Source of the DNA: Mesodorylaimus sp. YZB2_4
Taxonomy: Eukaryota > Nematoda > Enoplea > Dorylaimida > Dorylaimidae
Assembly (NCBI GenBank): GCA_030248295.1
Contig: JASANH010000626.1
Span: 186,001 to 250,000, forward strand
Reading direction: 5' to 3'
DNA length: 64,000 bases
The position numbers were made by a program, and so were the translations under genes. Below the pieces are notes generated by a model, which made no database searches, had not been told where the DNA came from, and saw only the letters and a program-made list of their open reading frames with translations. Shown here piece after piece: positions 1-64,000 of the stretch. Positions within the stretch are counted from its first letter, which is position 1, and each line of letters begins with the position of its first letter.

Positions 1-525
1 ACATTTCTAGGGCAATCTGAGATTTTGAGGGCATTTTAGGGCATCTTTATATATTGGCACTTTCTTCGTTAGCTCTCTCGACAAATGCCGTTGCTCCAAA
101 GGGTGTTTTTCATGATGAGAAGCTGGGTGGAGATCTCGCCGAAGCGTAGGAAGTTTTTGGCGCCTTTTGAATACTGATATGGTATTTAAATGCGCCGTCA
201 CGGCTTGCTTAGAATATTTTTAGGGCAGCAGTTTTTTTCAAGGGGCCTTCTTTGCATTTTTGGGAATTTGAGTTTTGGGGTAAATCTGAACCTGCACCTG
301 GGCCATTATTGCGTTCCAAATCTGGCTACACCTTGCCCGCTCGAGTCAAACCCCAGCCTAGTGGGAATGAAGGTGTGCTTGCGCGCGAACGTATTCAGCA
401 TTTTGATCAAAACTCATGTAATTATTCAGCTTAAAATGTGGCTTGCTTTCATTTTCTATGATGGAGATTTGCTATGCAGTATGCTTTGTGGAGGTGAATT
501 ATCACAGATAATAGAAAACCAGTGC
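1..525. other. no gene seen
   Basis: Non-coding as far as I can see. Short open frames here have no splice context, no recognisable domain and no start context that sets them apart from chance. It borders the 3' end of the retrotransposon remnant to the right. Confidence 0.5.
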
Positions 526-530
526 TCTCG

Positions 531-601
531 AACCGAAAAATTGAACCGAACCGAAAGGTTTAGAACCGAAACCGAGAGAACCGAGAACCGAACCGAATCG
601 A
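531..601. repeat. AACCG-type microsatellite
   Basis: The plus strand shows repeated AACCG and AACCGA units with small interruptions over about 70 bases. On the minus strand this reads as CGGTT units directly downstream of the retrotransposon-like coding remnant. Many non-LTR elements end in short tandem units rather than poly-A, so this is probably the element's 3' tail. That link is inference from position. Confidence 0.8.
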
Positions 602-1031
602 AAAATATAGAAGCGATCCGGCCTCGAACCATGGGCATAAGATCAACATGTGTCCAATATCATGGTTGTCTGCGCCACACGCGCAGCACTCGCTAGTGTC
701 CAGCAGACCCCACTTCTGGAGATTCGAGGGGGCCGCAAGTAATCGATGCGAGATCTTAAACTGAAAGAGTCGTAGCTTATTTGGCATGTTGAGTGCCTTG
801 GTTAACCTCCATGTGTGTGGCCACGGCCAATCAGCGACGGCTGGGTATAACACACCATCGTGTTTGCCCTGCGGCTACACAGCGATAAGTCATGACGAAA
901 CTTCCCTTTGCTGCCTTGGCCCATTCTGGGTGTAGTCTTTCTGACAGAATTCGGATACTGAAAGTGAGATAGCTTGCTACCAACCATGGCCAATAGTTCC
1001 TGTCAAGGTCGCGGCCGTCCATCTTCGTCAA
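602..1031 (-). mobile_element. decayed non-LTR (LINE) reverse transcriptase C-terminus
   Basis: Two overlapping minus-strand frames, split by a frameshift near 845, together resemble the C-terminal end of LINE ORF2. The stretch contains NKLRLFQFKISHRLL, then a zinc-knuckle-like block with CCACG followed by GHMLILCPW. This is the zf-RVT layout that follows the reverse transcriptase domain in several LINE clades. No upstream reverse transcriptase catalytic block is seen in the window, so the copy is 5'-truncated, the usual outcome of target-primed insertion. The frameshift and stops mean it is not functional. The clade cannot be named from this fragment. Confidence 0.6.
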
Positions 1032-1100
1032 ACCAGGATATCACTCTGGCAAGTGAACTCCCGAAGCCATTCATAATGGATATTTTTGCCATCGGTAAGT

Positions 1101-1979
1101 ATGAATCGATTATTACATATTAGCTGATCGTGAGTGGCAACATCCTCAGGGGTCTCAACGTCTCGAGCAGGGGACTTCCGAATCAATCTGTACGCACTCA
1201 GGATACTGGAGTAAAAACTGGTAGAGTCTTGTTGAGCTTGCGCAGGTCAAAGTTGCAATGCAGCAGGAATGGAAGCCCACCAACACGGTTTGCATTGCGG
1301 AACTCAATTCTGGTCCATCGACCAGTCGGATCTCGAAGGAGACACCTCAACCAGGATAAACGGAGACCAAGTAGATCACTTCAGCATCAGTAGCCCGCAC
1401 ACAACGATTGTATAGCTACGTCTCAACGCGCCTCAGATGGCGCTCCTCTCTAGATAAACTCGCGAATGATGCCCCTCAGAACCTTCGTGGTCGCTGCTGG
1501 AGCTACCAGATTCATTAACAGATACATGCATATGATGACATGCCAAGATAAATGTTTTAATTTTTACCTGGACGAGCAGAGTGTTAGAAAGCTCACAAAC
1601 CGGGTGTGACCCGCTTTACCTTCTTCGCACAGCTCTGTAAAGCGGTCGCTTTCCCACAAGAAAGCTATGAGGATGTAAAGTGGGTCACTTTACAGTCCCT
1701 TCGTCGCAGAAGCTCGCCTGCAGATATCATTCCATACCTGTGCGCCAGCTGCGATGGGCGCTTCGTCTTTTCTCTCTCAACGACTGCGCCAAGGTCGCTG
1801 GGTGTTAAAGACAGTGGGAAGACGGCTGACGGCGTCAAGTGCAACTCAAACACAGCAAATATTGTCGAGGTACAATGCAACTTCGGATCAGCGAACGGCG
1901 AATGCGCATCGACAGTTTCGACCGAAGGCAGTGGAGTCGAGGACGCCGCTCATAAGGTTGGTACCGAAATTCGCTTACT
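1101..1979. other. no gene recognised
   Basis: Open frames on the plus strand (for example 1606-2001) have no recognisable domain, signal peptide or membrane segment. A short imperfect motif pair, a 'gacccgctttac' form at about 1608 and a 'gggtcactttac' form at about 1682, recurs. It may be repeat decay of the kind seen just to the right. Confidence 0.4.
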
Positions 1980-2540
1980 GGGCTGGCTCAGAAGTTGCTA
2001 ATAAGCTAGGCTGGGGCTAACTGGGTTGAGTCAGCCGTCACTGGGTTTAACCGAAACCCGCTTCCTTGGGTTGAGTCAGAAATCGCTTACGAGGTTGGAT
2101 CAGGTTACTAACTGGGTTGGGCCTACTATGCTAAAGTTTACTATGCCAAAAGACTTACCAGTCCACTGATTCGTCGTCTACACGCTCGCTGGGTTGAGTC
2201 GGAAGCCTCTTACTGAGCTGGCCAGAAGCCGCTTTCTGGGTTTGGCCAGAAGCTGTTTTCCAGAGAGTGTCGGCAGAAGCGACTCTTCGGAGCTGCAGCG
2301 GGCACGATTTTGGAACGGCAGGTCCGATTCGGGGGGCAGGCAGGCTCGGCTTGGTGGGGGCGACTGGTTCTACTCGGGGGGGGGGGGGCCGATAACTTCA
2401 ACTTGGGTGGCGACTTGGGTCCGACTTCGTGGTTTGACAGACTCAGCTCAGGAAATGGCAGGTTTTACTTGGGGGCGGTAGGCTCGATTCGGGGTGCTGC
2501 TGGCTTAACTTAGAGATGGCGACAGACTCAGCTCAGGAGT
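1980..2540. repeat. degenerate G/T-rich repeat region with a G13 tract
   Basis: The plus strand repeats variants of a unit built around 'gggttgagtcagaa' and 'cgctt' with irregular spacing, then becomes G-rich with repeated 'cggcaggc' and 'cttgggt' elements. A second short unit, 'gacagactcagctcagga', occurs twice (about 2438 and 2522). A run of 13 G residues sits at 2376-2388. The open frames here are low-complexity products of the repeat and are not called as genes. Confidence 0.55.
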
Positions 2541-4497
2541 GAAAGGACCAACTTAGAGGCACCCCCTCTAACACCTTTTCTTTTTTGGGAGCAACGGATG
2601 CGACCACTGCGCAGAAGCTGAAGGTCTATTTCCGGACGGCAAAGACTCGATTGACAACGAATGAAAGACGCGCGGAAGAATGAAATTACGACGCCTTATG
2701 ACTATTATGACTAGTAGACGCCTTTTTCCAAACCTCTGAGAAACAGAAATATAACACGGAACGCGAACAGAATATTCCCGGCATAGTTCCCGAGAATAAT
2801 TGCAAGTGCGACCGCGGGCTAACTCAGAATGAATGCAAGAGTGAGTTTGCCAAACTGACCAGCTTATAATGTGTACAGTATAAGAAATTCTGGTAATCAT
2901 GAATTTCTTGCTACGATTGCTCGGCGGCGAATCGATTATGTACGATACTAACCGAAAGATGCTCGGGCATGGAGGGCAAGATAGTACATAATCGCTGAAC
3001 GGATCTTCCACTGACGCGTTGTGTTCCAGTGAGAGAATAGCTAAAGGAGCAAAAAATGCAGAGCCTGGCCCCGTTACTTGTACTATATCAATGTTATGAG
3101 CCATGACTTGAAAATAAATTTCAGTTTCTGCAGCCAAATTCCAACCTTTTTACTGTTCGGATACCGCGCCAGAGGTACTGTACGCAAACCCATGGTCAGT
3201 GTGCTTGTTTGTCAGAAAACCCATGGTCAGTGTGCTTGTGCTGAACCTTGGCATTCCACGAATTTGCAGCACCCAAATTTTGATATTCAAAGGAGTAAAT
3301 CTTTAAATAAGGGAGGATAATTTTGAGGATTTACAGCATGATATGGCACGATAACGCGACAAGGACACAGAAAGCCACTTACAACTAACTAGTAGGCATA
3401 GTGGAATCAGTCCTGTTAAGGCATCAACCCTGTCACCCCTCATGTATAATGAACGTGCAAGGATCACGGATGGACTTAAATAAAGGATAAAGTGCATCTC
3501 ATATCCGCATCATCTTTTTAAAGCTTCGTAAACAGAGATTCCAGTCAGACTAGCAGAAATCAATTGCTGGCTCATTTGACCTGCATACTGTAACCACCAC
3601 CATTTCTTTAAATCCTTTCCCGCTCCACGGTTTTCCGCACAAAAAATCATGCTGTTCCATAAAAACCTATGCAATGTTGTTTTCGAGTCTGAGACGAGTA
3701 GTTGCATGTTTTATCATACTGTATTTGCGTCATACCAGTATCACGTTAGCATCTAGCCATGCACGACTGGATTGTCAGCCTTTGTTCAGGCGAGAGCAAT
3801 CTCCCTGCTGCTTCGGGTGTTCTTTGTCTTATTTTCTAAGATCTCTTGTTTTACTTTAGTAAGGCCTTGTTTTTCAGCCGTTTAACCTTTCAAACTGCGA
3901 ACCTTTAAGCTAGAATCTGCCTTGTACCCGACAGGACATTTCTTGCTTTCTGTGCAAGTTGTATTTGACCAGCAAAACCTCTGTAAGTCTCTCTTTCTTA
4001 CAAGTGAAGTCAACGTCTGAAGATGGTCAGTGTTCATAAATAAATCCAGTAGCGATGCCCATATCCTGTCAGTATCTCGAAACCACCATGCCATACATTC
4101 ACGGATCAAGAGCGCTGCACTAGCGCACGTTCTATTCCATCAGCAAGTTGTCTATGCAGCACCGCATGCATAGGACTTATTGCAGATTTCCCGAAGGTGC
4201 TGCGGGTGCGAGCACTAGAGTATGACCAACAAAGCTTGCTTGGCAGCACCATCAATACCAATAATCAACCCGTGGCTGTTTCCTCTCCCGTGATTCCATC
4301 CCATACAAATCCTATCACATTCAAAAACACGTGCTGAAAAATATGTAACTGCGGACAAGTCGCATTAGCGTACACAACCCGTAGGCTAGTGGCCTGCCGG
4401 ACGAGAGTCTAGCCAAGCCGAGGAAGAGCATAAATCACAACTAATCCTGTGTACATGCACGCCAAATCACTGCAATTCAAAGAGAATCGATGCCATA
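2541..4497. other. intergenic, no gene recognised
   Basis: The only structure I see is a 23-base direct repeat (3186-3208 and 3217-3239). The region lies downstream of the calmodulin-like gene, so part of it may be its 3' untranslated region. The 189-residue minus frame at 2568-3137 has no family resemblance or splice context. Confidence 0.45.
3186..3239. repeat. short tandem direct repeat, 23-base unit, 31-base period
   Basis: The same 23 bases occur at 3186-3208 and 3217-3239, separated by 8 bases. Two exact copies this close together suggest a local slippage or insertion duplication. No coding role is apparent. Confidence 0.8.
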
Positions 4498-6792
4498 TTA
4501 TTCCGCGAAAGGACCCTTATCTTTGTTCTTTTCGCTGTTTGCTTCAGCCACAATGGGGGCGATCATGTTCACGAACTCCTCGTAGTTTATTTGTTCGTCT
4601 CCTGAAACAGAACGCCATCTTGACTCCCACCCAATCGCTGATTGCTTCGTCTCCTATTCGCTTTAATGCTGCTTGTACTGCCATGCCAGTCAGCGCTCAT
4701 GCGTGCACATATGAGTATGACGTTAGCAGCAGTTCCGAGCATGCGTCGTTTGCACCTGCTTTGATGTGCGAATAAGTGGAAATACCAGCAAGCTTTACCA
4801 TCCTTATCCACTTCCTTGATGATCTCATCCACTTCCTCTTCAGTGAACTTTTCACCCATCGTTGTCATAAAGTGCTTGAACTCCTGCAAGCACCATCAAA
4901 CAGTCATTCCAGGTTAGGCATGACGGAAATGAGTAGCTATCTTACCTGAGCTGTTATATATCCGTTGCCATCCTTATCGAACACCCTGAAATCAAAAGCC
5001 ATTTGTTCCTTTGAGCAGAAAACCGTGAGCGGCGGGTAGCCTTACCTGAAAGCCAATCTAATAAGCTCTTGATCAGTCTCTTTGTTCATGCATTTCATCA
5101 TTTGACAAAATTCTCCAAAATCAATCTTCCCGTTTCCATCCACGTCAAACTCGTTTATAATATTCAGTAACTCGTCCTCAGTCGGGTTCAGACCTAATGT
5201 CCGCATAGCAACGCCGAGTTCCTTTGTGTTGATTGTCCCATTGCCGTCTTTGTCGAACATCTGAAGAAGTTGGGAAAGCGATTTTTTGGAACATGAGATA
5301 CGGCCAGGTGTTCATGTCCAGGATGCCAAGCTTGACTGCGTGGGCTGTTTTCGCTAATGTGCGTGAGAGTATGCACAATCAGCGGTTTCTGATAGAAGCC
5401 GTTCAAGAGCTTCCTAAGGACATGATGTTTATGTTCCCTACAGTAGTCGCTTGCATGTGTAAAATTATTTAGCTTTTTCCACGGCATAAACAAGTTGCAA
5501 GCGTCCAAACATCCCCTAAGCTACTTTTTCGAGAAGCGTCTCCAAAGATTGAAAAATAAACTATGATGAAAGACTCATTGACGACCCGTCTATGTTGCAA
5601 TACGGACTGCGTCAATCAATCATGAATAGCCAATCACTATCTTACTCTACAGGGACATTTGGTGGGCGGCTACAAAAGGACATGTAACGGCTGCGCATAT
5701 GAGACTGCCTATGTTAATTTCTCAAGGACACGCAAGGTGTACTGGCTAGTAGTCGGTGCCAAGAACCACTTTCCTGCGGGATTCAACTATCATGCATCAA
5801 AAACCTATCCCAAGCGGCCCATTTAAGCGGCGCCCCTGTGTATGTGTCTTTACTGGAACCAGAATGTGCCATGGTCACGCTGCAAGAAACCTATCATTGT
5901 GAGACATAATCACTTCTCCGATATCGGCCCTTTATGTGCCTCTATACTGTCTGATCCTTGGAGATCAAGCAAGGCGAGGTAGTAGTCTCTCGGTTGACAC
6001 GTTTTAGCTCGATGCGAAAGGCCGATACACTTGGCCTTGGGACAACGAAAGCGGCTAATAACAAGGCTCTAGTCCGGGTTAATGAATTTTGGTTTCAACC
6101 CAGGGGCATGAAGACAATCGCACTCGCTAATGAACGTCTTCAGCACTTGTCATGCTGAGTGAGCAATGATGATCTCCTAGTCTGTACCCAGAAGACAACG
6201 GTGTATCGCTCAGACTGCTAATGAATTCTGAGCGATTCAGGCGGTTGATGGGGAAGCTGACGATGAGTGGTCACAGTAATAATAGACTGAAGAATCCGAT
6301 CAGACCTTCAGACAAGTCCATTGATTCCGTTCAATCCAGGTTACTGCCAGCCGAGGCGGAGTCATACGAGTTCAAAGGCGCCCTTGTCAGGGAAAACTCA
6401 TCCGAGAGAAAGCTCTCTGGGAACAAATGTCAAGTAAAAATTTTAGGAATCCTCATAAGGGGATGTTGGACGTGGACAAGAGAAGAAATACAAATATAGA
6501 AATTGCTTTCAAAGGGAATGAATGTGCTCTAGGCTAGGCCAGAGTACACTAGAACATGACTTGAGCAAGTTGCTAAACGGGACAGTCTTTCGATCATGAA
6601 AAATGAAACAAGCAAAGTATCTTTCGATAACATGCGAGTGCGTATTGTAGAGGGACATGAAATATTTAAACAGTGCCTGATGATTATTGTGCGCAAGCCG
6701 CTGTCGGCACAAGCAGGTGATACTCGCTCGAAGGCTCTTACCTTGAAGGCCTGGCCGAACTCCTCGAGTTCTTCTTCAGTGTATTCCTCCAT
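4498..6792 (-). CDS. calmodulin-like protein, four EF-hands (cal-1-like)
   Basis: Predicted cytosolic Ca2+ sensor that would bind target peptides as calmodulin does. Five coding exons join in phase: 6742-6792, 5046-5260, 4946-4985, 4799-4883 and 4498-4601, giving 164 residues from the first ATG that precedes the EF-hand domain. The loops are [36 protein letters not shown] and [12 protein letters not shown]. The fourth loop has Glu instead of Gly at position 6, which is unusual. The phrases [11 protein letters not shown] and ITAQEFKHFM are closer to nematode CAL-1 type proteins than to canonical calmodulin, and the C-terminus has an extra Lys/Asp-rich tail ending KGPFAE. The first exon's frame stays open upstream to about 7020, encoding an Ala/Ser-rich stretch that could be a spliced-in N-terminal extension. 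Intron 1 is about 1.5 kb; the others are short. Assignment to the calmodulin superfamily is firm; orthology within the cal group is inference. Confidence 0.88.
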
Positions 6793-7020
6793 ATCGGGCG
6801 AGAGAGCGGCGAGCGACTGACTTCTGTTCTGGTAACGGCCGTACTTTGAAGTGAAGTCCAAATTGGCTAGGTGAGCTGGCGGAGTGCTGGCAGTGTTGGC
6901 CGTGCTCGCCCCGGCTGCCAGTGCAGTAAGTAAGGAGGGTGTACGACCTCGTCGTCCCTGCTTCCCCTGGCCGTTGGCGCCGTTTAACGGAAATTGCTGC
7001 TTGCTCGTCGTTTTCGATAC
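6793..7020 (-). other. possible N-terminal extension of the calmodulin-like gene
   Basis: In frame with the first EF-hand exon, the minus strand is open for 76 codons rich in Ala, Ser, Thr and Gln, up to a stop at 7033-7035, with no ATG. An AG acceptor-like site (GGGGCTTAG) sits next to the upstream boundary near 7022. If this is used, an upstream exon must supply the start codon; otherwise this is 5' untranslated sequence and translation begins at 6792. Confidence 0.35.
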
Positions 7021-7035
7021 CACTAAGCCCCGTTA

Positions 7036-10000
7036 GCACAGGGCCAATTTTCAATATCCAGCTGACGTTGGTAGCCCCCACTTTTGGCAAATTGCTTAGT
7101 CGTTATTCCACGGTCTCGTTCTCGGCCCTCCAATCGTTGTCTTCCTTCCGTTCAGGCCAAAGAGCTATTTCCGTCTCCGCGACCCACACGCTCTGCTTTC
7201 TAATGTCACACTTGGAACTCAGCACACTCGTCGATCCGTGGTCGTGACTACCCGAGATAATTCGATTTCGGCCCAACCCTTCTTCTAAGCGATTATGCGC
7301 AAACCCCGAGTCGGACCGCCAGCAGCGAAAATCACAGTTTCTTTCAATTGGAGCGCGGGCAGTGGGGCCCTTCGATCGCTCTTCCCTCGAGATTCCCCGG
7401 AGTCTAATCTGTAAAGTCTTATTGGCGAATTCTTGGCACCGTTTAGTGGTTGCAGGGTGTAAGTAGTCGCCTTGTACCGGAAGCCTAGTACTGAACAAAG
7501 GGCCGTACTTGAATATGGCATAAGCAGGTGGCGCGAATCGCCTGGGATTCCTTGTGCACGGCCAGCGGACAAGCTTTGAAGGAATGGTCGACCGGCCGAC
7601 ATGCACAAAACGGGCCAAAGGGGCAAAGGGGCAAGCGCGGTCAATACTAAGTAGATCTGACGCCGTCTTCGAGTTGGCTAGCAAATGAGAAGAATACGCC
7701 CATGCAATCAGCAACATTGGATTCCGTCGCCGAGGGCGTCGCCCCACCCTCCGCCAAGAAAAAAGGCTCTGCCTATATTGGAAAGAAAACTGGAAATTGT
7801 TTTCCCTCCTGCCCCCTTGGCCAGCGGCGATACCTAATTTGGGAAATACCCGAGCCCCCGAGGAACAGCAATTCCACTTGCGTATCGTTAGGTCTCTCAA
7901 ATGTGTTTCTAAGATATCACTCGCCAGAAAATGTGATTTTTTGCAGGAGAATCAGAAAAACAGGTGCCAGGTTGCATAAGGAGATGAAAACTAAATAGCC
8001 TAAGACCACAGATTCAGCTGGCGAATGGAAAGAATTCACAAACAGGGAGAAAGAAAGGAGATCGATCTGATGAAACGAAAATGGAAAATGTACTACGTTG
8101 ACCAGTCACAAAATTGGTACACTGCTGGGCAGGGCACTGCGGGCTACTAATTGAATTGATAACGAGATCAAAGGTTACATTTTCTCGTACCAACTGCGGT
8201 GAGCCAGCATCGTGCAAGATAGGAATAAGAAGTCAAGGCTGACGTGAAGTGGCTCGAGAAAGAGTGGCACTACACGCTTACAAAATTAACAGCTTTTAAG
8301 TTTGCTAAATGAAGCAATCAGAAGCAGAAACAGACGGAAAGTGTTACTAGTAGGTAAATACATGGAAGCGCATTCTTCACGACATCATTATTTGTCTTTC
8401 CTCTGAATACCCCTGGCACATAACATATTTGCACATGCCAATAAGAATCATACCACTTTTTAGCTACAAAACTCAAACAGCTATGCTAACGCGCAAACCA
8501 CAAAAAAATCAGTGTCCCGCCTCCAAATACTGTTCTTTTGTTTCTTATTCTCAATGAATTCAACTTTCTCTGAGAAATCTGGATTGTGGCATTGACGTCA
8601 TTCTTTTTCCAAACTGCCCGCCTTCTTCCAAAGTGCACCTATCACTTTGGGATCGTTGTGGCTGCCTCAGTTACTCCCCACCCGATTACAAAATTAAGGG
8701 CCCACAATCCATTCCCACGCAACGCTACTGCCTGGCGCGGTCCGTTTGACGTAACACATTCCTAGGGGTCTCACTGGATCGTTTAAAAATAAACGAGTAT
8801 TTGACACGTGGTACTTTGTTAGATTGATTACCGAATCTCGGTGGTAGACCAGACAGCCAACAAGCACAGATTGGTCAGCCCAAAAAGAAAAGTTCAACAA
8901 ACATCAAAAACACTTCAAAATTGTCAGTTTCTATGAGACTATGTAGAATGTGCATAGTGACATAGTCATGTGACTGAAACAGTCTAGATCAAAGATGTGA
9001 CGGACCAGAGAAAGGGCGTGCGTTTCGATCATTGAACAAGCTGGGTGATCCAGTCCTCATTCAAAGTAGACCCCTGGGATCTCAAGAGGATCTACTGAAA
9101 TGTGAGCGAATAGCTAGACCGCTAAAGTAACGTCAAGAAGCCATATGCCCCTCTCACTGTCAGTCCGACCACATGGCTTCTTGATCATACAATAAGCGCT
9201 ATGTGCTACAAAAAATGGGAAGCAGAAATTGATCGGAGTCGATGCAAAAAGCGAAGACAAAAACTTCGAATAATTTCCATTTTCCTGGATCTTCGCATGA
9301 GCCGGTGGCCAGTGGGAAAAGCTGACGGTGAGGGGTTTCGAAAAAAGTGAGCCATCGAGTGCAAGTGGGGGAGGGGGAGGAAAGATGAGATTTTCTCGAC
9401 CAATTATCCGCTCGAGCGAGCCGAGTCATATTAGATGAAAAACAAAAAGGAAGAAGAGGCCTTTGACGTAGTTGACAAATGACCAGTTGCACTTACGGTC
9501 AGACCGACTGGTGCTCTATGGCCTATGCTGACGAGAGCCTATCCTAGCCTGCGCGTTAATGATCGGACGGCGCCTATGGCGACAGGTTTTCTTTGAAGAA
9601 GGCTCGAGTCAAGAAAGAAAAAGGAGCGACTGAGGACGTTAGCTTTCCATCTCTCGCGTTTCGTATCCTCGCACGGCAACAGGCTTAGCTCGCCGTAGGA
9701 CCCAAGACGGTCTAACGATTGCAAAATGAGCCTCCATTCTGGGGAGGTAAGAGTAAAAAATGCATAGGCGATGTGGGTGTCCATTGAAAATTCCTTGCGC
9801 GCCTTTAAGGAGAAAAAGAGAGAAGGAAGGAAGAAGTGAAACGAGCGTCGGGTATTGATGATTTCACTAATAGAAGACAACGATCAATCAGACGCCTCTG
9901 ACGCCGGCCACTCAAGCCTGTCGCGCACACACGCAAGGTAGCCACCGATCACTTACGGCTGATACCCGAACGGCAGCACTCTATCAGAATGAGGCTTAAA

Positions 10001-11709
10001 ACAGGATCCGGCTGCCAAGAAAACGTGATCAATGGAAAATGCTTTATAATCCGCAAAAGACGAAGCCAAATTCGGACTTGTCGCTTTTTCCGCCGAAATA
10101 AGCCCCCGGGTCTGAGAAGAAGGAATCTTTCATCCGAAAAACAAACCATTGATCGAAAAGCTAGGGTCGGCGTTAATTGCTTTTCGCGCGCCAGTTCCAG
10201 CCGTTGAAAAAAAAGGAAACTGAAGAGGAGAAATGTTGTTAAGGAGACGACGAGAGCATTGGATTTTTGTCGCTATAGTAAAACGGATCTCGCAATCGAC
10301 TTTCAGCTTCTCGACTAGGTTTGCTAAACGAGTGCAAATGACATTACCGTGACTAGCTTTGTGAGATTTGGCCGAAATAGACCCGTTAGAAGGGGACAAT
10401 AACGAGGAAAATGCGCATTCTTTGCAAACACAATAGGACACCCTCTGACGAAGGTGTTTGTTAGGCGGCTATGCCTCAATGTTGTTGACGTAGGAGGCTG
10501 TCAATTACAGAAGAACCACCAGAGCTGACTACTTTCTCTCGGCATGGATGTTCCACCTGACCCGTCAGCAGCCCACGGGATCAATCGACGTGGGAAGTGG
10601 TCAGATAGAAATCGATGGGAGGACCTAGCAAAATGCAAGTCATGGTCTATAAGACCTCTGCACTGCTCTGGGAGTCAGCTCTGAAGGCATACTGCTGCGA
10701 CGCAGGCGTACACATGACCGGCCCACGAGTAGTCTCTATCATGACTGAATCAGAGGAATTAAGTGTGACAAATAGTTGCTCACTTGAAACTGAAATTGCT
10801 CTTTTAAAAATGTTTCCGTCGCTACAGGTCAGAAACATGTCCGTCTAAATCGGCGTCCAATAGAGATAGAGGATGTTGCAAGTAGGAGTAGGAAGATAAA
10901 GGACGCAAGATGAGAAAGTTTATGTTCAAGTTCTAATACGTCATCAAACGGACATGCTCAGATGGTGGAGGGACGTGATGTTTTATTTCTTATCTGGCCG
11001 CAACTCAAACACTCACGGGTGCGAACTGCAACCCGAATCCTTTGATGAGCGATCCTTCTCATCGTACTCTAGAATTGCACCACCCAGCACGTGAGAGCCA
11101 CATGTCTGACCAAGTGACTGTACCGCCTACTTATCGTAAACGTAGCTGACTGGCAACACAGCCCCCACAGGAGTACCCTTCGCCCTCGAGTACTCATACA
11201 CACGTTCGATGATTTGTTACAGCATAAGCAAGATACCCACGGTTGATGGACCATCAGCTTTACCCAACCAATATAGTCTGAAGGGGCTCCATGCTTTTGA
11301 GCCTTTAGGCTAACGCAAGATCAATGTGTAGCGTGCTTCACAAACGCACTTTCGGAGGTACAGCATGTGAACAGTGACTTCCAACTGTACCGTTTTTTTA
11401 CATGCTAGTACAAACCGCATGGACAACAGCTTGTATTTATTTCTCTTATGCCTTAGGTACCCTTTTGTCAGTCTGTTGTGCTGCAATTATTGGTTCCCCA
11501 CAATAGCTTATCCAAAAGTCGACAACCTTGTGAGCATTCTTTCTGGTGACTGTTCTCGCCACGTGATAAGTCCGCCCGAGCCCCTATTTATCCTCTATCG
11601 CCACACCTACGTACGCCACAGTGCGTGAGTTTCTTCAGATTATAGTACACGCACATGATCATGTTGACAGCGTGCCTATCAAAACACAAACATGCTGACT
11701 GATGCATAC
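7036..11709. other. 4.7 kb with no confidently recognisable gene
   Basis: The region upstream of the calmodulin-like gene holds a 265-codon minus frame (7103-7900) without an identifiable domain. Its residue make-up (many Trp, Cys and Arg) looks like chance translation of GC-richer DNA. Other frames (9199-9492, 9539-9880, 10130-10441 and 10615-10848) are likewise unsupported. Upstream non-coding exons or promoter elements of the calmodulin-like gene may lie here. Confidence 0.4.
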
Positions 11710-11786
11710 TTCGAAAGGAAGGCACAAGATGCTTTTGTGATCGCGTAAAATAGCTTCAGGGTGGTCCGAAGGCAGAAACAGCTGAC
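11710..11786 (-). other. orphan candidate exon
   Basis: A 77-base minus-strand segment is flanked by a good acceptor (pyrimidine-rich, ending CTGTAG) and a GTATGC donor. One frame reads QLFLPSDHPEAILRDHKSIL and continues to the donor, with a plausible amino-acid mix. No family is recognised. It might belong with the membrane-segment exon at 12253-12587 on the same strand, but I could not build a phase-consistent join. Confidence 0.25.
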
Positions 11787-12252
11787 CTACAGAAAGAGTA
11801 CTTATGTATCCCACAAAAAGAAAAAGGGATGTTGAAAAAGGAACTGCTTTTCTCTCCATTTTGCACGTTCTTTCCTTTACTGGCCATCCAGAAATAGCCA
11901 TTCTCGCCAGGAAAGATGTAATAAATCGCCCAATCGTAACAGGTGCGTGAAAAATGTGCTATCAGGCTAGTTTATTGCTAAATCAGGCACAGCCAAGTTC
12001 GAGTCGTAAAAATTCGCAGCTTATGGCACGTACTGTAAAACTTGTAATGAGGGTATTTCTGATGCCGTGCACAATGGGCGAGACCGAGATAGAATGAAAA
12101 GATAAGGAAATTATGTTTGTTACCAGACGCCCTAAATGAAAAGAAAGAGGTAAAAAGCAGACGCTATTTAACGGGTCAGAAGACGTCGAGAATGCAGTCT
12201 GGTCCTGTAATTGTCTTATCTTCTTATTGCCTATTACCTTCCCACATCCTAA

Positions 12253-12587
12253 TCACTGACATGTTGGAAAAGCGACTAAACGTTGCGTACAAGCAGTGTA
12301 TTTCAAACTTTGAGGAAGAGCCGGTGGACGTCCGCCAATGTCACTTAGAGAAGAAAAATGTTGAGACAAGTCCAAGAGTCCAAGAGGACAAGACCCAAGT
12401 AGAGCAAGCGCGTCCTCGGGCCCAGACTGTGTTTGCATCGTTGGGGAAGTGGTTATAAGAAAAGAAATCGAAAGACCAAGAGCCAAGGCGGCAGTCAGTA
12501 CCAACGACGTGGCTACGCGGCGAGGCGCAACTGGAGGAGAGGGCCGAAGATCGAGAAGTCCATTGGATGGGACTGATTCAGTATCGA
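12253..12587 (-). other. orphan candidate exon with one membrane segment
   Basis: The minus strand has a pyrimidine-rich acceptor ending CACTCTAG, followed by a 110-codon open frame. It begins with a Pro-rich stretch, then Arg-Arg and a strongly hydrophobic segment (SLVLTAALALGLSISFLI), then a Ser/Gly/Leu-rich region. The arrangement would suit the stem of a type II membrane protein. No catalytic domain is seen and no partner exons were found with confidence. The true 3' boundary may be an internal donor. Confidence 0.25.
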
Positions 12588-13615
12588 CTAGAGTGAGGAA
12601 AAAGCATATTTGAGATTAGTCACAAAGAAATCTGAGGGCTGTCGTTTGAAGGGTACTTGTGTATAAAAATGTTCGAAGAAGGCTACTCGTGTAAGTGCGA
12701 TGTAGTGTACTGTACATATTTTTTAATGTTTCGAATTCTACCAAAGTGCTAAACTATCGCCAATATTCGGAAAGCTTCTAAAGCTTTCAATGCTATGGTC
12801 AGCACACGCTCTCTGACATGAGTCTCCTCGCTGAGTGAGAGCACCTTGGATGCACAGATTTATACAGTAGTCTTTGTGTTTGGGGATATTGCGAAGTAGG
12901 CGCAAAATAGAAACGGATACCTTTGCCACAGAAAGAAGAGCAAAAATGCGAGGAGCAAAAAAGGAGAGAGCGAGTGACCGCACGCGCCAGGTTAGGAAGA
13001 TTCTAACTCCTATAGATGGGCAGGTCAAAGTATTTCACTAGGGCTATCGAAATGACGATCTCATCGTCCGTTGAGGAAGGGCGCTCAGATGTCAGTGTGC
13101 TGACATGAATAGTCAATGTGCGAAAGACTATCAAAGAACGGCCCATAATGTAAACATGGGAATCTCGCAGACATTACTTTGGCCCAAAAAGCTTCTTTAA
13201 TATATTTCCTATATATATATTTCTTACATTGGAATGCTAGGCGAATAACTCTTAGGGATATTACGTTACAGCAGTCCATATCAACGCACAAGTGGGTATG
13301 CCTTTTACCAGCTGCTGGAGAAAAAACCTGCAAGTGTCAGTATGCCAAATTTGCTTCTTATTCATACGTATGTCTAAAGATAAAATGGACACAATTTCAT
13401 TCGTAGATGCTTCAAGGCTCACGTTTACCCAGCCTCAGAATGTTTTCAATACGTATATCACCATTTATTGAAGCAGTTACGCATTTGTGAATCATCAAGG
13501 TGTCAGCTAATATTTGCAGCTGGCGCATTCGCAGCTAAACTCATTGCATAACCAGTCATAGTAACGCAATTGATCCCAGCAGACTGGAAACCCCATACTG
13601 AATAGGGTCAGTTCT
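12588..13615. other. intergenic, nothing seen
   Basis: No coding, RNA or repeat structure recognised. The AT-rich end of the stretch is upstream of the P-loop ATPase gene and may hold its promoter. Confidence 0.45.
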
Positions 13616-14696
13616 ATGTATAAGTCTGGTGGCTTTACCAAAACCATGTTAGCTGCCTCGCGCATATTTGTTTGCGGTGCCCATTCGGTGGGTAAAACGA
13701 CATTAGTGAATGAATTGGAGAAAAGTTCACTTTTAAACTACAAGGTGTGACTAAAGTCCAAGGGGCTGGCCATTTGAAATATTTCCTTGCTCTTTATTTC
13801 CCTTCCCAGTTCCCTCATTGAATCCTGGTGCGCCCTGACCTCTTGGGTTAGTGTCCTCCTCCTGGCTTCCGTTGCCTCTATACATCATCAATATCCACCT
13901 ACTTCTTTTCGTTAGCGGGTGCCAGAAGTTGCCAGAAGAATCATCGAGGAGCTAGGATGGACAAGAAATGACTTTGACCTAAGCACTAATCGAGACAATT
14001 TCAAGAAGCTCAACACGGCTATTCTGCACGAGTATCGAAAAGTATTAGATGAGTACAAACTCCAAAATGCCATCTTTGATCGAGGCCCTGATGCGCTGAT
14101 TTACATTCGCTATTACCTAAGCGAGGAGGAGTACCAAGAAGCAATTCAGCTGGCGAATGTGCGTTACTGCATTGAAAGGTAAACGTGTCAGAATTGATGG
14201 TTTGGATGTCTTTCTCAGTGCGCACAAATCAACCACTTATTGTTAGGTGCCTTCTGAAATAAGCTGCTAGTTTTTCAAGTGCCTGTGAGATAATGGTGCC
14301 TAATCAGCCTCATTTTACCTCAAACGGGTCTTCTAACTACAAGTTTGTCGAGTTATTGATCCAGGAAACCAAGCCACTAAACAGGAGCGAAGCCCCACCA
14401 AGTTGAAGCCTTGTTATTGTCCCAAGAATAGGAAAGGTCGTTCTACGCAAAATACCCGTTCTAGCTTTCGAAAGGGCGCCATTTTTATTTTGGAGCCGTG
14501 CAAAGAGTTCATAGTCGATGATTCTGTCCGTCTGGTGTCCACGATCGATGAGCTGTGGGCATATACTAAACTGATGTACAAGACATTGGACGAATTGGGC
14601 ATAGCTTATCAAGTAATCTCTGAGAAAGATTTGACGAAACGTGTGCAAATCGTGTGTGAACATGTGGCCGCTGATGGGAATGACAATTGTTTGTGA
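13616..14696 (+). CDS. P-loop ATPase of the NadR/Ttd14-like AAA_28 type
   Basis: Predicted nucleotide-binding protein of about 197 residues with a deviant P-loop kinase-like fold. Three exons are proposed: 13616-13744, 13916-14158 and 14475-14696, all joined in phase 0. Exon 1 has the Walker A motif GAHSVGKTT right after a beta-strand (RIFVC). Exon 2 continues PEVARRIIEELGW and later FDRGPDALIYIRYY, which matches the family's Pro-Glu-x-x-Arg and Asp-Arg-Gly blocks. Exon 3 begins GAIFILEPCKEFIVDDSVRL and carries a C-terminal helix-rich part ending VQIVCEHV. The start could be 13616 or the in-frame ATG at 13646. The donors GTGTGA and GTGCGT and the acceptor CGAAAG are weak, so the exon 2-3 boundary is tentative. 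Substrate is unknown; relatives include nicotinamide-nucleotide and phosphoinositide-binding proteins. Confidence 0.6.
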
Positions 14697-15001
14697 AAAA
14701 CGCCTCTAGCACGTGAAATTAGCCGCCTGTTTTATATGTTGTAGCTACGAGTGATTGTGCACATGGCGCTTTTAAAATTGTGATTCATGTTATTCTTACG
14801 AGAGAATACAATACAAGAGCCATTTTTGTTGTAGTTTTATCCCCAACCACGCACATCCTACAAAAACTGCCGCAGTTTACTGACGATCGTTATCCAGAGC
14901 CAACTGACTGACACACTTCCATCGATTAAAGACATCTGCATGAACCTGCCGCAGCCACACCCTGCCACCGTCTCTTCTGCCGAGATAGTAGGGGATGGGT
15001 T

Positions 15002-15330
15002 CTACTCGTACCCTTCATTGAATCCAACTTCATCGCTTTGAGAACCAATTCGAATGATTTTCACGATTCTGCTGTCTTCGAATGGGTCAACCACTTTATA
15101 GTCTTGACTTCTTTTCGCCGCTCCCGAGTGGCTAGAATCCAGAAATAGGTAAACTGTAAGCAGTAGCCCTAGTGTGGTGTAAGTCCTTACTCCTTAGCTC
15201 CGCTAATCAGCACTTGCAAGTCGTTGAACAATCGATTTCGATCGTTGCTGATGGGCGAAAATGCTTTTGCCACTTGAGTGCCGCAGAAGAGGGCGACGAA
15301 GAAGACGACAAAACTCACTCTGCACTTCAT
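15002..15330 (-). CDS. secreted peptide precursor with dibasic site (unrecognised)
   Basis: Two exons (15191-15330 and 15002-15131) join in phase 2 across a 59-base GTAAGG...CTAG intron, giving 89 residues. The N-terminus is a clear signal peptide (MKCRVSFVVFFVALFCGTQ, cleavage probably after VAKA). The mature part has no Cys. It starts FSPISNDRNRLFNDLQVLIS, reaches a Lys-Arg pair in AAKRSQDY, and ends in an acidic tail EVGFNEGYE before the stop. Cleavage at Lys-Arg by a proprotein convertase would release two peptides of about 29 and 35 residues. No Gly amidation signal sits next to the basic site. An AG acceptor (CACCTAG) lies 11 bases upstream of the ATG. No known neuropeptide or hormone family is recognised; secretion and processing are inferred from the sequence. 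Confidence 0.6.
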
Positions 15331-15701
15331 TTTCAGAATTTCTAGGTGATGTCGAGGAGCAGAGAATGTGAGACAGCCTTTCGAAGGGAGTCACAGATGG
15401 CCAATGGGTGGAACCTGAAGAGAATGGACAAAACGATAAGGAGCTTCGTTAGGTTAATGAAAGTTTCCAGAAACGACGTTGTTTGTTCAAAAGCGAAGCA
15501 CTAACAACGGCTAATCAACGCCTTTATGGATTGTAGGTGGCTCTGCTGAACGTTTACTTCGACTGAAAAAGCAAGATAACATTTTGGCTCGAGGTCAGAG
15601 GGACCGTAAGAGTCAAGCTACGACAGTGGCCATATTCGAGCAAACTTAACTCACAATCAGAGACCGTCCTCAAGCACAGAAAAAAGCATTTTATATTTCA
15701 G

Positions 15702-15854
15702 TGGAGACCAATTACGGGCTTCCGTTTAAAAGTGGAAAGCTTTTTCCGAGACGACTCTTGATGGGGGACGTGATAATGTACCGCCTGAAGAGATGGGACA
15801 GAGGGGCGTTGGCGCTCTACATAGACCAGTACGAGACGCGGCCTGATAATAACA
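15702..15854 (+). other. orphan candidate exon
   Basis: A 153-base plus-strand segment runs from a strong acceptor (TATATTTCAG) to a GTAGGT donor. It is open in a frame reading ETNYGLPFKSGKLFPRRLLM, then a Trp/Arg/Tyr-rich stretch. The residue mix is protein-like but no family is recognised and no partner exons were identified. Confidence 0.25.
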
Positions 15855-16927
15855 GTAGGTTTGTCAATCAATTGTGTATAAGCTGCTGCCTCCCGCGGCT
15901 TACGTGATGACCTTTCGTGATATGAGTGATCAATTCGCCTACGGGAAACAGGTGCGCACAAAGTTCCACACGCTTATCATCAGTTGCACGATATAGCTAG
16001 TCCCTTGTAATCGCGTATGGCGTGACCGGACTATGGGACAGTCTTCTGTACACTAGAGGGCATTGCAGAAATATCGCAGTAGATGTGAGTCTTTTGGCCG
16101 CATCGCGTGGCCTAATCAGAAGCAGCCCAATGAGGCACAATCTAGAACGGGTTCGCGATTCCGTACTTGAAAGGAAAGCTACCCAGGCTAGGACGTCACT
16201 TGAAATAATTATGTACTGGGCAGGTTTCGCCTCGTTGACAAGATTTGGCGCAGGCGCCTTTTTTCCTGTCGTCTTTACGCTTGGGCGTGTAGTTGGCCAC
16301 CTATCCTTACGTCGTCGCGAAGTTTTATGGATAAGATAAACATCGCATTTTTCTGAATTGAGGATAATTTAGAGCGGCAGAATAAAGTAAACACTCGCCT
16401 GTATTTGGCTGTAATGCAAGGTCAGCGACTTCCAAAAATGAGTCGCGGTCAACAAGGCGTAGCTCATCCGTGTATCTGACGTGTGGCGTATCAGCGCTTG
16501 GGTCGGCTATTCACATTCTGGTAATAACGAGTCAAATCCAGAAGTTGTTGACGCGCGATGACAATGTGTGTGCCAAAACATTTCTATTTATGGTGCCGTT
16601 TTCTCCCAGGAGAAGTCGTCAATGGCAACAAGAATATCATTGTTGGATAAGGTGTACAGCATAAGTACAGTATGTGATTAGTTGATCAATCATCGCATGC
16701 GATACAACAAATAATCAATAACACGAAAACACATCTACTGCACACACAATGGTATAATGACTGTATTCACAGAAGTCATGTAAAGGCACCCTCGGCTCCT
16801 TAAAAATAGGAATTATATACCGTATACAACACAAGACAGGCTCCGATAAATCAGACTTCTTCATTTAACGAATCATTTCGATACAGTGATCCATACTTTT
16901 TCCACAAGTCACTGTTACTTGTGACAT
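15855..16927. other. intergenic, nothing seen
   Basis: No supported gene. This is the interval between the two secreted-protein genes on the minus strand; the right part would be the 3' untranslated region of the 16928-17461 gene. Confidence 0.4.
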
Positions 16928-17461
16928 CTAATCCGAGGAAGGAAATATGCCGGCCTCATTGATTTTTGGTATCCGATGAAACCCTCCATTTTGGCCGGAC
17001 ATGGTCAACTGGTTATTGAAATTAGACCTGACTGGTGACCTGAACCCGAACTCGCGATCAGTCTTATCTCTGAGACCATTCTGTTTGACATCATCCGTGG
17101 TCGCCCCATCGACGGGCGCAACTGTGGTCACTTTGACAGCATTATTTACAAAACTCACGATCGCATTCGACGCAGACTCGCTATTTCTCCCCTTTTGGGA
17201 ATCTAGATCAAAATTCTCGGGTCTCTTGTTGGGCCTGACATATCTGCTCCGATGGACAAATGGATTGAAAAATGATAAAACTGGACGCGATTGATCTCCG
17301 ATCGTTTCGCTGGCAGTCAAAAAGCCGGACGGCAGCGGGCGTCCATCCAAGGTGGTCTGCCGTTTACTCAAAATCGACCGGCGATTGGCGAATGGGCGGA
17401 CGAGATCAATGCAAGTAAACAAGCAGACCAAAAAGGGAAGCAGCCGTTGAGTTAAATCCAT
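16928..17461 (-). CDS. predicted secreted protein, unrecognised
   Basis: An uninterrupted 177-codon frame starts at the ATG at 17461. The N-terminus is a typical signal peptide (MDLTQRLLPFLVCLFTCIDL). The rest is hydrophilic with no further Cys, and has basic cleavage-like sites Asn-Arg-Arg and Ser-Lys-Arg within the first 15 mature residues. Asn, Ser and Arg are frequent (for example FNPFVHRSRYVRPNKRPENF), and the tail ends EAGIFPSSD. It could be a peptide precursor or an intrinsically disordered cuticle or extracellular protein. No domain is recognised. It lies about 1.6 kb upstream of, and on the same strand as, the 89-residue secreted precursor. An open frame of this length with a clean signal peptide is good but not conclusive evidence of a gene. 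Confidence 0.5.
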   Translation of the reverse strand: MDLTQRLLPFLVCLFTCIDLVRPFANRRSILSKRQTTLDGRPLPSGFLTASETIGDQSRPVLSFFNPFVHRSRYVRPNKRPENFDLDSQKGRNSESASNAIVSFVNNAVKVTTVAPVDGATTDDVKQNGLRDKTDREFGFRSPVRSNFNNQLTMSGQNGGFHRIPKINEAGIFPSSD

Positions 17462-17943
17462 GTTTCCCAAAAAGGAAGGCCAAGCGTTGAAATGAAAAAT
17501 AGGACCTTGGTCGAGTTAAAGAAGCCGCTACACCAAACTGGATGCTCCCTTCTTACGGGAGTCACTGTACGAATAAGGCCAATTGTTCACTTGGCCCATA
17601 ATATAATCTAGGATTGGAACTAGCGAACGTGAAAACCGGACTGAATGGCAGAGCCACAATACACTACCGTGCACTGTCATACAAGCAAAGATGGATAGCC
17701 ACATTGGGTGCGAAAAGAAAACTGGATGTGCGAAATGCGAAACAAGGAAAACAAAAGCATGCGAAATGGCACACCAGCAAGTGGAAGGAGATGCCGAATG
17801 GTCATACGAGTAGTCCTGCCACTGGGCACGACATGTCGGGCCCTTGAGAATATCTGTACATCATTTAGATCTTTTCAGTTTAGTGAACTTTATCATGGCA
17901 AAAGACGATGATGAAACCAGTTTGTCAATGTTTTTCTGTATTC

Positions 17944-18014
17944 AGCCTTTGAATTCGGACCTGACAGCCATAGATCGTTTGGCGAACAGCGACCCTGCCA
18001 TCTATATTTATCAA
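17944..18014 (+). repeat. dispersed repeat copy 1
   Basis: About 70 bases beginning 'agcctttgaatt' are similar, with small gaps, to 18512-18590. Shared blocks include 'gacagc', 'agatcgtttgg' and 'agcgaccc', and both end 'gtttatca' or 'atttatca'. Flanking sequence is not similar, so this is a short duplicated module. Confidence 0.65.
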
Positions 18015-18511
18015 TCATTTTTCTCTAGATCGCTAATAACTCAAAATTTACCCAGAAAAAGCTACTCAGCATATAATTAGAGCTTCGATGTTCCTATTAT
18101 AAACTTGAGTGATCTCGCCGTGGTCTGCGCATGTTCGGTTGTGAGCCAGCTTGTCAGAACCATTTCTTTTATTATTTTGCAATCTGCGCTTCTAAAGTAC
18201 GTGTGCGTCAATTAGACTTCCGCAAGCTCAAGTTGAGTTATCGAAGTTGACAATGTGAATGCCCAGTGGCAATATCGTAGGCTGACTGATTGCTCTCATT
18301 CCTCTGCCGCTCCTTCTCCGTACAGAATCTATTTACCGCTGAGTTAAAAAAAGACGAAGTTCTCATCGATTTTACGGTCAGCATTTTCCTACTGTGCAAA
18401 GTACAGAACAACATTGTATGAGCAACACTGTAGTTCAGAACGATGCATTTTTGAAAACTCAAAGTTGGCCTTCGTATATGCCGCGTTAAGCGAATAAAGA
18501 TTCCGTTTCAA

Positions 18512-18590
18512 TAGCCTTTGAATTTAGACAGCCTTTGACAGCAACAGATCGTTTGGTGAGCAGCGACCCGGCTGCACATTCTGTTTATCA
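18512..18590 (+). repeat. dispersed repeat copy 2
   Basis: Second copy of the module at 17944-18014, carrying a small insertion ('agcct') near its start. Both copies are in the same orientation, 570 bases apart, in a region without recognisable genes (17462-19575). Confidence 0.65.
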
Positions 18591-19575
18591 GATAAACAGA
18601 ATGGACAACGAGCGTAGTTGCCTCAGTGAAAATTCACCTGCCATTTTCCATTATCCCTTTCGCAGCGAGTTCATATTTCTCCAGGATTGCTGGAGGCGAG
18701 GGCGGTCAAAGAGCGTATGCGCATGTGAGATCTCAGATCCGCCTCGCCAAATGTTCAAGGCACGATCTCCGCCCCGCGATCCGCATGTATTTCTCAGCTG
18801 TCAAATCTGTTCGAGATCTCGTTGTCAAGCATGATAAATGACCGCCTTGAAGAAAACAAATGGGCAGAGTGCATACGAAGGATTTGAGTTTGCACTGACG
18901 AATCAGCTGATGAATAGGGAGATAATCTACAGATGTTCGGAATGTGGTACCGCTGTTGTCGGTGGTGCTCTACCGACACCGACTTACCATGAGGTTCGTT
19001 GGCCTGGACAGTTTATCTGTAGTCCTGCCGGGTTTGTATATGTCCATCAAAACTCATGAAGTTTTAGTGTCATGAGGAGAAAGCTGCGAAAAAATGCCCT
19101 GGGCTATGTACAACGTATATACAGTACTATTTTAATCTTATTAAAAAATCCTGCCACTTTTTACCCAGATCTCCTCTAACTTTCTAGCGTCGTCGCGCAG
19201 CAATAAAGTATGTATTTTATCTCGGTTTTCATTCACGTCATTCTTATTCAGTGCCGCGCCGTCTTATTCGCACATCAGTCTCGTTCAAAACCGTGTCCCT
19301 CACTAGGGCCCAAGGGTTAAGAGCAAGTGCCTAGCCCCATCCGTTAAAAAATTAGCTGAGCAGCAAATGAAGTCACTAACCTATACAACGAGCTGGAGAT
19401 GTTACAATTTTTATAACCGCAACAATAAAAAACACTGATAAGGCAGGAACACAGAGAAGAAAAATAGAGCAAAACTGTTTTTCATGTTTTCTTCTTTTAT
19501 CCTTTTAGCAACCAGGAAGTGCACACTCGATGCTCAACTAGGCGATAAATAACACTCCATCACATATTTTATCCA

Positions 19576-21559
19576 TCAGTTGTGTCCCCCATTCTCGTCC
19601 ACATGCACTGGTTCGACCATTGTTTTCCTTAAAATTTTATAAGACATACGACGTAAGCTATTACGGAACTCCCTGCACTTGGCCATTAACACGAAAACGT
19701 CAGCCGATGCCCCGATCGATTGTAAAACAGATGCGTATACGACCACCCGAGGCTGATATCGCCCTTGATCGATGAAGGCGGACAGACTGATGGCCATCTC
19801 GGGCACTACACCAGTGGCCAGATACATGATTATCATGACCCCGATCATAGGCAGGAGGGCCAGTTGCTGTCTTAAGAACACGTCCTCTGTGTGATTCAGT
19901 GTGCTCACCGTCTTGCCACTATCCGGTCTCGATGTCCCGCTTTGAATTTGATTGAGGGGGAAAGCATTGGCGGCTTTCCTAGCTTTTACAATGATCACGA
20001 TGGCTGCGTAGACACCAACGGAGACGCAACAAAAAAACAAGTTATGGCAGGTATAATAAATGAAGAAATATATATCCAGGGCCAAGAAGGAATTGTAACA
20101 TGGAATTGGGTCTGCCATGTAAGGACCTGTTGACGCAGCAGCGACCGTGTTAGCAACGGCGACTAAAATCGTGAACGATAATGAGTACAAGGCGCAGCGA
20201 CGACCAACCCTAAAAATTGGTGATTTTGAAAATATAGCCTTGCTCCTCTTTTGTTTTTCTGGTGTTATTTTGGGACGGAAATAACTGTTATTGCAAAGAT
20301 TCTGTTTGAGCCATGTATGCGACAATGACGAGCCCCTTGAACGTCTCTAATTAGCTGAACTAGGATTGTTTTGTGTGTTGGGTTGACGTCAGGGGGCAAA
20401 AAGCAAATTCAAAAAAAGACGCGTAACGACTCGGCTCGGCAGGGTACCTTCTGATATCTTATACCCGAAGACCCTGTCGCTTAATATAAGGGCAAGAGCA
20501 CCCTTTCATGAATTCTGATAAGAAATATCTGTAAAGCGCAACACTACACGAACAGCAATTACGAGCCAAACCACAGCATGCTCCCTGCAGTACAATAACA
20601 GTATCAAAAGCAGTCCCTGCTTGTTCGCACAGTATGTATTTTCGAGGGCAGACCTTTCGGCAGAAAATGCCCCACATCAGGCGGGAATAACGTGTTTATG
20701 CGCTAACGCTTACACTACCCGTCTGTGCCCGTGAGTCAAATACATAACTAGAGGTGAGTGTGGCAGTGAAAAAGGTAGGCCATGTCGATTAAAGTAATTG
20801 GGTAGCCAAGTCACGTCAGCACCGTGTAATATGGAATAACTCATCACGGGAAGAGGGTCCCACTGGTGTGAAATGACCGCGTAATGAAATGAACGTTGCA
20901 CTTATTTCGGGGCGGAACTTTCCTAGAAAGCGAGTCCTATCGTAAATATAGAAGTTCACAACACTAGCTGCTCCGTGAAAAACATCTAACGAAAAATAGA
21001 TATTAGATCAGATTATTAAAACAAAAATATACTTTTTAGCTTTAAATCTTTTGTTGCCTCATTCTAGCTTGATACGAGTGCGTATAACCCTTCACCCTTT
21101 ACACAGTCCTGAGCACCAAGTGTCTTTAAACAGCGTCCCTTACCTTTTGTAATGCATGGGCCAAGCAATGCTAATCAATCGATCGACGCCTACCATGCAG
21201 GTCAAGACGGCGCTCGGTGCCATGGTCATAGTTTTTGTGACTCCCAAAATAAAACACACCAACCTTGTCCGAGTAGTGCCCACGATTTTTGCTCCAGCCG
21301 CCGCGAATCCTGCGCCATCAGTCAGAAATCCGAATGCCATCAAGCACGCATTGACCAAGTGGGCGCTAATCAACAAAAAACACGGCGTATGTAGTTTGCG
21401 ATTGGATAGTACAGCCGCAAATCCGACCACATTGGCCACGATTCCAACAATACCAAAAAACAAGCAGCAACCACCAGCGAAAATTAAGTCGGCTGCTTCA
21501 CCGACGACGGGCTGCTCGACGGTTTCATTAAAATGAGTGATGTTTTTGAAGATATCCAT
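19576..21559 (-). CDS. Srsx-like seven-transmembrane receptor (GPCR)
   Basis: Predicted plasma-membrane receptor of about 349 residues in two exons, 21144-21559 and 19576-20209, joined as AAA-AG|G-GTT across a 934-base intron. The N-terminus has two N-glycosylation sequons (NIT, NET). TM1 is in GIVGIVANVVGFAAVLSN, and the TM3 end carries VDRLISIAWPMHYKR in place of the DRY motif. Exon 2 supplies the later membrane helices, including QQLALLPMIGVMIIMYLATG, and the C-tail motif EFRNSLRRM. This layout and the Gln-Gln-Leu-Ala-Leu-Leu-Pro block recur in the receptor gene at 35110-36303, so the two are paralogs. The family resembles nematode Srsx/FMRFamide-like rhodopsin-type receptors; the ligand is unknown. 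Confidence 0.8.
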
Positions 21560-22504
21560 GAGACTTTTTCTTGGCCTCCGTTCGCAGTAGGTGCTTGGAA
21601 AGTTCTACCTAGACTGGCTGTTCCAGTTGGCTACTCGGACTGCCTCACGCAAGTGTTATTCTTTAGCCTTTATAAGCTCGGAGTTCTTTTGTGGCTGTCA
21701 TTAGGACGATTCCCGCGGGGGACAATGTTACGAAAGTGGTCATCATCGAAAAGCCTACAGGGCGTGTCAACAGCCTTGTAAGGTATCGTATTAGCGAGTA
21801 CGAACTATTGTGTTTCAACTTCATAACTACTTACAAGTAAAATGCCTATAACGAAGGCACCTTCGTCAGTCAGCACTTGTCCAGTGCCCTCCCGGGGAAG
21901 GCATTCATAAAATACTTTACGAACTTTAGTTCACAAAAATATCAGCAGTCCCTTTTTTCATGCTCACAATTGTTGAAACTGTCTTCGGTAAAGACTAAAA
22001 AACAGCTAAATTGCACGGCTATAGGCTAGAAGGATGCAAACTCTACGATCCCCGTTAGCGCGTTGGCGTTGTTTGTTCGTGGTTGTGAAATACGAGTCGT
22101 GTAAGCATGACTATTTATAGCAGACAGGATCTGAGAGCTCGGCAAGGTTGCTTATCCATATATGAGGCCCTGCGAAGAAATCAAAAGGATTATTTAGAGA
22201 AATTATTCTCACAATCAGAAGTCTAGGCGCTCTGCAAATACCATACTGGTAGGTCATTCAGCAAAAGTAGAAACAGTGTAGTAAGGATAACAAATGCGCC
22301 ATGACACATTTTCCATCAAAACACACCACCTTGGTAGATCCATGCACATCACTACCTCACAAGCTATGTCAGTGTAAAGTATGCAGATCAGTGTAACGTA
22401 AGCCAAGTGGTCGCCCACAGACCCAGAGAGCGGCCAGTAGTCCAGTTTGAACGGGTGCCATTGTCATCGCCGCTCTGTTTCTCATAGCCCTGCTCAGCAG
22501 TCCG
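21560..22504. other. intergenic, nothing specific seen
   Basis: Divergent interval between the minus-strand receptor and the plus-strand membrane-protein trio, so it should contain both promoters. No clear TATA element, repeat or RNA gene is recognised. Confidence 0.4.
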
Positions 22505-23005
22505 ATGGCCCCGCTGGCGACTGTGGTATGGGCGACAGAAGAGGGGGAGGAGGGGTTGTGGTGGGCGATATCGATATTGATGGCTTTGATCGGCGTTTCG
22601 GGAGTCGTCTTCCTGTGCGCGTGTGGAAAGAAGGAAAAAGAAGAGCCGCCCCCAGCAGCTCCGAAGGATGGCTCGAAAAGGGAATCGGTCAAGTCGGTAC
22701 AAGATGTAAGTGAGGACCCTTTCACAACTGACCGCCAAAGAATGACTTGCTCCGCAGGTGACGAGTAAATCCTCTTCCTTATCGGGCAAGATATCAAAGG
22801 TTTCCGAGCTGCCGGTGGTGCATTCTTTCAAGTAAGTCTGGGGGGCATTGTTGCGCAGGATGGCTACTCGAAGCGTGTTTTTTCCAGTCTCAAGAGCGCT
22901 CCCAAAAGGGCTCCCGGCGAAGTCTCTCAGAGGTCTCAAAGGTCGCAGAAATCGCAAAGGTCGCAGAAACCAGGATCGCTGAAACTGGCCAAAAGTAGCA
23001 AATAG
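22505..23005 (+). CDS. tandem single-pass membrane protein, copy A
   Basis: Three exons, 22505-22705, 22758-22831 and 22888-23005, with intron phases 0 and 2, encode 130 residues. The protein starts MAPLATVVWATEEG (short, acidic, no signal peptide) and has one membrane helix (WWAISILMALIGVSGVVFL) followed at once by CACGKKEKEE, so the positive-inside rule puts the long tail in the cytosol. Exon 2 encodes a Ser-rich piece ending ELPVVHSF. Exon 3 is Lys/Arg/Ser/Gln-rich with a repeating Ser-Gln-Arg/Lys unit and ends LAKSSK. Exon count, phases, the start MAPL, the Cys/Lys patch and the LPxVHxF motif are shared with the next two genes. No known family is recognised. Stop to the next ATG is only 198 bases. 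Confidence 0.7.
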
Positions 23006-23203
23006 AACGATTTGATCCGAGAGTGATAGTCGTCAGGTCTGTGATTGAACGAGTGCGCGCCACTGTGTTTTGCTTGTGCGGTTATTGCTTGTCTGCCTCT
23101 GTCTGCGTGGTGTGTAAAGAATGAACAGCACATTAGCGGACAGCCCAGCGCAGCAGTGTACTTGTTGTCGGGCGATGCAGTGAGGTCGACGAGTCTGCTC
23201 GGG

Positions 23204-24038
23204 ATGGCCCCCTTGCGCGTCATGGAAGGAATCGATGTCGGAGCTATGTGGTACGGAGTGTCGGCGTTGGTGGCCTGCATTGCCGTCTCGTTCGTCGCCC
23301 TTCTGTGTGGATGCTGCGGCAAAAAAAGCAAAAATGGCCAAGATGTTACGGTAGACCAGAACTCGAAAAAAGAATTGGTCAAAACGGTAAGTCGCAGATC
23401 GATGTCTCCCATTCCACCTGCAGTTACATTCAGATGTTGATTCAGGCGAAGGGAGCAGTGTCGGGGGTTTCGATTCGCGAGCGCAGCTTGGTAGGCGGCA
23501 AAAGCGTGAATTCAAGTGGGTCGTCGTCTGTGTCGGAAAGGGCGTCGAAACCCCATCCAGAGTTGCCTACTGTGCATGAATTCAAGTAGAGTCCTTCGTG
23601 TTGGTCAATCTGGTCAACGTAAGGCCAATCTGTCATTTTAGAGTGAGAAAAGGCCTTGGTGCAGTGACTGTAAAATCTCTGAAATCCCCGAGGTCGAAGA
23701 AATCGGCGAAATCGAAGAAAGGATCTGGAGCATCATCGAGCTCATCAAAAAGGCCATCGGGGAGCGGAGGGCCAGAGACTTCCTCTGGTGCATCACAGAA
23801 AACGCCAAGCAAATCGCCTACTACTTCGATCAGATCGGTCAGTCCGCTTGATGGGACATCGTTGAAGAAAGTGACGGCATCGCGAGAATCTCCGAAAACT
23901 GCAAGTGTATCAGCAAAGGGGTCGACTGTATCGAAGACTGCATCAGCAGAAGATTCTCGGGAAGCTGATGGCAAAAAATCTCCAGACCAGCGAGAAGTGC
24001 TCTCGCCTTCGATTAAAACATGCAGGATTTTGGATTAA
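23204..24038 (+). CDS. tandem single-pass membrane protein, copy B
   Basis: Three exons, 23204-23386, 23446-23585 and 23642-24038, phases 0 and 2, 239 residues. It starts MAPLRVMEGIDVG, has one helix (WYGVSALVACIAVSFVALL) and the patch CGCCGKKSKN. Exon 2 ends SVSERASKPHPELPTVHEF; exon 3 is a long Ser/Lys/Thr-rich, low-complexity tail that ends with a Lys-Thr-Cys-Arg tetrad (IKTCRILD). An ATG-less frame stays open for 53 codons upstream of 23204, but the MAPL start is preferred because both neighbours use it. The tail is about 100 residues longer than in copy A. Many Ser-Pro and Lys-Ser steps suggest phosphorylation, which is inference only. Confidence 0.7.
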
Positions 24039-24911
24039 GAAGACAAGATTCGCACCGCGATCACTGCCTTGCCTTGTTTTGTTATTCTGTGGGCGTCTCA
24101 TTTTTGTACTGGGCTGTACTGGTCGATGTATCACTTACTGAAGTACATGTTGACCCAAACTGTGGGGGAAATTCTCCCTCTACTAGTCATTGCAATCGGT
24201 ACTACAGTTGAGCCCGTATATCCGCCTAGTGTCTCCGCACCCATTGTTACGCGAAAAATACCAGTATCCAAATGTACGAAAATCACAAGGTTTCCATGCC
24301 TGTTCTACCATGTAAAGTACTCGCCATCCGCCGATATCGCACTCCAAAGCGAGGGACACATAAAATCAACATCCTGATCCGTTTACACCATTTACATGGC
24401 CAGAAGTTAGCTGGCTACTGATATTTTTATACAGTACCTAGGGAATCGAACCAACCCAAAATGCGTCAGCCCTTCTCTGGTCAAACTGTTAGTAACATCA
24501 AGTAGCTACTGTACGATGCCTGTGCTGAAGATAGTTCTCACGATTCTACAAAACTACCGTACTTCACCTTACAAACGAGGTCTATATAGTTCTGGGAAGA
24601 TTTTTTCGGCGGCATTCGGGCACCGTTTGACGGATTTCGATTAAATTTGACCCCAGCGTGAGGGACATGCTACCCGAGAATCCTACGATCGGATTTCGCG
24701 ATAATTTGATCGAAGATAATTTGATCGTAGAATATGAGTCCGCAAGTTTGACCAGGGAAGGGCTTAGTACCTTTACAGTGCGAGCTTGATGATGGACTTT
24801 GCGCGTGAAGCGTAAAGTACAGTCAGTAGGTACGAAGCATCATTTGGCAGTGTTGCGCGGCGTGGCTGATTGTGTAGCCTTGGTGGCGACTGGGTGGTCG
24901 AAGATTGTGAC

Positions 24912-25727
24912 ATGGCTCCATTGGGCGCGCAATCGTCGGTCGCAGAAACCAATATCCTTCATGCGTGGCCTGATGTATCGACATTGGTAACGGTGAGCAC
25001 GGTTTCAATAGTCGTCCTTTTGTGCGGGTGCTGTGCTAAGAAGAAAGACGCCACGCAAGCTTTGACAGGTCCCAAAGAAGATCAGAAAAAGAATCAAGCC
25101 CCTGGAGATAAAACGGTATGTGCAGCAAAGTTGTGCATGCGAAAACGACGTGCGCAAGAACGACATGGTTTTTTTCAGCCGAAAGGGGAAATGCCATCAA
25201 TCTCAGTTCGAGGAGGCCAAAGTGTAACCTCGTCGTCCGTATCGGGGAAAAATCTTCCAGATTTGCCGACTGTGCACGCGTTTCAGTAAGTTGTTCTTTG
25301 TAATTTCTTCTGGCCTATAAAAATTGGGATGTCGGTCAAATTTGACCGATTAGTGGCAGAGACAAAAGACGATTAAGTATTGTAAGAACATATGCTTTTC
25401 AGCTTGAAGAAAAAAATTGGAGAGAAAGTTCAACAATCGCTAAGGCCCTTGACTGCAAAATCATCCGATGCATCTCAGAAACAGATTAGCCCATCGCAAA
25501 AAGAACCCAGCCAGTCTCAGAAGATACCCTCGGCCAGGACAGCACGCGAGCCGACACAGAAACCTGGAGTCTCTCAAAAGCCATCAATTGCTTCGCAAAA
25601 ACAAGGCGATGGTACTCAAAAAACTGAAGGTGCCTCTCTCAAGACGGCAATCGCACCTTCAACAACTCAAAAAAGCGGTGCACCGGAAACGTCGAATTTT
25701 ATGAAAACGTGCAAGAGCTCGAAGTAA
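24912..25727 (+). CDS. tandem single-pass membrane protein, copy C
   Basis: Three exons, 24912-25115, 25179-25285 and 25403-25727, phases 0 and 2, 211 residues. It starts MAPLGAQSSVAETN, has one helix (VSTLVTVSTVSIVVLL), then CGCCAKKKDA. Exon 2 ends SVSGKNLPDLPTVHAF; exon 3 is rich in Ser-Gln-Lys units (SQKQISPSQKEPSQSQK) and ends MKTCKSSK, which combines the Lys-Thr-Cys of copy B with the Lys-Ser-Ser-Lys end of copy A. The gene sits 873 bases after copy B. The same architecture with diverged sequence shows old tandem duplication with constraint concentrated in the membrane-proximal patch and the LPTVHxF motif. Confidence 0.7.
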
Positions 25728-26211
25728 ACGAGGCTTCTTCAAGTATCTTACTGTAGGTTGTGATGCAGTGACCTTTGGTGTCTGAACAGCCTAAAATCTT
25801 TTTGACTAAACATGTACTCCTGGCTAAATATCAAAACTGATCCTCAAACCTGTTGCATTGTACACAGTCCAGTGCCAACCCGTCTGTAAGATCTTCAACG
25901 AGGTGTCATAGAGGGACACTTTGCGTGGGAACTCATTTCTCTTTCCTGGAGAGAGGCTGGTTTCTGAGCACAGACTTGTAGGGTGGCTTTGGATCGATCG
26001 ACACTGGTTGTTAGGTGCGCACCTTCCCCCAAGACAACTCTCCTACTACACTACATAGTACGCTTCGCAGCCACTATACGAGTATACATCTGAAAAATAA
26101 AGCGCTTGCCTATTTTTGCGGGCCTTTATGACGTGAAATTCTAGTCGGAACTTCAAAACGCCATTTATGTCAGATTCCTAACATTTTTGAAGTTTTGTCT
26201 CTATTGCCATA
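25728..26211. other. intergenic, nothing seen
   Basis: Interval between the membrane-protein trio and the first transporter; presumably 3' untranslated region of copy C and promoter of the transporter. Confidence 0.4.
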
Positions 26212-28222
26212 ATGACGCAAAGATCAGCAGTGCCCATTGATCGTGGCTGGGCGTGGGTAATAGTGACAGCTGCATTCATGAATTTGTTGTTCCTAATTGG
26301 AATCAGCAAATGTTTTGGAATATTGTTTGCCGAATTGATCGAACTGTACAATGGCACTGCCTCGGAGACTTCGACCATGTTGGCTTTGGCAGCTGGACTG
26401 AGCCTGTTTACTGGTACGATTTTGCTGTTGTTGCATTCCCATTGGTCTGTAGTACCTGACCTGATTAGCCACACACACAGTGCGAAATCTATCCTGTCCG
26501 ATTTACCTTTTAGCCCCTTTGGTAACAACAATCAGCGACCTCTACACCTGTCGCCTAGTGTCCATGATTGGAGGCCTTATTTGCTGTCTCGGATTCTTAG
26601 TGCCTGCATTTTGCACATCGTTGGAGCAAGTAATTATCTCTTTTGGCATTCTGACAGGTACAGTATGCGATATAATTTCTGATTGATTTCGTCTAAAAAT
26701 CATTTGACTTGAGGTTTGGGCTATGGCGTCTGCCTAACACCGTCAGCAATCATCGTAGGCCGATATTTTGAGCATCATCGCTCACTGGCCAACGGCCTGA
26801 TGTTCTCTGGTAGTGGAGTTGGTGGCATGCTGATTCCCTTAGTGCTTAATTATATCATCGAACAGTTTGGCCTGCACGGTGCCTTTTTAATTCTGGCTGG
26901 TTTCGCTCTCCAAACTGTGGTCTTTTCGGCTTTATACAGACCCTTGGAATACTGGACAAGGACGGGAAAACGTGTATCTTCAGATTCAGAGGAAGCATTA
27001 GAGGCAGGAAACGAGCAAGTGCAAGTGGACGAAGGGAAGACTAGCGGTGATAAGCTATCCGAAATTGGAAAATCCGATGCGTCCATCATGAATCGACGAC
27101 GTTTATCATCTTCAGGAATAGTTTACAAGAACGATAGCTCAAATCTTCGACCACACTCATCCGTATCGCGCCTATCCGACCGAGGTCTTTTAAGCCCTTC
27201 TATCTCCAGATTAAACGATGACAGAATGACAGATGTATCTAAAATGACATTATACTATAGTGCCCTTAGCATAGCCACGTGGATGCCGGGCCCCGACGGT
27301 CATCCAGAAACTTCACACTGTGGCCATGAAGGTGAAACTGAATTAAGCGATCGAAGAAGAGATCAGTCAACCAGAGGATGCTGGAGACTTTTCCGAAGGC
27401 TGTGTTTTATGCGAGGGGCCGGTGGTTCTGCGCTACCTCTTTTTGACTTTCAGCTTCTACGAAATTGGCGATTTGTACTTTTTGTCACCTGCAGCATGTT
27501 CATGCTCGTGTCGGCTTGCATCGGAATGATCATTCCTCCGCACTGTAACCAACTAGGATTGACCAAGATTGAAGTGGCAGTCTTGCTTTCTGTTCAGGGT
27601 AAGTCGGTCAGGATGGACCCGGGTAATCTACATAATTTATCGTAGCGTATTTCTAAATTAAATCAGGCGAAGTCCTCTCTCATTGTCTCTCCTTCAGGTG
27701 GAGCGGATACAGCTGGTCGACTTTTGGTGGGCTTTATTGGCGATCGATCATTCATCAAATCCAGACGGCATGTCATGGTTGGCGCGTGCTGCCTCATCGC
27801 TACAGTCGCTACATGCGTTAGTATTTTTCTCACAACTTTTTGGAGTCTTTTGATCTACCTAGTCTTCTGCTCATTGGCTATTGGTGCCTTTACTCCCATG
27901 ATTCCCGTCGTTCTGGTAAGTCTGCATGTCTAAGCAATAGTCCGACGAACCTGCATTTCCTCGACACCTTCAGGTTGACCTCGTCGGCGTCGATAATCTC
28001 AGCCGAGCTTGGGGAATAACTGTGTTCGTGGAAGGATTTTCAGTGACCTTGAGCCCTTTGATTATTGGTGCCTTACGAGATTTGACTCTGTCGTACACGA
28101 GTGGTCTCATATTCCTTGATGTGTGCTTCGCCTTTGCCACTTTTTGTATATTCGTCGTTGTGGCTTTGGATTCCAGGCACCCTAAGGCTGTGACAACCTT
28201 TCATGGGACTGCGCCCGAATAA
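26212..28222 (+). CDS. monocarboxylate transporter-like protein (SLC16/MCT), copy 1
   Basis: Predicted 12-helix major facilitator in the plasma membrane, related to proton-coupled monocarboxylate carriers. Five exons, 26212-26413, 26514-26657, 26714-27598, 27698-27915 and 27974-28222, phases 1, 1, 1 and 0, total 565 residues. The N-terminus VPIDRGWAWVIV matches the MCT signature before and in helix 1. Helices 4-5 carry GYGVCLTPSAIIVGRYFEHH and RSLANGLMFSGSGVGG, the conserved MCT block. A long charged cytoplasmic loop (about residues 185-320) separates the two six-helix halves, and the second half contains GGADTAGRLLVGFIGDRS. Substrate cannot be told from sequence: MCT-type carriers include lactate, thyroid hormone and orphan carriers. 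It is the tandem paralog of the gene at 28780-30987. Confidence 0.88.
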
Positions 28223-28779
28223 ACGTCTTACTTCAATGAGTCAGGGCTGGAATAGTTTGTTATCCATTGAAAACCACTTTCTTTGTACTCTAGAGCACGA
28301 ACCCAGCTTTTCCTTGTTTGCACCGTTCCTATTTCTTCTCAGGAATGTTTTATACATGCGCTTTTCAGTGCTAACTCGGTCAAGCGTAGGCACTTGCTCG
28401 TACAGAATGCTTACCCGTGAAGCCTCCGCCCATCGCTCGTTCTAGATTCCTTTATCGCAAACAAGCCTTGCACCAGGTTCTTTCACATTGAATGGGATCT
28501 GGTCCTGAGCATTTACATAGTTGTTTGCCATGTGATCTATACAGCATAACAGGTGACGGGGAGGCCGTTCACGTGAACGTATCGATCTGCACGTACGTGT
28601 AAAACCCAAGGCTGCCTAGTGCGTTGTCGCTGAGGAAGCCAGTTTCCAGAGCGAGTTCCCACGACGAGTCGAAAAGTGAGGGTTCTCCGAGTGGCATGCA
28701 TCCGTGCCGTGTTTCATCACCCCGTTTCGATGCACCCAATTGAAAATTGTTTATAAACTAATGTTTGTTATCTGAATTT
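28223..28779. promoter_or_regulatory. intergenic region with palindromic E-box-like sites
   Basis: Between the two transporters lies a 14-base perfect palindrome, CGTTCACGTGAACG, at 28566-28579, centred on a CACGTG E-box. A second perfect palindrome, CACGTACGTG, follows at 28590-28599. They are about 200 bases upstream of the second transporter's ATG. CACGTG is the classic site of bHLH-zip factors; its use here is inference. Confidence 0.4.
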
Positions 28780-30987
28780 ATGGCTCTGCACTCTGCTTCA
28801 GTTCCAGTTGACCGAGGGTGGGCGTGGGTCATCGTGGCGGCTGCCTTTATGAATGCAGCTATTCTGATAGGCATGTTCAAATGCTTTGGAATGTTCTTCG
28901 CTGAAATGTTGGAAATGTATCATAAATCAGCCTCGGGCACATCGACCATGCTGGCCTTGTCTGGGGGACTAAGTTTATTTCTTGGTAAGATGTGTTTTTT
29001 TGCGCAGGCACTATGTTCTCTCTTGATACCAAAGTCGTAATTACAGGTCCGTTGGTAATGGTGTTCAGTGACATGTACACGTGCAGAGTGATCTCAATGA
29101 TCGGCGGTGTGTTCTGCTGTCTCGGCTTCCTTGTGCCAGCTTACTGCACCAGTGCAGAGCAGATAATCGTCACATTTGGAATTCTGACTGGTGAGTCACA
29201 AATCGTACCTGATCCTGTCTGGGCTTGGATAGCGTATGCTTCTAGGAATCGGCTATGGCATGTGCCTTATGCCGGGCACAGTAATCGTGGGTCGATATTT
29301 CGAACGCCATAGATCACTGGCCAACGGAATCCTGTTTTCTGGAGGTGGTGTTGGGGGCATTATCGTGCCCTTCTTTCTCAACTATATCATCGAAGCCTTC
29401 GGTTTTCGCAGTGCATTAGTGATTTTGGCTGGCGTTGCATTGCAAGTGGTTGTGTTCGCAAGCTTCTATCGCCCATTAGTTTATTGGCTGAAGCTCGAGC
29501 GGACGTTGCCTGTCGAAGAGCCAGGGGAAGAAGACGTCGAAGAAGAATTCAATGAAAAGGAGATTCCTGTTATGGAACGCTTGTATTCCGTGCCAGAGGA
29601 CAGGTGCCTGGAAAATAGTTTTGCGGGGAGTCCGCCCGTAATTCGCAACGGACAGCGCGAAAGTCTTCATTTTCGCACGTCATTACCCGTTTTGTGCAAT
29701 AGCGAAAAAGCTAGCAAACGTCGTGTAACCGCTTTACGAAACGCTGATTTTGGAAGCAAAGAAATCGGGTCGAATGCATCGTTATACTTTAGTACATTGG
29801 ATATTGCCTCATGGTGGCCTTCGCCGGATCAGACCGCATCCCCTTCTGATCACTGCGGGCGTGAAACAATAATTAATGGCTCTGTCTCAGCACCCGCCCC
29901 CGGCTCGCCTGTAAAGGCGTGTACTGATAAGAATAAGTACAGAGCCCTCTTTAGACGCATGTGTTACGTGAAAAGTGCGGAGGGCGGTGGTGAGCTGCCG
30001 CTATTAGATTTCTCCTTAATGAAGGAAACACGATTTCTGCTTTTCGTCACCAGTGCAGCCTTCTTCATCCCAGTCATGTACATTGGAATGATCATCCCGC
30101 CCCATTGTCTAGAACTGGGCATGACAAAGACAGAAGTGGCTGTCTTACTCTCCATACAAGGTAAGTATCACACTCCAAATATACACGCCCCTTCTCGTTT
30201 GGCCTCTCTAAATATTTACACATTTTTGTATTCAGGCGGAGCAGATACGGCTGGCCGACTATTGGCTGGCTTTTTGGGCGACAGGTCGTTCGTGAAATCA
30301 AAAAGAAAAATAGTGGCATCTGCTTGCTTCATTGTCTGCTCGGTGACCACGTTTGCTGCCGTGCTGTTGAATACGTTTTGGGGACAAGCCGCTTATTTGA
30401 TCGTCAGTTCGGTAGCCAGAGGAGTCTACGTGGCCATGATGCCCGTTGTACTGGTGAGTTGGAGAGGCCACCTGAGCCTGGCACAACAAAGACTAATATT
30501 TATGCAGGAGTACATGGGCAAGGATGCACCACGATTGTGGCTCCCCTTGAAAGGGAATCTGCCAACCAGACCCGCACCTGGGAACATCCCCTGGGAAGAC
30601 TTAAAAGCTAGCATGTTTGCAGGTTACACACGTGCAGGACTGTATGGGAGGGCAGATACCTTCCACTGTAGCAGTGCAAACTATGTATAGTGTGTACGCT
30701 CTGGCTTCGTCGGAGGGCAGAGCGAGTATCTTCTCCTAGCTCCTACCGCCTGCGGAACCGTCTGTCCATTTCAGGTAGACTTGGTTGGAGTGGAAAATTT
30801 CAGCAGAGCTTTGGGTCTGCACGCTTTCGTGCAAGCATTTGCAGTCACACTGAGTCCAGTGGTCATTGGCGCACTGCGTGATTGGACACTGACCTACACG
30901 AGCGGATACATGTTCATCGCATCTTGTTTTGCAGTGTCTGCAGTGTGTGTTATTATGGTTATAGCTGTTGACAGAAAGTCACAATAG
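28780..30987 (+). CDS. monocarboxylate transporter-like protein (SLC16/MCT), copy 2
   Basis: Five exons, 28780-28984, 29047-29190, 29246-30160, 30236-30453 and 30775-30987, with the same phases as copy 1 (1, 1, 1, 0), give 564 residues. Exons 2 and 4 have exactly the same lengths as in copy 1 (144 and 218 bases). The protein begins MALHSASVPVDRGWAWVIVA and keeps the GYGMCLMPGTVIVGRYFERH block and GGADTAGRLLAGFLGDRS. The central cytoplasmic loop is the most diverged part. Intron 4 is 321 bases, much longer than in copy 1 (58 bases). The exon 3-containing frame stays open for 231 bases past the exon 4 donor, but the conserved exon 5 (VDLVGVENFSRALG) shows the intron is real. Substrate unknown. 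Confidence 0.88.
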
Positions 30988-31234
30988 TAGTCTGCCTGTT
31001 TTATTGTTCTCTACTCCTTTTGTTGCATTACCTTTTAAAAGTGTCATACTTAGAAATGAGTTGAGTCGCCAGGGAGAATTAGTGTTTCACTGAACATATC
31101 GACTATCACTAACAAAGACACCAGCAAGAATGCCAGGCCTTCATCGCAAAAAACTATCGAGTTTTGAAATAGACCTGACGAACATATGCCCCATGTCAAG
31201 CTTCGATGTCTTGCAAGCCCGAGACAGGATATAT

Positions 31235-32556
31235 CTATGATTTGGGACGGCCGTGTGTCACATCGCATCTTAGGATACGCGAGACAGTTGCGTCTCCTTT
31301 TGCTCCCGCTATGAATTCTTCTTTCGACAATTTTCCGTCCTCGTTCTTGTCCAGCCTTTTGAAAATATTGTCAGCCAACTCAGTTGGATTCATTACGCCT
31401 GATGTCAGGTCCCAAGCCGTCTCACCATATAGCGGGCCGATCATTTTATGGATTGCCTGAAACGCCCCGCTACTACAGAAGAGTTCAGATTTGGGTGATA
31501 AGAGATGACTTACTGTGATTGTCGATAATAATTCCGACTTTGAGATAAAATTATCCTCATCTGCGTCGTACATGCGAAATGACCAGGCCAATTTTTGCTC
31601 CAAGGTTCCCCTGGATGTCACGCTGAGGGCGCAGAGAAATTCTAGAACCAACTACAGTAAAAGTTTGAAGGGTCACGCCAAGGCTCGAAAGAGAGTAGCT
31701 GCAACAGGCTGAATGGGCCTACATAGGAGAAGATACCGCGGGAGGTGAATGGTCTCAAAAACACTACATCGTGGAAGAGCGAGGCACACAGGACGGTTTC
31801 ATGCCTCATCTGGAGCTGCGTATCGACCGGCCATCGATGGTTACCGCATATGGCTCCGTGGGCGGCCAGTCAGATAGTCAAACACACTTTCTTCTCCACA
31901 GGCCAAGCACACCTATGCCCCAAAACAAACGCTGAAGCACAGAGGTCCTTTACAATCAGCATGCTCAAAATATAAGGACAGTTTGTCCAATCATACATCC
32001 TGGTGATTTGACCATCCTAAATGTAGAACGTCATAGATGATTGCGAAACCGACCCCTGGTCTCTTGCATCAAGCAAGAAAACAAACACTCGGAAGCTTCC
32101 GCTAAGAATTCAACCGTCTCTTCTGTAGGTTCTGCAAACTTAAGAGAATGTTTCAACTTTTAGCGCGACGGTTTCTAATGCACAAAAAACAATGCCTAGC
32201 TGGAAGTTTCCATGGTGCACTTACCTCGAAAATCAATGAGCCCGTTCTTGTCAACGTCAAAAGCCCGGAAAACTTGCTCCGCAAAAGCAGTGGGGTCACC
32301 CCCAGGGAATATGTATGAGTATATCCTGAAATGGATTACGTGTTACAGCACGTGTGCTCACGATCAGTAGGTCAACAACAGGAAGCCAGGCAGTTATTCA
32401 GGCTTACTTTTGAAAATCTTTCAGCCCCAAATGCCCTGACGGACAGTCTCGCTTGAAGTCTTTGTACCATTCGTTGATTTCCTCTTCAGTGAACTCGGTC
32501 CCGTTGACCAAATCAGTAATTTGCTCAGGTCGTAAATGACTATGCCTATGACCCAT
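31235..32556 (-). CDS. neuronal calcium sensor family protein
   Basis: Predicted Ca2+-myristoyl switch protein of 199 residues. Four exons, 32408-32556, 32225-32325, 31514-31641 and 31235-31456, join in phases 2, 1 and 0. The N-terminus [12 protein letters not shown] has Gly2 for myristoylation and the LRP context typical of the hippocalcin/visinin-like/NCS group. EF1 is inactivated by the Cys-Pro-Ser-Gly sequence (DCPSGHLGL), as in all members. EF2 ([12 protein letters not shown]) and EF4 ([12 protein letters not shown]) look competent; EF3 ([12 protein letters not shown]) has Asn in place of the invariant Gly, so its Ca2+ binding may be weaker. The conserved ALSVTSRG phrase is present. The gene is convergent with the second transporter, 247 bases apart. 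Confidence 0.88.
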
Positions 32557-35109
32557 TGTCAGTTCCTGCTCTAACGTAGCCCAGTCGTTGGTAGTCAGAA
32601 AAACGTGTCCTGACCTCAAAGGAGGTAGTCGACCAGAAAAGCAGAAGGCACTACCAACAAATCGAAGTCATCGACTGCCCCGGTCGAGCATTCTTGTGTG
32701 GCCGAGCGAGAAGAGTCGGTGAGGAGGGGTGGTCCTAAGTTCTGTTATCCGGGTTGTCTAGCAACGCAGTCCTTTCACTAGCAACCAATGCGCGTCGACA
32801 GTCGGCATCCTCTAGAATTCAGGTAAAGGAAGATATCACGAAGGCGGGGTTTGTCTTTCCAGAACGAGCTTGTCTTTCCTTACCAAGCGCGAGGGTCTGC
32901 TGTCGGCTCTCACGCTCGGTTTTCAAGCCTCGGCGAGAAAACATGCAGCTCGCAGGGAAAAATTGATCAGAAAAGAGTAAATATCAATCAAAAAAACTCA
33001 TGATTTAAAGTGGTTTTTATTGTAATGAATGGCTAATCAACTCGCTCACCTCTTATTATGGACTTGATTGGAGTGTTTTCGGATTCTTGATTAGATCCTT
33101 TTATGGCTGCCCGGTTACCATCTCACATTCGACTTCGCAAACTCACGTGCTTAAGTTTTTATTTGCTTTCTCTTCGATGAGAGATAGAATGGCACAATAT
33201 CAAATAAAACTAAGGCGACCAGTGTGCTGGAAGTTGATCTTTCCAGATCTAACACCAAGGGTTCGACTACAAACGCTGCACTCTGCCCTATCGTTAGGGA
33301 CACGTGGTAAAGCAAAGTAAGATCGCAGATGACCATCCAGAGTCCTGACAGCTACTGATCTTTCCAGAGAACTGAACCTGAACCACTGAACCATGTAAGC
33401 TCACTCATGCTATAGCTGGCTGTGTTCACGCCGAGGCTTGAAAAGCCGTGTCTCACTAGTTATAATTCGAAGATGGCTGTGTTGCGCCATACATACATGG
33501 CATTCATCCAGTTAACTTTGATACTATGAGATGTGCAGATCATGGCGGGGCGCTGCAATCACTAGCGCGTCACCAAGTAATTTGTACCGCTGGAACTCTG
33601 TGTACTGCACTTCGCGTGACGACAACGCGGGAAGCGTGTACTGTAATCTAGAAAGCACCTCAGGCTGGCTAGTCGCAGAAAACTAACGATAAGCGCTAAC
33701 CCGATGGTGTCTGCCTCTCTGAAGATAATGTACAGCGCACCCAACGAAGGCAATACATGCACTGGCCAAGTCCGGTGTATTAGACAGCCAAATACACAAC
33801 TTCCCCACAGGCCAAACACGCCTATAAAACCTGCCTGAGAGATACCAGCATGGGACATACCAATGCCAGGCACTTTCCTCTAAGTCATATCCACGTAAAA
33901 GTTCGTTTTAAAAAATTATCGAAGCAGGTGCAATAACTTCCTGTTTTGACTCTCCCTAGGTAAGTGCTGCTTTTCTTTTTGTTCTTGAAAAGCAGCACTT
34001 AACACGCTGACATTAGAAAGCTTCTTGGAGCCATTATAGAATAGCATAGATCATATCCGTTGGGTATGTGTCAGGCTAGGAGACAATAGCAGCCTTCGTC
34101 TGATTCAGTGTGAGCATGCTCAGGACTCCCGGTTCTGGTTATTGTCTATTGGTCCAATTGTAAATACTGTAGGTACTATTGAAGATGTCGCCTACTCAAG
34201 AAGCTGCTCATTAGGCTGTTTCTGATGTCGTGCTCGCATTAGTGCTGCGTGCCAGGCGACAGCACCGAAGATCGTGTGTTCAGTTTTTCCACCCTTATGG
34301 AGAGAATGAATCAATCAAAAATCGATATCAGTCTGTATCCCGACCAATAAACGAAACAGCAAGTTCAATTATCATATCATAATATAAAACTGTACGAACC
34401 GAAAGAACTTGTGGAGTCCCTTGGTGATATTCATTGTGAGTCCCAACTGGCTTTGTTTAAAATGCTGTCCATCTTGATCAAGCACTAGTGTCTCATTCTT
34501 GTCAGCGACTGTGGACGTTTGCGCTCAGCAGGCTCTTCTTTTCTTCACCTGACCATCGTTTCCTGCATTATCCTTTACCGATATAGTAATGGATCCTTTG
34601 TGCCAAATATCAAACGATAGCGATTCTGAGAATCGGTCATTGAAAGAATGCAAGTAAGTTGGACTGGGGAGAAGCAGCGCAATATTTGAATATTTTTTAA
34701 AATTCGAAAATAAAAGACGCGAAAATGACAAAGAATTGTATTAATATTTTGTCGATCCAAAGGCTTTCTGTTACACAGTGTAGGATGCTATAATACAGGA
34801 ACACTGAAAAGATACTATGTGATAAGGATAGTCTTGTCAACGAGGCCGTTGCCGGCCCCAGGCATTTGCTCTCCTGTAAATCCTTATCTATACCCGCTTC
34901 ATTTATAGCCCAGACACAGCCCGGGAAGAACAGCCTTTTTGAGAAATAAAAGTACCTAATCGGTACATTACATTTTGGTTGTGTTTTTTTGTATTTCCGC
35001 CCACAATTTCCTCCTTTATCGTTTTCAATGGCATCACAAGTAAAAGTGAAAACTATTCGGGCTTATAAGCAGTATATAGCTCTGATAATTGGTATTTGCG
35101 TACGGGAAC
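32557..35109. other. intergenic, one perfect hairpin, no gene recognised
   Basis: No supported coding frame. The only clear structure is the inverted repeat at 33961-34001, listed separately. The left end should hold the promoter of the calcium sensor gene; the right end has a TATA-like stretch (about 35062-35078) upstream of the receptor. Confidence 0.4.
33961..34001. repeat. perfect 15-base inverted repeat with 11-base loop
   Basis: The arms taagtgctgcttttc (33961-33975) and gaaaagcagcactta (33987-34001) are exact reverse complements around an 11-base T-rich loop. It is too short for a typical pre-microRNA and carries no target-site duplication I can see, so it may be a transcription-related hairpin, a tiny foldback element or chance. 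Confidence 0.75.
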
Positions 35110-36303
35110 ATGCTGTATCTGGATCAGTTCAGAATTCTTAGCCCCTTAGTTGTATCCCCGGGTAGGGCTCCTTTGAAATCTGATATGCTCGGGAGTAAAA
35201 AGTGCAAGTACAGTAGATGGGCAGCCTGTTTGCTAACTGTAAAATCCTCGCTTACAACACTATTCAATCTTCATGAAAGAAAAATTTCTCAATTATCGGT
35301 GTTGTCACCAGTCACATTTGACCCTTTTTCCAATTCTAGCATCTCGTCTTCAACTGACGTCACTCACGCCCGCATCCAACCTCTGTTTCCGACCTTCTTG
35401 GAGTTGATGGTCTCGAATATCTACGTCTTGGTGGCTTCTGTGCTGGCAATTTCTGCCAATATTACCAGTATTATTATCATACGAAAGAACAAGAATTTGC
35501 ACAGCGCATGCTTCGTCCTGATATGCCTGCAAAGTGTTATCGTTTGCCAAATGTCTCTCGGCTTCCTCACGAACGCTCTGCTTGAACTGTCCAATCAGCA
35601 CTTGATGCCTCGTCTTCAATGCACCTTGATTTACTTGCCATCTTTCACTGCAGCCACCCCACTCTCGGCCTTGCTCCCTTGTTCGATAGCCATCGACAGA
35701 TTGGCCGCCCTCGCAGTTTCCATCAGATATCAAAGAATCTCGAGATACCTCTTGCGAGTTGTCCTGGGCACATGCTTGTTCCTTATGTGCACCAATTCCT
35801 TAATTAGTGTTGCCACCACCCCCGGCTCGTTCCAAGAGAAGATCGTTTGTATCAGCGCATTTACAACTTGGCACCCAGTCTTCGCCACCTATTACTTATC
35901 GTTGGCCCTCGTGTTCTTCATTCTTTCTATCATCTTTTATTCGAGCATGAAAAGCCTGATAAAACGCGAACGTAATAAGATCCGCTCGATACCCAAGGAA
36001 TCGGATGAACTGTCGCCGCTAGAGCTACTCTATTCGCAACAGTTGGCTCTGTTGCCCCTGATTGAAAGAATGCTGACCGCCTACATATTCTTGGCCGTCA
36101 TCCCTCACTTTGCTATCACCATAGCTCCCTACGTGGACAGTGGCCGGCACCAAGCACGCATTATCCTGCATGCGACAACACTCAAGGTCACGTTGGGATT
36201 CGTAGATTTTATGGTCCTGGTATCCCGAAGTACAGAATTCAGAAAAACATTGCTCAGCTTCAAGTTTGGCAAGAACAACCATGTGACCAACGCGGCCTGG
36301 TGA
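35110..36303 (+). CDS. Srsx-like seven-transmembrane receptor (GPCR), second copy
   Basis: An open frame of about 397 codons from the first ATG (35110) encodes seven hydrophobic helices after an unusually long N-terminus of about 100 residues. TM1 lies in SNIYVLVASVLAISANITSI, TM3 ends in IDRLAALAVSIRYQR, and the sixth and seventh helices are around QQLALLPLIERMLTAYIFLA and the following segment. The Gln-Gln-Leu-Ala-Leu-Leu-Pro block, the Gly-Arg-x-Gln-x-Arg phrase and the EFRKTLLSF tail align with the receptor at 19576-21559, marking them as paralogs, here intronless over the membrane part. The long N-terminus includes a pyrimidine-rich AG (near 35339), so the real start may lie in another exon, or part of this N-terminus may be intronic. 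Ligand unknown. Confidence 0.75.
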   Translation: MLYLDQFRILSPLVVSPGRAPLKSDMLGSKKCKYSRWAACLLTVKSSLTTLFNLHERKISQLSVLSPVTFDPFSNSSISSSTDVTHARIQPLFPTFLELMVSNIYVLVASVLAISANITSIIIIRKNKNLHSACFVLICLQSVIVCQMSLGFLTNALLELSNQHLMPRLQCTLIYLPSFTAATPLSALLPCSIAIDRLAALAVSIRYQRISRYLLRVVLGTCLFLMCTNSLISVATTPGSFQEKIVCISAFTTWHPVFATYYLSLALVFFILSIIFYSSMKSLIKRERNKIRSIPKESDELSPLELLYSQQLALLPLIERMLTAYIFLAVIPHFAITIAPYVDSGRHQARIILHATTLKVTLGFVDFMVLVSRSTEFRKTLLSFKFGKNNHVTNAAW

Positions 36304-39262
36304 CTGCGCCATCGTGAATCGAGTTGATTCTGCGTCCTAAATGACCGAATAGCTTCGATAAGCGAGTAGGTTGCATCTCTTGCATCATTGATTGTGAGAC
36401 GGCCCCCTCCTACTGTACTTGGTCTTTTCCTCCAGTGACCGTGAAATGATTTCCCCACTGATCGTGAGTGTACCAGACACAACGAGGAGTCATCACCGAG
36501 ACATGCGACCTTTCCCTCTGATCTCCTGTCTGATGCGCGAGTACACTATTGAGCAGGGTAGTATTTCAAAACGTGTTGCCTATTGCTGGGAAGAAGCGAG
36601 TGCAAACAGAGCAAGAGGTGTATTTTGATGTGTTCATGAGGAGTTATGTCAATTATGAGCATTGCTGGTGCGGATATTGGCCAATAATGTCGTCGATTGT
36701 TTGCGCAGTGGAAATTGATCTAGCTCGACGGCAGAATCACACGTTGATTTAATATATATAGATTATATTTCGATAGAGCACTTGATTAACCGACCGTACA
36801 CTCGCTTCTCATAAAACGACACTATGCAATGATCACTTGTATCTTCTATCACCACCTTTACATTATCACTTCCCATTCCCAACATGCCTGGGCTGTGAAG
36901 TCCTTGATCTTAGCTCGCGTTCGCGACAAATAATTATATTATCATTCCAAGAAATGTTGGACTTTACGTTCGTTTGTTGTGTGCCATGGACAATGCTAAA
37001 AATGTTGGTTGAACTGACCAACTCCATTCGCTGGCTGGTTCCAGTTATTGTTCCAGGAAGCAAAAAACAAGTGTGCAACAGAGGAGAAATGACGTGACAT
37101 CCCGCCACATTCCTGACATTTCTCAAATCTTATGGCGGGAAAGCGGGCAAGCGAAGAAACCCTCACAACCATTTCGTTCTCCCATTGCACCCACAAAGAG
37201 CCGTCGGACTCGAACGGACGGGCAACAGACCTATTTATAGCTGCAGGGCACAAGATGACCTCATGTTTCCGATCACAAGCTGTTGTTCTATTCTCATCAG
37301 CAATAAGCACAGTCACGAGCAGTCATAGCAAGTCTAATTACAGCTCCCGAGGCATCGGTTGATGATATCTATGATTAGCTCGGTGCATAAGCGCTCCACC
37401 ACATCAACTCTGGCTGGCAGTACCCGCTGCACTCATCGTGCTCGTGCGAACAGCAGGTTCTCAATCGAAAATGAACTTTCCGTATTTTCACCGTCGAATT
37501 CCAGTGATTTTCCGATTTAATACCTTTAAAAGTGATTTTCTGCACGCTCTGTAAACAAGAACCTTCGTACGGTATGTTATGAAAATCGAAGTATATTTGG
37601 CTTGCTTTCGATTCTTATCGTTATTTGACAATCCATCAGCGCCCCAACTTAAAGTTTCAAGGGAGCTAATGAAGCGATCTGACGTAAAACATACGTGACA
37701 TTCGCACTTACACGTATGTCATGATCCTTTTGCCGCCTAAATAACGTTATCTGTGCACGCAGTCACCCAGTCTCCTACATCAGCCCGGATCCAAGACCTT
37801 TTGCCATTTTGCCTCTTTTGAGTGAGCCTGCCCTTGTCTCTTCCTCTTTCCCAATAGACGGATTACTCGGGAAAAATTTTTAGTTCATCACTGCTTAATC
37901 ATGGCAAAGAAGTTTCTGTTGGGCATCCGACCGGAATATCATCTAAGGCTGTGATCCTATTTGTGAAATTTAATTACCCTTACGGTTTCCAATCTCTCAG
38001 AATCCCGGGCCCATAAAAGTTTTAAAATTGGATTGGCTTATCCCGTATGAGCAGCCATATGAGGGTCATAAAGTATGAATATGCTCCTGATTTGAAGAGA
38101 AGCTGCGTCAAAAGAGAGGATTCTGATTCAAGCACGACTTTTTTCAGCGAGCAGATTTCTCGTGGGGGGCAACGCTAGAAAATAGGGTGAGTGCAAACGG
38201 TTATTATTGGATCACCAACATTGACTGCTCCCTGGTGTGTCTTATCTACTGCACCACCATTCGATACGAAGTGTCGAAGTTAGGCCCCACTTGCGTCAAG
38301 AAGACCTTGACTAGTAGTCATGAAATCCTTCCCTATTAGAGGCTTGATTTTTCTGGTGTAATATTCAAGAAATTAGTCCAGATTTGCACCTGAGTCAGGT
38401 TTAATAGGCTTCAAAATTAAATTAAGACGTGCATATTTAAATCTATCTGCGACCTATGGCGAAGCATGTCATTTCAGCTCCGTGCCGGGTTCAAGCAGGT
38501 TCAACCAGGTCAGGTCTCTGAATATTCTATCTGAGGAATGTCGTATTTGTCTTGAGCCAGCCAAACCTTCTGAAAAATGGATGGTTCATTCTATCCTCAG
38601 GTACAGTGACATACTGTAAGTTATGCTGTAAATATCTCCCCAAACTTGCTCAAGCAAGCCTGACCTGCTTTTGAGTGACCGTTTCAGGGATAAGCTGGAC
38701 AGTGAGTATCCTTCTCACTAGGTCCTTTTAGCATGTCAGTAGGAAAAAGATGATATTTCTCTCAGGATGGACGTGAAAGTGCCATGCCACGGTGTCCACG
38801 GTGCGTCAGTATGTCGTGACAGTGTGACTTCCTGTGTCGTCTATAGCCTTCTGACGCCATTCAAGTGGGAGCCTACGATTGAAAATGAGAATGTGATGAC
38901 GGCAATCGCAAAATTTCTTCACTCACCGTACCGCTTTTGACGACAAGATGACTACTCATCTGCGCATGGTCACGTCCTGCATGGGTATCTACAGTATGTC
39001 CAACTCGCGTGGGCATGGGTTTGGGAGGGTGCGATTGTCATGCAGTGCATGAGCAGATGCATGAGCTGATGGCGATAGCTAGCTGGATAAGCTTTTTGGT
39101 GCGTGGCTTCTGGTGCTCTAGGTTTTTCGCCTTCCTATTAAATGAATCTAGCTAGCATTTGAAGCGCGCGGGAAATTCGAATCTAGTATCGATTACATGC
39201 CAATCGATTTCACTTTCACATTCTGATCCTTTTTTCAGAATTTGCAAACTCAACGCCAAATC
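36304..39262. other. 3 kb intergenic, no gene recognised
   Basis: Open frames in this interval are short, unsupported and without domains. A small inverted repeat with 9-base arms (acatacgtg and cacgtatgt) lies near 37689-37719. Upstream of the next receptor a T-rich acceptor, ttttttcag, ends at 39239, 24 bases before the ATG. Confidence 0.4.
39225..39239 (+). promoter_or_regulatory. 3' splice acceptor upstream of receptor start
   Basis: A pyrimidine run ending ttttttcag lies 24 bases before the receptor's ATG. This distance is typical for nematode spliced-leader acceptors but also fits an ordinary 5' untranslated intron. No donor was identified upstream. Confidence 0.4.
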
Positions 39263-40252
39263 ATGAATCAGAGTCTCGTTCAAAACGATTCCATCACCGA
39301 GTCCGTTATATCAGTCGAAGAATGGCGGCACCGCGTCGAGACCACAACTCTCTTCTCCCTTTTCGGTTCCTGCGGCATCGTCCTCAACGCCCTCCCGATT
39401 ATCCTCACATTTGGCACCGATATGCGCAAGAATAATGTGCACGTAATGGTGGCCAGTTTGTCGATCGCTGATTTCCTGTTCAGCATTTCCTTCGTTTTTG
39501 GCCAAACCCAGTACATCCTATATCGAGAACAGATCAATCCAGTCGGGTGTCGATGGCTGGCATTTTTCACTTTTACTACAGCTTTTTTTGAATTCATTTT
39601 CCCGCCTTTTCTTGCTGTCAATCGATACATCAGTTTGTACTATTCTCCTATTTATGACCGGGTGTACACATTGAGGAACATAGTTCTGATGGTCCTTGGC
39701 AGTTGGGTCTTCTGTACAATCATCCCTTTAATCTTTGTTTTAAACGGGAGATCAGGCTTTGACGACGATAATCTGCACTGTTGCATCGTAGTCAAAGATA
39801 GCCACATAGGATGGACCATATTCTATTGGCTAGTCATCATTGGACCCTTGGTCTCATTCTGCGATGGTACAATGATGTTCTGCAATTATAAAATTTATAA
39901 AAAATTAGCAGATCACGGGGAAAGTCAAAAACTAAAAACTAATGTGGTACGTCAAAATAGAGAGCTCCTGTATTTTCTGATAGCCGATATGGCCTTCCCC
40001 ATCCTTTTCCACACCACTTACCACGTGGCCAAGTTCATATCAGTCTATCGGCACGACCTGGTGCAGAAACGTACATTCACAGTCTTGTATTTGATCAACT
40101 CGTGTGTACGGGGTGCCACCACATTGACCATGCTGCGCCCCTACAGAAATGCTGTCAGACGTGTGTTTTGCTGGTTTTGCAAAAGTGGCAACAGAATTGC
40201 GCCAGCTCAAAGCACTATGAATAATGGGAAAATGGAGGAAACGAGGCAATGA
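39263..40252 (+). CDS. rhodopsin-like seven-transmembrane receptor
   Basis: A single open frame of 329 codons from ATG 39263 encodes a seven-helix receptor. The N-terminus MNQSLVQNDS has N-glycosylation potential (NQS, NDS). TM2 has the LSIADFLFSISF phrase, and TM3 ends in VNRYISLYY, an Asn-Arg-Tyr variant of DRY. TM6 follows ELLYFLIADMAFPILFH. TM7 lacks a standard NPxxY and instead reads TLTMLRPYRNAVRR, with the basic helix 8 start intact. It is diverged from the two Srsx-like receptors. The layout suits a nematode chemoreceptor or orphan peptide receptor; subfamily and ligand are not determined. An AG acceptor 24 bases upstream (39238-39239) suggests a 5' intron or spliced-leader acceptor. 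Confidence 0.75.
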   Translation: MNQSLVQNDSITESVISVEEWRHRVETTTLFSLFGSCGIVLNALPIILTFGTDMRKNNVHVMVASLSIADFLFSISFVFGQTQYILYREQINPVGCRWLAFFTFTTAFFEFIFPPFLAVNRYISLYYSPIYDRVYTLRNIVLMVLGSWVFCTIIPLIFVLNGRSGFDDDNLHCCIVVKDSHIGWTIFYWLVIIGPLVSFCDGTMMFCNYKIYKKLADHGESQKLKTNVVRQNRELLYFLIADMAFPILFHTTYHVAKFISVYRHDLVQKRTFTVLYLINSCVRGATTLTMLRPYRNAVRRVFCWFCKSGNRIAPAQSTMNNGKMEETRQ

Positions 40253-40664
40253 GTGCTTGTGCTGTTGGTGGTCGAAGTTTGCCAGTCATTTTTGCTGGAG
40301 TGCTGTGGACTGTAATATTATTGCCTGAGTATCTGTCTCTGTTGTGCTACAGTGTGACCATGCCACCTGTTAGTCCTGTATGTATGTTTTAAGTGATGTA
40401 CTCTGGTAGTGAAGTATGTAGTAAAGACACAGTGTACTTTTGGGAGATCATGCCATGCATCCTACCTGATTCCCTCATAACGTAAAAAAATGTCGAGAAA
40501 TCTTTTTAAAAAAGCCATCAAACATTAGACTGTCAGCAGAAGTTATGGAAAACGGTCTCCTTGGTCACAGGTGCCTTTAGTCGGCATAAGCGACAGCACC
40601 TTGCTCGAACCAGTGCAGATGGATTTCAATCGACCAACGAACAGGGGTTGCATGAGTGAGTTTC

Positions 40665-40760
40665 AGCGGCCGCGGTAGTGTAGGTTGGAGGATCGTGCAC
40701 CTGTATTGCTTGGGAGCGAGTGGCTGGACTCGTCCCGGGTTTGATTCCCGGTGACAGAGG
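40665..40760 (+). repeat. tRNA-derived SINE-like head
   Basis: An A-box-like sequence (GGTAGTGTAGGTTGG, from 40674) and a B-box-like sequence (GGTTTGATTCC, 40738-40748) occur at tRNA-like spacing, and a perfect 5-base T-stem surrounds the B box. The acceptor and anticodon arms do not pair, so it is not a functional tRNA. A tRNA-derived SINE or tRNA pseudogene is the best reading; a possible body continues to about 41000. Confidence 0.4.
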
Positions 40761-41700
40761 CCGGTTTGCGAGCCTTAACCCCTCGCTGACCTTGCAAGCT
40801 ACTTACTGTCGAGGTGCCCCGAGTGGAGAGACGGATGCCGAACGAGGAGACAGTCTCTGCTGTCAAACACCAGCAGGGTTCAGGCCACTTGCCATCGTCC
40901 GAGGAACCTGGTATCTGGTGTTATAGTTGTTGTTTGTGCGAGTGCGACAGCTCTTCTTCGCTCTCGTACCGGCGGGTGCGGGCTGATCTTACAAGCGAGC
41001 GGTCCAAGGTCTTCAATAGCCCAAGCCTGGTAGAAAGGCTTATTCCTGGAAAGTATCGATCACTAAGACCCCGATCCCTCAGGCGTGTCTGCCGCGCCTC
41101 CCAAGGGTGCCTGCAACTGCTCTGTGCAATGATACACTAGCCTGGCTGCTGGTCGAATGCACCCGGTCCTAAGATGCCTACGCTGACGAACAATTCCACA
41201 GTCGGTGGCGCAGTAAAGACTTCTGTCAACACCAGAGGATCCTTTACGAAGCACAGCAGTGCACGACGATGTCTCAACGGTCCTAGATCTTACCCACAGG
41301 CAAATCCGCAGACAAACCAAGTACCTGCCCTGGAGTCAACTCCTGGACTCTTACAGTATGAAGCAAAGGAAACGACGACCGCAGAGGCCCTTTGAGAGTA
41401 TGCTAATCGAAGTCCCTGGCTGGCGCCTGGCCTGCCCCACGGTTCTGCCAATGGGGTGGACAACATAAGGGGTGGCTCCCCACAAATTCAGAACAAAACA
41501 GATGGAACCGAATCGAGCGAAAACAAGCAAGGGAGAGCCCGATCTCTCCAGGCGGCGTGCTCTTATACCGCCCTGGCTCCTCCTCACCGAGCCAACTGCC
41601 CAAGGCACACCCCCAAGAACTCCAGGCGCCCCCAAGCGGCAATGGTCACAACACTGGCCCATAATGCCCTCATGTGGAGGTACTCCTAGCGGAGACGCAT

Positions 41701-41716
41701 CCCCCCCCCCCCCCCC
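41701..41716. repeat. C16 homopolymer tract
   Basis: Sixteen consecutive C residues on the plus strand, one of four long G/C homopolymers in this window (others at 2376-2388, 47120-47135 and 56431-56443). Such tracts can form G-quadruplexes on the complementary strand. Confidence 0.9.
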
Positions 41717-43385
41717 AAAGGATCAAGGATACCATTTCAGGCGCAGTGAAAACCAAGAGCGACCAAAACCATGCTGTTACAGTAGCTGTGAGTCAATCTA
41801 CATAGTGCCTACCCTTCCGCCAAAACAGTATGGCGCCTCCTCAACACACTAATTCCCATGTCCCTGAAACTTCTTGATTGCACGGTCAGCGTGACCTCTC
41901 AAAACATTGTCATCAGTCCCACCGGACGATCCTTCGATTCACTTTCGTTGGCCTGATGAGTCGGATCATTTTTTATCAGCTCGCTCTATTATCTTATCAA
42001 TCCTGATTTTAATTGCCCATTAAGCACATCTGCCACCCACGGCTGTCATATGCCTCATCCCGTTGCCCTTGTCCTCTCACACTCGACTCCGAGTAATGCC
42101 TGTCACAAATGAACTAAGCATAGTCTCCTGCCTCATCGCCCTTCTCAATAAATTCATTAGTGGAGCCTACAGTAGCCTCTGTGGATGCAAAAATAGCAGA
42201 TCGGCACACCTCAGAGCATGACAGCCAGTCAAAGCCCTACTCGGCCATCCCAGCACTGAGTAATCTCTAACGGCATCGAACTTTGCTAAGAGAACTGCCA
42301 ATTACGCCCAAGTCAATTTCGGCTCGTCCCTGCAGCCAGATAGCACCCGCAGGCGCGAGCCATCTTTGCCTTCCTGTCCTGACGACTCGGCATGCATTAG
42401 TGGTACGCGCCACACAAATCTACAGTACTCCACTCCCTGCGAGCCGAGTCCCCAAATCCAAGCACGGACATTACACTTTTACAAAACCAGCGTTATTGTA
42501 AGATCAAATAGGAAACAGGCAGCGTATTAATAATATACAGCGATAGTACATCAGTCAAGTTTTTGTATCCAACACATAGTTCAGAGCTTAATAGGCGGAA
42601 ATCATAACAGAAAGCACAACTGACACTCGCATCCTTTGCAAAAATAAGCTGCTTTTTCACAGCAAAAAACATTACATTACGAAAGCGCAGGAATTTTTCA
42701 CCTCTCGTCAGAACATAGCTTTTACATGTCCCGAACGAAAAAACCAGCCACCTACTGCTCAAATAACCGTATGCTTTGGTCCATAAAGCAGAAATTAAAC
42801 CAAATACGAGCCTTTATCCTGTTTTCTCAAAAATCTTTTACCTTGCACAATGCTGGCACATCAAAAAACATTAAAAATTAAAAAACTGTTCTTGAAAAGT
42901 CTTTTGCAGAGGAAGCTGAGGAAAACCTATCGACATAGTGCGGAAAGGGAATGGTTCACCTTAAGGGGAAAACCATTCCTCAGAGAAAACCTACGCACTC
43001 CATCCGAATTTCGTAAAGTGTTCCAAGCTCGCGACAACGAGAGTCCCCACAATGCCTTCTACTTATCCTGGCAGCCGATCGAATGGCGTACGAGCAATTG
43101 ATCCTTGCACCTTGCAAACACTCGCTACACACCACTTTACACTCTCTTTGATTCCAAAATTGCCACTGCCGAAAACTCGTCATTCGTTTCCCGTAGGTCA
43201 AAGAAGCATGCTTTGACGACGGCTTTTGTTATTGGCTTGTCCATTTTGATTATATTGACTGTTGTGACTAACACCACCGCCATGATGGTTGTGACGATGA
43301 TGGTGGTGGTGGTGGTTGTGGTAATGATGGCGCTGACCAGGATCACGACTCAAATGAATGCCAGGAAGGTTGAAGATCGAATCAG

Positions 43386-46042
<2,657 letters not shown>

Positions 46043-49000
46043 GAAATGGCCTTCCTCCCACAATCACGATCCCCGATATCGATCAGTGCAGCCAGACCAG
46101 AACGACAAACTAAAATCCCACCAACATAATACGAGATATCACCCTGACGGCGAGATCCAGACCACGATAAACCCACAAACGCTGATGACGGACCCGAACT
46201 AGTCCGCTCCTGAAACAATACGGCCACATATTAAGCGCCAATTTACGCCCACGCGCGCGCTAGCTAGTCACTTAGGTAGGCCGGCCAAGATCATAGTCTT
46301 TGCATGGAAATCAACTTTGCGACAGGCCGATGCCTCAGACGGATTTACGGGCGCCATTCAGATTTCACTGAGGACTCATTCCGTCCGCGTCCTATCTTTA
46401 CAACTTTAGTCCCTACTACGACGACAGCGGGACCGTGTTCAGCCTCCCTCTTTCACTCGGCTGACGAGGCGGAAGCAGCTGCGGCCCTACTTCGTCCATG
46501 CCAGCCAGAACCCCAAGCCCGGAGCAAGCAAAGAACGAAGGATGACGTCCGTTTTAATCAATACCTATTACACCTCCGGCGCGCATGAACCGAAGAATGA
46601 GAAAGAGGCTAGAAAACGAACGTTCCAGAAGCCGTCCATAGCGGCCACCCCAGACGTACGTGCACTGTGTGATTTAGCGTTTAGGCCCTTGGGGACAGCT
46701 CCCTCCCCGCCCACGGTCCTCGCGCTCTCCCGCCAGCCAGCCATATGCGGCAGTCATTAGCGATCAATACGAAACGCCGCGACGCCTTTCTCAACTCCTT
46801 CCGTTCGTACAGCGGCTGCCGACCATACGAAATTATCTTGGGCATAGTTGGAGGGGCGGACGCCATCGATCGCCTCCCACCGCCAGTCGCCAATATATTC
46901 CCAGTTCATAAAATGGATCACCCGCACGGTTTCCGTGTTTACAGCCTTTTTCGCTAGGCTTCTTCAAAATAGCTGAATCCGATTACCAGCCTTCTCAAGG
47001 ATTCACCACTGCTCGAACCATAAGCGGCACTCAAATGCACCTGAGACCTCTCCCCTGCATTCCTCGCACATCAGCTCATCTGGAAACAACTCTAAACAAC
47101 TTCTATCCAACAAAATTCGCCCCCCCCCCCCCCCCAATAAACTCACGCAACCTTCATTCAACGATACACGAACCATCCGAACTGTGCCGATACGCTGAGC
47201 AAACTAACTGTTCCCCTTTCCATCACTCATCATCAAATTCAAAACCAACACTTATCCAAATAACAACGCTACTGCCAATATAAATCCATGAAATTTTCCA
47301 TTTTTACACACTAAACTCATCCATCAACGTGACGCGCACTCCTCGTCTCCTCGCGCTCATCAACCCGGCAGCTGGCCGGCTTCGAACACACACGACACCA
47401 ACACCTGCGACGAAAAACCCTTCGTTTATAAAATTTACGACCACACGTCGCAAACGGTCTCGATCAGTTTAGTGACTGATGCAAATGCACAAACCAGCCT
47501 AACCTTGCCAACCGCACCGCAGAACTGCGCTATAAACAACTTAGATCTCCAACAACACCCTCAACCCCTGCGCCTCAATCGCACCACTGACACTGCCTGC
47601 ACTGGCCAACTGCCCGCCCTGCCTACCCTCTGATTCACCGCACCACCGCTTCTAATCTCCGCCGACGCCTTATCGCCATCAACCGACCGAGACCTTATTT
47701 TGGCGCCACTAGGCCATCGGAAACGCATTACCCACCCGTCTGGCCCTCGAATCTGGCACGTCGAAATATGCCATCAAGCTCACCCTAGCCACGTATATGC
47801 AACACAGCTACTAATCGTCACCGGCAACCATATAGTCCTTTTTCTTTTTCTCTAAATCGTTTCCGCTTAATGGCGATAATCACGATGCTAATACATTAGA
47901 AACGCTCGACCGACTGGCCATTACGCAGCTGGCATGCCTCAGCGGCATATCTCACCAGACAGGCATAATTATGGACCCTCCTCGGAAAAAAGAGACTGCA
48001 CTGAGAACGAGATCTCCCCTCATCCTACCCGATCCAATCCCTCAGCTCCCAGCCAAGCACATCGTCTAGATCTTTGTATTTTCCTTCAAGAAAAGGCCAA
48101 CCGAAAAGCAAACTTTGGATCGACAAAAGGATGGGCATTCATTATTGCTCGGCTACTTCTAGGCTCCTGAGGAAAACGTCCGGCCGTCAATCAACAGCAA
48201 ATAAGGACCAGTGCATCCTGCGCACCCTCTCAGTCCTTGGCCTCTTTTCGAAACGGTTTTTTTCACCAGTCCCTTCAATCAAAAGCACACCATATCCAGG
48301 CATTCTTTCAAATTGTCTCGCCGCCCACCACAAAAACCGGCTTTTATTTAAGAAAAGGAAACCTAATTTAACTTTTTCCTTCTTCAATCCATCGATCCCT
48401 TCGTTTCACCTCGCAAAAAATCTATCCTCGAATTCGATCCGCAAGCGAGCAGCATGGCAACTAGTCAACGTCACCCAGCTGAAAAAACGCACACTGCCCA
48501 AGAGAAGCGGACAATGCTCATTCAACAACAACCAAATTCGAAATTCCGACTTGTCCGATTTTCAGATCACCACTATCCATCACCTCACGAAAAAAACAAC
48601 AAATAGTGTCGCGTGCTCGATTCCACTGGCAAACAGTCGCCTCGGTCATTGCACTGGAGAAAGGCGACTAACGTTACGCATTCGCAAGCAGATGATCGCC
48701 TAGCCTTTACCCCCTGGTCGTCTCCAACAGCTGTCAACACTACAAACATAGGACGAACAAGAAGACCGCCTCGCCTTTTACCCCGACTAGACGGACGGGG
48801 ACCGAAATTTCCAAGTGTAATACGGCCAATTTTTATACGCGACCATCTTCGTACGCGTGGCCAACATCTGCCCATAACGGTAGTCCATGCGCCCGCCCTG
48901 ATTACGCCCGTTTGCATTAGGCTGTATTTCAATATAGTCAGAATACCATATACAATATTGCATACACCCTATCACTTCCATCCAACTTCGCTCAAACCCG

Positions 49001-49276
49001 CACTCCTCGGATCATCATTATTTGACGAGTCCAACATGGCGACGGGTAGTCCGATCCAAATATTTATGGAATGCCATCCACGTCATCTCAAGCAAATCCT
49101 ATCCATCCGTCTTCCAAAACTTCCAAGCCCATCCAACATTCAAGCTGGACGAACCTGTTCCTCCACCATCACTCCGTGTTCAATCGTCATCAACCATTTT
49201 TCACCGAACCCACCCCGCCAACGCCAACCCAACTTTAGGAACACATGCACCGAAAGAAAAAACAAACTCGACTTAC
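46043..49276. other. interval inside the PCTAIRE kinase locus, no other gene seen
   Basis: Probably a long intron of the long form plus the promoter of the short form. A minus-strand acceptor (GGGATTTTAG) near 46112 could join a 5' untranslated exon to the short form's first coding exon. The plus strand is G-poor and carries C16 at 47120-47135. Plus-strand open frames reflect scarcity of TAG and TGA and are not called. Confidence 0.45.
47120..47135. repeat. C16 homopolymer tract
   Basis: Sixteen consecutive C residues on the plus strand, inside the presumed kinase intron. Confidence 0.9.
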
Positions 49277-50192
49277 CTTTTGTCGAATACGATCGACCAT
49301 TAATCTTTACAATCGTCGCACCGGCGGCGCCGTGTCTCAGTTGATACCCGTTGGTTGCGATCTTGTAAGATTGACGTTGCTTATTCCGCATGACGACGGA
49401 GGTCGGCTGTAAATCGTCATTGTACCCTAAATAAGATACGTGTACTGTACGCACATCACGTCGCTCAGTGTAGCCGACATATCCATCACTCTTGCGACAG
49501 GTAAACATGACGCACGTGTTCCCTATGAACTGCCAGGGAGCAATGTCACTCGTCAAGACAAGATAACTCCTGCAACTAGCATTTCGGCAGTGAATACAGG
49601 GCGTCGTCGATCTCCGACTTAGGCACGCCATGGGCAATCTGTCCCACAATTCTTCACTCAAACCCCCAACTTACCATTCATATCGGCATACATCGAAGCA
49701 GACAATGAATTCTCTTCCAATCTCTCGGCCAAGTCAGCCATCGATTCCTCGGCCACGGACGCCACTGACGGCGGCGACTGCAACGTAATCGACGATCGCG
49801 ATCGACGAGCCGCATTGCCTTTGAGCTTATGGTGGTGTTTATGGGCACGATGAGCTATATCTCCGTTATGACCAACCCCATCACCATCTTCCTCTTCGTC
49901 CTCGTCGCGATGATTCTGGCCCGACTGATGATGACCGTTGGTCATAATCAATGACCCAAATAAATGCCCAGCCGACGCCACTGGACGCAACGCCTGCGAT
50001 AATCTCCGCTTGATCCGCTTCATCATCCATCCGCCCACCCAATTCGGATGCGTCGATGCAGCACTGCTCGACAGAGCGACTGAATTTGTACTGCACACGT
50101 CCGCATTACTGCTCCGATTGCTAACACTGGCCGCGCCCAATGCCACGGCACTGTTTGCACGACGACGAGACGAATTCACGTAGTTTGCTTGC
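49277..50192 (-). CDS. pct-1: alternative upstream N-terminal exons of the PCTAIRE kinase
   Basis: Two minus-strand exons, 49675-50192 and 49277-49426, join in phase 1. The last ends in phase 1 (AAA-G) and is phase-compatible with the shared kinase exon that starts at 45515. The first carries WMMKRIKRRLSQALRP, matching the conserved N-terminal MKKIKRQLS of vertebrate PCTAIRE kinases, followed by an Asp/Glu-rich and a His/Lys-rich stretch. The second reads YNDDLQPTSVVMRNKQRQSY and continues to the donor. An upstream open segment ending at a donor at 50420 (phase 2) joins to 50192 in phase and may be a further 5' exon with the true start. The 3.8 kb gap to the shared exon would be an intron that contains the alternative first exon. 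Confidence 0.55.
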
Positions 50193-50419
50193 CTAAAGTT
50201 GAAAAAGCACTGTTGCCAAGAACACAAGACAAACAGGTTACTTTGTAAGTTCAACGACAAGCCCCACCCATCCCTACCGTCCCGACCACCTAGCCTACTC
50301 AGACTTTGCCCAACACCCTTCCATAATTGCACACCCGCCTCATCATTACTCTTAGCATATGGACACCTCATTTTTTATTCCCATCAGTCTCTGCCCTACA
50401 AATGACCAGCTAAACTTAC

Positions 50420-50680
50420 CCGTGCTCGCAATTCATAATCTCGTCGGTCGACTTTCCAATCTCCAACGACGAGGCAACGGCGAGATGTTGTTGGCTAGTA
50501 GTCGCTATCATTGGCTCCACGCGACGCTGATCTTTGCTCCTGGCACCAAACGCTATCTTAATTTCCGGCTCGTCGCTACCGCCAGCGACTACGGATTTTT
50601 TCACAACACTGCCCGTGTGATCACACACGGCAATCTTGCACGACGCCGTGATGCTCTCGTTAACGATCCGATGACGCCCC
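50420..50680 (-). other. possible 5' exon of the long PCTAIRE kinase form
   Basis: The minus strand is open in a frame that includes GGSDEPEIKIAFGARSKDQR and ends ...MNCEHG at a GTAAGT donor in phase 2, compatible with the exon starting at 50192. Its upstream limit and start codon are not found: the frame meets a stop near 50690. An internal Met lies in VEPMIATTSQ. Confidence 0.35.
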
Positions 50681-50688
50681 CAAAAAAA

Positions 50689-51232
50689 CTACTCGCCTCC
50701 CGTGCCGCCAGAATAGATCCGACGGATTAGTAAAATCCAAATTTCCAATCCAACCGATGCTTCGTAAATACTCAACAAATTCTTGCTTCCACTCGCGCCA
50801 ACTTCCTGACGTCGTCCAACAACTCGTCCGAGACTACGACTAATTCGATTCCTCAGCAACGTATATAATCCAAATAAAAGTCGACGTCCTCGACTGACTT
50901 GCTCAATCCGAGCACACGACCCACAGATCCGACCAATCCAATCCAGCACCAGATAATGAGCCTAAAATAATCAAATCAGACACTTGCAAAATTTTTACAC
51001 AAAAACAAGAAATATTTCACACGCGCCACTCGACTTGAACTCCGCCACTGCACGGCAAGAACAAGTCCAGAGCGACGACCAGAAATTGACGAATGACCGA
51101 TTTCTCATCACGCCAACCCGACGGGCCAACGAGAAACACAAGGCACAATAATGCTGTCAAATAGGTTTCGCGGAATTTCCTGTGCCAAGTGCCACCCGAC
51201 CCCATCCCGTAAATGAAAGTGCTCGCACGCAC
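50689..51232 (-). other. possible two-exon unit, unrecognised
   Basis: A frame (about 51032-51232) ends at a GTGTGA donor, and a strong acceptor (GATTATTTTAG, ending near 50958) leads into an 88-codon frame ending in a stop at 50689. Joined in phase 0 it would read ...GGVQVEWR then AHYLVLDWIGRICGSCARIE, with hydrophobic patches. Because this strand is GT-rich, long open frames and acceptor-like sites arise easily, so support is weak. No family recognised. Confidence 0.2.
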
Positions 51233-54200
51233 CCCGCCAATATATTATATATAACCTGTTTCCCATCAACTTGCGTCCTTAGGAGCACGAAAAATAGTCA
51301 TTTTCGTTAATTCTCAACAAACCTATCCGCCCAAACAATTCAAACAACTTTTCACCCATTTCCTTCCTAAAGATCCCCAAAAGCGGCTTAGACTACACTC
51401 GATTTCCAAAAGTCTGACACTTCAATATGCACGTTGTGAATCAGCATTGCCCGCCAATCCATGCCGCATCTACCTTTTCCCTCCGACTGCTAGATTGCAA
51501 TTACAAAGCAATCCAGTCCATCGAATCGAACTTCAAACTCGTTTTCCACACATTTTGCAAATTCTTCAATTCAAAAGCAACAAGGACAAAGAAAAACAAA
51601 ACCAGATTCCACGCGCATTCACGCCACTTTTTGAATCGGCAAAAACACAACCTTAGATTACTATACCAGTCGTTTGCGATGTCTCAAAACTTTATCCTAA
51701 TCAAGCGTTTCCACAAATCACCACCAATTCCCGACCAAGGTCACGACGCGTCAATTTTTAAACATACGCCAAAAATGCATTTCTTCAAAAAATTTTGCAG
51801 CTCCCGTTTCGCACAATGCCCTCATTTACTTATATTTTTCGAGCTCAACCCGCGCCAGGCTCGGGCTCATTGCAAAAACTGACAACTGCTCACGCGGGGC
51901 ATATTTACTCGAATAACCTCTGATCATAGCACAAAGATACAAATCCCGAACACGAGTCCCAGCAGAAAAGTCCACATTATTCTGACATTTATCAATGCCC
52001 TATCATAAAATTTTCAATCGCCTTAAAAAACAATAAAAACGACCCACTACTATTTCCCAAACGGATAGAAAAGAAAATCTAATCAAACTTTTACAATGGC
52101 CCACCCACAATTTCATTCTCTTTCTCAAATGATTCCATTAAAAACGACTACCTTGTTTCCAAATGTTCCCCATAAAACAATCGCCCTCAGATAACGCTCA
52201 TTTCCTGCATCAAGCTCGAAATGCCATTCACTATTCTAAACCACATTAATCCTAAATCTAGATCCAGCGCACACTAGCACGCCACTCAAATCCATCCCCA
52301 CAATCCTATATTCACTCACATTCTCCACACTCCAGGCTGTCCAATAACAAAAGAAAAAAGCAAATGATACACGACAGCAAACTAATTCCAGAACGGCTTT
52401 GTTGAAACGACAGATGTTTCTCAGCTAAACCCAACATTCTCCCTCACTCCGCCCAATAACAAAATTAAGAAAACCTCGAGCTAAAAACAGCATAGAATGG
52501 AGAAAAACTTGCTCGTTCAGAGACTAAACGTCTGCTCGTCCGTCCACCAACAACTGCACTTCAATCCGAGTGCAGGCCACTAGTAGTTTGGATGAATCAA
52601 CGCACGTCAAACACCCCAACTACTAGATAAAACGTTGACATTTACGTTTCGCCCAAAATCGTTTACACACCGTTCTCTAAGACGAAAATCAAGCAGCCAC
52701 TGCGCCTAAAAATGACTCCTTCGCATCTACATACTAATATGCGTACGTTATCTTGACGCGTCCATTTCAAAAATTCCACACCATCAACCACCAACGGCGT
52801 TAAGTGAAGGAACGACGAACAAACAGTTGAGAAAAGAGACGCGTCCCCAAGGTCGTAATGAGAACTTCACAAACACTACTCCGATACCGCATGGCGCCCT
52901 TATTATTATACGACAACGTAGAAACCAGAAAAACGCTTTCTCTCAGAACACCATTCGTCTATAAACATTCCACACCAGTCCGCCCAAATTCCTCTCCACT
53001 AACTATTTGCTCACTGTCTTCCAGACCTGTCTACCCCGAGTGTCTTCACTATTTTCAAACACGGTTTCTCCAAATTACAATCACCGACTCGAGACTCGCA
53101 TAATCTCGCCAGCCACCACGCCTTCTACAATAATCTTATCGCACATACCAATTCCACATCTGCTGAATGGACCCGCCTTTACTGGGCTAGCAGCTAGGTC
53201 ATACGCAAAAGGGCTGATCGCATTGCACGAGCACATTCCATCAGACCAACGGCCCAGAAGCAGCTCGCCAGCAAAAACACGCCTCCATCACAAGCCTTAT
53301 CGCCAGACCAGACCACGTTCCTACTTCCGTCTGGAATTCCTAAATTAGTCATTCCCCACGCAACTAGTGTAAATTTCCATCAGTTTATAATCCCTCATCT
53401 CCAGACTATTCCCTCCACACCAGACACAATGTGCCAACAGTCTGTCGTTGTCCTCCACTATTCGAGAAACATTTTACGAAAATTTCTGATACGCACATTC
53501 CATTTTGACACGCGATCCGCCTATTCAACTGTTTAGAAAACTGATCATGTACGAAAACACTCGTGCTCTGCTTTGACACACGGCGACCGAGACGAGAACC
53601 TGACGCCGAGGTAACCCCCGTCACCATGACATATGTAAGACGTTCGTGCATCGTAAACCACCAATTGGTCAAAGGAGACGTCGAACAGCTACCCTTTTCC
53701 ATCCTCTGTTCTCTCAGCACACACCGCGAAAAGAAAACATACGAAAAGGAAATAACACCAACCCGCAACCCGAGTCAATACACCAGACCAGACCAAAAGC
53801 GCATGCAATACATACTAACTTCGTACATTGAAAAACCTATCGCGCCACCACCGGCCACTAAAATGCGTTAAAAGTTCAAGTATACACACCCGCCGTCCTT
53901 ACTTGCCGACACAACCTCGCCATCTCCTTCCTATATTTCAAATACACACATATTTCAACGTGCACTTGTGACAACCTATGCTCTGCCACTTGCACATTCC
54001 AACAATAACACTGTACCGCCCACAATTGTGCTATGTATCGAAAATATAACCCAGCAGGATCCGATTAATCCGGTCGAGCACTTCGATCGAAGGTCAACCA
54101 CGCTAAGCAAATAAGCCTCTAATCAGAGTAGGTCTTGATCAGCCCTGACTCACGAAACAGGCCATCATCAACCCAAAGGGCGATACGAACGATAATAAAA

Positions 54201-55489
54201 CGCCAACGGAAAGCCCTTAAAAGTGTAGATAGCAAGCACAGCCCCTTGGTGTACACCCCGAGCAGAAAACACGCATCGAGATATTTATCAAAAGGCGGAC
54301 CGAAAAAACCTAGCTGGCAGGATCGATAAATCAGGCCAATCCAAATATGGGGCGATAAAGAAGTGGCTGAATATAAAATAGCTACGTCGTCGGTCAAACA
54401 ATGCTTTCTGATGCAATTGCCTTGCAAAAAGCCAGCACGAGAACTACTCACTCATCGGTTTTGCAAAATAGGGGGAACCGAGCAGCACCAGGTAAGCCGA
54501 AGACGAATGCAGATAGGCACATCCATTGGACCTACGGTTTATGTACTTACACGTGGACAGCTCGCCACCGATCGGACATCTGCCATAGCTGGGACCGGCA
54601 CCATAAGACGGCCACAGCCGCGGCCATTTATTTTATCGACGCCTGTGTAGCACTATGGTCTACACAAACCATACCTTGCTCATTTATACGAATACAAACC
54701 GAAACGACAAGCTGGCGTCGAGGCCCTGACCAGACAAACCAATAGGTAGACCGCCCTGGCGTTCTCCTACGTGCTACTTATTAGCATGATACACGCCTGG
54801 CTTTGATGCCACGCTACTGGTTAAAAGGACGGAAGAAGCAGGGCCCCGAACGAAAACTAGGTACGTGCCAGCAGACATCTCACTTTACTACAACCTTGAG
54901 AAAAACTAAACCCCAATCCAGCCAGGATACCGACACACGGGGCGCGTCGAAAGAAAACAGTTGTGCCGCCCAACTTCGCTTCGGCCCGGCAATGTCCACA
55001 TTTCAGCCAAAAATCAACCAAGCGCTCCACTGGCCAACATAAACTTTGTTCGGACGCTCGGCCATTCACGATGCAAAAAAGAAAAGCGATTAAGTACAGC
55101 CAAAAGTTTTACGATTGGGATTAGCAACCAAAGAACTCGCGTTTTCTCGAAAAGAAAAGAAAACCATATGTTGTTTGTTCGAAACCATCATCATTCTTGG
55201 GAACACAGCCCATTACTATCAGCACCGAAGGAAACACGAAACGCACTCCGTCCCGTCATATCATCCGAATAGATAATGCAACACATTTCGGCAAAATCAG
55301 CATCGGACACAGCAAAGTGCATTTGGGAAGGTCGGAAATACTAGTGCTTTCTAGCTTTTTCTAACCTCGGGAAAACAATCTGAGCCTCAAAAACTTTATC
55401 TAAAATCCCTCTTAAACCCCGTCTGCCAATAAGCTAGAAACAGAAAAAGGTCGAGACTTGCCGATTTACATCCAGTGTGTCCCTTCTGA
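51233..55489. other. 4 kb of strongly G-poor plus strand, no gene recognised
   Basis: The plus strand is dominated by A, C and T. Numerous plus-strand frames (51427-51882, 53007-53348, 53563-53871 and others) have no domain, and their composition follows the base bias. The minus strand (GT-rich) shows no recognisable exon. It may be 5' transcribed sequence of the kinase locus or simply intergenic. Confidence 0.4.
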
Positions 55490-55603
55490 TCAATACGATA
55501 CTGCGGATCCGGACGGAAGGACCGAGCGAGCCTTCGTGCCGACACGGTTACTGATAGGTCCGAGACATTCGCGCCGGATGTATTCCGCAGGGTTGATATT
55601 ATC
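55490..55603 (-). other. orphan candidate terminal exon
   Basis: A strong pyrimidine-rich acceptor (TTTTCCTTTTTAG) is followed by 37 codons and a stop. The frame begins DNINPAEYIRRECLGPISNR and ends SGSAVSY. It might be a last exon of an unseen gene or an alternative 3' exon of the potassium channel just upstream on the same strand, but the channel's donors do not give a clear phase match. Confidence 0.25.
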
Positions 55604-56125
55604 CTAAAAAGGAAAACGAGAATGTCATGACGCAAATCCGGCGACTCCGAGTCAGCGGGTAACTTCTTCCGGCGATGATCGCGTGAAAGAAACATCTGAT
55701 TTTAGACCACGTGAGTGCGTGATCGCGCGCTACTGAGCTCACGCTCGTATGCACCACGTGAAAACAACCCAATTCAACTTTGCTGCCCAACTAATTAGTT
55801 GTGTCCATTTTTAGAGACGTTGTTAACAGAAGCTGCCCGTACTGTAAACTAAACTGTCTCTACGCGCGCACATTCGCGTCTGTAATTTACAGTGGCCGTT
55901 GATATAAGCAGTCAAACGAGGGTCATAGTTTGAAAATTCTGGCGGGAATTGAACAAATGGCAGATAAACCTATGATTTCACTCTTTATTCATGTCTAATT
56001 CTTACAAATATAATTTCCCGAACAGGTCATACTCGTATGTGCAAACCCGTCAGATCCGATCTTACGATGTTGTATGTGCGTGTGCTGGCAACAGCAAACC
56101 TGGTGCGGACTATTTGGGATGGCGA

Positions 56126-57479
56126 TCAGTGAGCCGCGTATGGTCTCATGGAATAGTGATCAATGTTATCATCCCTATCGTACAAGTCATCACGATTCAG
56201 TTTCTTTCTGGACAGTTTCAACGCTTCTGCCTTCTCAGCCAGCAGCCTCTTTCCTCTGCCCATGTGCTCCTTGACAGCATCGAATCCGAGACGGGTCACC
56301 GAACCAGTCATGGCCAGACCGACCACGATGTAAATGGACACGATGCCGAATTGAATTTGACCCCTAGTCGTGCTGCTGTGCTTCAATCCAGGAATAATAT
56401 CACCGAATCCTGAAATTACATGTTTTATGCGGGGGGGGGGGGGAATGATAGACGAGTCTCACCGATGGTCAAGAGGGTGACGATGACGAAGTAGAATGAC
56501 TCGATCATTGTCCAATCACCCTCGGACCGGCAGAAGAAGACAGCCCCTCCAATGAAGTACATGACCCAGAAGATGATTGCCAAACTGGCGGGGACCAGGT
56601 TCTCTGGCCGGAACCGAACCATGTCCGATTCGTGACGGTGGTCATTCTGAAAGGGTGGCAGCTATATCTTGTGTGGCACGAGTAGGCCCTCTCCTTACCC
56701 CTCTGTCGGACGCAGCCATCCACGCGTTCTTATGTCCTTCAGGCAGGTGCTCGTTCAGGTACCTGTTGGCCTGGTAGGGCGAGCTGTGCAAGTTCATTGC
56801 TGCGTGTTCCCGATCGCGCTTGCGCTCCAGCGCGCAGCAGATACCCCTGTGGTAGAGGAGACGAATTCCAGTCGACAACAGCCCCGTAATGTTCAGGACG
56901 AACATGGAGAGGAGGGGGATGGCGAACACTGAGTATATGATGCAGACCATGTAGCCCGTCTCCGTCTCTGGGGCGATGTGCCCGTACCCTAAACGAGAAC
57001 AGTGTAAAGTGGGTTACTGTAACCGCTCGAGGGACCGCACTTGGGCGCTTACCTATGGTGGTCATGATGGTGGAAGTGAAGAGAATGGCACTGACGATCT
57101 CCCATCCCAGGTTGCCTTCGGGTTCGTCCCCCCTGTAGGCTTGTCGGCCCCAACTCTGCGTGTGCTCGCGGGCCTTCCTGATACTCTCGTGATACTTGTT
57201 CAGCAAGGCGAGTATGACTTCGATGTTCTCCTCGTAGGTCAGATTGTGTGGCGTGCGGCAGAATTCGACCACGGCCTCCACAGTCATCTCACGATGGCGG
57301 CTGATGTTGAAGGCGATCTCGGTCGTCTTCAGGTACCGATCGTACTCCCTGTCTCCCTCGATCCACTGGAACAAGTAAGCCCCACCAACGATGTAACCAC
57401 AAACCAGAAAACATAATCCGACGTGGGAAAATGAGATTTTCAAAATAAATGTAGTGACTGGATTCTTCAGGCAACCCAT
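56126..57479 (-). CDS. two-pore-domain potassium channel (K2P/TWK)
   Basis: Predicted plasma-membrane K+ leak channel subunit of 394 residues. Four exons, 57053-57479, 56699-56988, 56463-56646 and 56126-56409, join in phases 1, 0 and 1. It begins MGCLKNPVTTF; Gly2-Cys3 suggests lipidation (inference). TM1 follows, then a long first extracellular loop with sequons NIS and NLT, pore 1 TIGYG (residues 141-145), two helices, pore 2 TIGFG (about 299-303), TM4 and a basic C-terminal tail ending SMRPYAAH. Introns interrupt both pore sequences just after the first base of the first Gly codon of the selectivity filter, so the two pore introns have the same position and phase. Intron 3 is only 53 bases and contains a 13-base homopolymer. 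K2P channels work as dimers. The gene is divergent from SF3A2. Confidence 0.92.
56431..56443. repeat. G13 tract inside a channel intron
   Basis: Thirteen G residues on the plus strand (C13 in the transcript) fill a quarter of the 53-base intron 3 of the K2P channel, where they may serve as the pyrimidine tract. Confidence 0.9.
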
Positions 57480-58001
57480 TTTCCACCTGCGGCCCTGCTG
57501 TAGCCTGCATGGACATCGAGTGGCGAACTCGGGCCCCGAGGACAATGCCCACCCAGCCCATACAATAGAAGTGGGCGATCGAAGTTGGACTCTTAGCGAC
57601 ACCTTATCACCAATTCGTTGACGACCTGTTCCAAAATCGATTCCTATTCTTCACTCGCCCATAACAACTGGACAGTGCTAACAACGCGTTTGTTCCTGGC
57701 ATAGCAATCGAATGCCTCTCAAGCTTGTGACGTGAGCAGCCATTATTCCCAGGTCGATCAAGCACAACCGTCTGCTCTTTTGTTGTCTCTAATGTGTTAG
57801 CAGTATGTGCTATGAGTAAGCAAATTTGAATTTACCGCGCTGAGGGCATAGAGATATTGCATGTAAGACTTGTGCGCCCGATTTCGGTGTGGGTTACTGT
57901 AGATCGTCTAGCGCTGATCGTTTCCTTCTGCTTTTATTTTAATATTATCGATATCGTGTGAAAGTCGAGGAGCTTGAAATAAATCGAGACTAAACTTTAT
58001 C
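57480..58001. promoter_or_regulatory. divergent promoter region of K2P channel and SF3A2
   Basis: 522 bases separate the two divergent start codons. No TATA box or strong motif stands out. The minus frame upstream of the channel ATG remains open without an ATG to 57602 and is taken as 5' untranslated. Confidence 0.45.
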
Positions 58002-59274
58002 ATGGATTTCCAACACCGCGCCGGCGGTAAAACGGGCACTGGCGGTGTCGCTTCGTGGTCGGATGCGAATCGAGATCGGAGAGAGCGGTTGCGACAACTT
58101 GCATTGGAAACTATCGATTTGAACAAGGTAAGGGGATCAGAACGAAGAGCCTATGTTGGATCACCTATAAGGATCATTACTGGCGGAAAAATTTCTCCCA
58201 GTCCCATGTCCCAAATCGCAAGTGTTTCACTATTGTATGAGCAGGCTGTTTTATTTCTAAACCGTTCTCTCCGGGCTCATGGTTTTCGTGTCAAATGAGT
58301 TCTTTTGTGACTATTTTCCAATTTCAGGATCCTTATTTTATGAAAAATCATTTGGGCGGATACGAATGTAAACTATGTTTGACATTACACAACAACGAAG
58401 GAAGCTACTTGGCGCATACGCAGGGCAAGAAACATCAAGCAAATTTGTAAGTTGTGAACTCCGTTAATCTTCAAGCTGTTTTTAAAACTTCATATTCTTC
58501 ATTTAGGGCTCGACGTGCGGCAAAAGAAGCTCGAGATCAGCCTGGCGGAATGCCCATGTTGGACAAGCCCCGCGCAGAACCAAAAAAATTTGTGAAAATT
58601 GGTCGGCCTGGTTATAAAGGTAAACTCGCTTTATGCCCTTATCTGAGCTGGTTTCTCCCTTTCGATGTGTCATCAATCTGCGACTCGCAACAACCTTGTT
58701 TTTTATTCAGTAACAAAACAACGAGACCCGTCAACTGGACAACAAAGTCTTCTTTTTCAAATCGATTATCCAGAAATCGGCGAAACTGTCGTTCCCCGAC
58801 ATCGTTTTATGTCAGCTTATGAGCAGAAAATCGAACCACCAGACAAGCGCTGGCAATACTTGCTCTTCGCGGCTGAGCCATACGAAACCATTGCTTTCAA
58901 GTTACCGAGCCGGGAAGTGGACAAGAGCGAGAGCAAGTTCTGGACTCTGTGGAACAAAGAAACGAAACAGGTAGGCCAGGCAACGGCTTCCTCTTTTATG
59001 CCTTGCATCTGGGGATGGTGCATATTCAAATGCTACTTTCTTCTCTCCGTTTCAGTTTTTCATGCAGTTTGCATTTCGATTGGAAAGTCGTGAACCAGGA
59101 AAGGGAATGGACGGCGGCATGTTGGCTGGCTTTGGTGTGGTTCCACCGCCGCCCCCTCCACGATTACCCATTTCGTTGGCAGCGGGTGTACTTGGCGGTC
59201 CGACCCCCGTTCCGCCGCCCGGAAGCATGATACAAGCGTTTGGAATTCCACAGTTCTCACGTCCTTTCTTTTGA
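58002..59274 (+). CDS. sf3a2: splicing factor 3A subunit 2 (SF3A2)
   Basis: Core U2 snRNP protein needed for branch-site recognition in the nucleus. Five exons, 58002-58127, 58328-58446, 58507-58619, 58711-58970 and 59056-59274, phases 0, 2, 1, 0, give 278 residues. The N-terminus MDFQHRAGGKTGTGGVASWS is nearly invariant in the family. A matrin-type C2H2 zinc finger uses Cys56, Cys59, His72 and His78 (YECKLCLTLHNNEG then HTQGKKH). Then come KVTKQRDPSTGQQSLLFQID, PRHRFMSAYEQ and WQYLLFAAEPYETIAFK, all family hallmarks. The Pro-rich C-terminal region is short (PPPPPPRLPISLAAG, VPPPG) compared with the long heptad-rich tail of vertebrate SF3A2 (464 residues in human), as in other invertebrates. 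Convergent with eIF2B beta, 367 bases apart. Confidence 0.95.
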
Positions 59275-59641
59275 TTTACGACATTTGAGCCACTCTCCTA
59301 TCAGCTCTCGTTTTACGTCCGATTCTCGACCCATGTTCTTGTGTTGTCTTGTCACTAGATCAATCGCCTGTTCTCCCCATCTTGCCCCTGCAAGCATTTA
59401 CAAAGGAGACGTGCAATTTTCATGACAATGCCTGAAGTCCTGATGGCGGCTATATAAGAACAATGCCACTTATCCTAGCACGCTGACGTCAATGCCTCCT
59501 GCATGCATTATTTATCGTCGCACTGTTAACGCTTGAACTGGTCCTCAGCCACTGAATTCAACCCACCTTTTATTACCTAAGTTTTCCGTTACACGAGAAC
59601 CCATGCCAACTTCAGCCAAACGTCATCTCTGAACAGGCCAC

Positions 59642-61794
59642 TCATAGTTCGACATCATCCGGATGACACAGTTCATTCAGCAGTCGATAAATGTAGGACG
59701 GGGCGTTGCCAGATCTAATAACCGTCCACTGATGTACGAGTACATTCAGTGAACTCACTTGCATACTTACACGTTGGTGATAAACAGAGTCAGCAACTCG
59801 GGCGGCACATAATCGAATGCCGGATTATAGATTTCCACCCGACCCACCAATTCGCCGTCACTGTAAGGGACTATAGGCTGGGGCGATACCAGCACGTTGA
59901 ATCGTTCGTGATCATCTTCTGATAAGAATACGGGCGCCAGCTTGTAAAAGGCAGCACAGACGATGACCTGCAAGAGAGTGCAGATGGTCTGCAATACCCG
60001 AATCACAAGCAGATGCTTACTGGAACACTGAAGTGCTTTGCCGACAGGCACAACGTGTAACTGCCCGATGATGCACGAAGCCTAAAACAGCCCTTTCTTA
60101 ACTGAAGTAGGGTGCATTGTCCACTGCAGAGAAGCTTATGGGGCAGAGATATCAGATCATTGAAGTTCCCATCACGGTCAAGTAAACACATCGTCACAGC
60201 ACAACACAGTTCAGCATCACTTACCCGCCATTGGCGAACACAGCATCAGCTTCCAAGACCACCTTGTTCACTTGGGACATGCAAGCAAACACCTTCGCAT
60301 CTGGGATCGGGATCACTTCCACATTCGCTACGCCTTTCATCGTCTCGACCAATTGCTTCCCCTACAAACAGCCAGACCATATATTTCCATGCCAGCACAT
60401 GTTCATACCTCACCTCGTACGACGGTGCTCCTTCCGCCACGTACAGCTTATAGCGATGTTTCTTTGCGGCCGCCTAAAACAAACATGAAATTCGAAATAT
60501 GCAGCCCCCTACGTCTCGCCACCTCACCTTTAGGAAAGCCTCCACAGTGGCCGAATAGCCGCAAGTCATGACCGAATCACCATCGGCCACATGATCGGGT
60601 GCCTGAGCTGCAATATTGTCATTGCAGTTTTCCAATTCCAGTAAAAATTCGTTGATGTTCTCAATCGCTGACGAGCGTAATTGCTTATGGCCCACACCAG
60701 CCGCACGTTGACCAGCACCGCCTTCCCACAGTTTCTATAATGTGTCCCGCTTATAATTTTCATGATCCCCACAGAGCACTTCCAAATTCCTTGCCACCCA
60801 GTTATGGCGCGATCCTCACGGCAGGTTCCCTCTGATGTCTCCTCCAAGTGCCCCTCCGCCGATGGTATCCTGCGCAGCGTCTCGGTACGATAAGGAGCGA
60901 GAGAAGGCGGGAGAAATTTTGCTGGCTGACCAGTTTCCCGATGCTCACTCACTGGTCGTGGCCTAGCGGTCAAGGCGTCTGCTCTCACGCTGGGTGCGCT
61001 CTTACTGTACAGGGAACGGTTCGACTCCCGCCCGGGTAAAACATGATTATCATATGTGTTCCTCAGCCCTCGACGGTCAAGTATAGTGCTTGGCTATGGA
61101 TAAAGTATAACATGACATGGCAAAGCCGATTCGGCCTTACGTGCAAGGTTAGCGAGTTTGATCGTTTTCCCAGAGGCGCAATTTGAACACCAACGAACCA
61201 CTGCACCATCCCGACCCACTAATCAACAAACTCATATTCCCGTCACAAAACTTACATTCAATGATTCATACGGATCAGCAATCGATCCTTCATCCTCTTC
61301 ACCGCGTTGTAATCTGAAACAGTTGCCATGAATACATATTCAAAGAAATCAACGCTGGCTCACCTCAGATTCTCCTCTCGAACCAATTTCAACACTGAAA
61401 GCAGACAGTTGTCACCCTGGGCATCCCCCTCCTATCCTCGCCTCACCTCGCTTCACCATATTTCCCACCACAAAGTTATTCGGTACTGCCTGGATCAACG
61501 ACCGTCCCTCCGATCGTAGCAGTGCAATCAGATCCCTGCGAAGGCACTTCTTACCCCACTGTCTAATCTATCTACTCCCCGCTGCACTCACTCGATCGTA
61601 ACCCACTTCCCGTGCGCTATCACCTTGCGCATGAACTTGACCGTAGCATCGGCTACGCTGTACGAATCCTTGAACTTCCTAAAAAATAAAACAATCTTCC
61701 TCAAAATCTTCCAAGTCCAAAAAATCAGAGCTTACCCCTGTCTTAACTCCAACAACAAATCACGTTTTGTCCTCGTATAATCCGTCCCGCTCAT
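59642..61794 (-). CDS. eif2b2: translation initiation factor eIF2B subunit beta
   Basis: Regulatory subunit of the eIF2 guanine-nucleotide exchange factor in the cytosol. Eleven coding exons, 61736-61794, 61592-61678, 61447-61535, 61364-61394, 61256-61313, 60528-60734, 60414-60473, 60225-60361, 60021-60081, 59771-59967 and 59642-59714, all join in frame to 352 residues, the usual family length (351 in human). Landmarks: VVGNMVKRVLKLVREEN, INEFLLELENCNDNIAAQAP, TCGYSATVEAFLK, LYVAEGAPSYEGKQL, NKVVLEADAVFANGGLRASS, FDYVPPELLTLFITN and SGNAPSYIYRLLNELCHPDD. The GYSATVEAFL and VFANGG motifs separate it from the alpha and delta subunits. Intron 5 (522 bases) holds a SINE-like insertion. An AG (GTGCCCAG) 6 bases upstream of the ATG may be a trans-splice acceptor. 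The gene lies 140 bases downstream of the ligase IV stop codon. Confidence 0.95.
60953..61040 (+). repeat. tRNA-derived SINE-like head inside an intron
   Basis: An A box (TGGCCTAGCGG, from 60959) resembles the D arm of Ser/Leu tRNAs, and a B box (GGTTCGACTCC) is at 61018-61028. The D stem (GCC/GGC) pairs, but the anticodon and T stems do not, so a working tRNA is unlikely. It sits antisense in the fifth intron of the eIF2B beta gene. A tRNA-derived SINE or a tRNA pseudogene is likely. Confidence 0.45.
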
Positions 61795-61934
61795 GGTTGC
61801 CTGGGCACAAAATGCACCTAGATCAAATACATTACCGCAGAAAATCTAAGAACGTCAGTCGACAATCGACTTCCTCCATTAGCTCCCCGGCCACCACAGT
61901 CAAGGTTTACTCCTCAGATGATTACATGCTGAAT

Positions 61935-64000
61935 TCACAAAGGCTGATAAGCAACCTCAGACAAGAGACGTTTATCCGAAATGCAATCGCTGATCCACTT
62001 TTCACTGACGATATGGAACTTCCTCACTTTCGACCTATTCTTTCCTTGCAGTTGAGCCAAGTGCAGCAGATTCCTGAAGGACAAGAATTTTAGGCGACAG
62101 CGTCAGATATTCAGTCCCAGACAGAACAGAACTCACTAGCCTTCACGAAGCGCACAAGCATATCAACCCAGGCTGCACTCCCATCCCCATCATGGCCCAA
62201 ATTTTTGCATCCACCCCGAGACTTACTTGCTATGCACAACCACATGCGTGCATTCGTTCAGCGAAGTCGTCACCTTGCCACCGAACAACTGGTACTCGGC
62301 AGCAGATAGATCCAAAGACGAATTCAAGATTTTCGTGCTCGCATCTTCGAGAATGTGATAGTTATCGAAGTACACCCTGTCAAGGCAATTACATACACCC
62401 AATTTCAGCCTCCTTTGGCCACTCGAGAGGGCAGGGTACCGCATCATCAACATGGTACAGTTGACGATGTGCTATGCAGCCTATGTCCATGGATGAGAGA
62501 CCCACACCACTCGATATGCCCTCTTTACCATTTGGTGCGACAGAAGATGTCCCACAGAAAAGGGGTAGAGATGCCAGAAGGTAAAGCCAGTCCTACTAGC
62601 AGGTAGTGTGTCCTATGTCCCATGGTTATTGAGAGACCTGCCCAACCATGACCTGCTCACTGTAGTATGCATCAGCAGGCGAACCCTACCCTCCCCATTT
62701 TCGAAGACTAACCCGCTAGTCCACCACTGACTTACCTGCATCGACGGAACAAGCCGTACTCATAATCGGACAGGTACTCCATCACCAGTTCATCCCTTTC
62801 CTCGACGCTCTGCTGGTCCTGAAACGAGGATAACGCTTTTCCTGACGCACTGAACACTTCTCTACTTACCAAATTTGGCTTCACATTCTCCAAAATTTCT
62901 CGCAAACTGTCAACAGTGGTTGGCTGCGTGTAACTGTCCCCGTACTTATCGAAATCACGCGAAAACGCTTGTTCGATCTCCGGCGTAGCGTACCACATGT
63001 CCGACGGCTGCCTGAAAAAAGAAGACATACTGAAAATTGACGAGCTAAAAATGATGAGTTTGGCAAAATATAGGGACTATCTGCGCCCCAAAACCCGCCC
63101 CTAGAATCTCCCAGTCACAAACATCAAAGCCATAAAAATTACCAAGCGACGAATGAGTTCTGACGAATGCACTCAATCAGCCAGTGGGCCTTGACCACGT
63201 TCGTCAATTTGCTGCTGCTAATATTCTGCACACGACACGTGTTCTTCTCAGCCACTACGCAGAATGTCTGCCCGCCTAAAAGCATAAAACATTTCACATT
63301 CAATCAGAGCACATCCCTATGTTCCACTAACTCGTAATTGAAACTAGGTCAAGTCTTCAAATTTTATCATGACGGTCCGAAAAACACATCTCAAGCACAT
63401 TGATTCTCCTTGTGGTAGACACAAGACACGCTAAAAGCCCAGTCAGACTTCGGTGTTTTTGTGTGATACCAACCGTTTCTCATTTAGTCAAAATTTCAAA
63501 TACACACAACACAGGTAGGGGAATTGTTTGGATGAGGGAATTTTATGAAAGACCTCCCCCCAATAGAATAAGCATTACAGTAAGTCCTCAGAAATTTCGT
63601 AATTCAGTTTTTCAAGTAGCTTTCTATGTTTTATTTTGCCTGCCATTCTTTTCAACGACAAATTATAGACGTATTTTTTGCATCTTCATTCTTATTCGAG
63701 TCTGGAGTCGTACTCTGTACGAGCGTGCACATGCGTTTGCACAGCAACAACAGAACGGGGCTGTACTTACGCGGATTTTGGGTAATCTTTCCGCCAAACT
63801 CGGCTATTTTCTTTTCCAAATCGTTTTTCATATATTCCTCGCATCCGCCAATAACGCAGAACTCCTTGCCCTTGAAAACATCTGACGTCCTCTGTACGCG
63901 TCTGACATCCGCTCCAATGAACTGAGATCCCAAAGTTGGTCGTGCAGCCAACTGATGCGCCGTTGCAACTCTTCGTTTCTTGGCTGGCGACGACCCATCA
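61935..64000 (-). CDS. lig4: DNA ligase IV, C-terminal tandem BRCT half (5' part beyond window)
   Basis: Nuclear ATP-dependent ligase of non-homologous end joining. The window holds the last six exons: 63771-64000 (continuing past the edge), 63143-63275, 62870-63011, 62736-62818, 62227-62376 and 61935-62073, all phase-consistent, about 291 residues. A basic, NLS-like SSPAKKRRVA comes first. BRCT 1 begins FKGKEFCVIGG, has EKKIAEFGGKITQNPRGQTF and ends with the signature Trp in VVKAHWLIECI. The linker includes WYATPEIEQAFSRDFDKYGD and YTQPTTVDSLREI, the XRCC4-binding region in relatives. BRCT 2 starts VYFDNYHILEDAS and ends with the conserved Trp of VSEKWISDCI and a short tail EVAYQPL. The adenylation and OB domains must lie beyond 64000. 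Sequence and layout match LIG4 rather than LIG1 or LIG3. Confidence 0.92.

Follow-up and report, generated by a model that had tools for sequence, protein, structure and literature searches.

The window analysed here, 64,000 nucleotides (C1:186001-250000) of a 145-Mb nematode genome, carries three consecutive genes, g1, g2 and g3, at 22505-25727 (Table 1). In models drawn from sequence alone, each has three exons, introns that start with GT and end with AG in phases 0 then 2, a MAPL start and a single helix, and the encoded proteins are 130, 239 and 211 residues long, respectively. The original prediction, which had described a tandem trio of single-pass membrane proteins of this design, held on these points, as it did for the LC(A/G)C(C)-Lys patch and the end of exon 2 in [E/D]LPxVHxF, both found in all three genes. 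The tails also have roughly the lengths first announced, exon 3 encoding about 38 to 131 residues. The LPxVHxF motif continues over intron 2 as F[N/K/H][L/V]. The related C-termini that had been proposed were borne out only in part: KTC[R/K] is common to g2, g3 and a copy on another contig (C45), and is absent from g1.

Table 1. Features of the locus and of the further trio-type copies (positions are those of the window unless a contig is named).
Feature	Position	Strand	Description
ACTTTACACTG promoter element before g1	22370..22380 (C1:208370-208380)	-	
Conversion-like tract	22500..23300		g1, spacer, most of g2 exon 1; 97-100% identity per 100 bases to inverted copy C1:264.3-266.1k
g1 exon 1	22505..22705	+	MAPL start, helix, LCACGKK; ends in phase 0
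g1 exon 2	22758..22831	+	ends ELPVVHSF, phase 2
g1 exon 3	22888..23005	+	Ser/Lys/Gln-rich tail and stop
CTTTACAC promoter element before g2	23112..23119	-	
g2 exon 1	23204..23386	+	MAPL, helix, LCGCCGKK
g2 exon 2	23446..23585	+	ends ELPTVHEF
g2 exon 3	23642..24038	+	Ser/Lys-rich tail and stop
Second element before g3, CTTTACA	24771-24777	+	
CTTTACG promoter element before g3	24811..24817	-	
g3 exon 1	24912..25115	+	MAPL, helix, LCGCCAKKK
g3 exon 2	25179..25285	+	ends DLPTVHAF
g3 exon 3	25403..25727	+	Lys/Ser/Gln-rich tail and stop
g1', g2'	C1:264.3-266.1k		inverted pair, outside the window
C98a/b	C98, 259k and 300k		near-identical inverted pair
Single trio-type copy	C45		

Further copies were found by tblastn with g2 and with a DNA pattern for the motif plus the donor site. 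Five additional genes with the three-exon, phase 0/2 design were recovered, which brings the trio type to eight genes. The DNA pattern occurs at 6 places in the genome, all in trio-type genes, and its reversed control at none. All eight genes carry [E/D]LP[T/V]V[H/R]xF, the His being changed to Arg in the C45 copy. By a composition count, the eight tails contain 15-23% Ser and 12-18% Lys, and tyrosine was found in none of them. The Lys patch, which had been described as part of the shared design, is lost in the near copy g2' (CGCCGSS).

A comparison of dN/dS between copies, suggested at the outset as a check, gave whole-coding values of 0.16 to 0.40 in five diverged pairs: 0.40 for g2/g2' and 0.32 for g1/C98a, together with 0.35 for g2/C45, 0.25 for g2/g3 and 0.16 for g2'/C45, these last three being rough because dS was saturated (above 1.5). 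With exon 1 only, ratios of 0.85 (g2/g2') and 0.57 (g1/C98a) were obtained. The g1/g1' pair differs by one coding change and the C98a/b pair by three, and both pairs may be assembly doubles. Both the reading frames and the comparative scarcity of amino-acid changes support real protein genes.

Contrary to the first description, which treated the trio on its own, the sequences place it as one branch within a superfamily that numbers dozens of genes in this nematode; the members of this superfamily are predicted to have in common an M-A-P start, an acidic N-terminus, one helix and a CxC(C) cluster. Searches by tblastn with relatives from C7, C1056 and C4 gave 32, 51 and 33 matches, respectively. 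In the tblastn searches for the family, links inside a branch reached E-values of 1e-28 to 7e-56, and those between branches stood at about 1e-3 to 0.3. Across branches, the C4 query reached g3 (E 0.0012) and g2' (E 0.0045), and g2 reached the C7 relative (E 0.033). These cross-branch links sit in the hydrophobic helix, where convergence is possible. The frames recovered are alike: M-A-P, a short N-terminus, the helix, [L/M/V/A]C[A/G/S]C[C/G] and a charged tail. Because the links to the trio branch are modest, kinship rests on the start, the Cys cluster, the charge pattern and the promoter taken together.

By hand-picking among tblastn matches, 70 superfamily places were counted on 41 contigs, part of them unread: matches whose reading indicated another protein were dropped, as were weak ones left unread, and some unread copy-like ones were kept. 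Starts were read for 55, near-copies included, from which 42 rows without near-copies were chosen for alignment. Within this hand-picked, non-redundant set, 39 of the 42 members have Ala2 and 40 have Pro3. The first Cys of the cluster, located at residue 32-58, is present in all 42, which bears out the constraint on the membrane-proximal cysteines that had been proposed. The second Cys is kept in at least 90% of the rows, and mean column identity is 17%. Starts were also read upstream, in frame, for 27 newly fetched matches (some of them near-copies of each other) whose first aligned query residue was number 8 or higher, a set that left out seven similar matches on C14, C30, C64, C93, C285, C393 and C932. 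Seventeen had MAP, three MPP and one MAA, and the six without such a start are probably chance helix matches. In the window, 12 of 2193 ATGs are followed by Ala-Pro codons, those of the trio included.

LPxVHxF, first described as a motif of the trio, turned out to be branch-specific, as other branches close the same region with other short motifs, namely [E/Q]A[D/N]PLRLxSF, LQLMSKM and LDEL[D/E]. These motifs mostly adjoin a donor-like GT, with a phase that varies between branches; in the [E/Q]A[D/N]PLRLxSF branch the motif is altered in one member, and the donor is missing from L063. The branch motifs may be docking sites, so that the partner-binding site suggested at the outset, like the lipid-modified anchor, is a putative one.

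The net charge on the N-terminal side of the helix is negative in 40 of the 42 members, zero in two and positive in none, and 31 have no Lys or Arg at all on that side. Just past the Cys cluster, a stretch of ten residues carries a net positive charge in 26 members, no net charge in 6 and a negative one in 10. Read with the positive-inside rule, this charge pattern favours an N-out/C-in topology for the superfamily. AlphaFold2, run with the g2 exon-1 product and 11 relatives, returned one helix, at residues 12-44, with a mean pLDDT of 64.7 and a pTM of 0.33.

Word counts were then made in 40 upstream regions of 95-200 bp. Redundancy among these was reduced solely on ungapped identity, which left both g2 and the closely similar g2' in the set; an exact 16-mer is common to 3 of the 780 pairs of regions. 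CTTTACA was present in 26 of the 40 regions, against 0.9 expected from block shuffles, and CTTTAC[A/G] in 29, including one in each of g1, g2 and g3, and was absent from 11. It stood on the plus strand only in 19 regions, on the minus strand only in 9 and on both in 1, and all 30 sites lay 66-141 bp before the ATG. In 400-bp regions, a site at 60-140 bp was found for 18 of 21 members and for 0 of 10 GPCR and collagen control loci, whose starts were guessed as the most upstream in-frame ATG; the same test on windows further upstream was positive in 7 of 357. The original prediction had missed this common element, as well as the superfamily-wide M-A-P start.

Sperm or testis promoter motifs have been reported in C. 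elegans and Ascaris, namely the C. elegans sperm motifs GATAA and ACGTG (excerpt of PMC2861633) and the motif TATGCARA (excerpt of PMC3916258); all are short and lie upstream of sperm/testis genes, and their letters differ from those of the family element. They were rejected as the shared signal, since no enrichment was seen in the 40 upstream regions: GATAA (9 regions) and ACGTG (13) stood at shuffle level (8.5 and 12.2), and TATGCARA was found in 1. The nematode piRNA promoter motif, CTGTTTCA, was likewise discarded, with 0 occurrences in 40. A CTTTACAC sperm element was not found among the open-access papers listed on sperm promoters.

A strict form of the element, ACTTTACACTB, is over-represented 5.8 fold genome-wide: it occurs 2689 times, compared to 466 times for the reversed pattern. 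In a site list covering C1, C2 and C3 up to 1.04 Mb, it lies 137-169 bp upstream of 7 of 10 MSP-domain matches (two adjoining pieces on C3 being counted as one), and upstream of 0 of 13 collagens and 0 of 4 GPCRs. The Fisher value for this comparison, 1.4e-4, overstates independence, because six of the seven positive matches are on C1 with near-equal scores (37.4-37.8 bits) and are probably close copies. Among the 11 superfamily genes on C1-C3, g1 is the only one preceded by the strict form, the family using the looser core. Two of 8 phosphatase matches had the strict form within 450 bp (at 268 and 416 bp; chance about 0.0015), a limit that was widened after the list was seen, and 1 of 8 had it within the 350 bp used for the other sets. 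Nematode metallophosphatases include sperm-related members, according to the available part of PMC8480184. The sequence ACTTTACACTGCGY has 81 sites in the genome and its reverse none; by inspection, two of these precede family members on C93 and one an MSP match on C100, and some are arranged in tandem in small contigs.

Family genes also tend to lie in the neighbourhood of MSP matches. Counting one place per 60 kb, 17 of 59 family places were within 100 kb of an MSP match, compared to 10 of 97 collagens and 13 of 116 GPCRs (one-sided Fisher 0.001). Within 50 kb the numbers were 7, 8 and 8, and within 20 kb 1, 1 and 3, in the same order. A contig with an MSP match was the site of 64% of the family, 33% of the collagens and 30% of the GPCRs, on contigs of unmatched lengths. 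The association thus shows at the 100-kb scale and at the level of contigs, is almost lost at 50 kb and is absent within 20 kb. Col_cuticle_N, the N-terminal family of cuticle collagens, has 133 matches in the genome, which mark it as that of a nematode, and the GPCR control consisted of 131 places among the matches listed (of 164), second gene pieces and the lowest rows being set aside. MSP has no membrane helix, and the MSP genes (PF00635) belong to a different protein family; in this worm they nevertheless resemble our family in having the CTTTACAC element and in their 100-kb neighbourhoods. In C. elegans, spermatogenic genes, including msp genes, are clustered on chromosomes II and IV (PMC5942854, in the part accessible). 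The M-A-P start across the superfamily and the promoter element shared by its genes point to sperm.

As had been anticipated, no described family was recognised. Neither the trio nor any of the 42 members matched Pfam over the curated cut-off; for the 42 members, the best match among the 25 of 53 families listed was Prominin (E 2.8e-4, 19.6 bits for a cut-off of 34.3). A profile search of the PDB gave as best matches a designed helical repeat protein (E 6.8e-5) and residues 480-555 of calnexin (E 5.8e-4). Kinship with any of these was rejected, the matches being only of the helix or low-complexity type. The B56, calcineurin and RVxF docking motifs were considered for LPxVHxF and discarded, as by eye its variable positions across the eight copies do not fit them. 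The family was not found among the open-access papers listed on sperm promoters, palmitoylation in nematode sperm or single-pass sperm proteins.

The C. elegans protein SPE-56 (F56D5.2), the closest working model, is described in PMC13070043 as a nematode-restricted single-pass protein required for sperm membranous-organelle fusion; its C-terminal region is disordered, it has SK-rich stretches, and a palmitoylation site is predicted in it. A likeness to our family would lie in the layout, a single pass followed by a tail with the Ser and Lys contents given above. As far as that account goes, the SPE-56 helix (218-233) stands behind a long N-terminal part, whereas here the helix ends at Cys 32-58, and the SK-rich N-terminus of SPE-56 has no counterpart in the trio. 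Membership is not claimed, because its helix sits at residue 218. We take the proteins described here to be a new family of a known broad kind, the rapidly evolving sperm membrane proteins of nematodes, marked by a regulatory signature that was not expected.

The transmembrane adaptor proteins LAT, PAG and SCIMP, which are palmitoylated, consist of a short outer part, a helix, a Cys patch and a long inner tail. The trio type has the same layout, and PAG (E 0.056) and SCIMP (E 0.043) did appear as weak Pfam matches, for one member each of the 42. These values are at noise level and no match is significant; moreover, adaptor tails carry tyrosine motifs, whereas no tyrosine is present in the tails of all eight trio-type proteins. 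It is thus most improbable that we are dealing with signalling adaptors of this kind, that is, palmitoylated single-pass scaffolds recruiting SH2 proteins. A less remote proposal, which we still consider unlikely, is that the superfamily brings together unrelated small membrane proteins, in which a MAP start and a helix followed by CxCC arose by convergence, so that only the eight trio-type genes would be kin. The modest cross-branch E-values and column identity reported above speak for it. However, many of the alignments do not reach the MAP start, which was still found in 17 of the 27 matches read, and the Cys position, the charge pattern and the promoter element are common to the branches.

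Somewhat more weight, although the odds remain clearly against it, is given to a real family expressed broadly in the germline or in another tissue, with CTTTACAC being a general core-promoter element that says nothing on sperm. Controls for the element were collagens, GPCRs and distant upstream windows only, and the two phosphatase matches carrying it within 450 bp would fit such a general role. Yet the element is common before MSP matches and absent before the collagens and GPCRs tested, and the excess of about 2,200 sites in the genome looks too small to serve every gene.

The explanation that we favour, and hold to be reasonably probable, is that the genes encode small membrane proteins of a sperm type, which form a nematode superfamily and have an N-out/C-in topology, a probably S-acylated CxC(C) cluster and a sperm promoter of the CTTTACAC type. 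Each protein would start with Met-Ala-Pro and cross the membrane once, its short acidic N-terminus being outside, in an organelle lumen or at the cell surface, and the rest inside. The CxC(C) cluster would lie at the inner membrane face, where it is probably S-acylated, and the tail, probably disordered and in the trio branch rich in Ser, Lys and Gln, would carry one short branch-specific docking motif (LPxVHxF in the trio branch) tethering a partner. The CTTTACAC-type element, some 100 bp upstream of the start codon and common to MSP genes, would activate the genes in developing sperm. A phosphorylatable, positively charged tail would then be held at the membranous organelle or the plasma membrane and could bind partners belonging to the MSP skeleton or acting in membrane fusion. 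The best reading, by analogy, is that these proteins work like SPE-56 of C. elegans, kinship not being implied.

Short, fast-evolving sperm proteins are hard to place, and in nematodes sperm cells are a source of new genes (excerpt of PMC8480184). A family whose only recognisable marks are its first three residues, a helix and a Cys cluster, and which a promoter element ties to sperm, offers a sequence-only way to find such genes, and the element itself is a specific, testable sperm promoter element, distinct from those named for C. elegans and Ascaris. The family also supplies candidate substrates for sperm palmitoyl-transferases, of which SPE-10 and SPE-21 are known in C. elegans (PMC13070043, available part).

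A broader proposal can be put forward only tentatively, as we regard it as somewhat less likely to be right than wrong. The sperm programme of this nematode might be run by a promoter code, ACTTTACACT, placed some 100 bp ahead of the ATG in either orientation and different from the GATA/E-box-like motifs of C. elegans. Among the targets of this code, the largest undescribed family would be the diversified MAP-start, S-acylated sperm membrane proteins, each branch plugging its own short motif into the fusion or motility machinery, and some copies would be kept alike by conversion between inverted arms. The tract at 22500-23300 is bounded by a drop in identity to the inverted copy, to 85% in the preceding bin and to 47-68% in the bins beyond, an abrupt boundary within homologous sequence that suggests gene conversion between the inverted arms.

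The arm at window positions 22500-23300 and its inverted counterpart outside the window (C1:264.3-266.1k, C1 being the contig that holds the window) share 97-100% identity across ~0.8 kb, and are separated by ~54 kb. The edges of this identity tract are sharp and fall within homologous genes, which, judging from the sequence, suggests gene conversion between the two arms. A comparable inverted pair of trio-type genes was found on contig C98, with 97.7% identity across 2.8 kb and ~41 kb between the copies. On contigs C30, C92 and C93, several matches to the major sperm protein (MSP) domain likewise share a contig with a copy that has an equal score and points the other way, resembling the inverted pairs of the MAP-CxC family.

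Genome-wide, the strict promoter pattern ACTTTACACTB was counted ~2,200 times in excess of its reversed control. Part of this excess may be due to repeats, since some sites on C1 are paired, with a 38 bp spacing, and some in the small contigs C745, C750, C754 and C960 form close arrays.

Other genes and frames in the window
Feature	Position	Strand	Basis
7TM_GPCR_Srsx-matching frame	19576-21604	-	profile match
Two tandem transporter-like genes, adjoining trio	26191-30690	+	MFS_1 match / by eye
7TM_GPCR_Srsx-matching frame	35089-36303	+	profile match

Within the transporter-like tandem, MFS_1 is matched by 29233-30144; the first gene looks like a transporter by eye alone. The plus-strand Srsx frame is a single open frame spanning almost all of the profile. 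GC skew is strongly negative over 42001-54000 (-0.18 to -0.37 per 2 kb).
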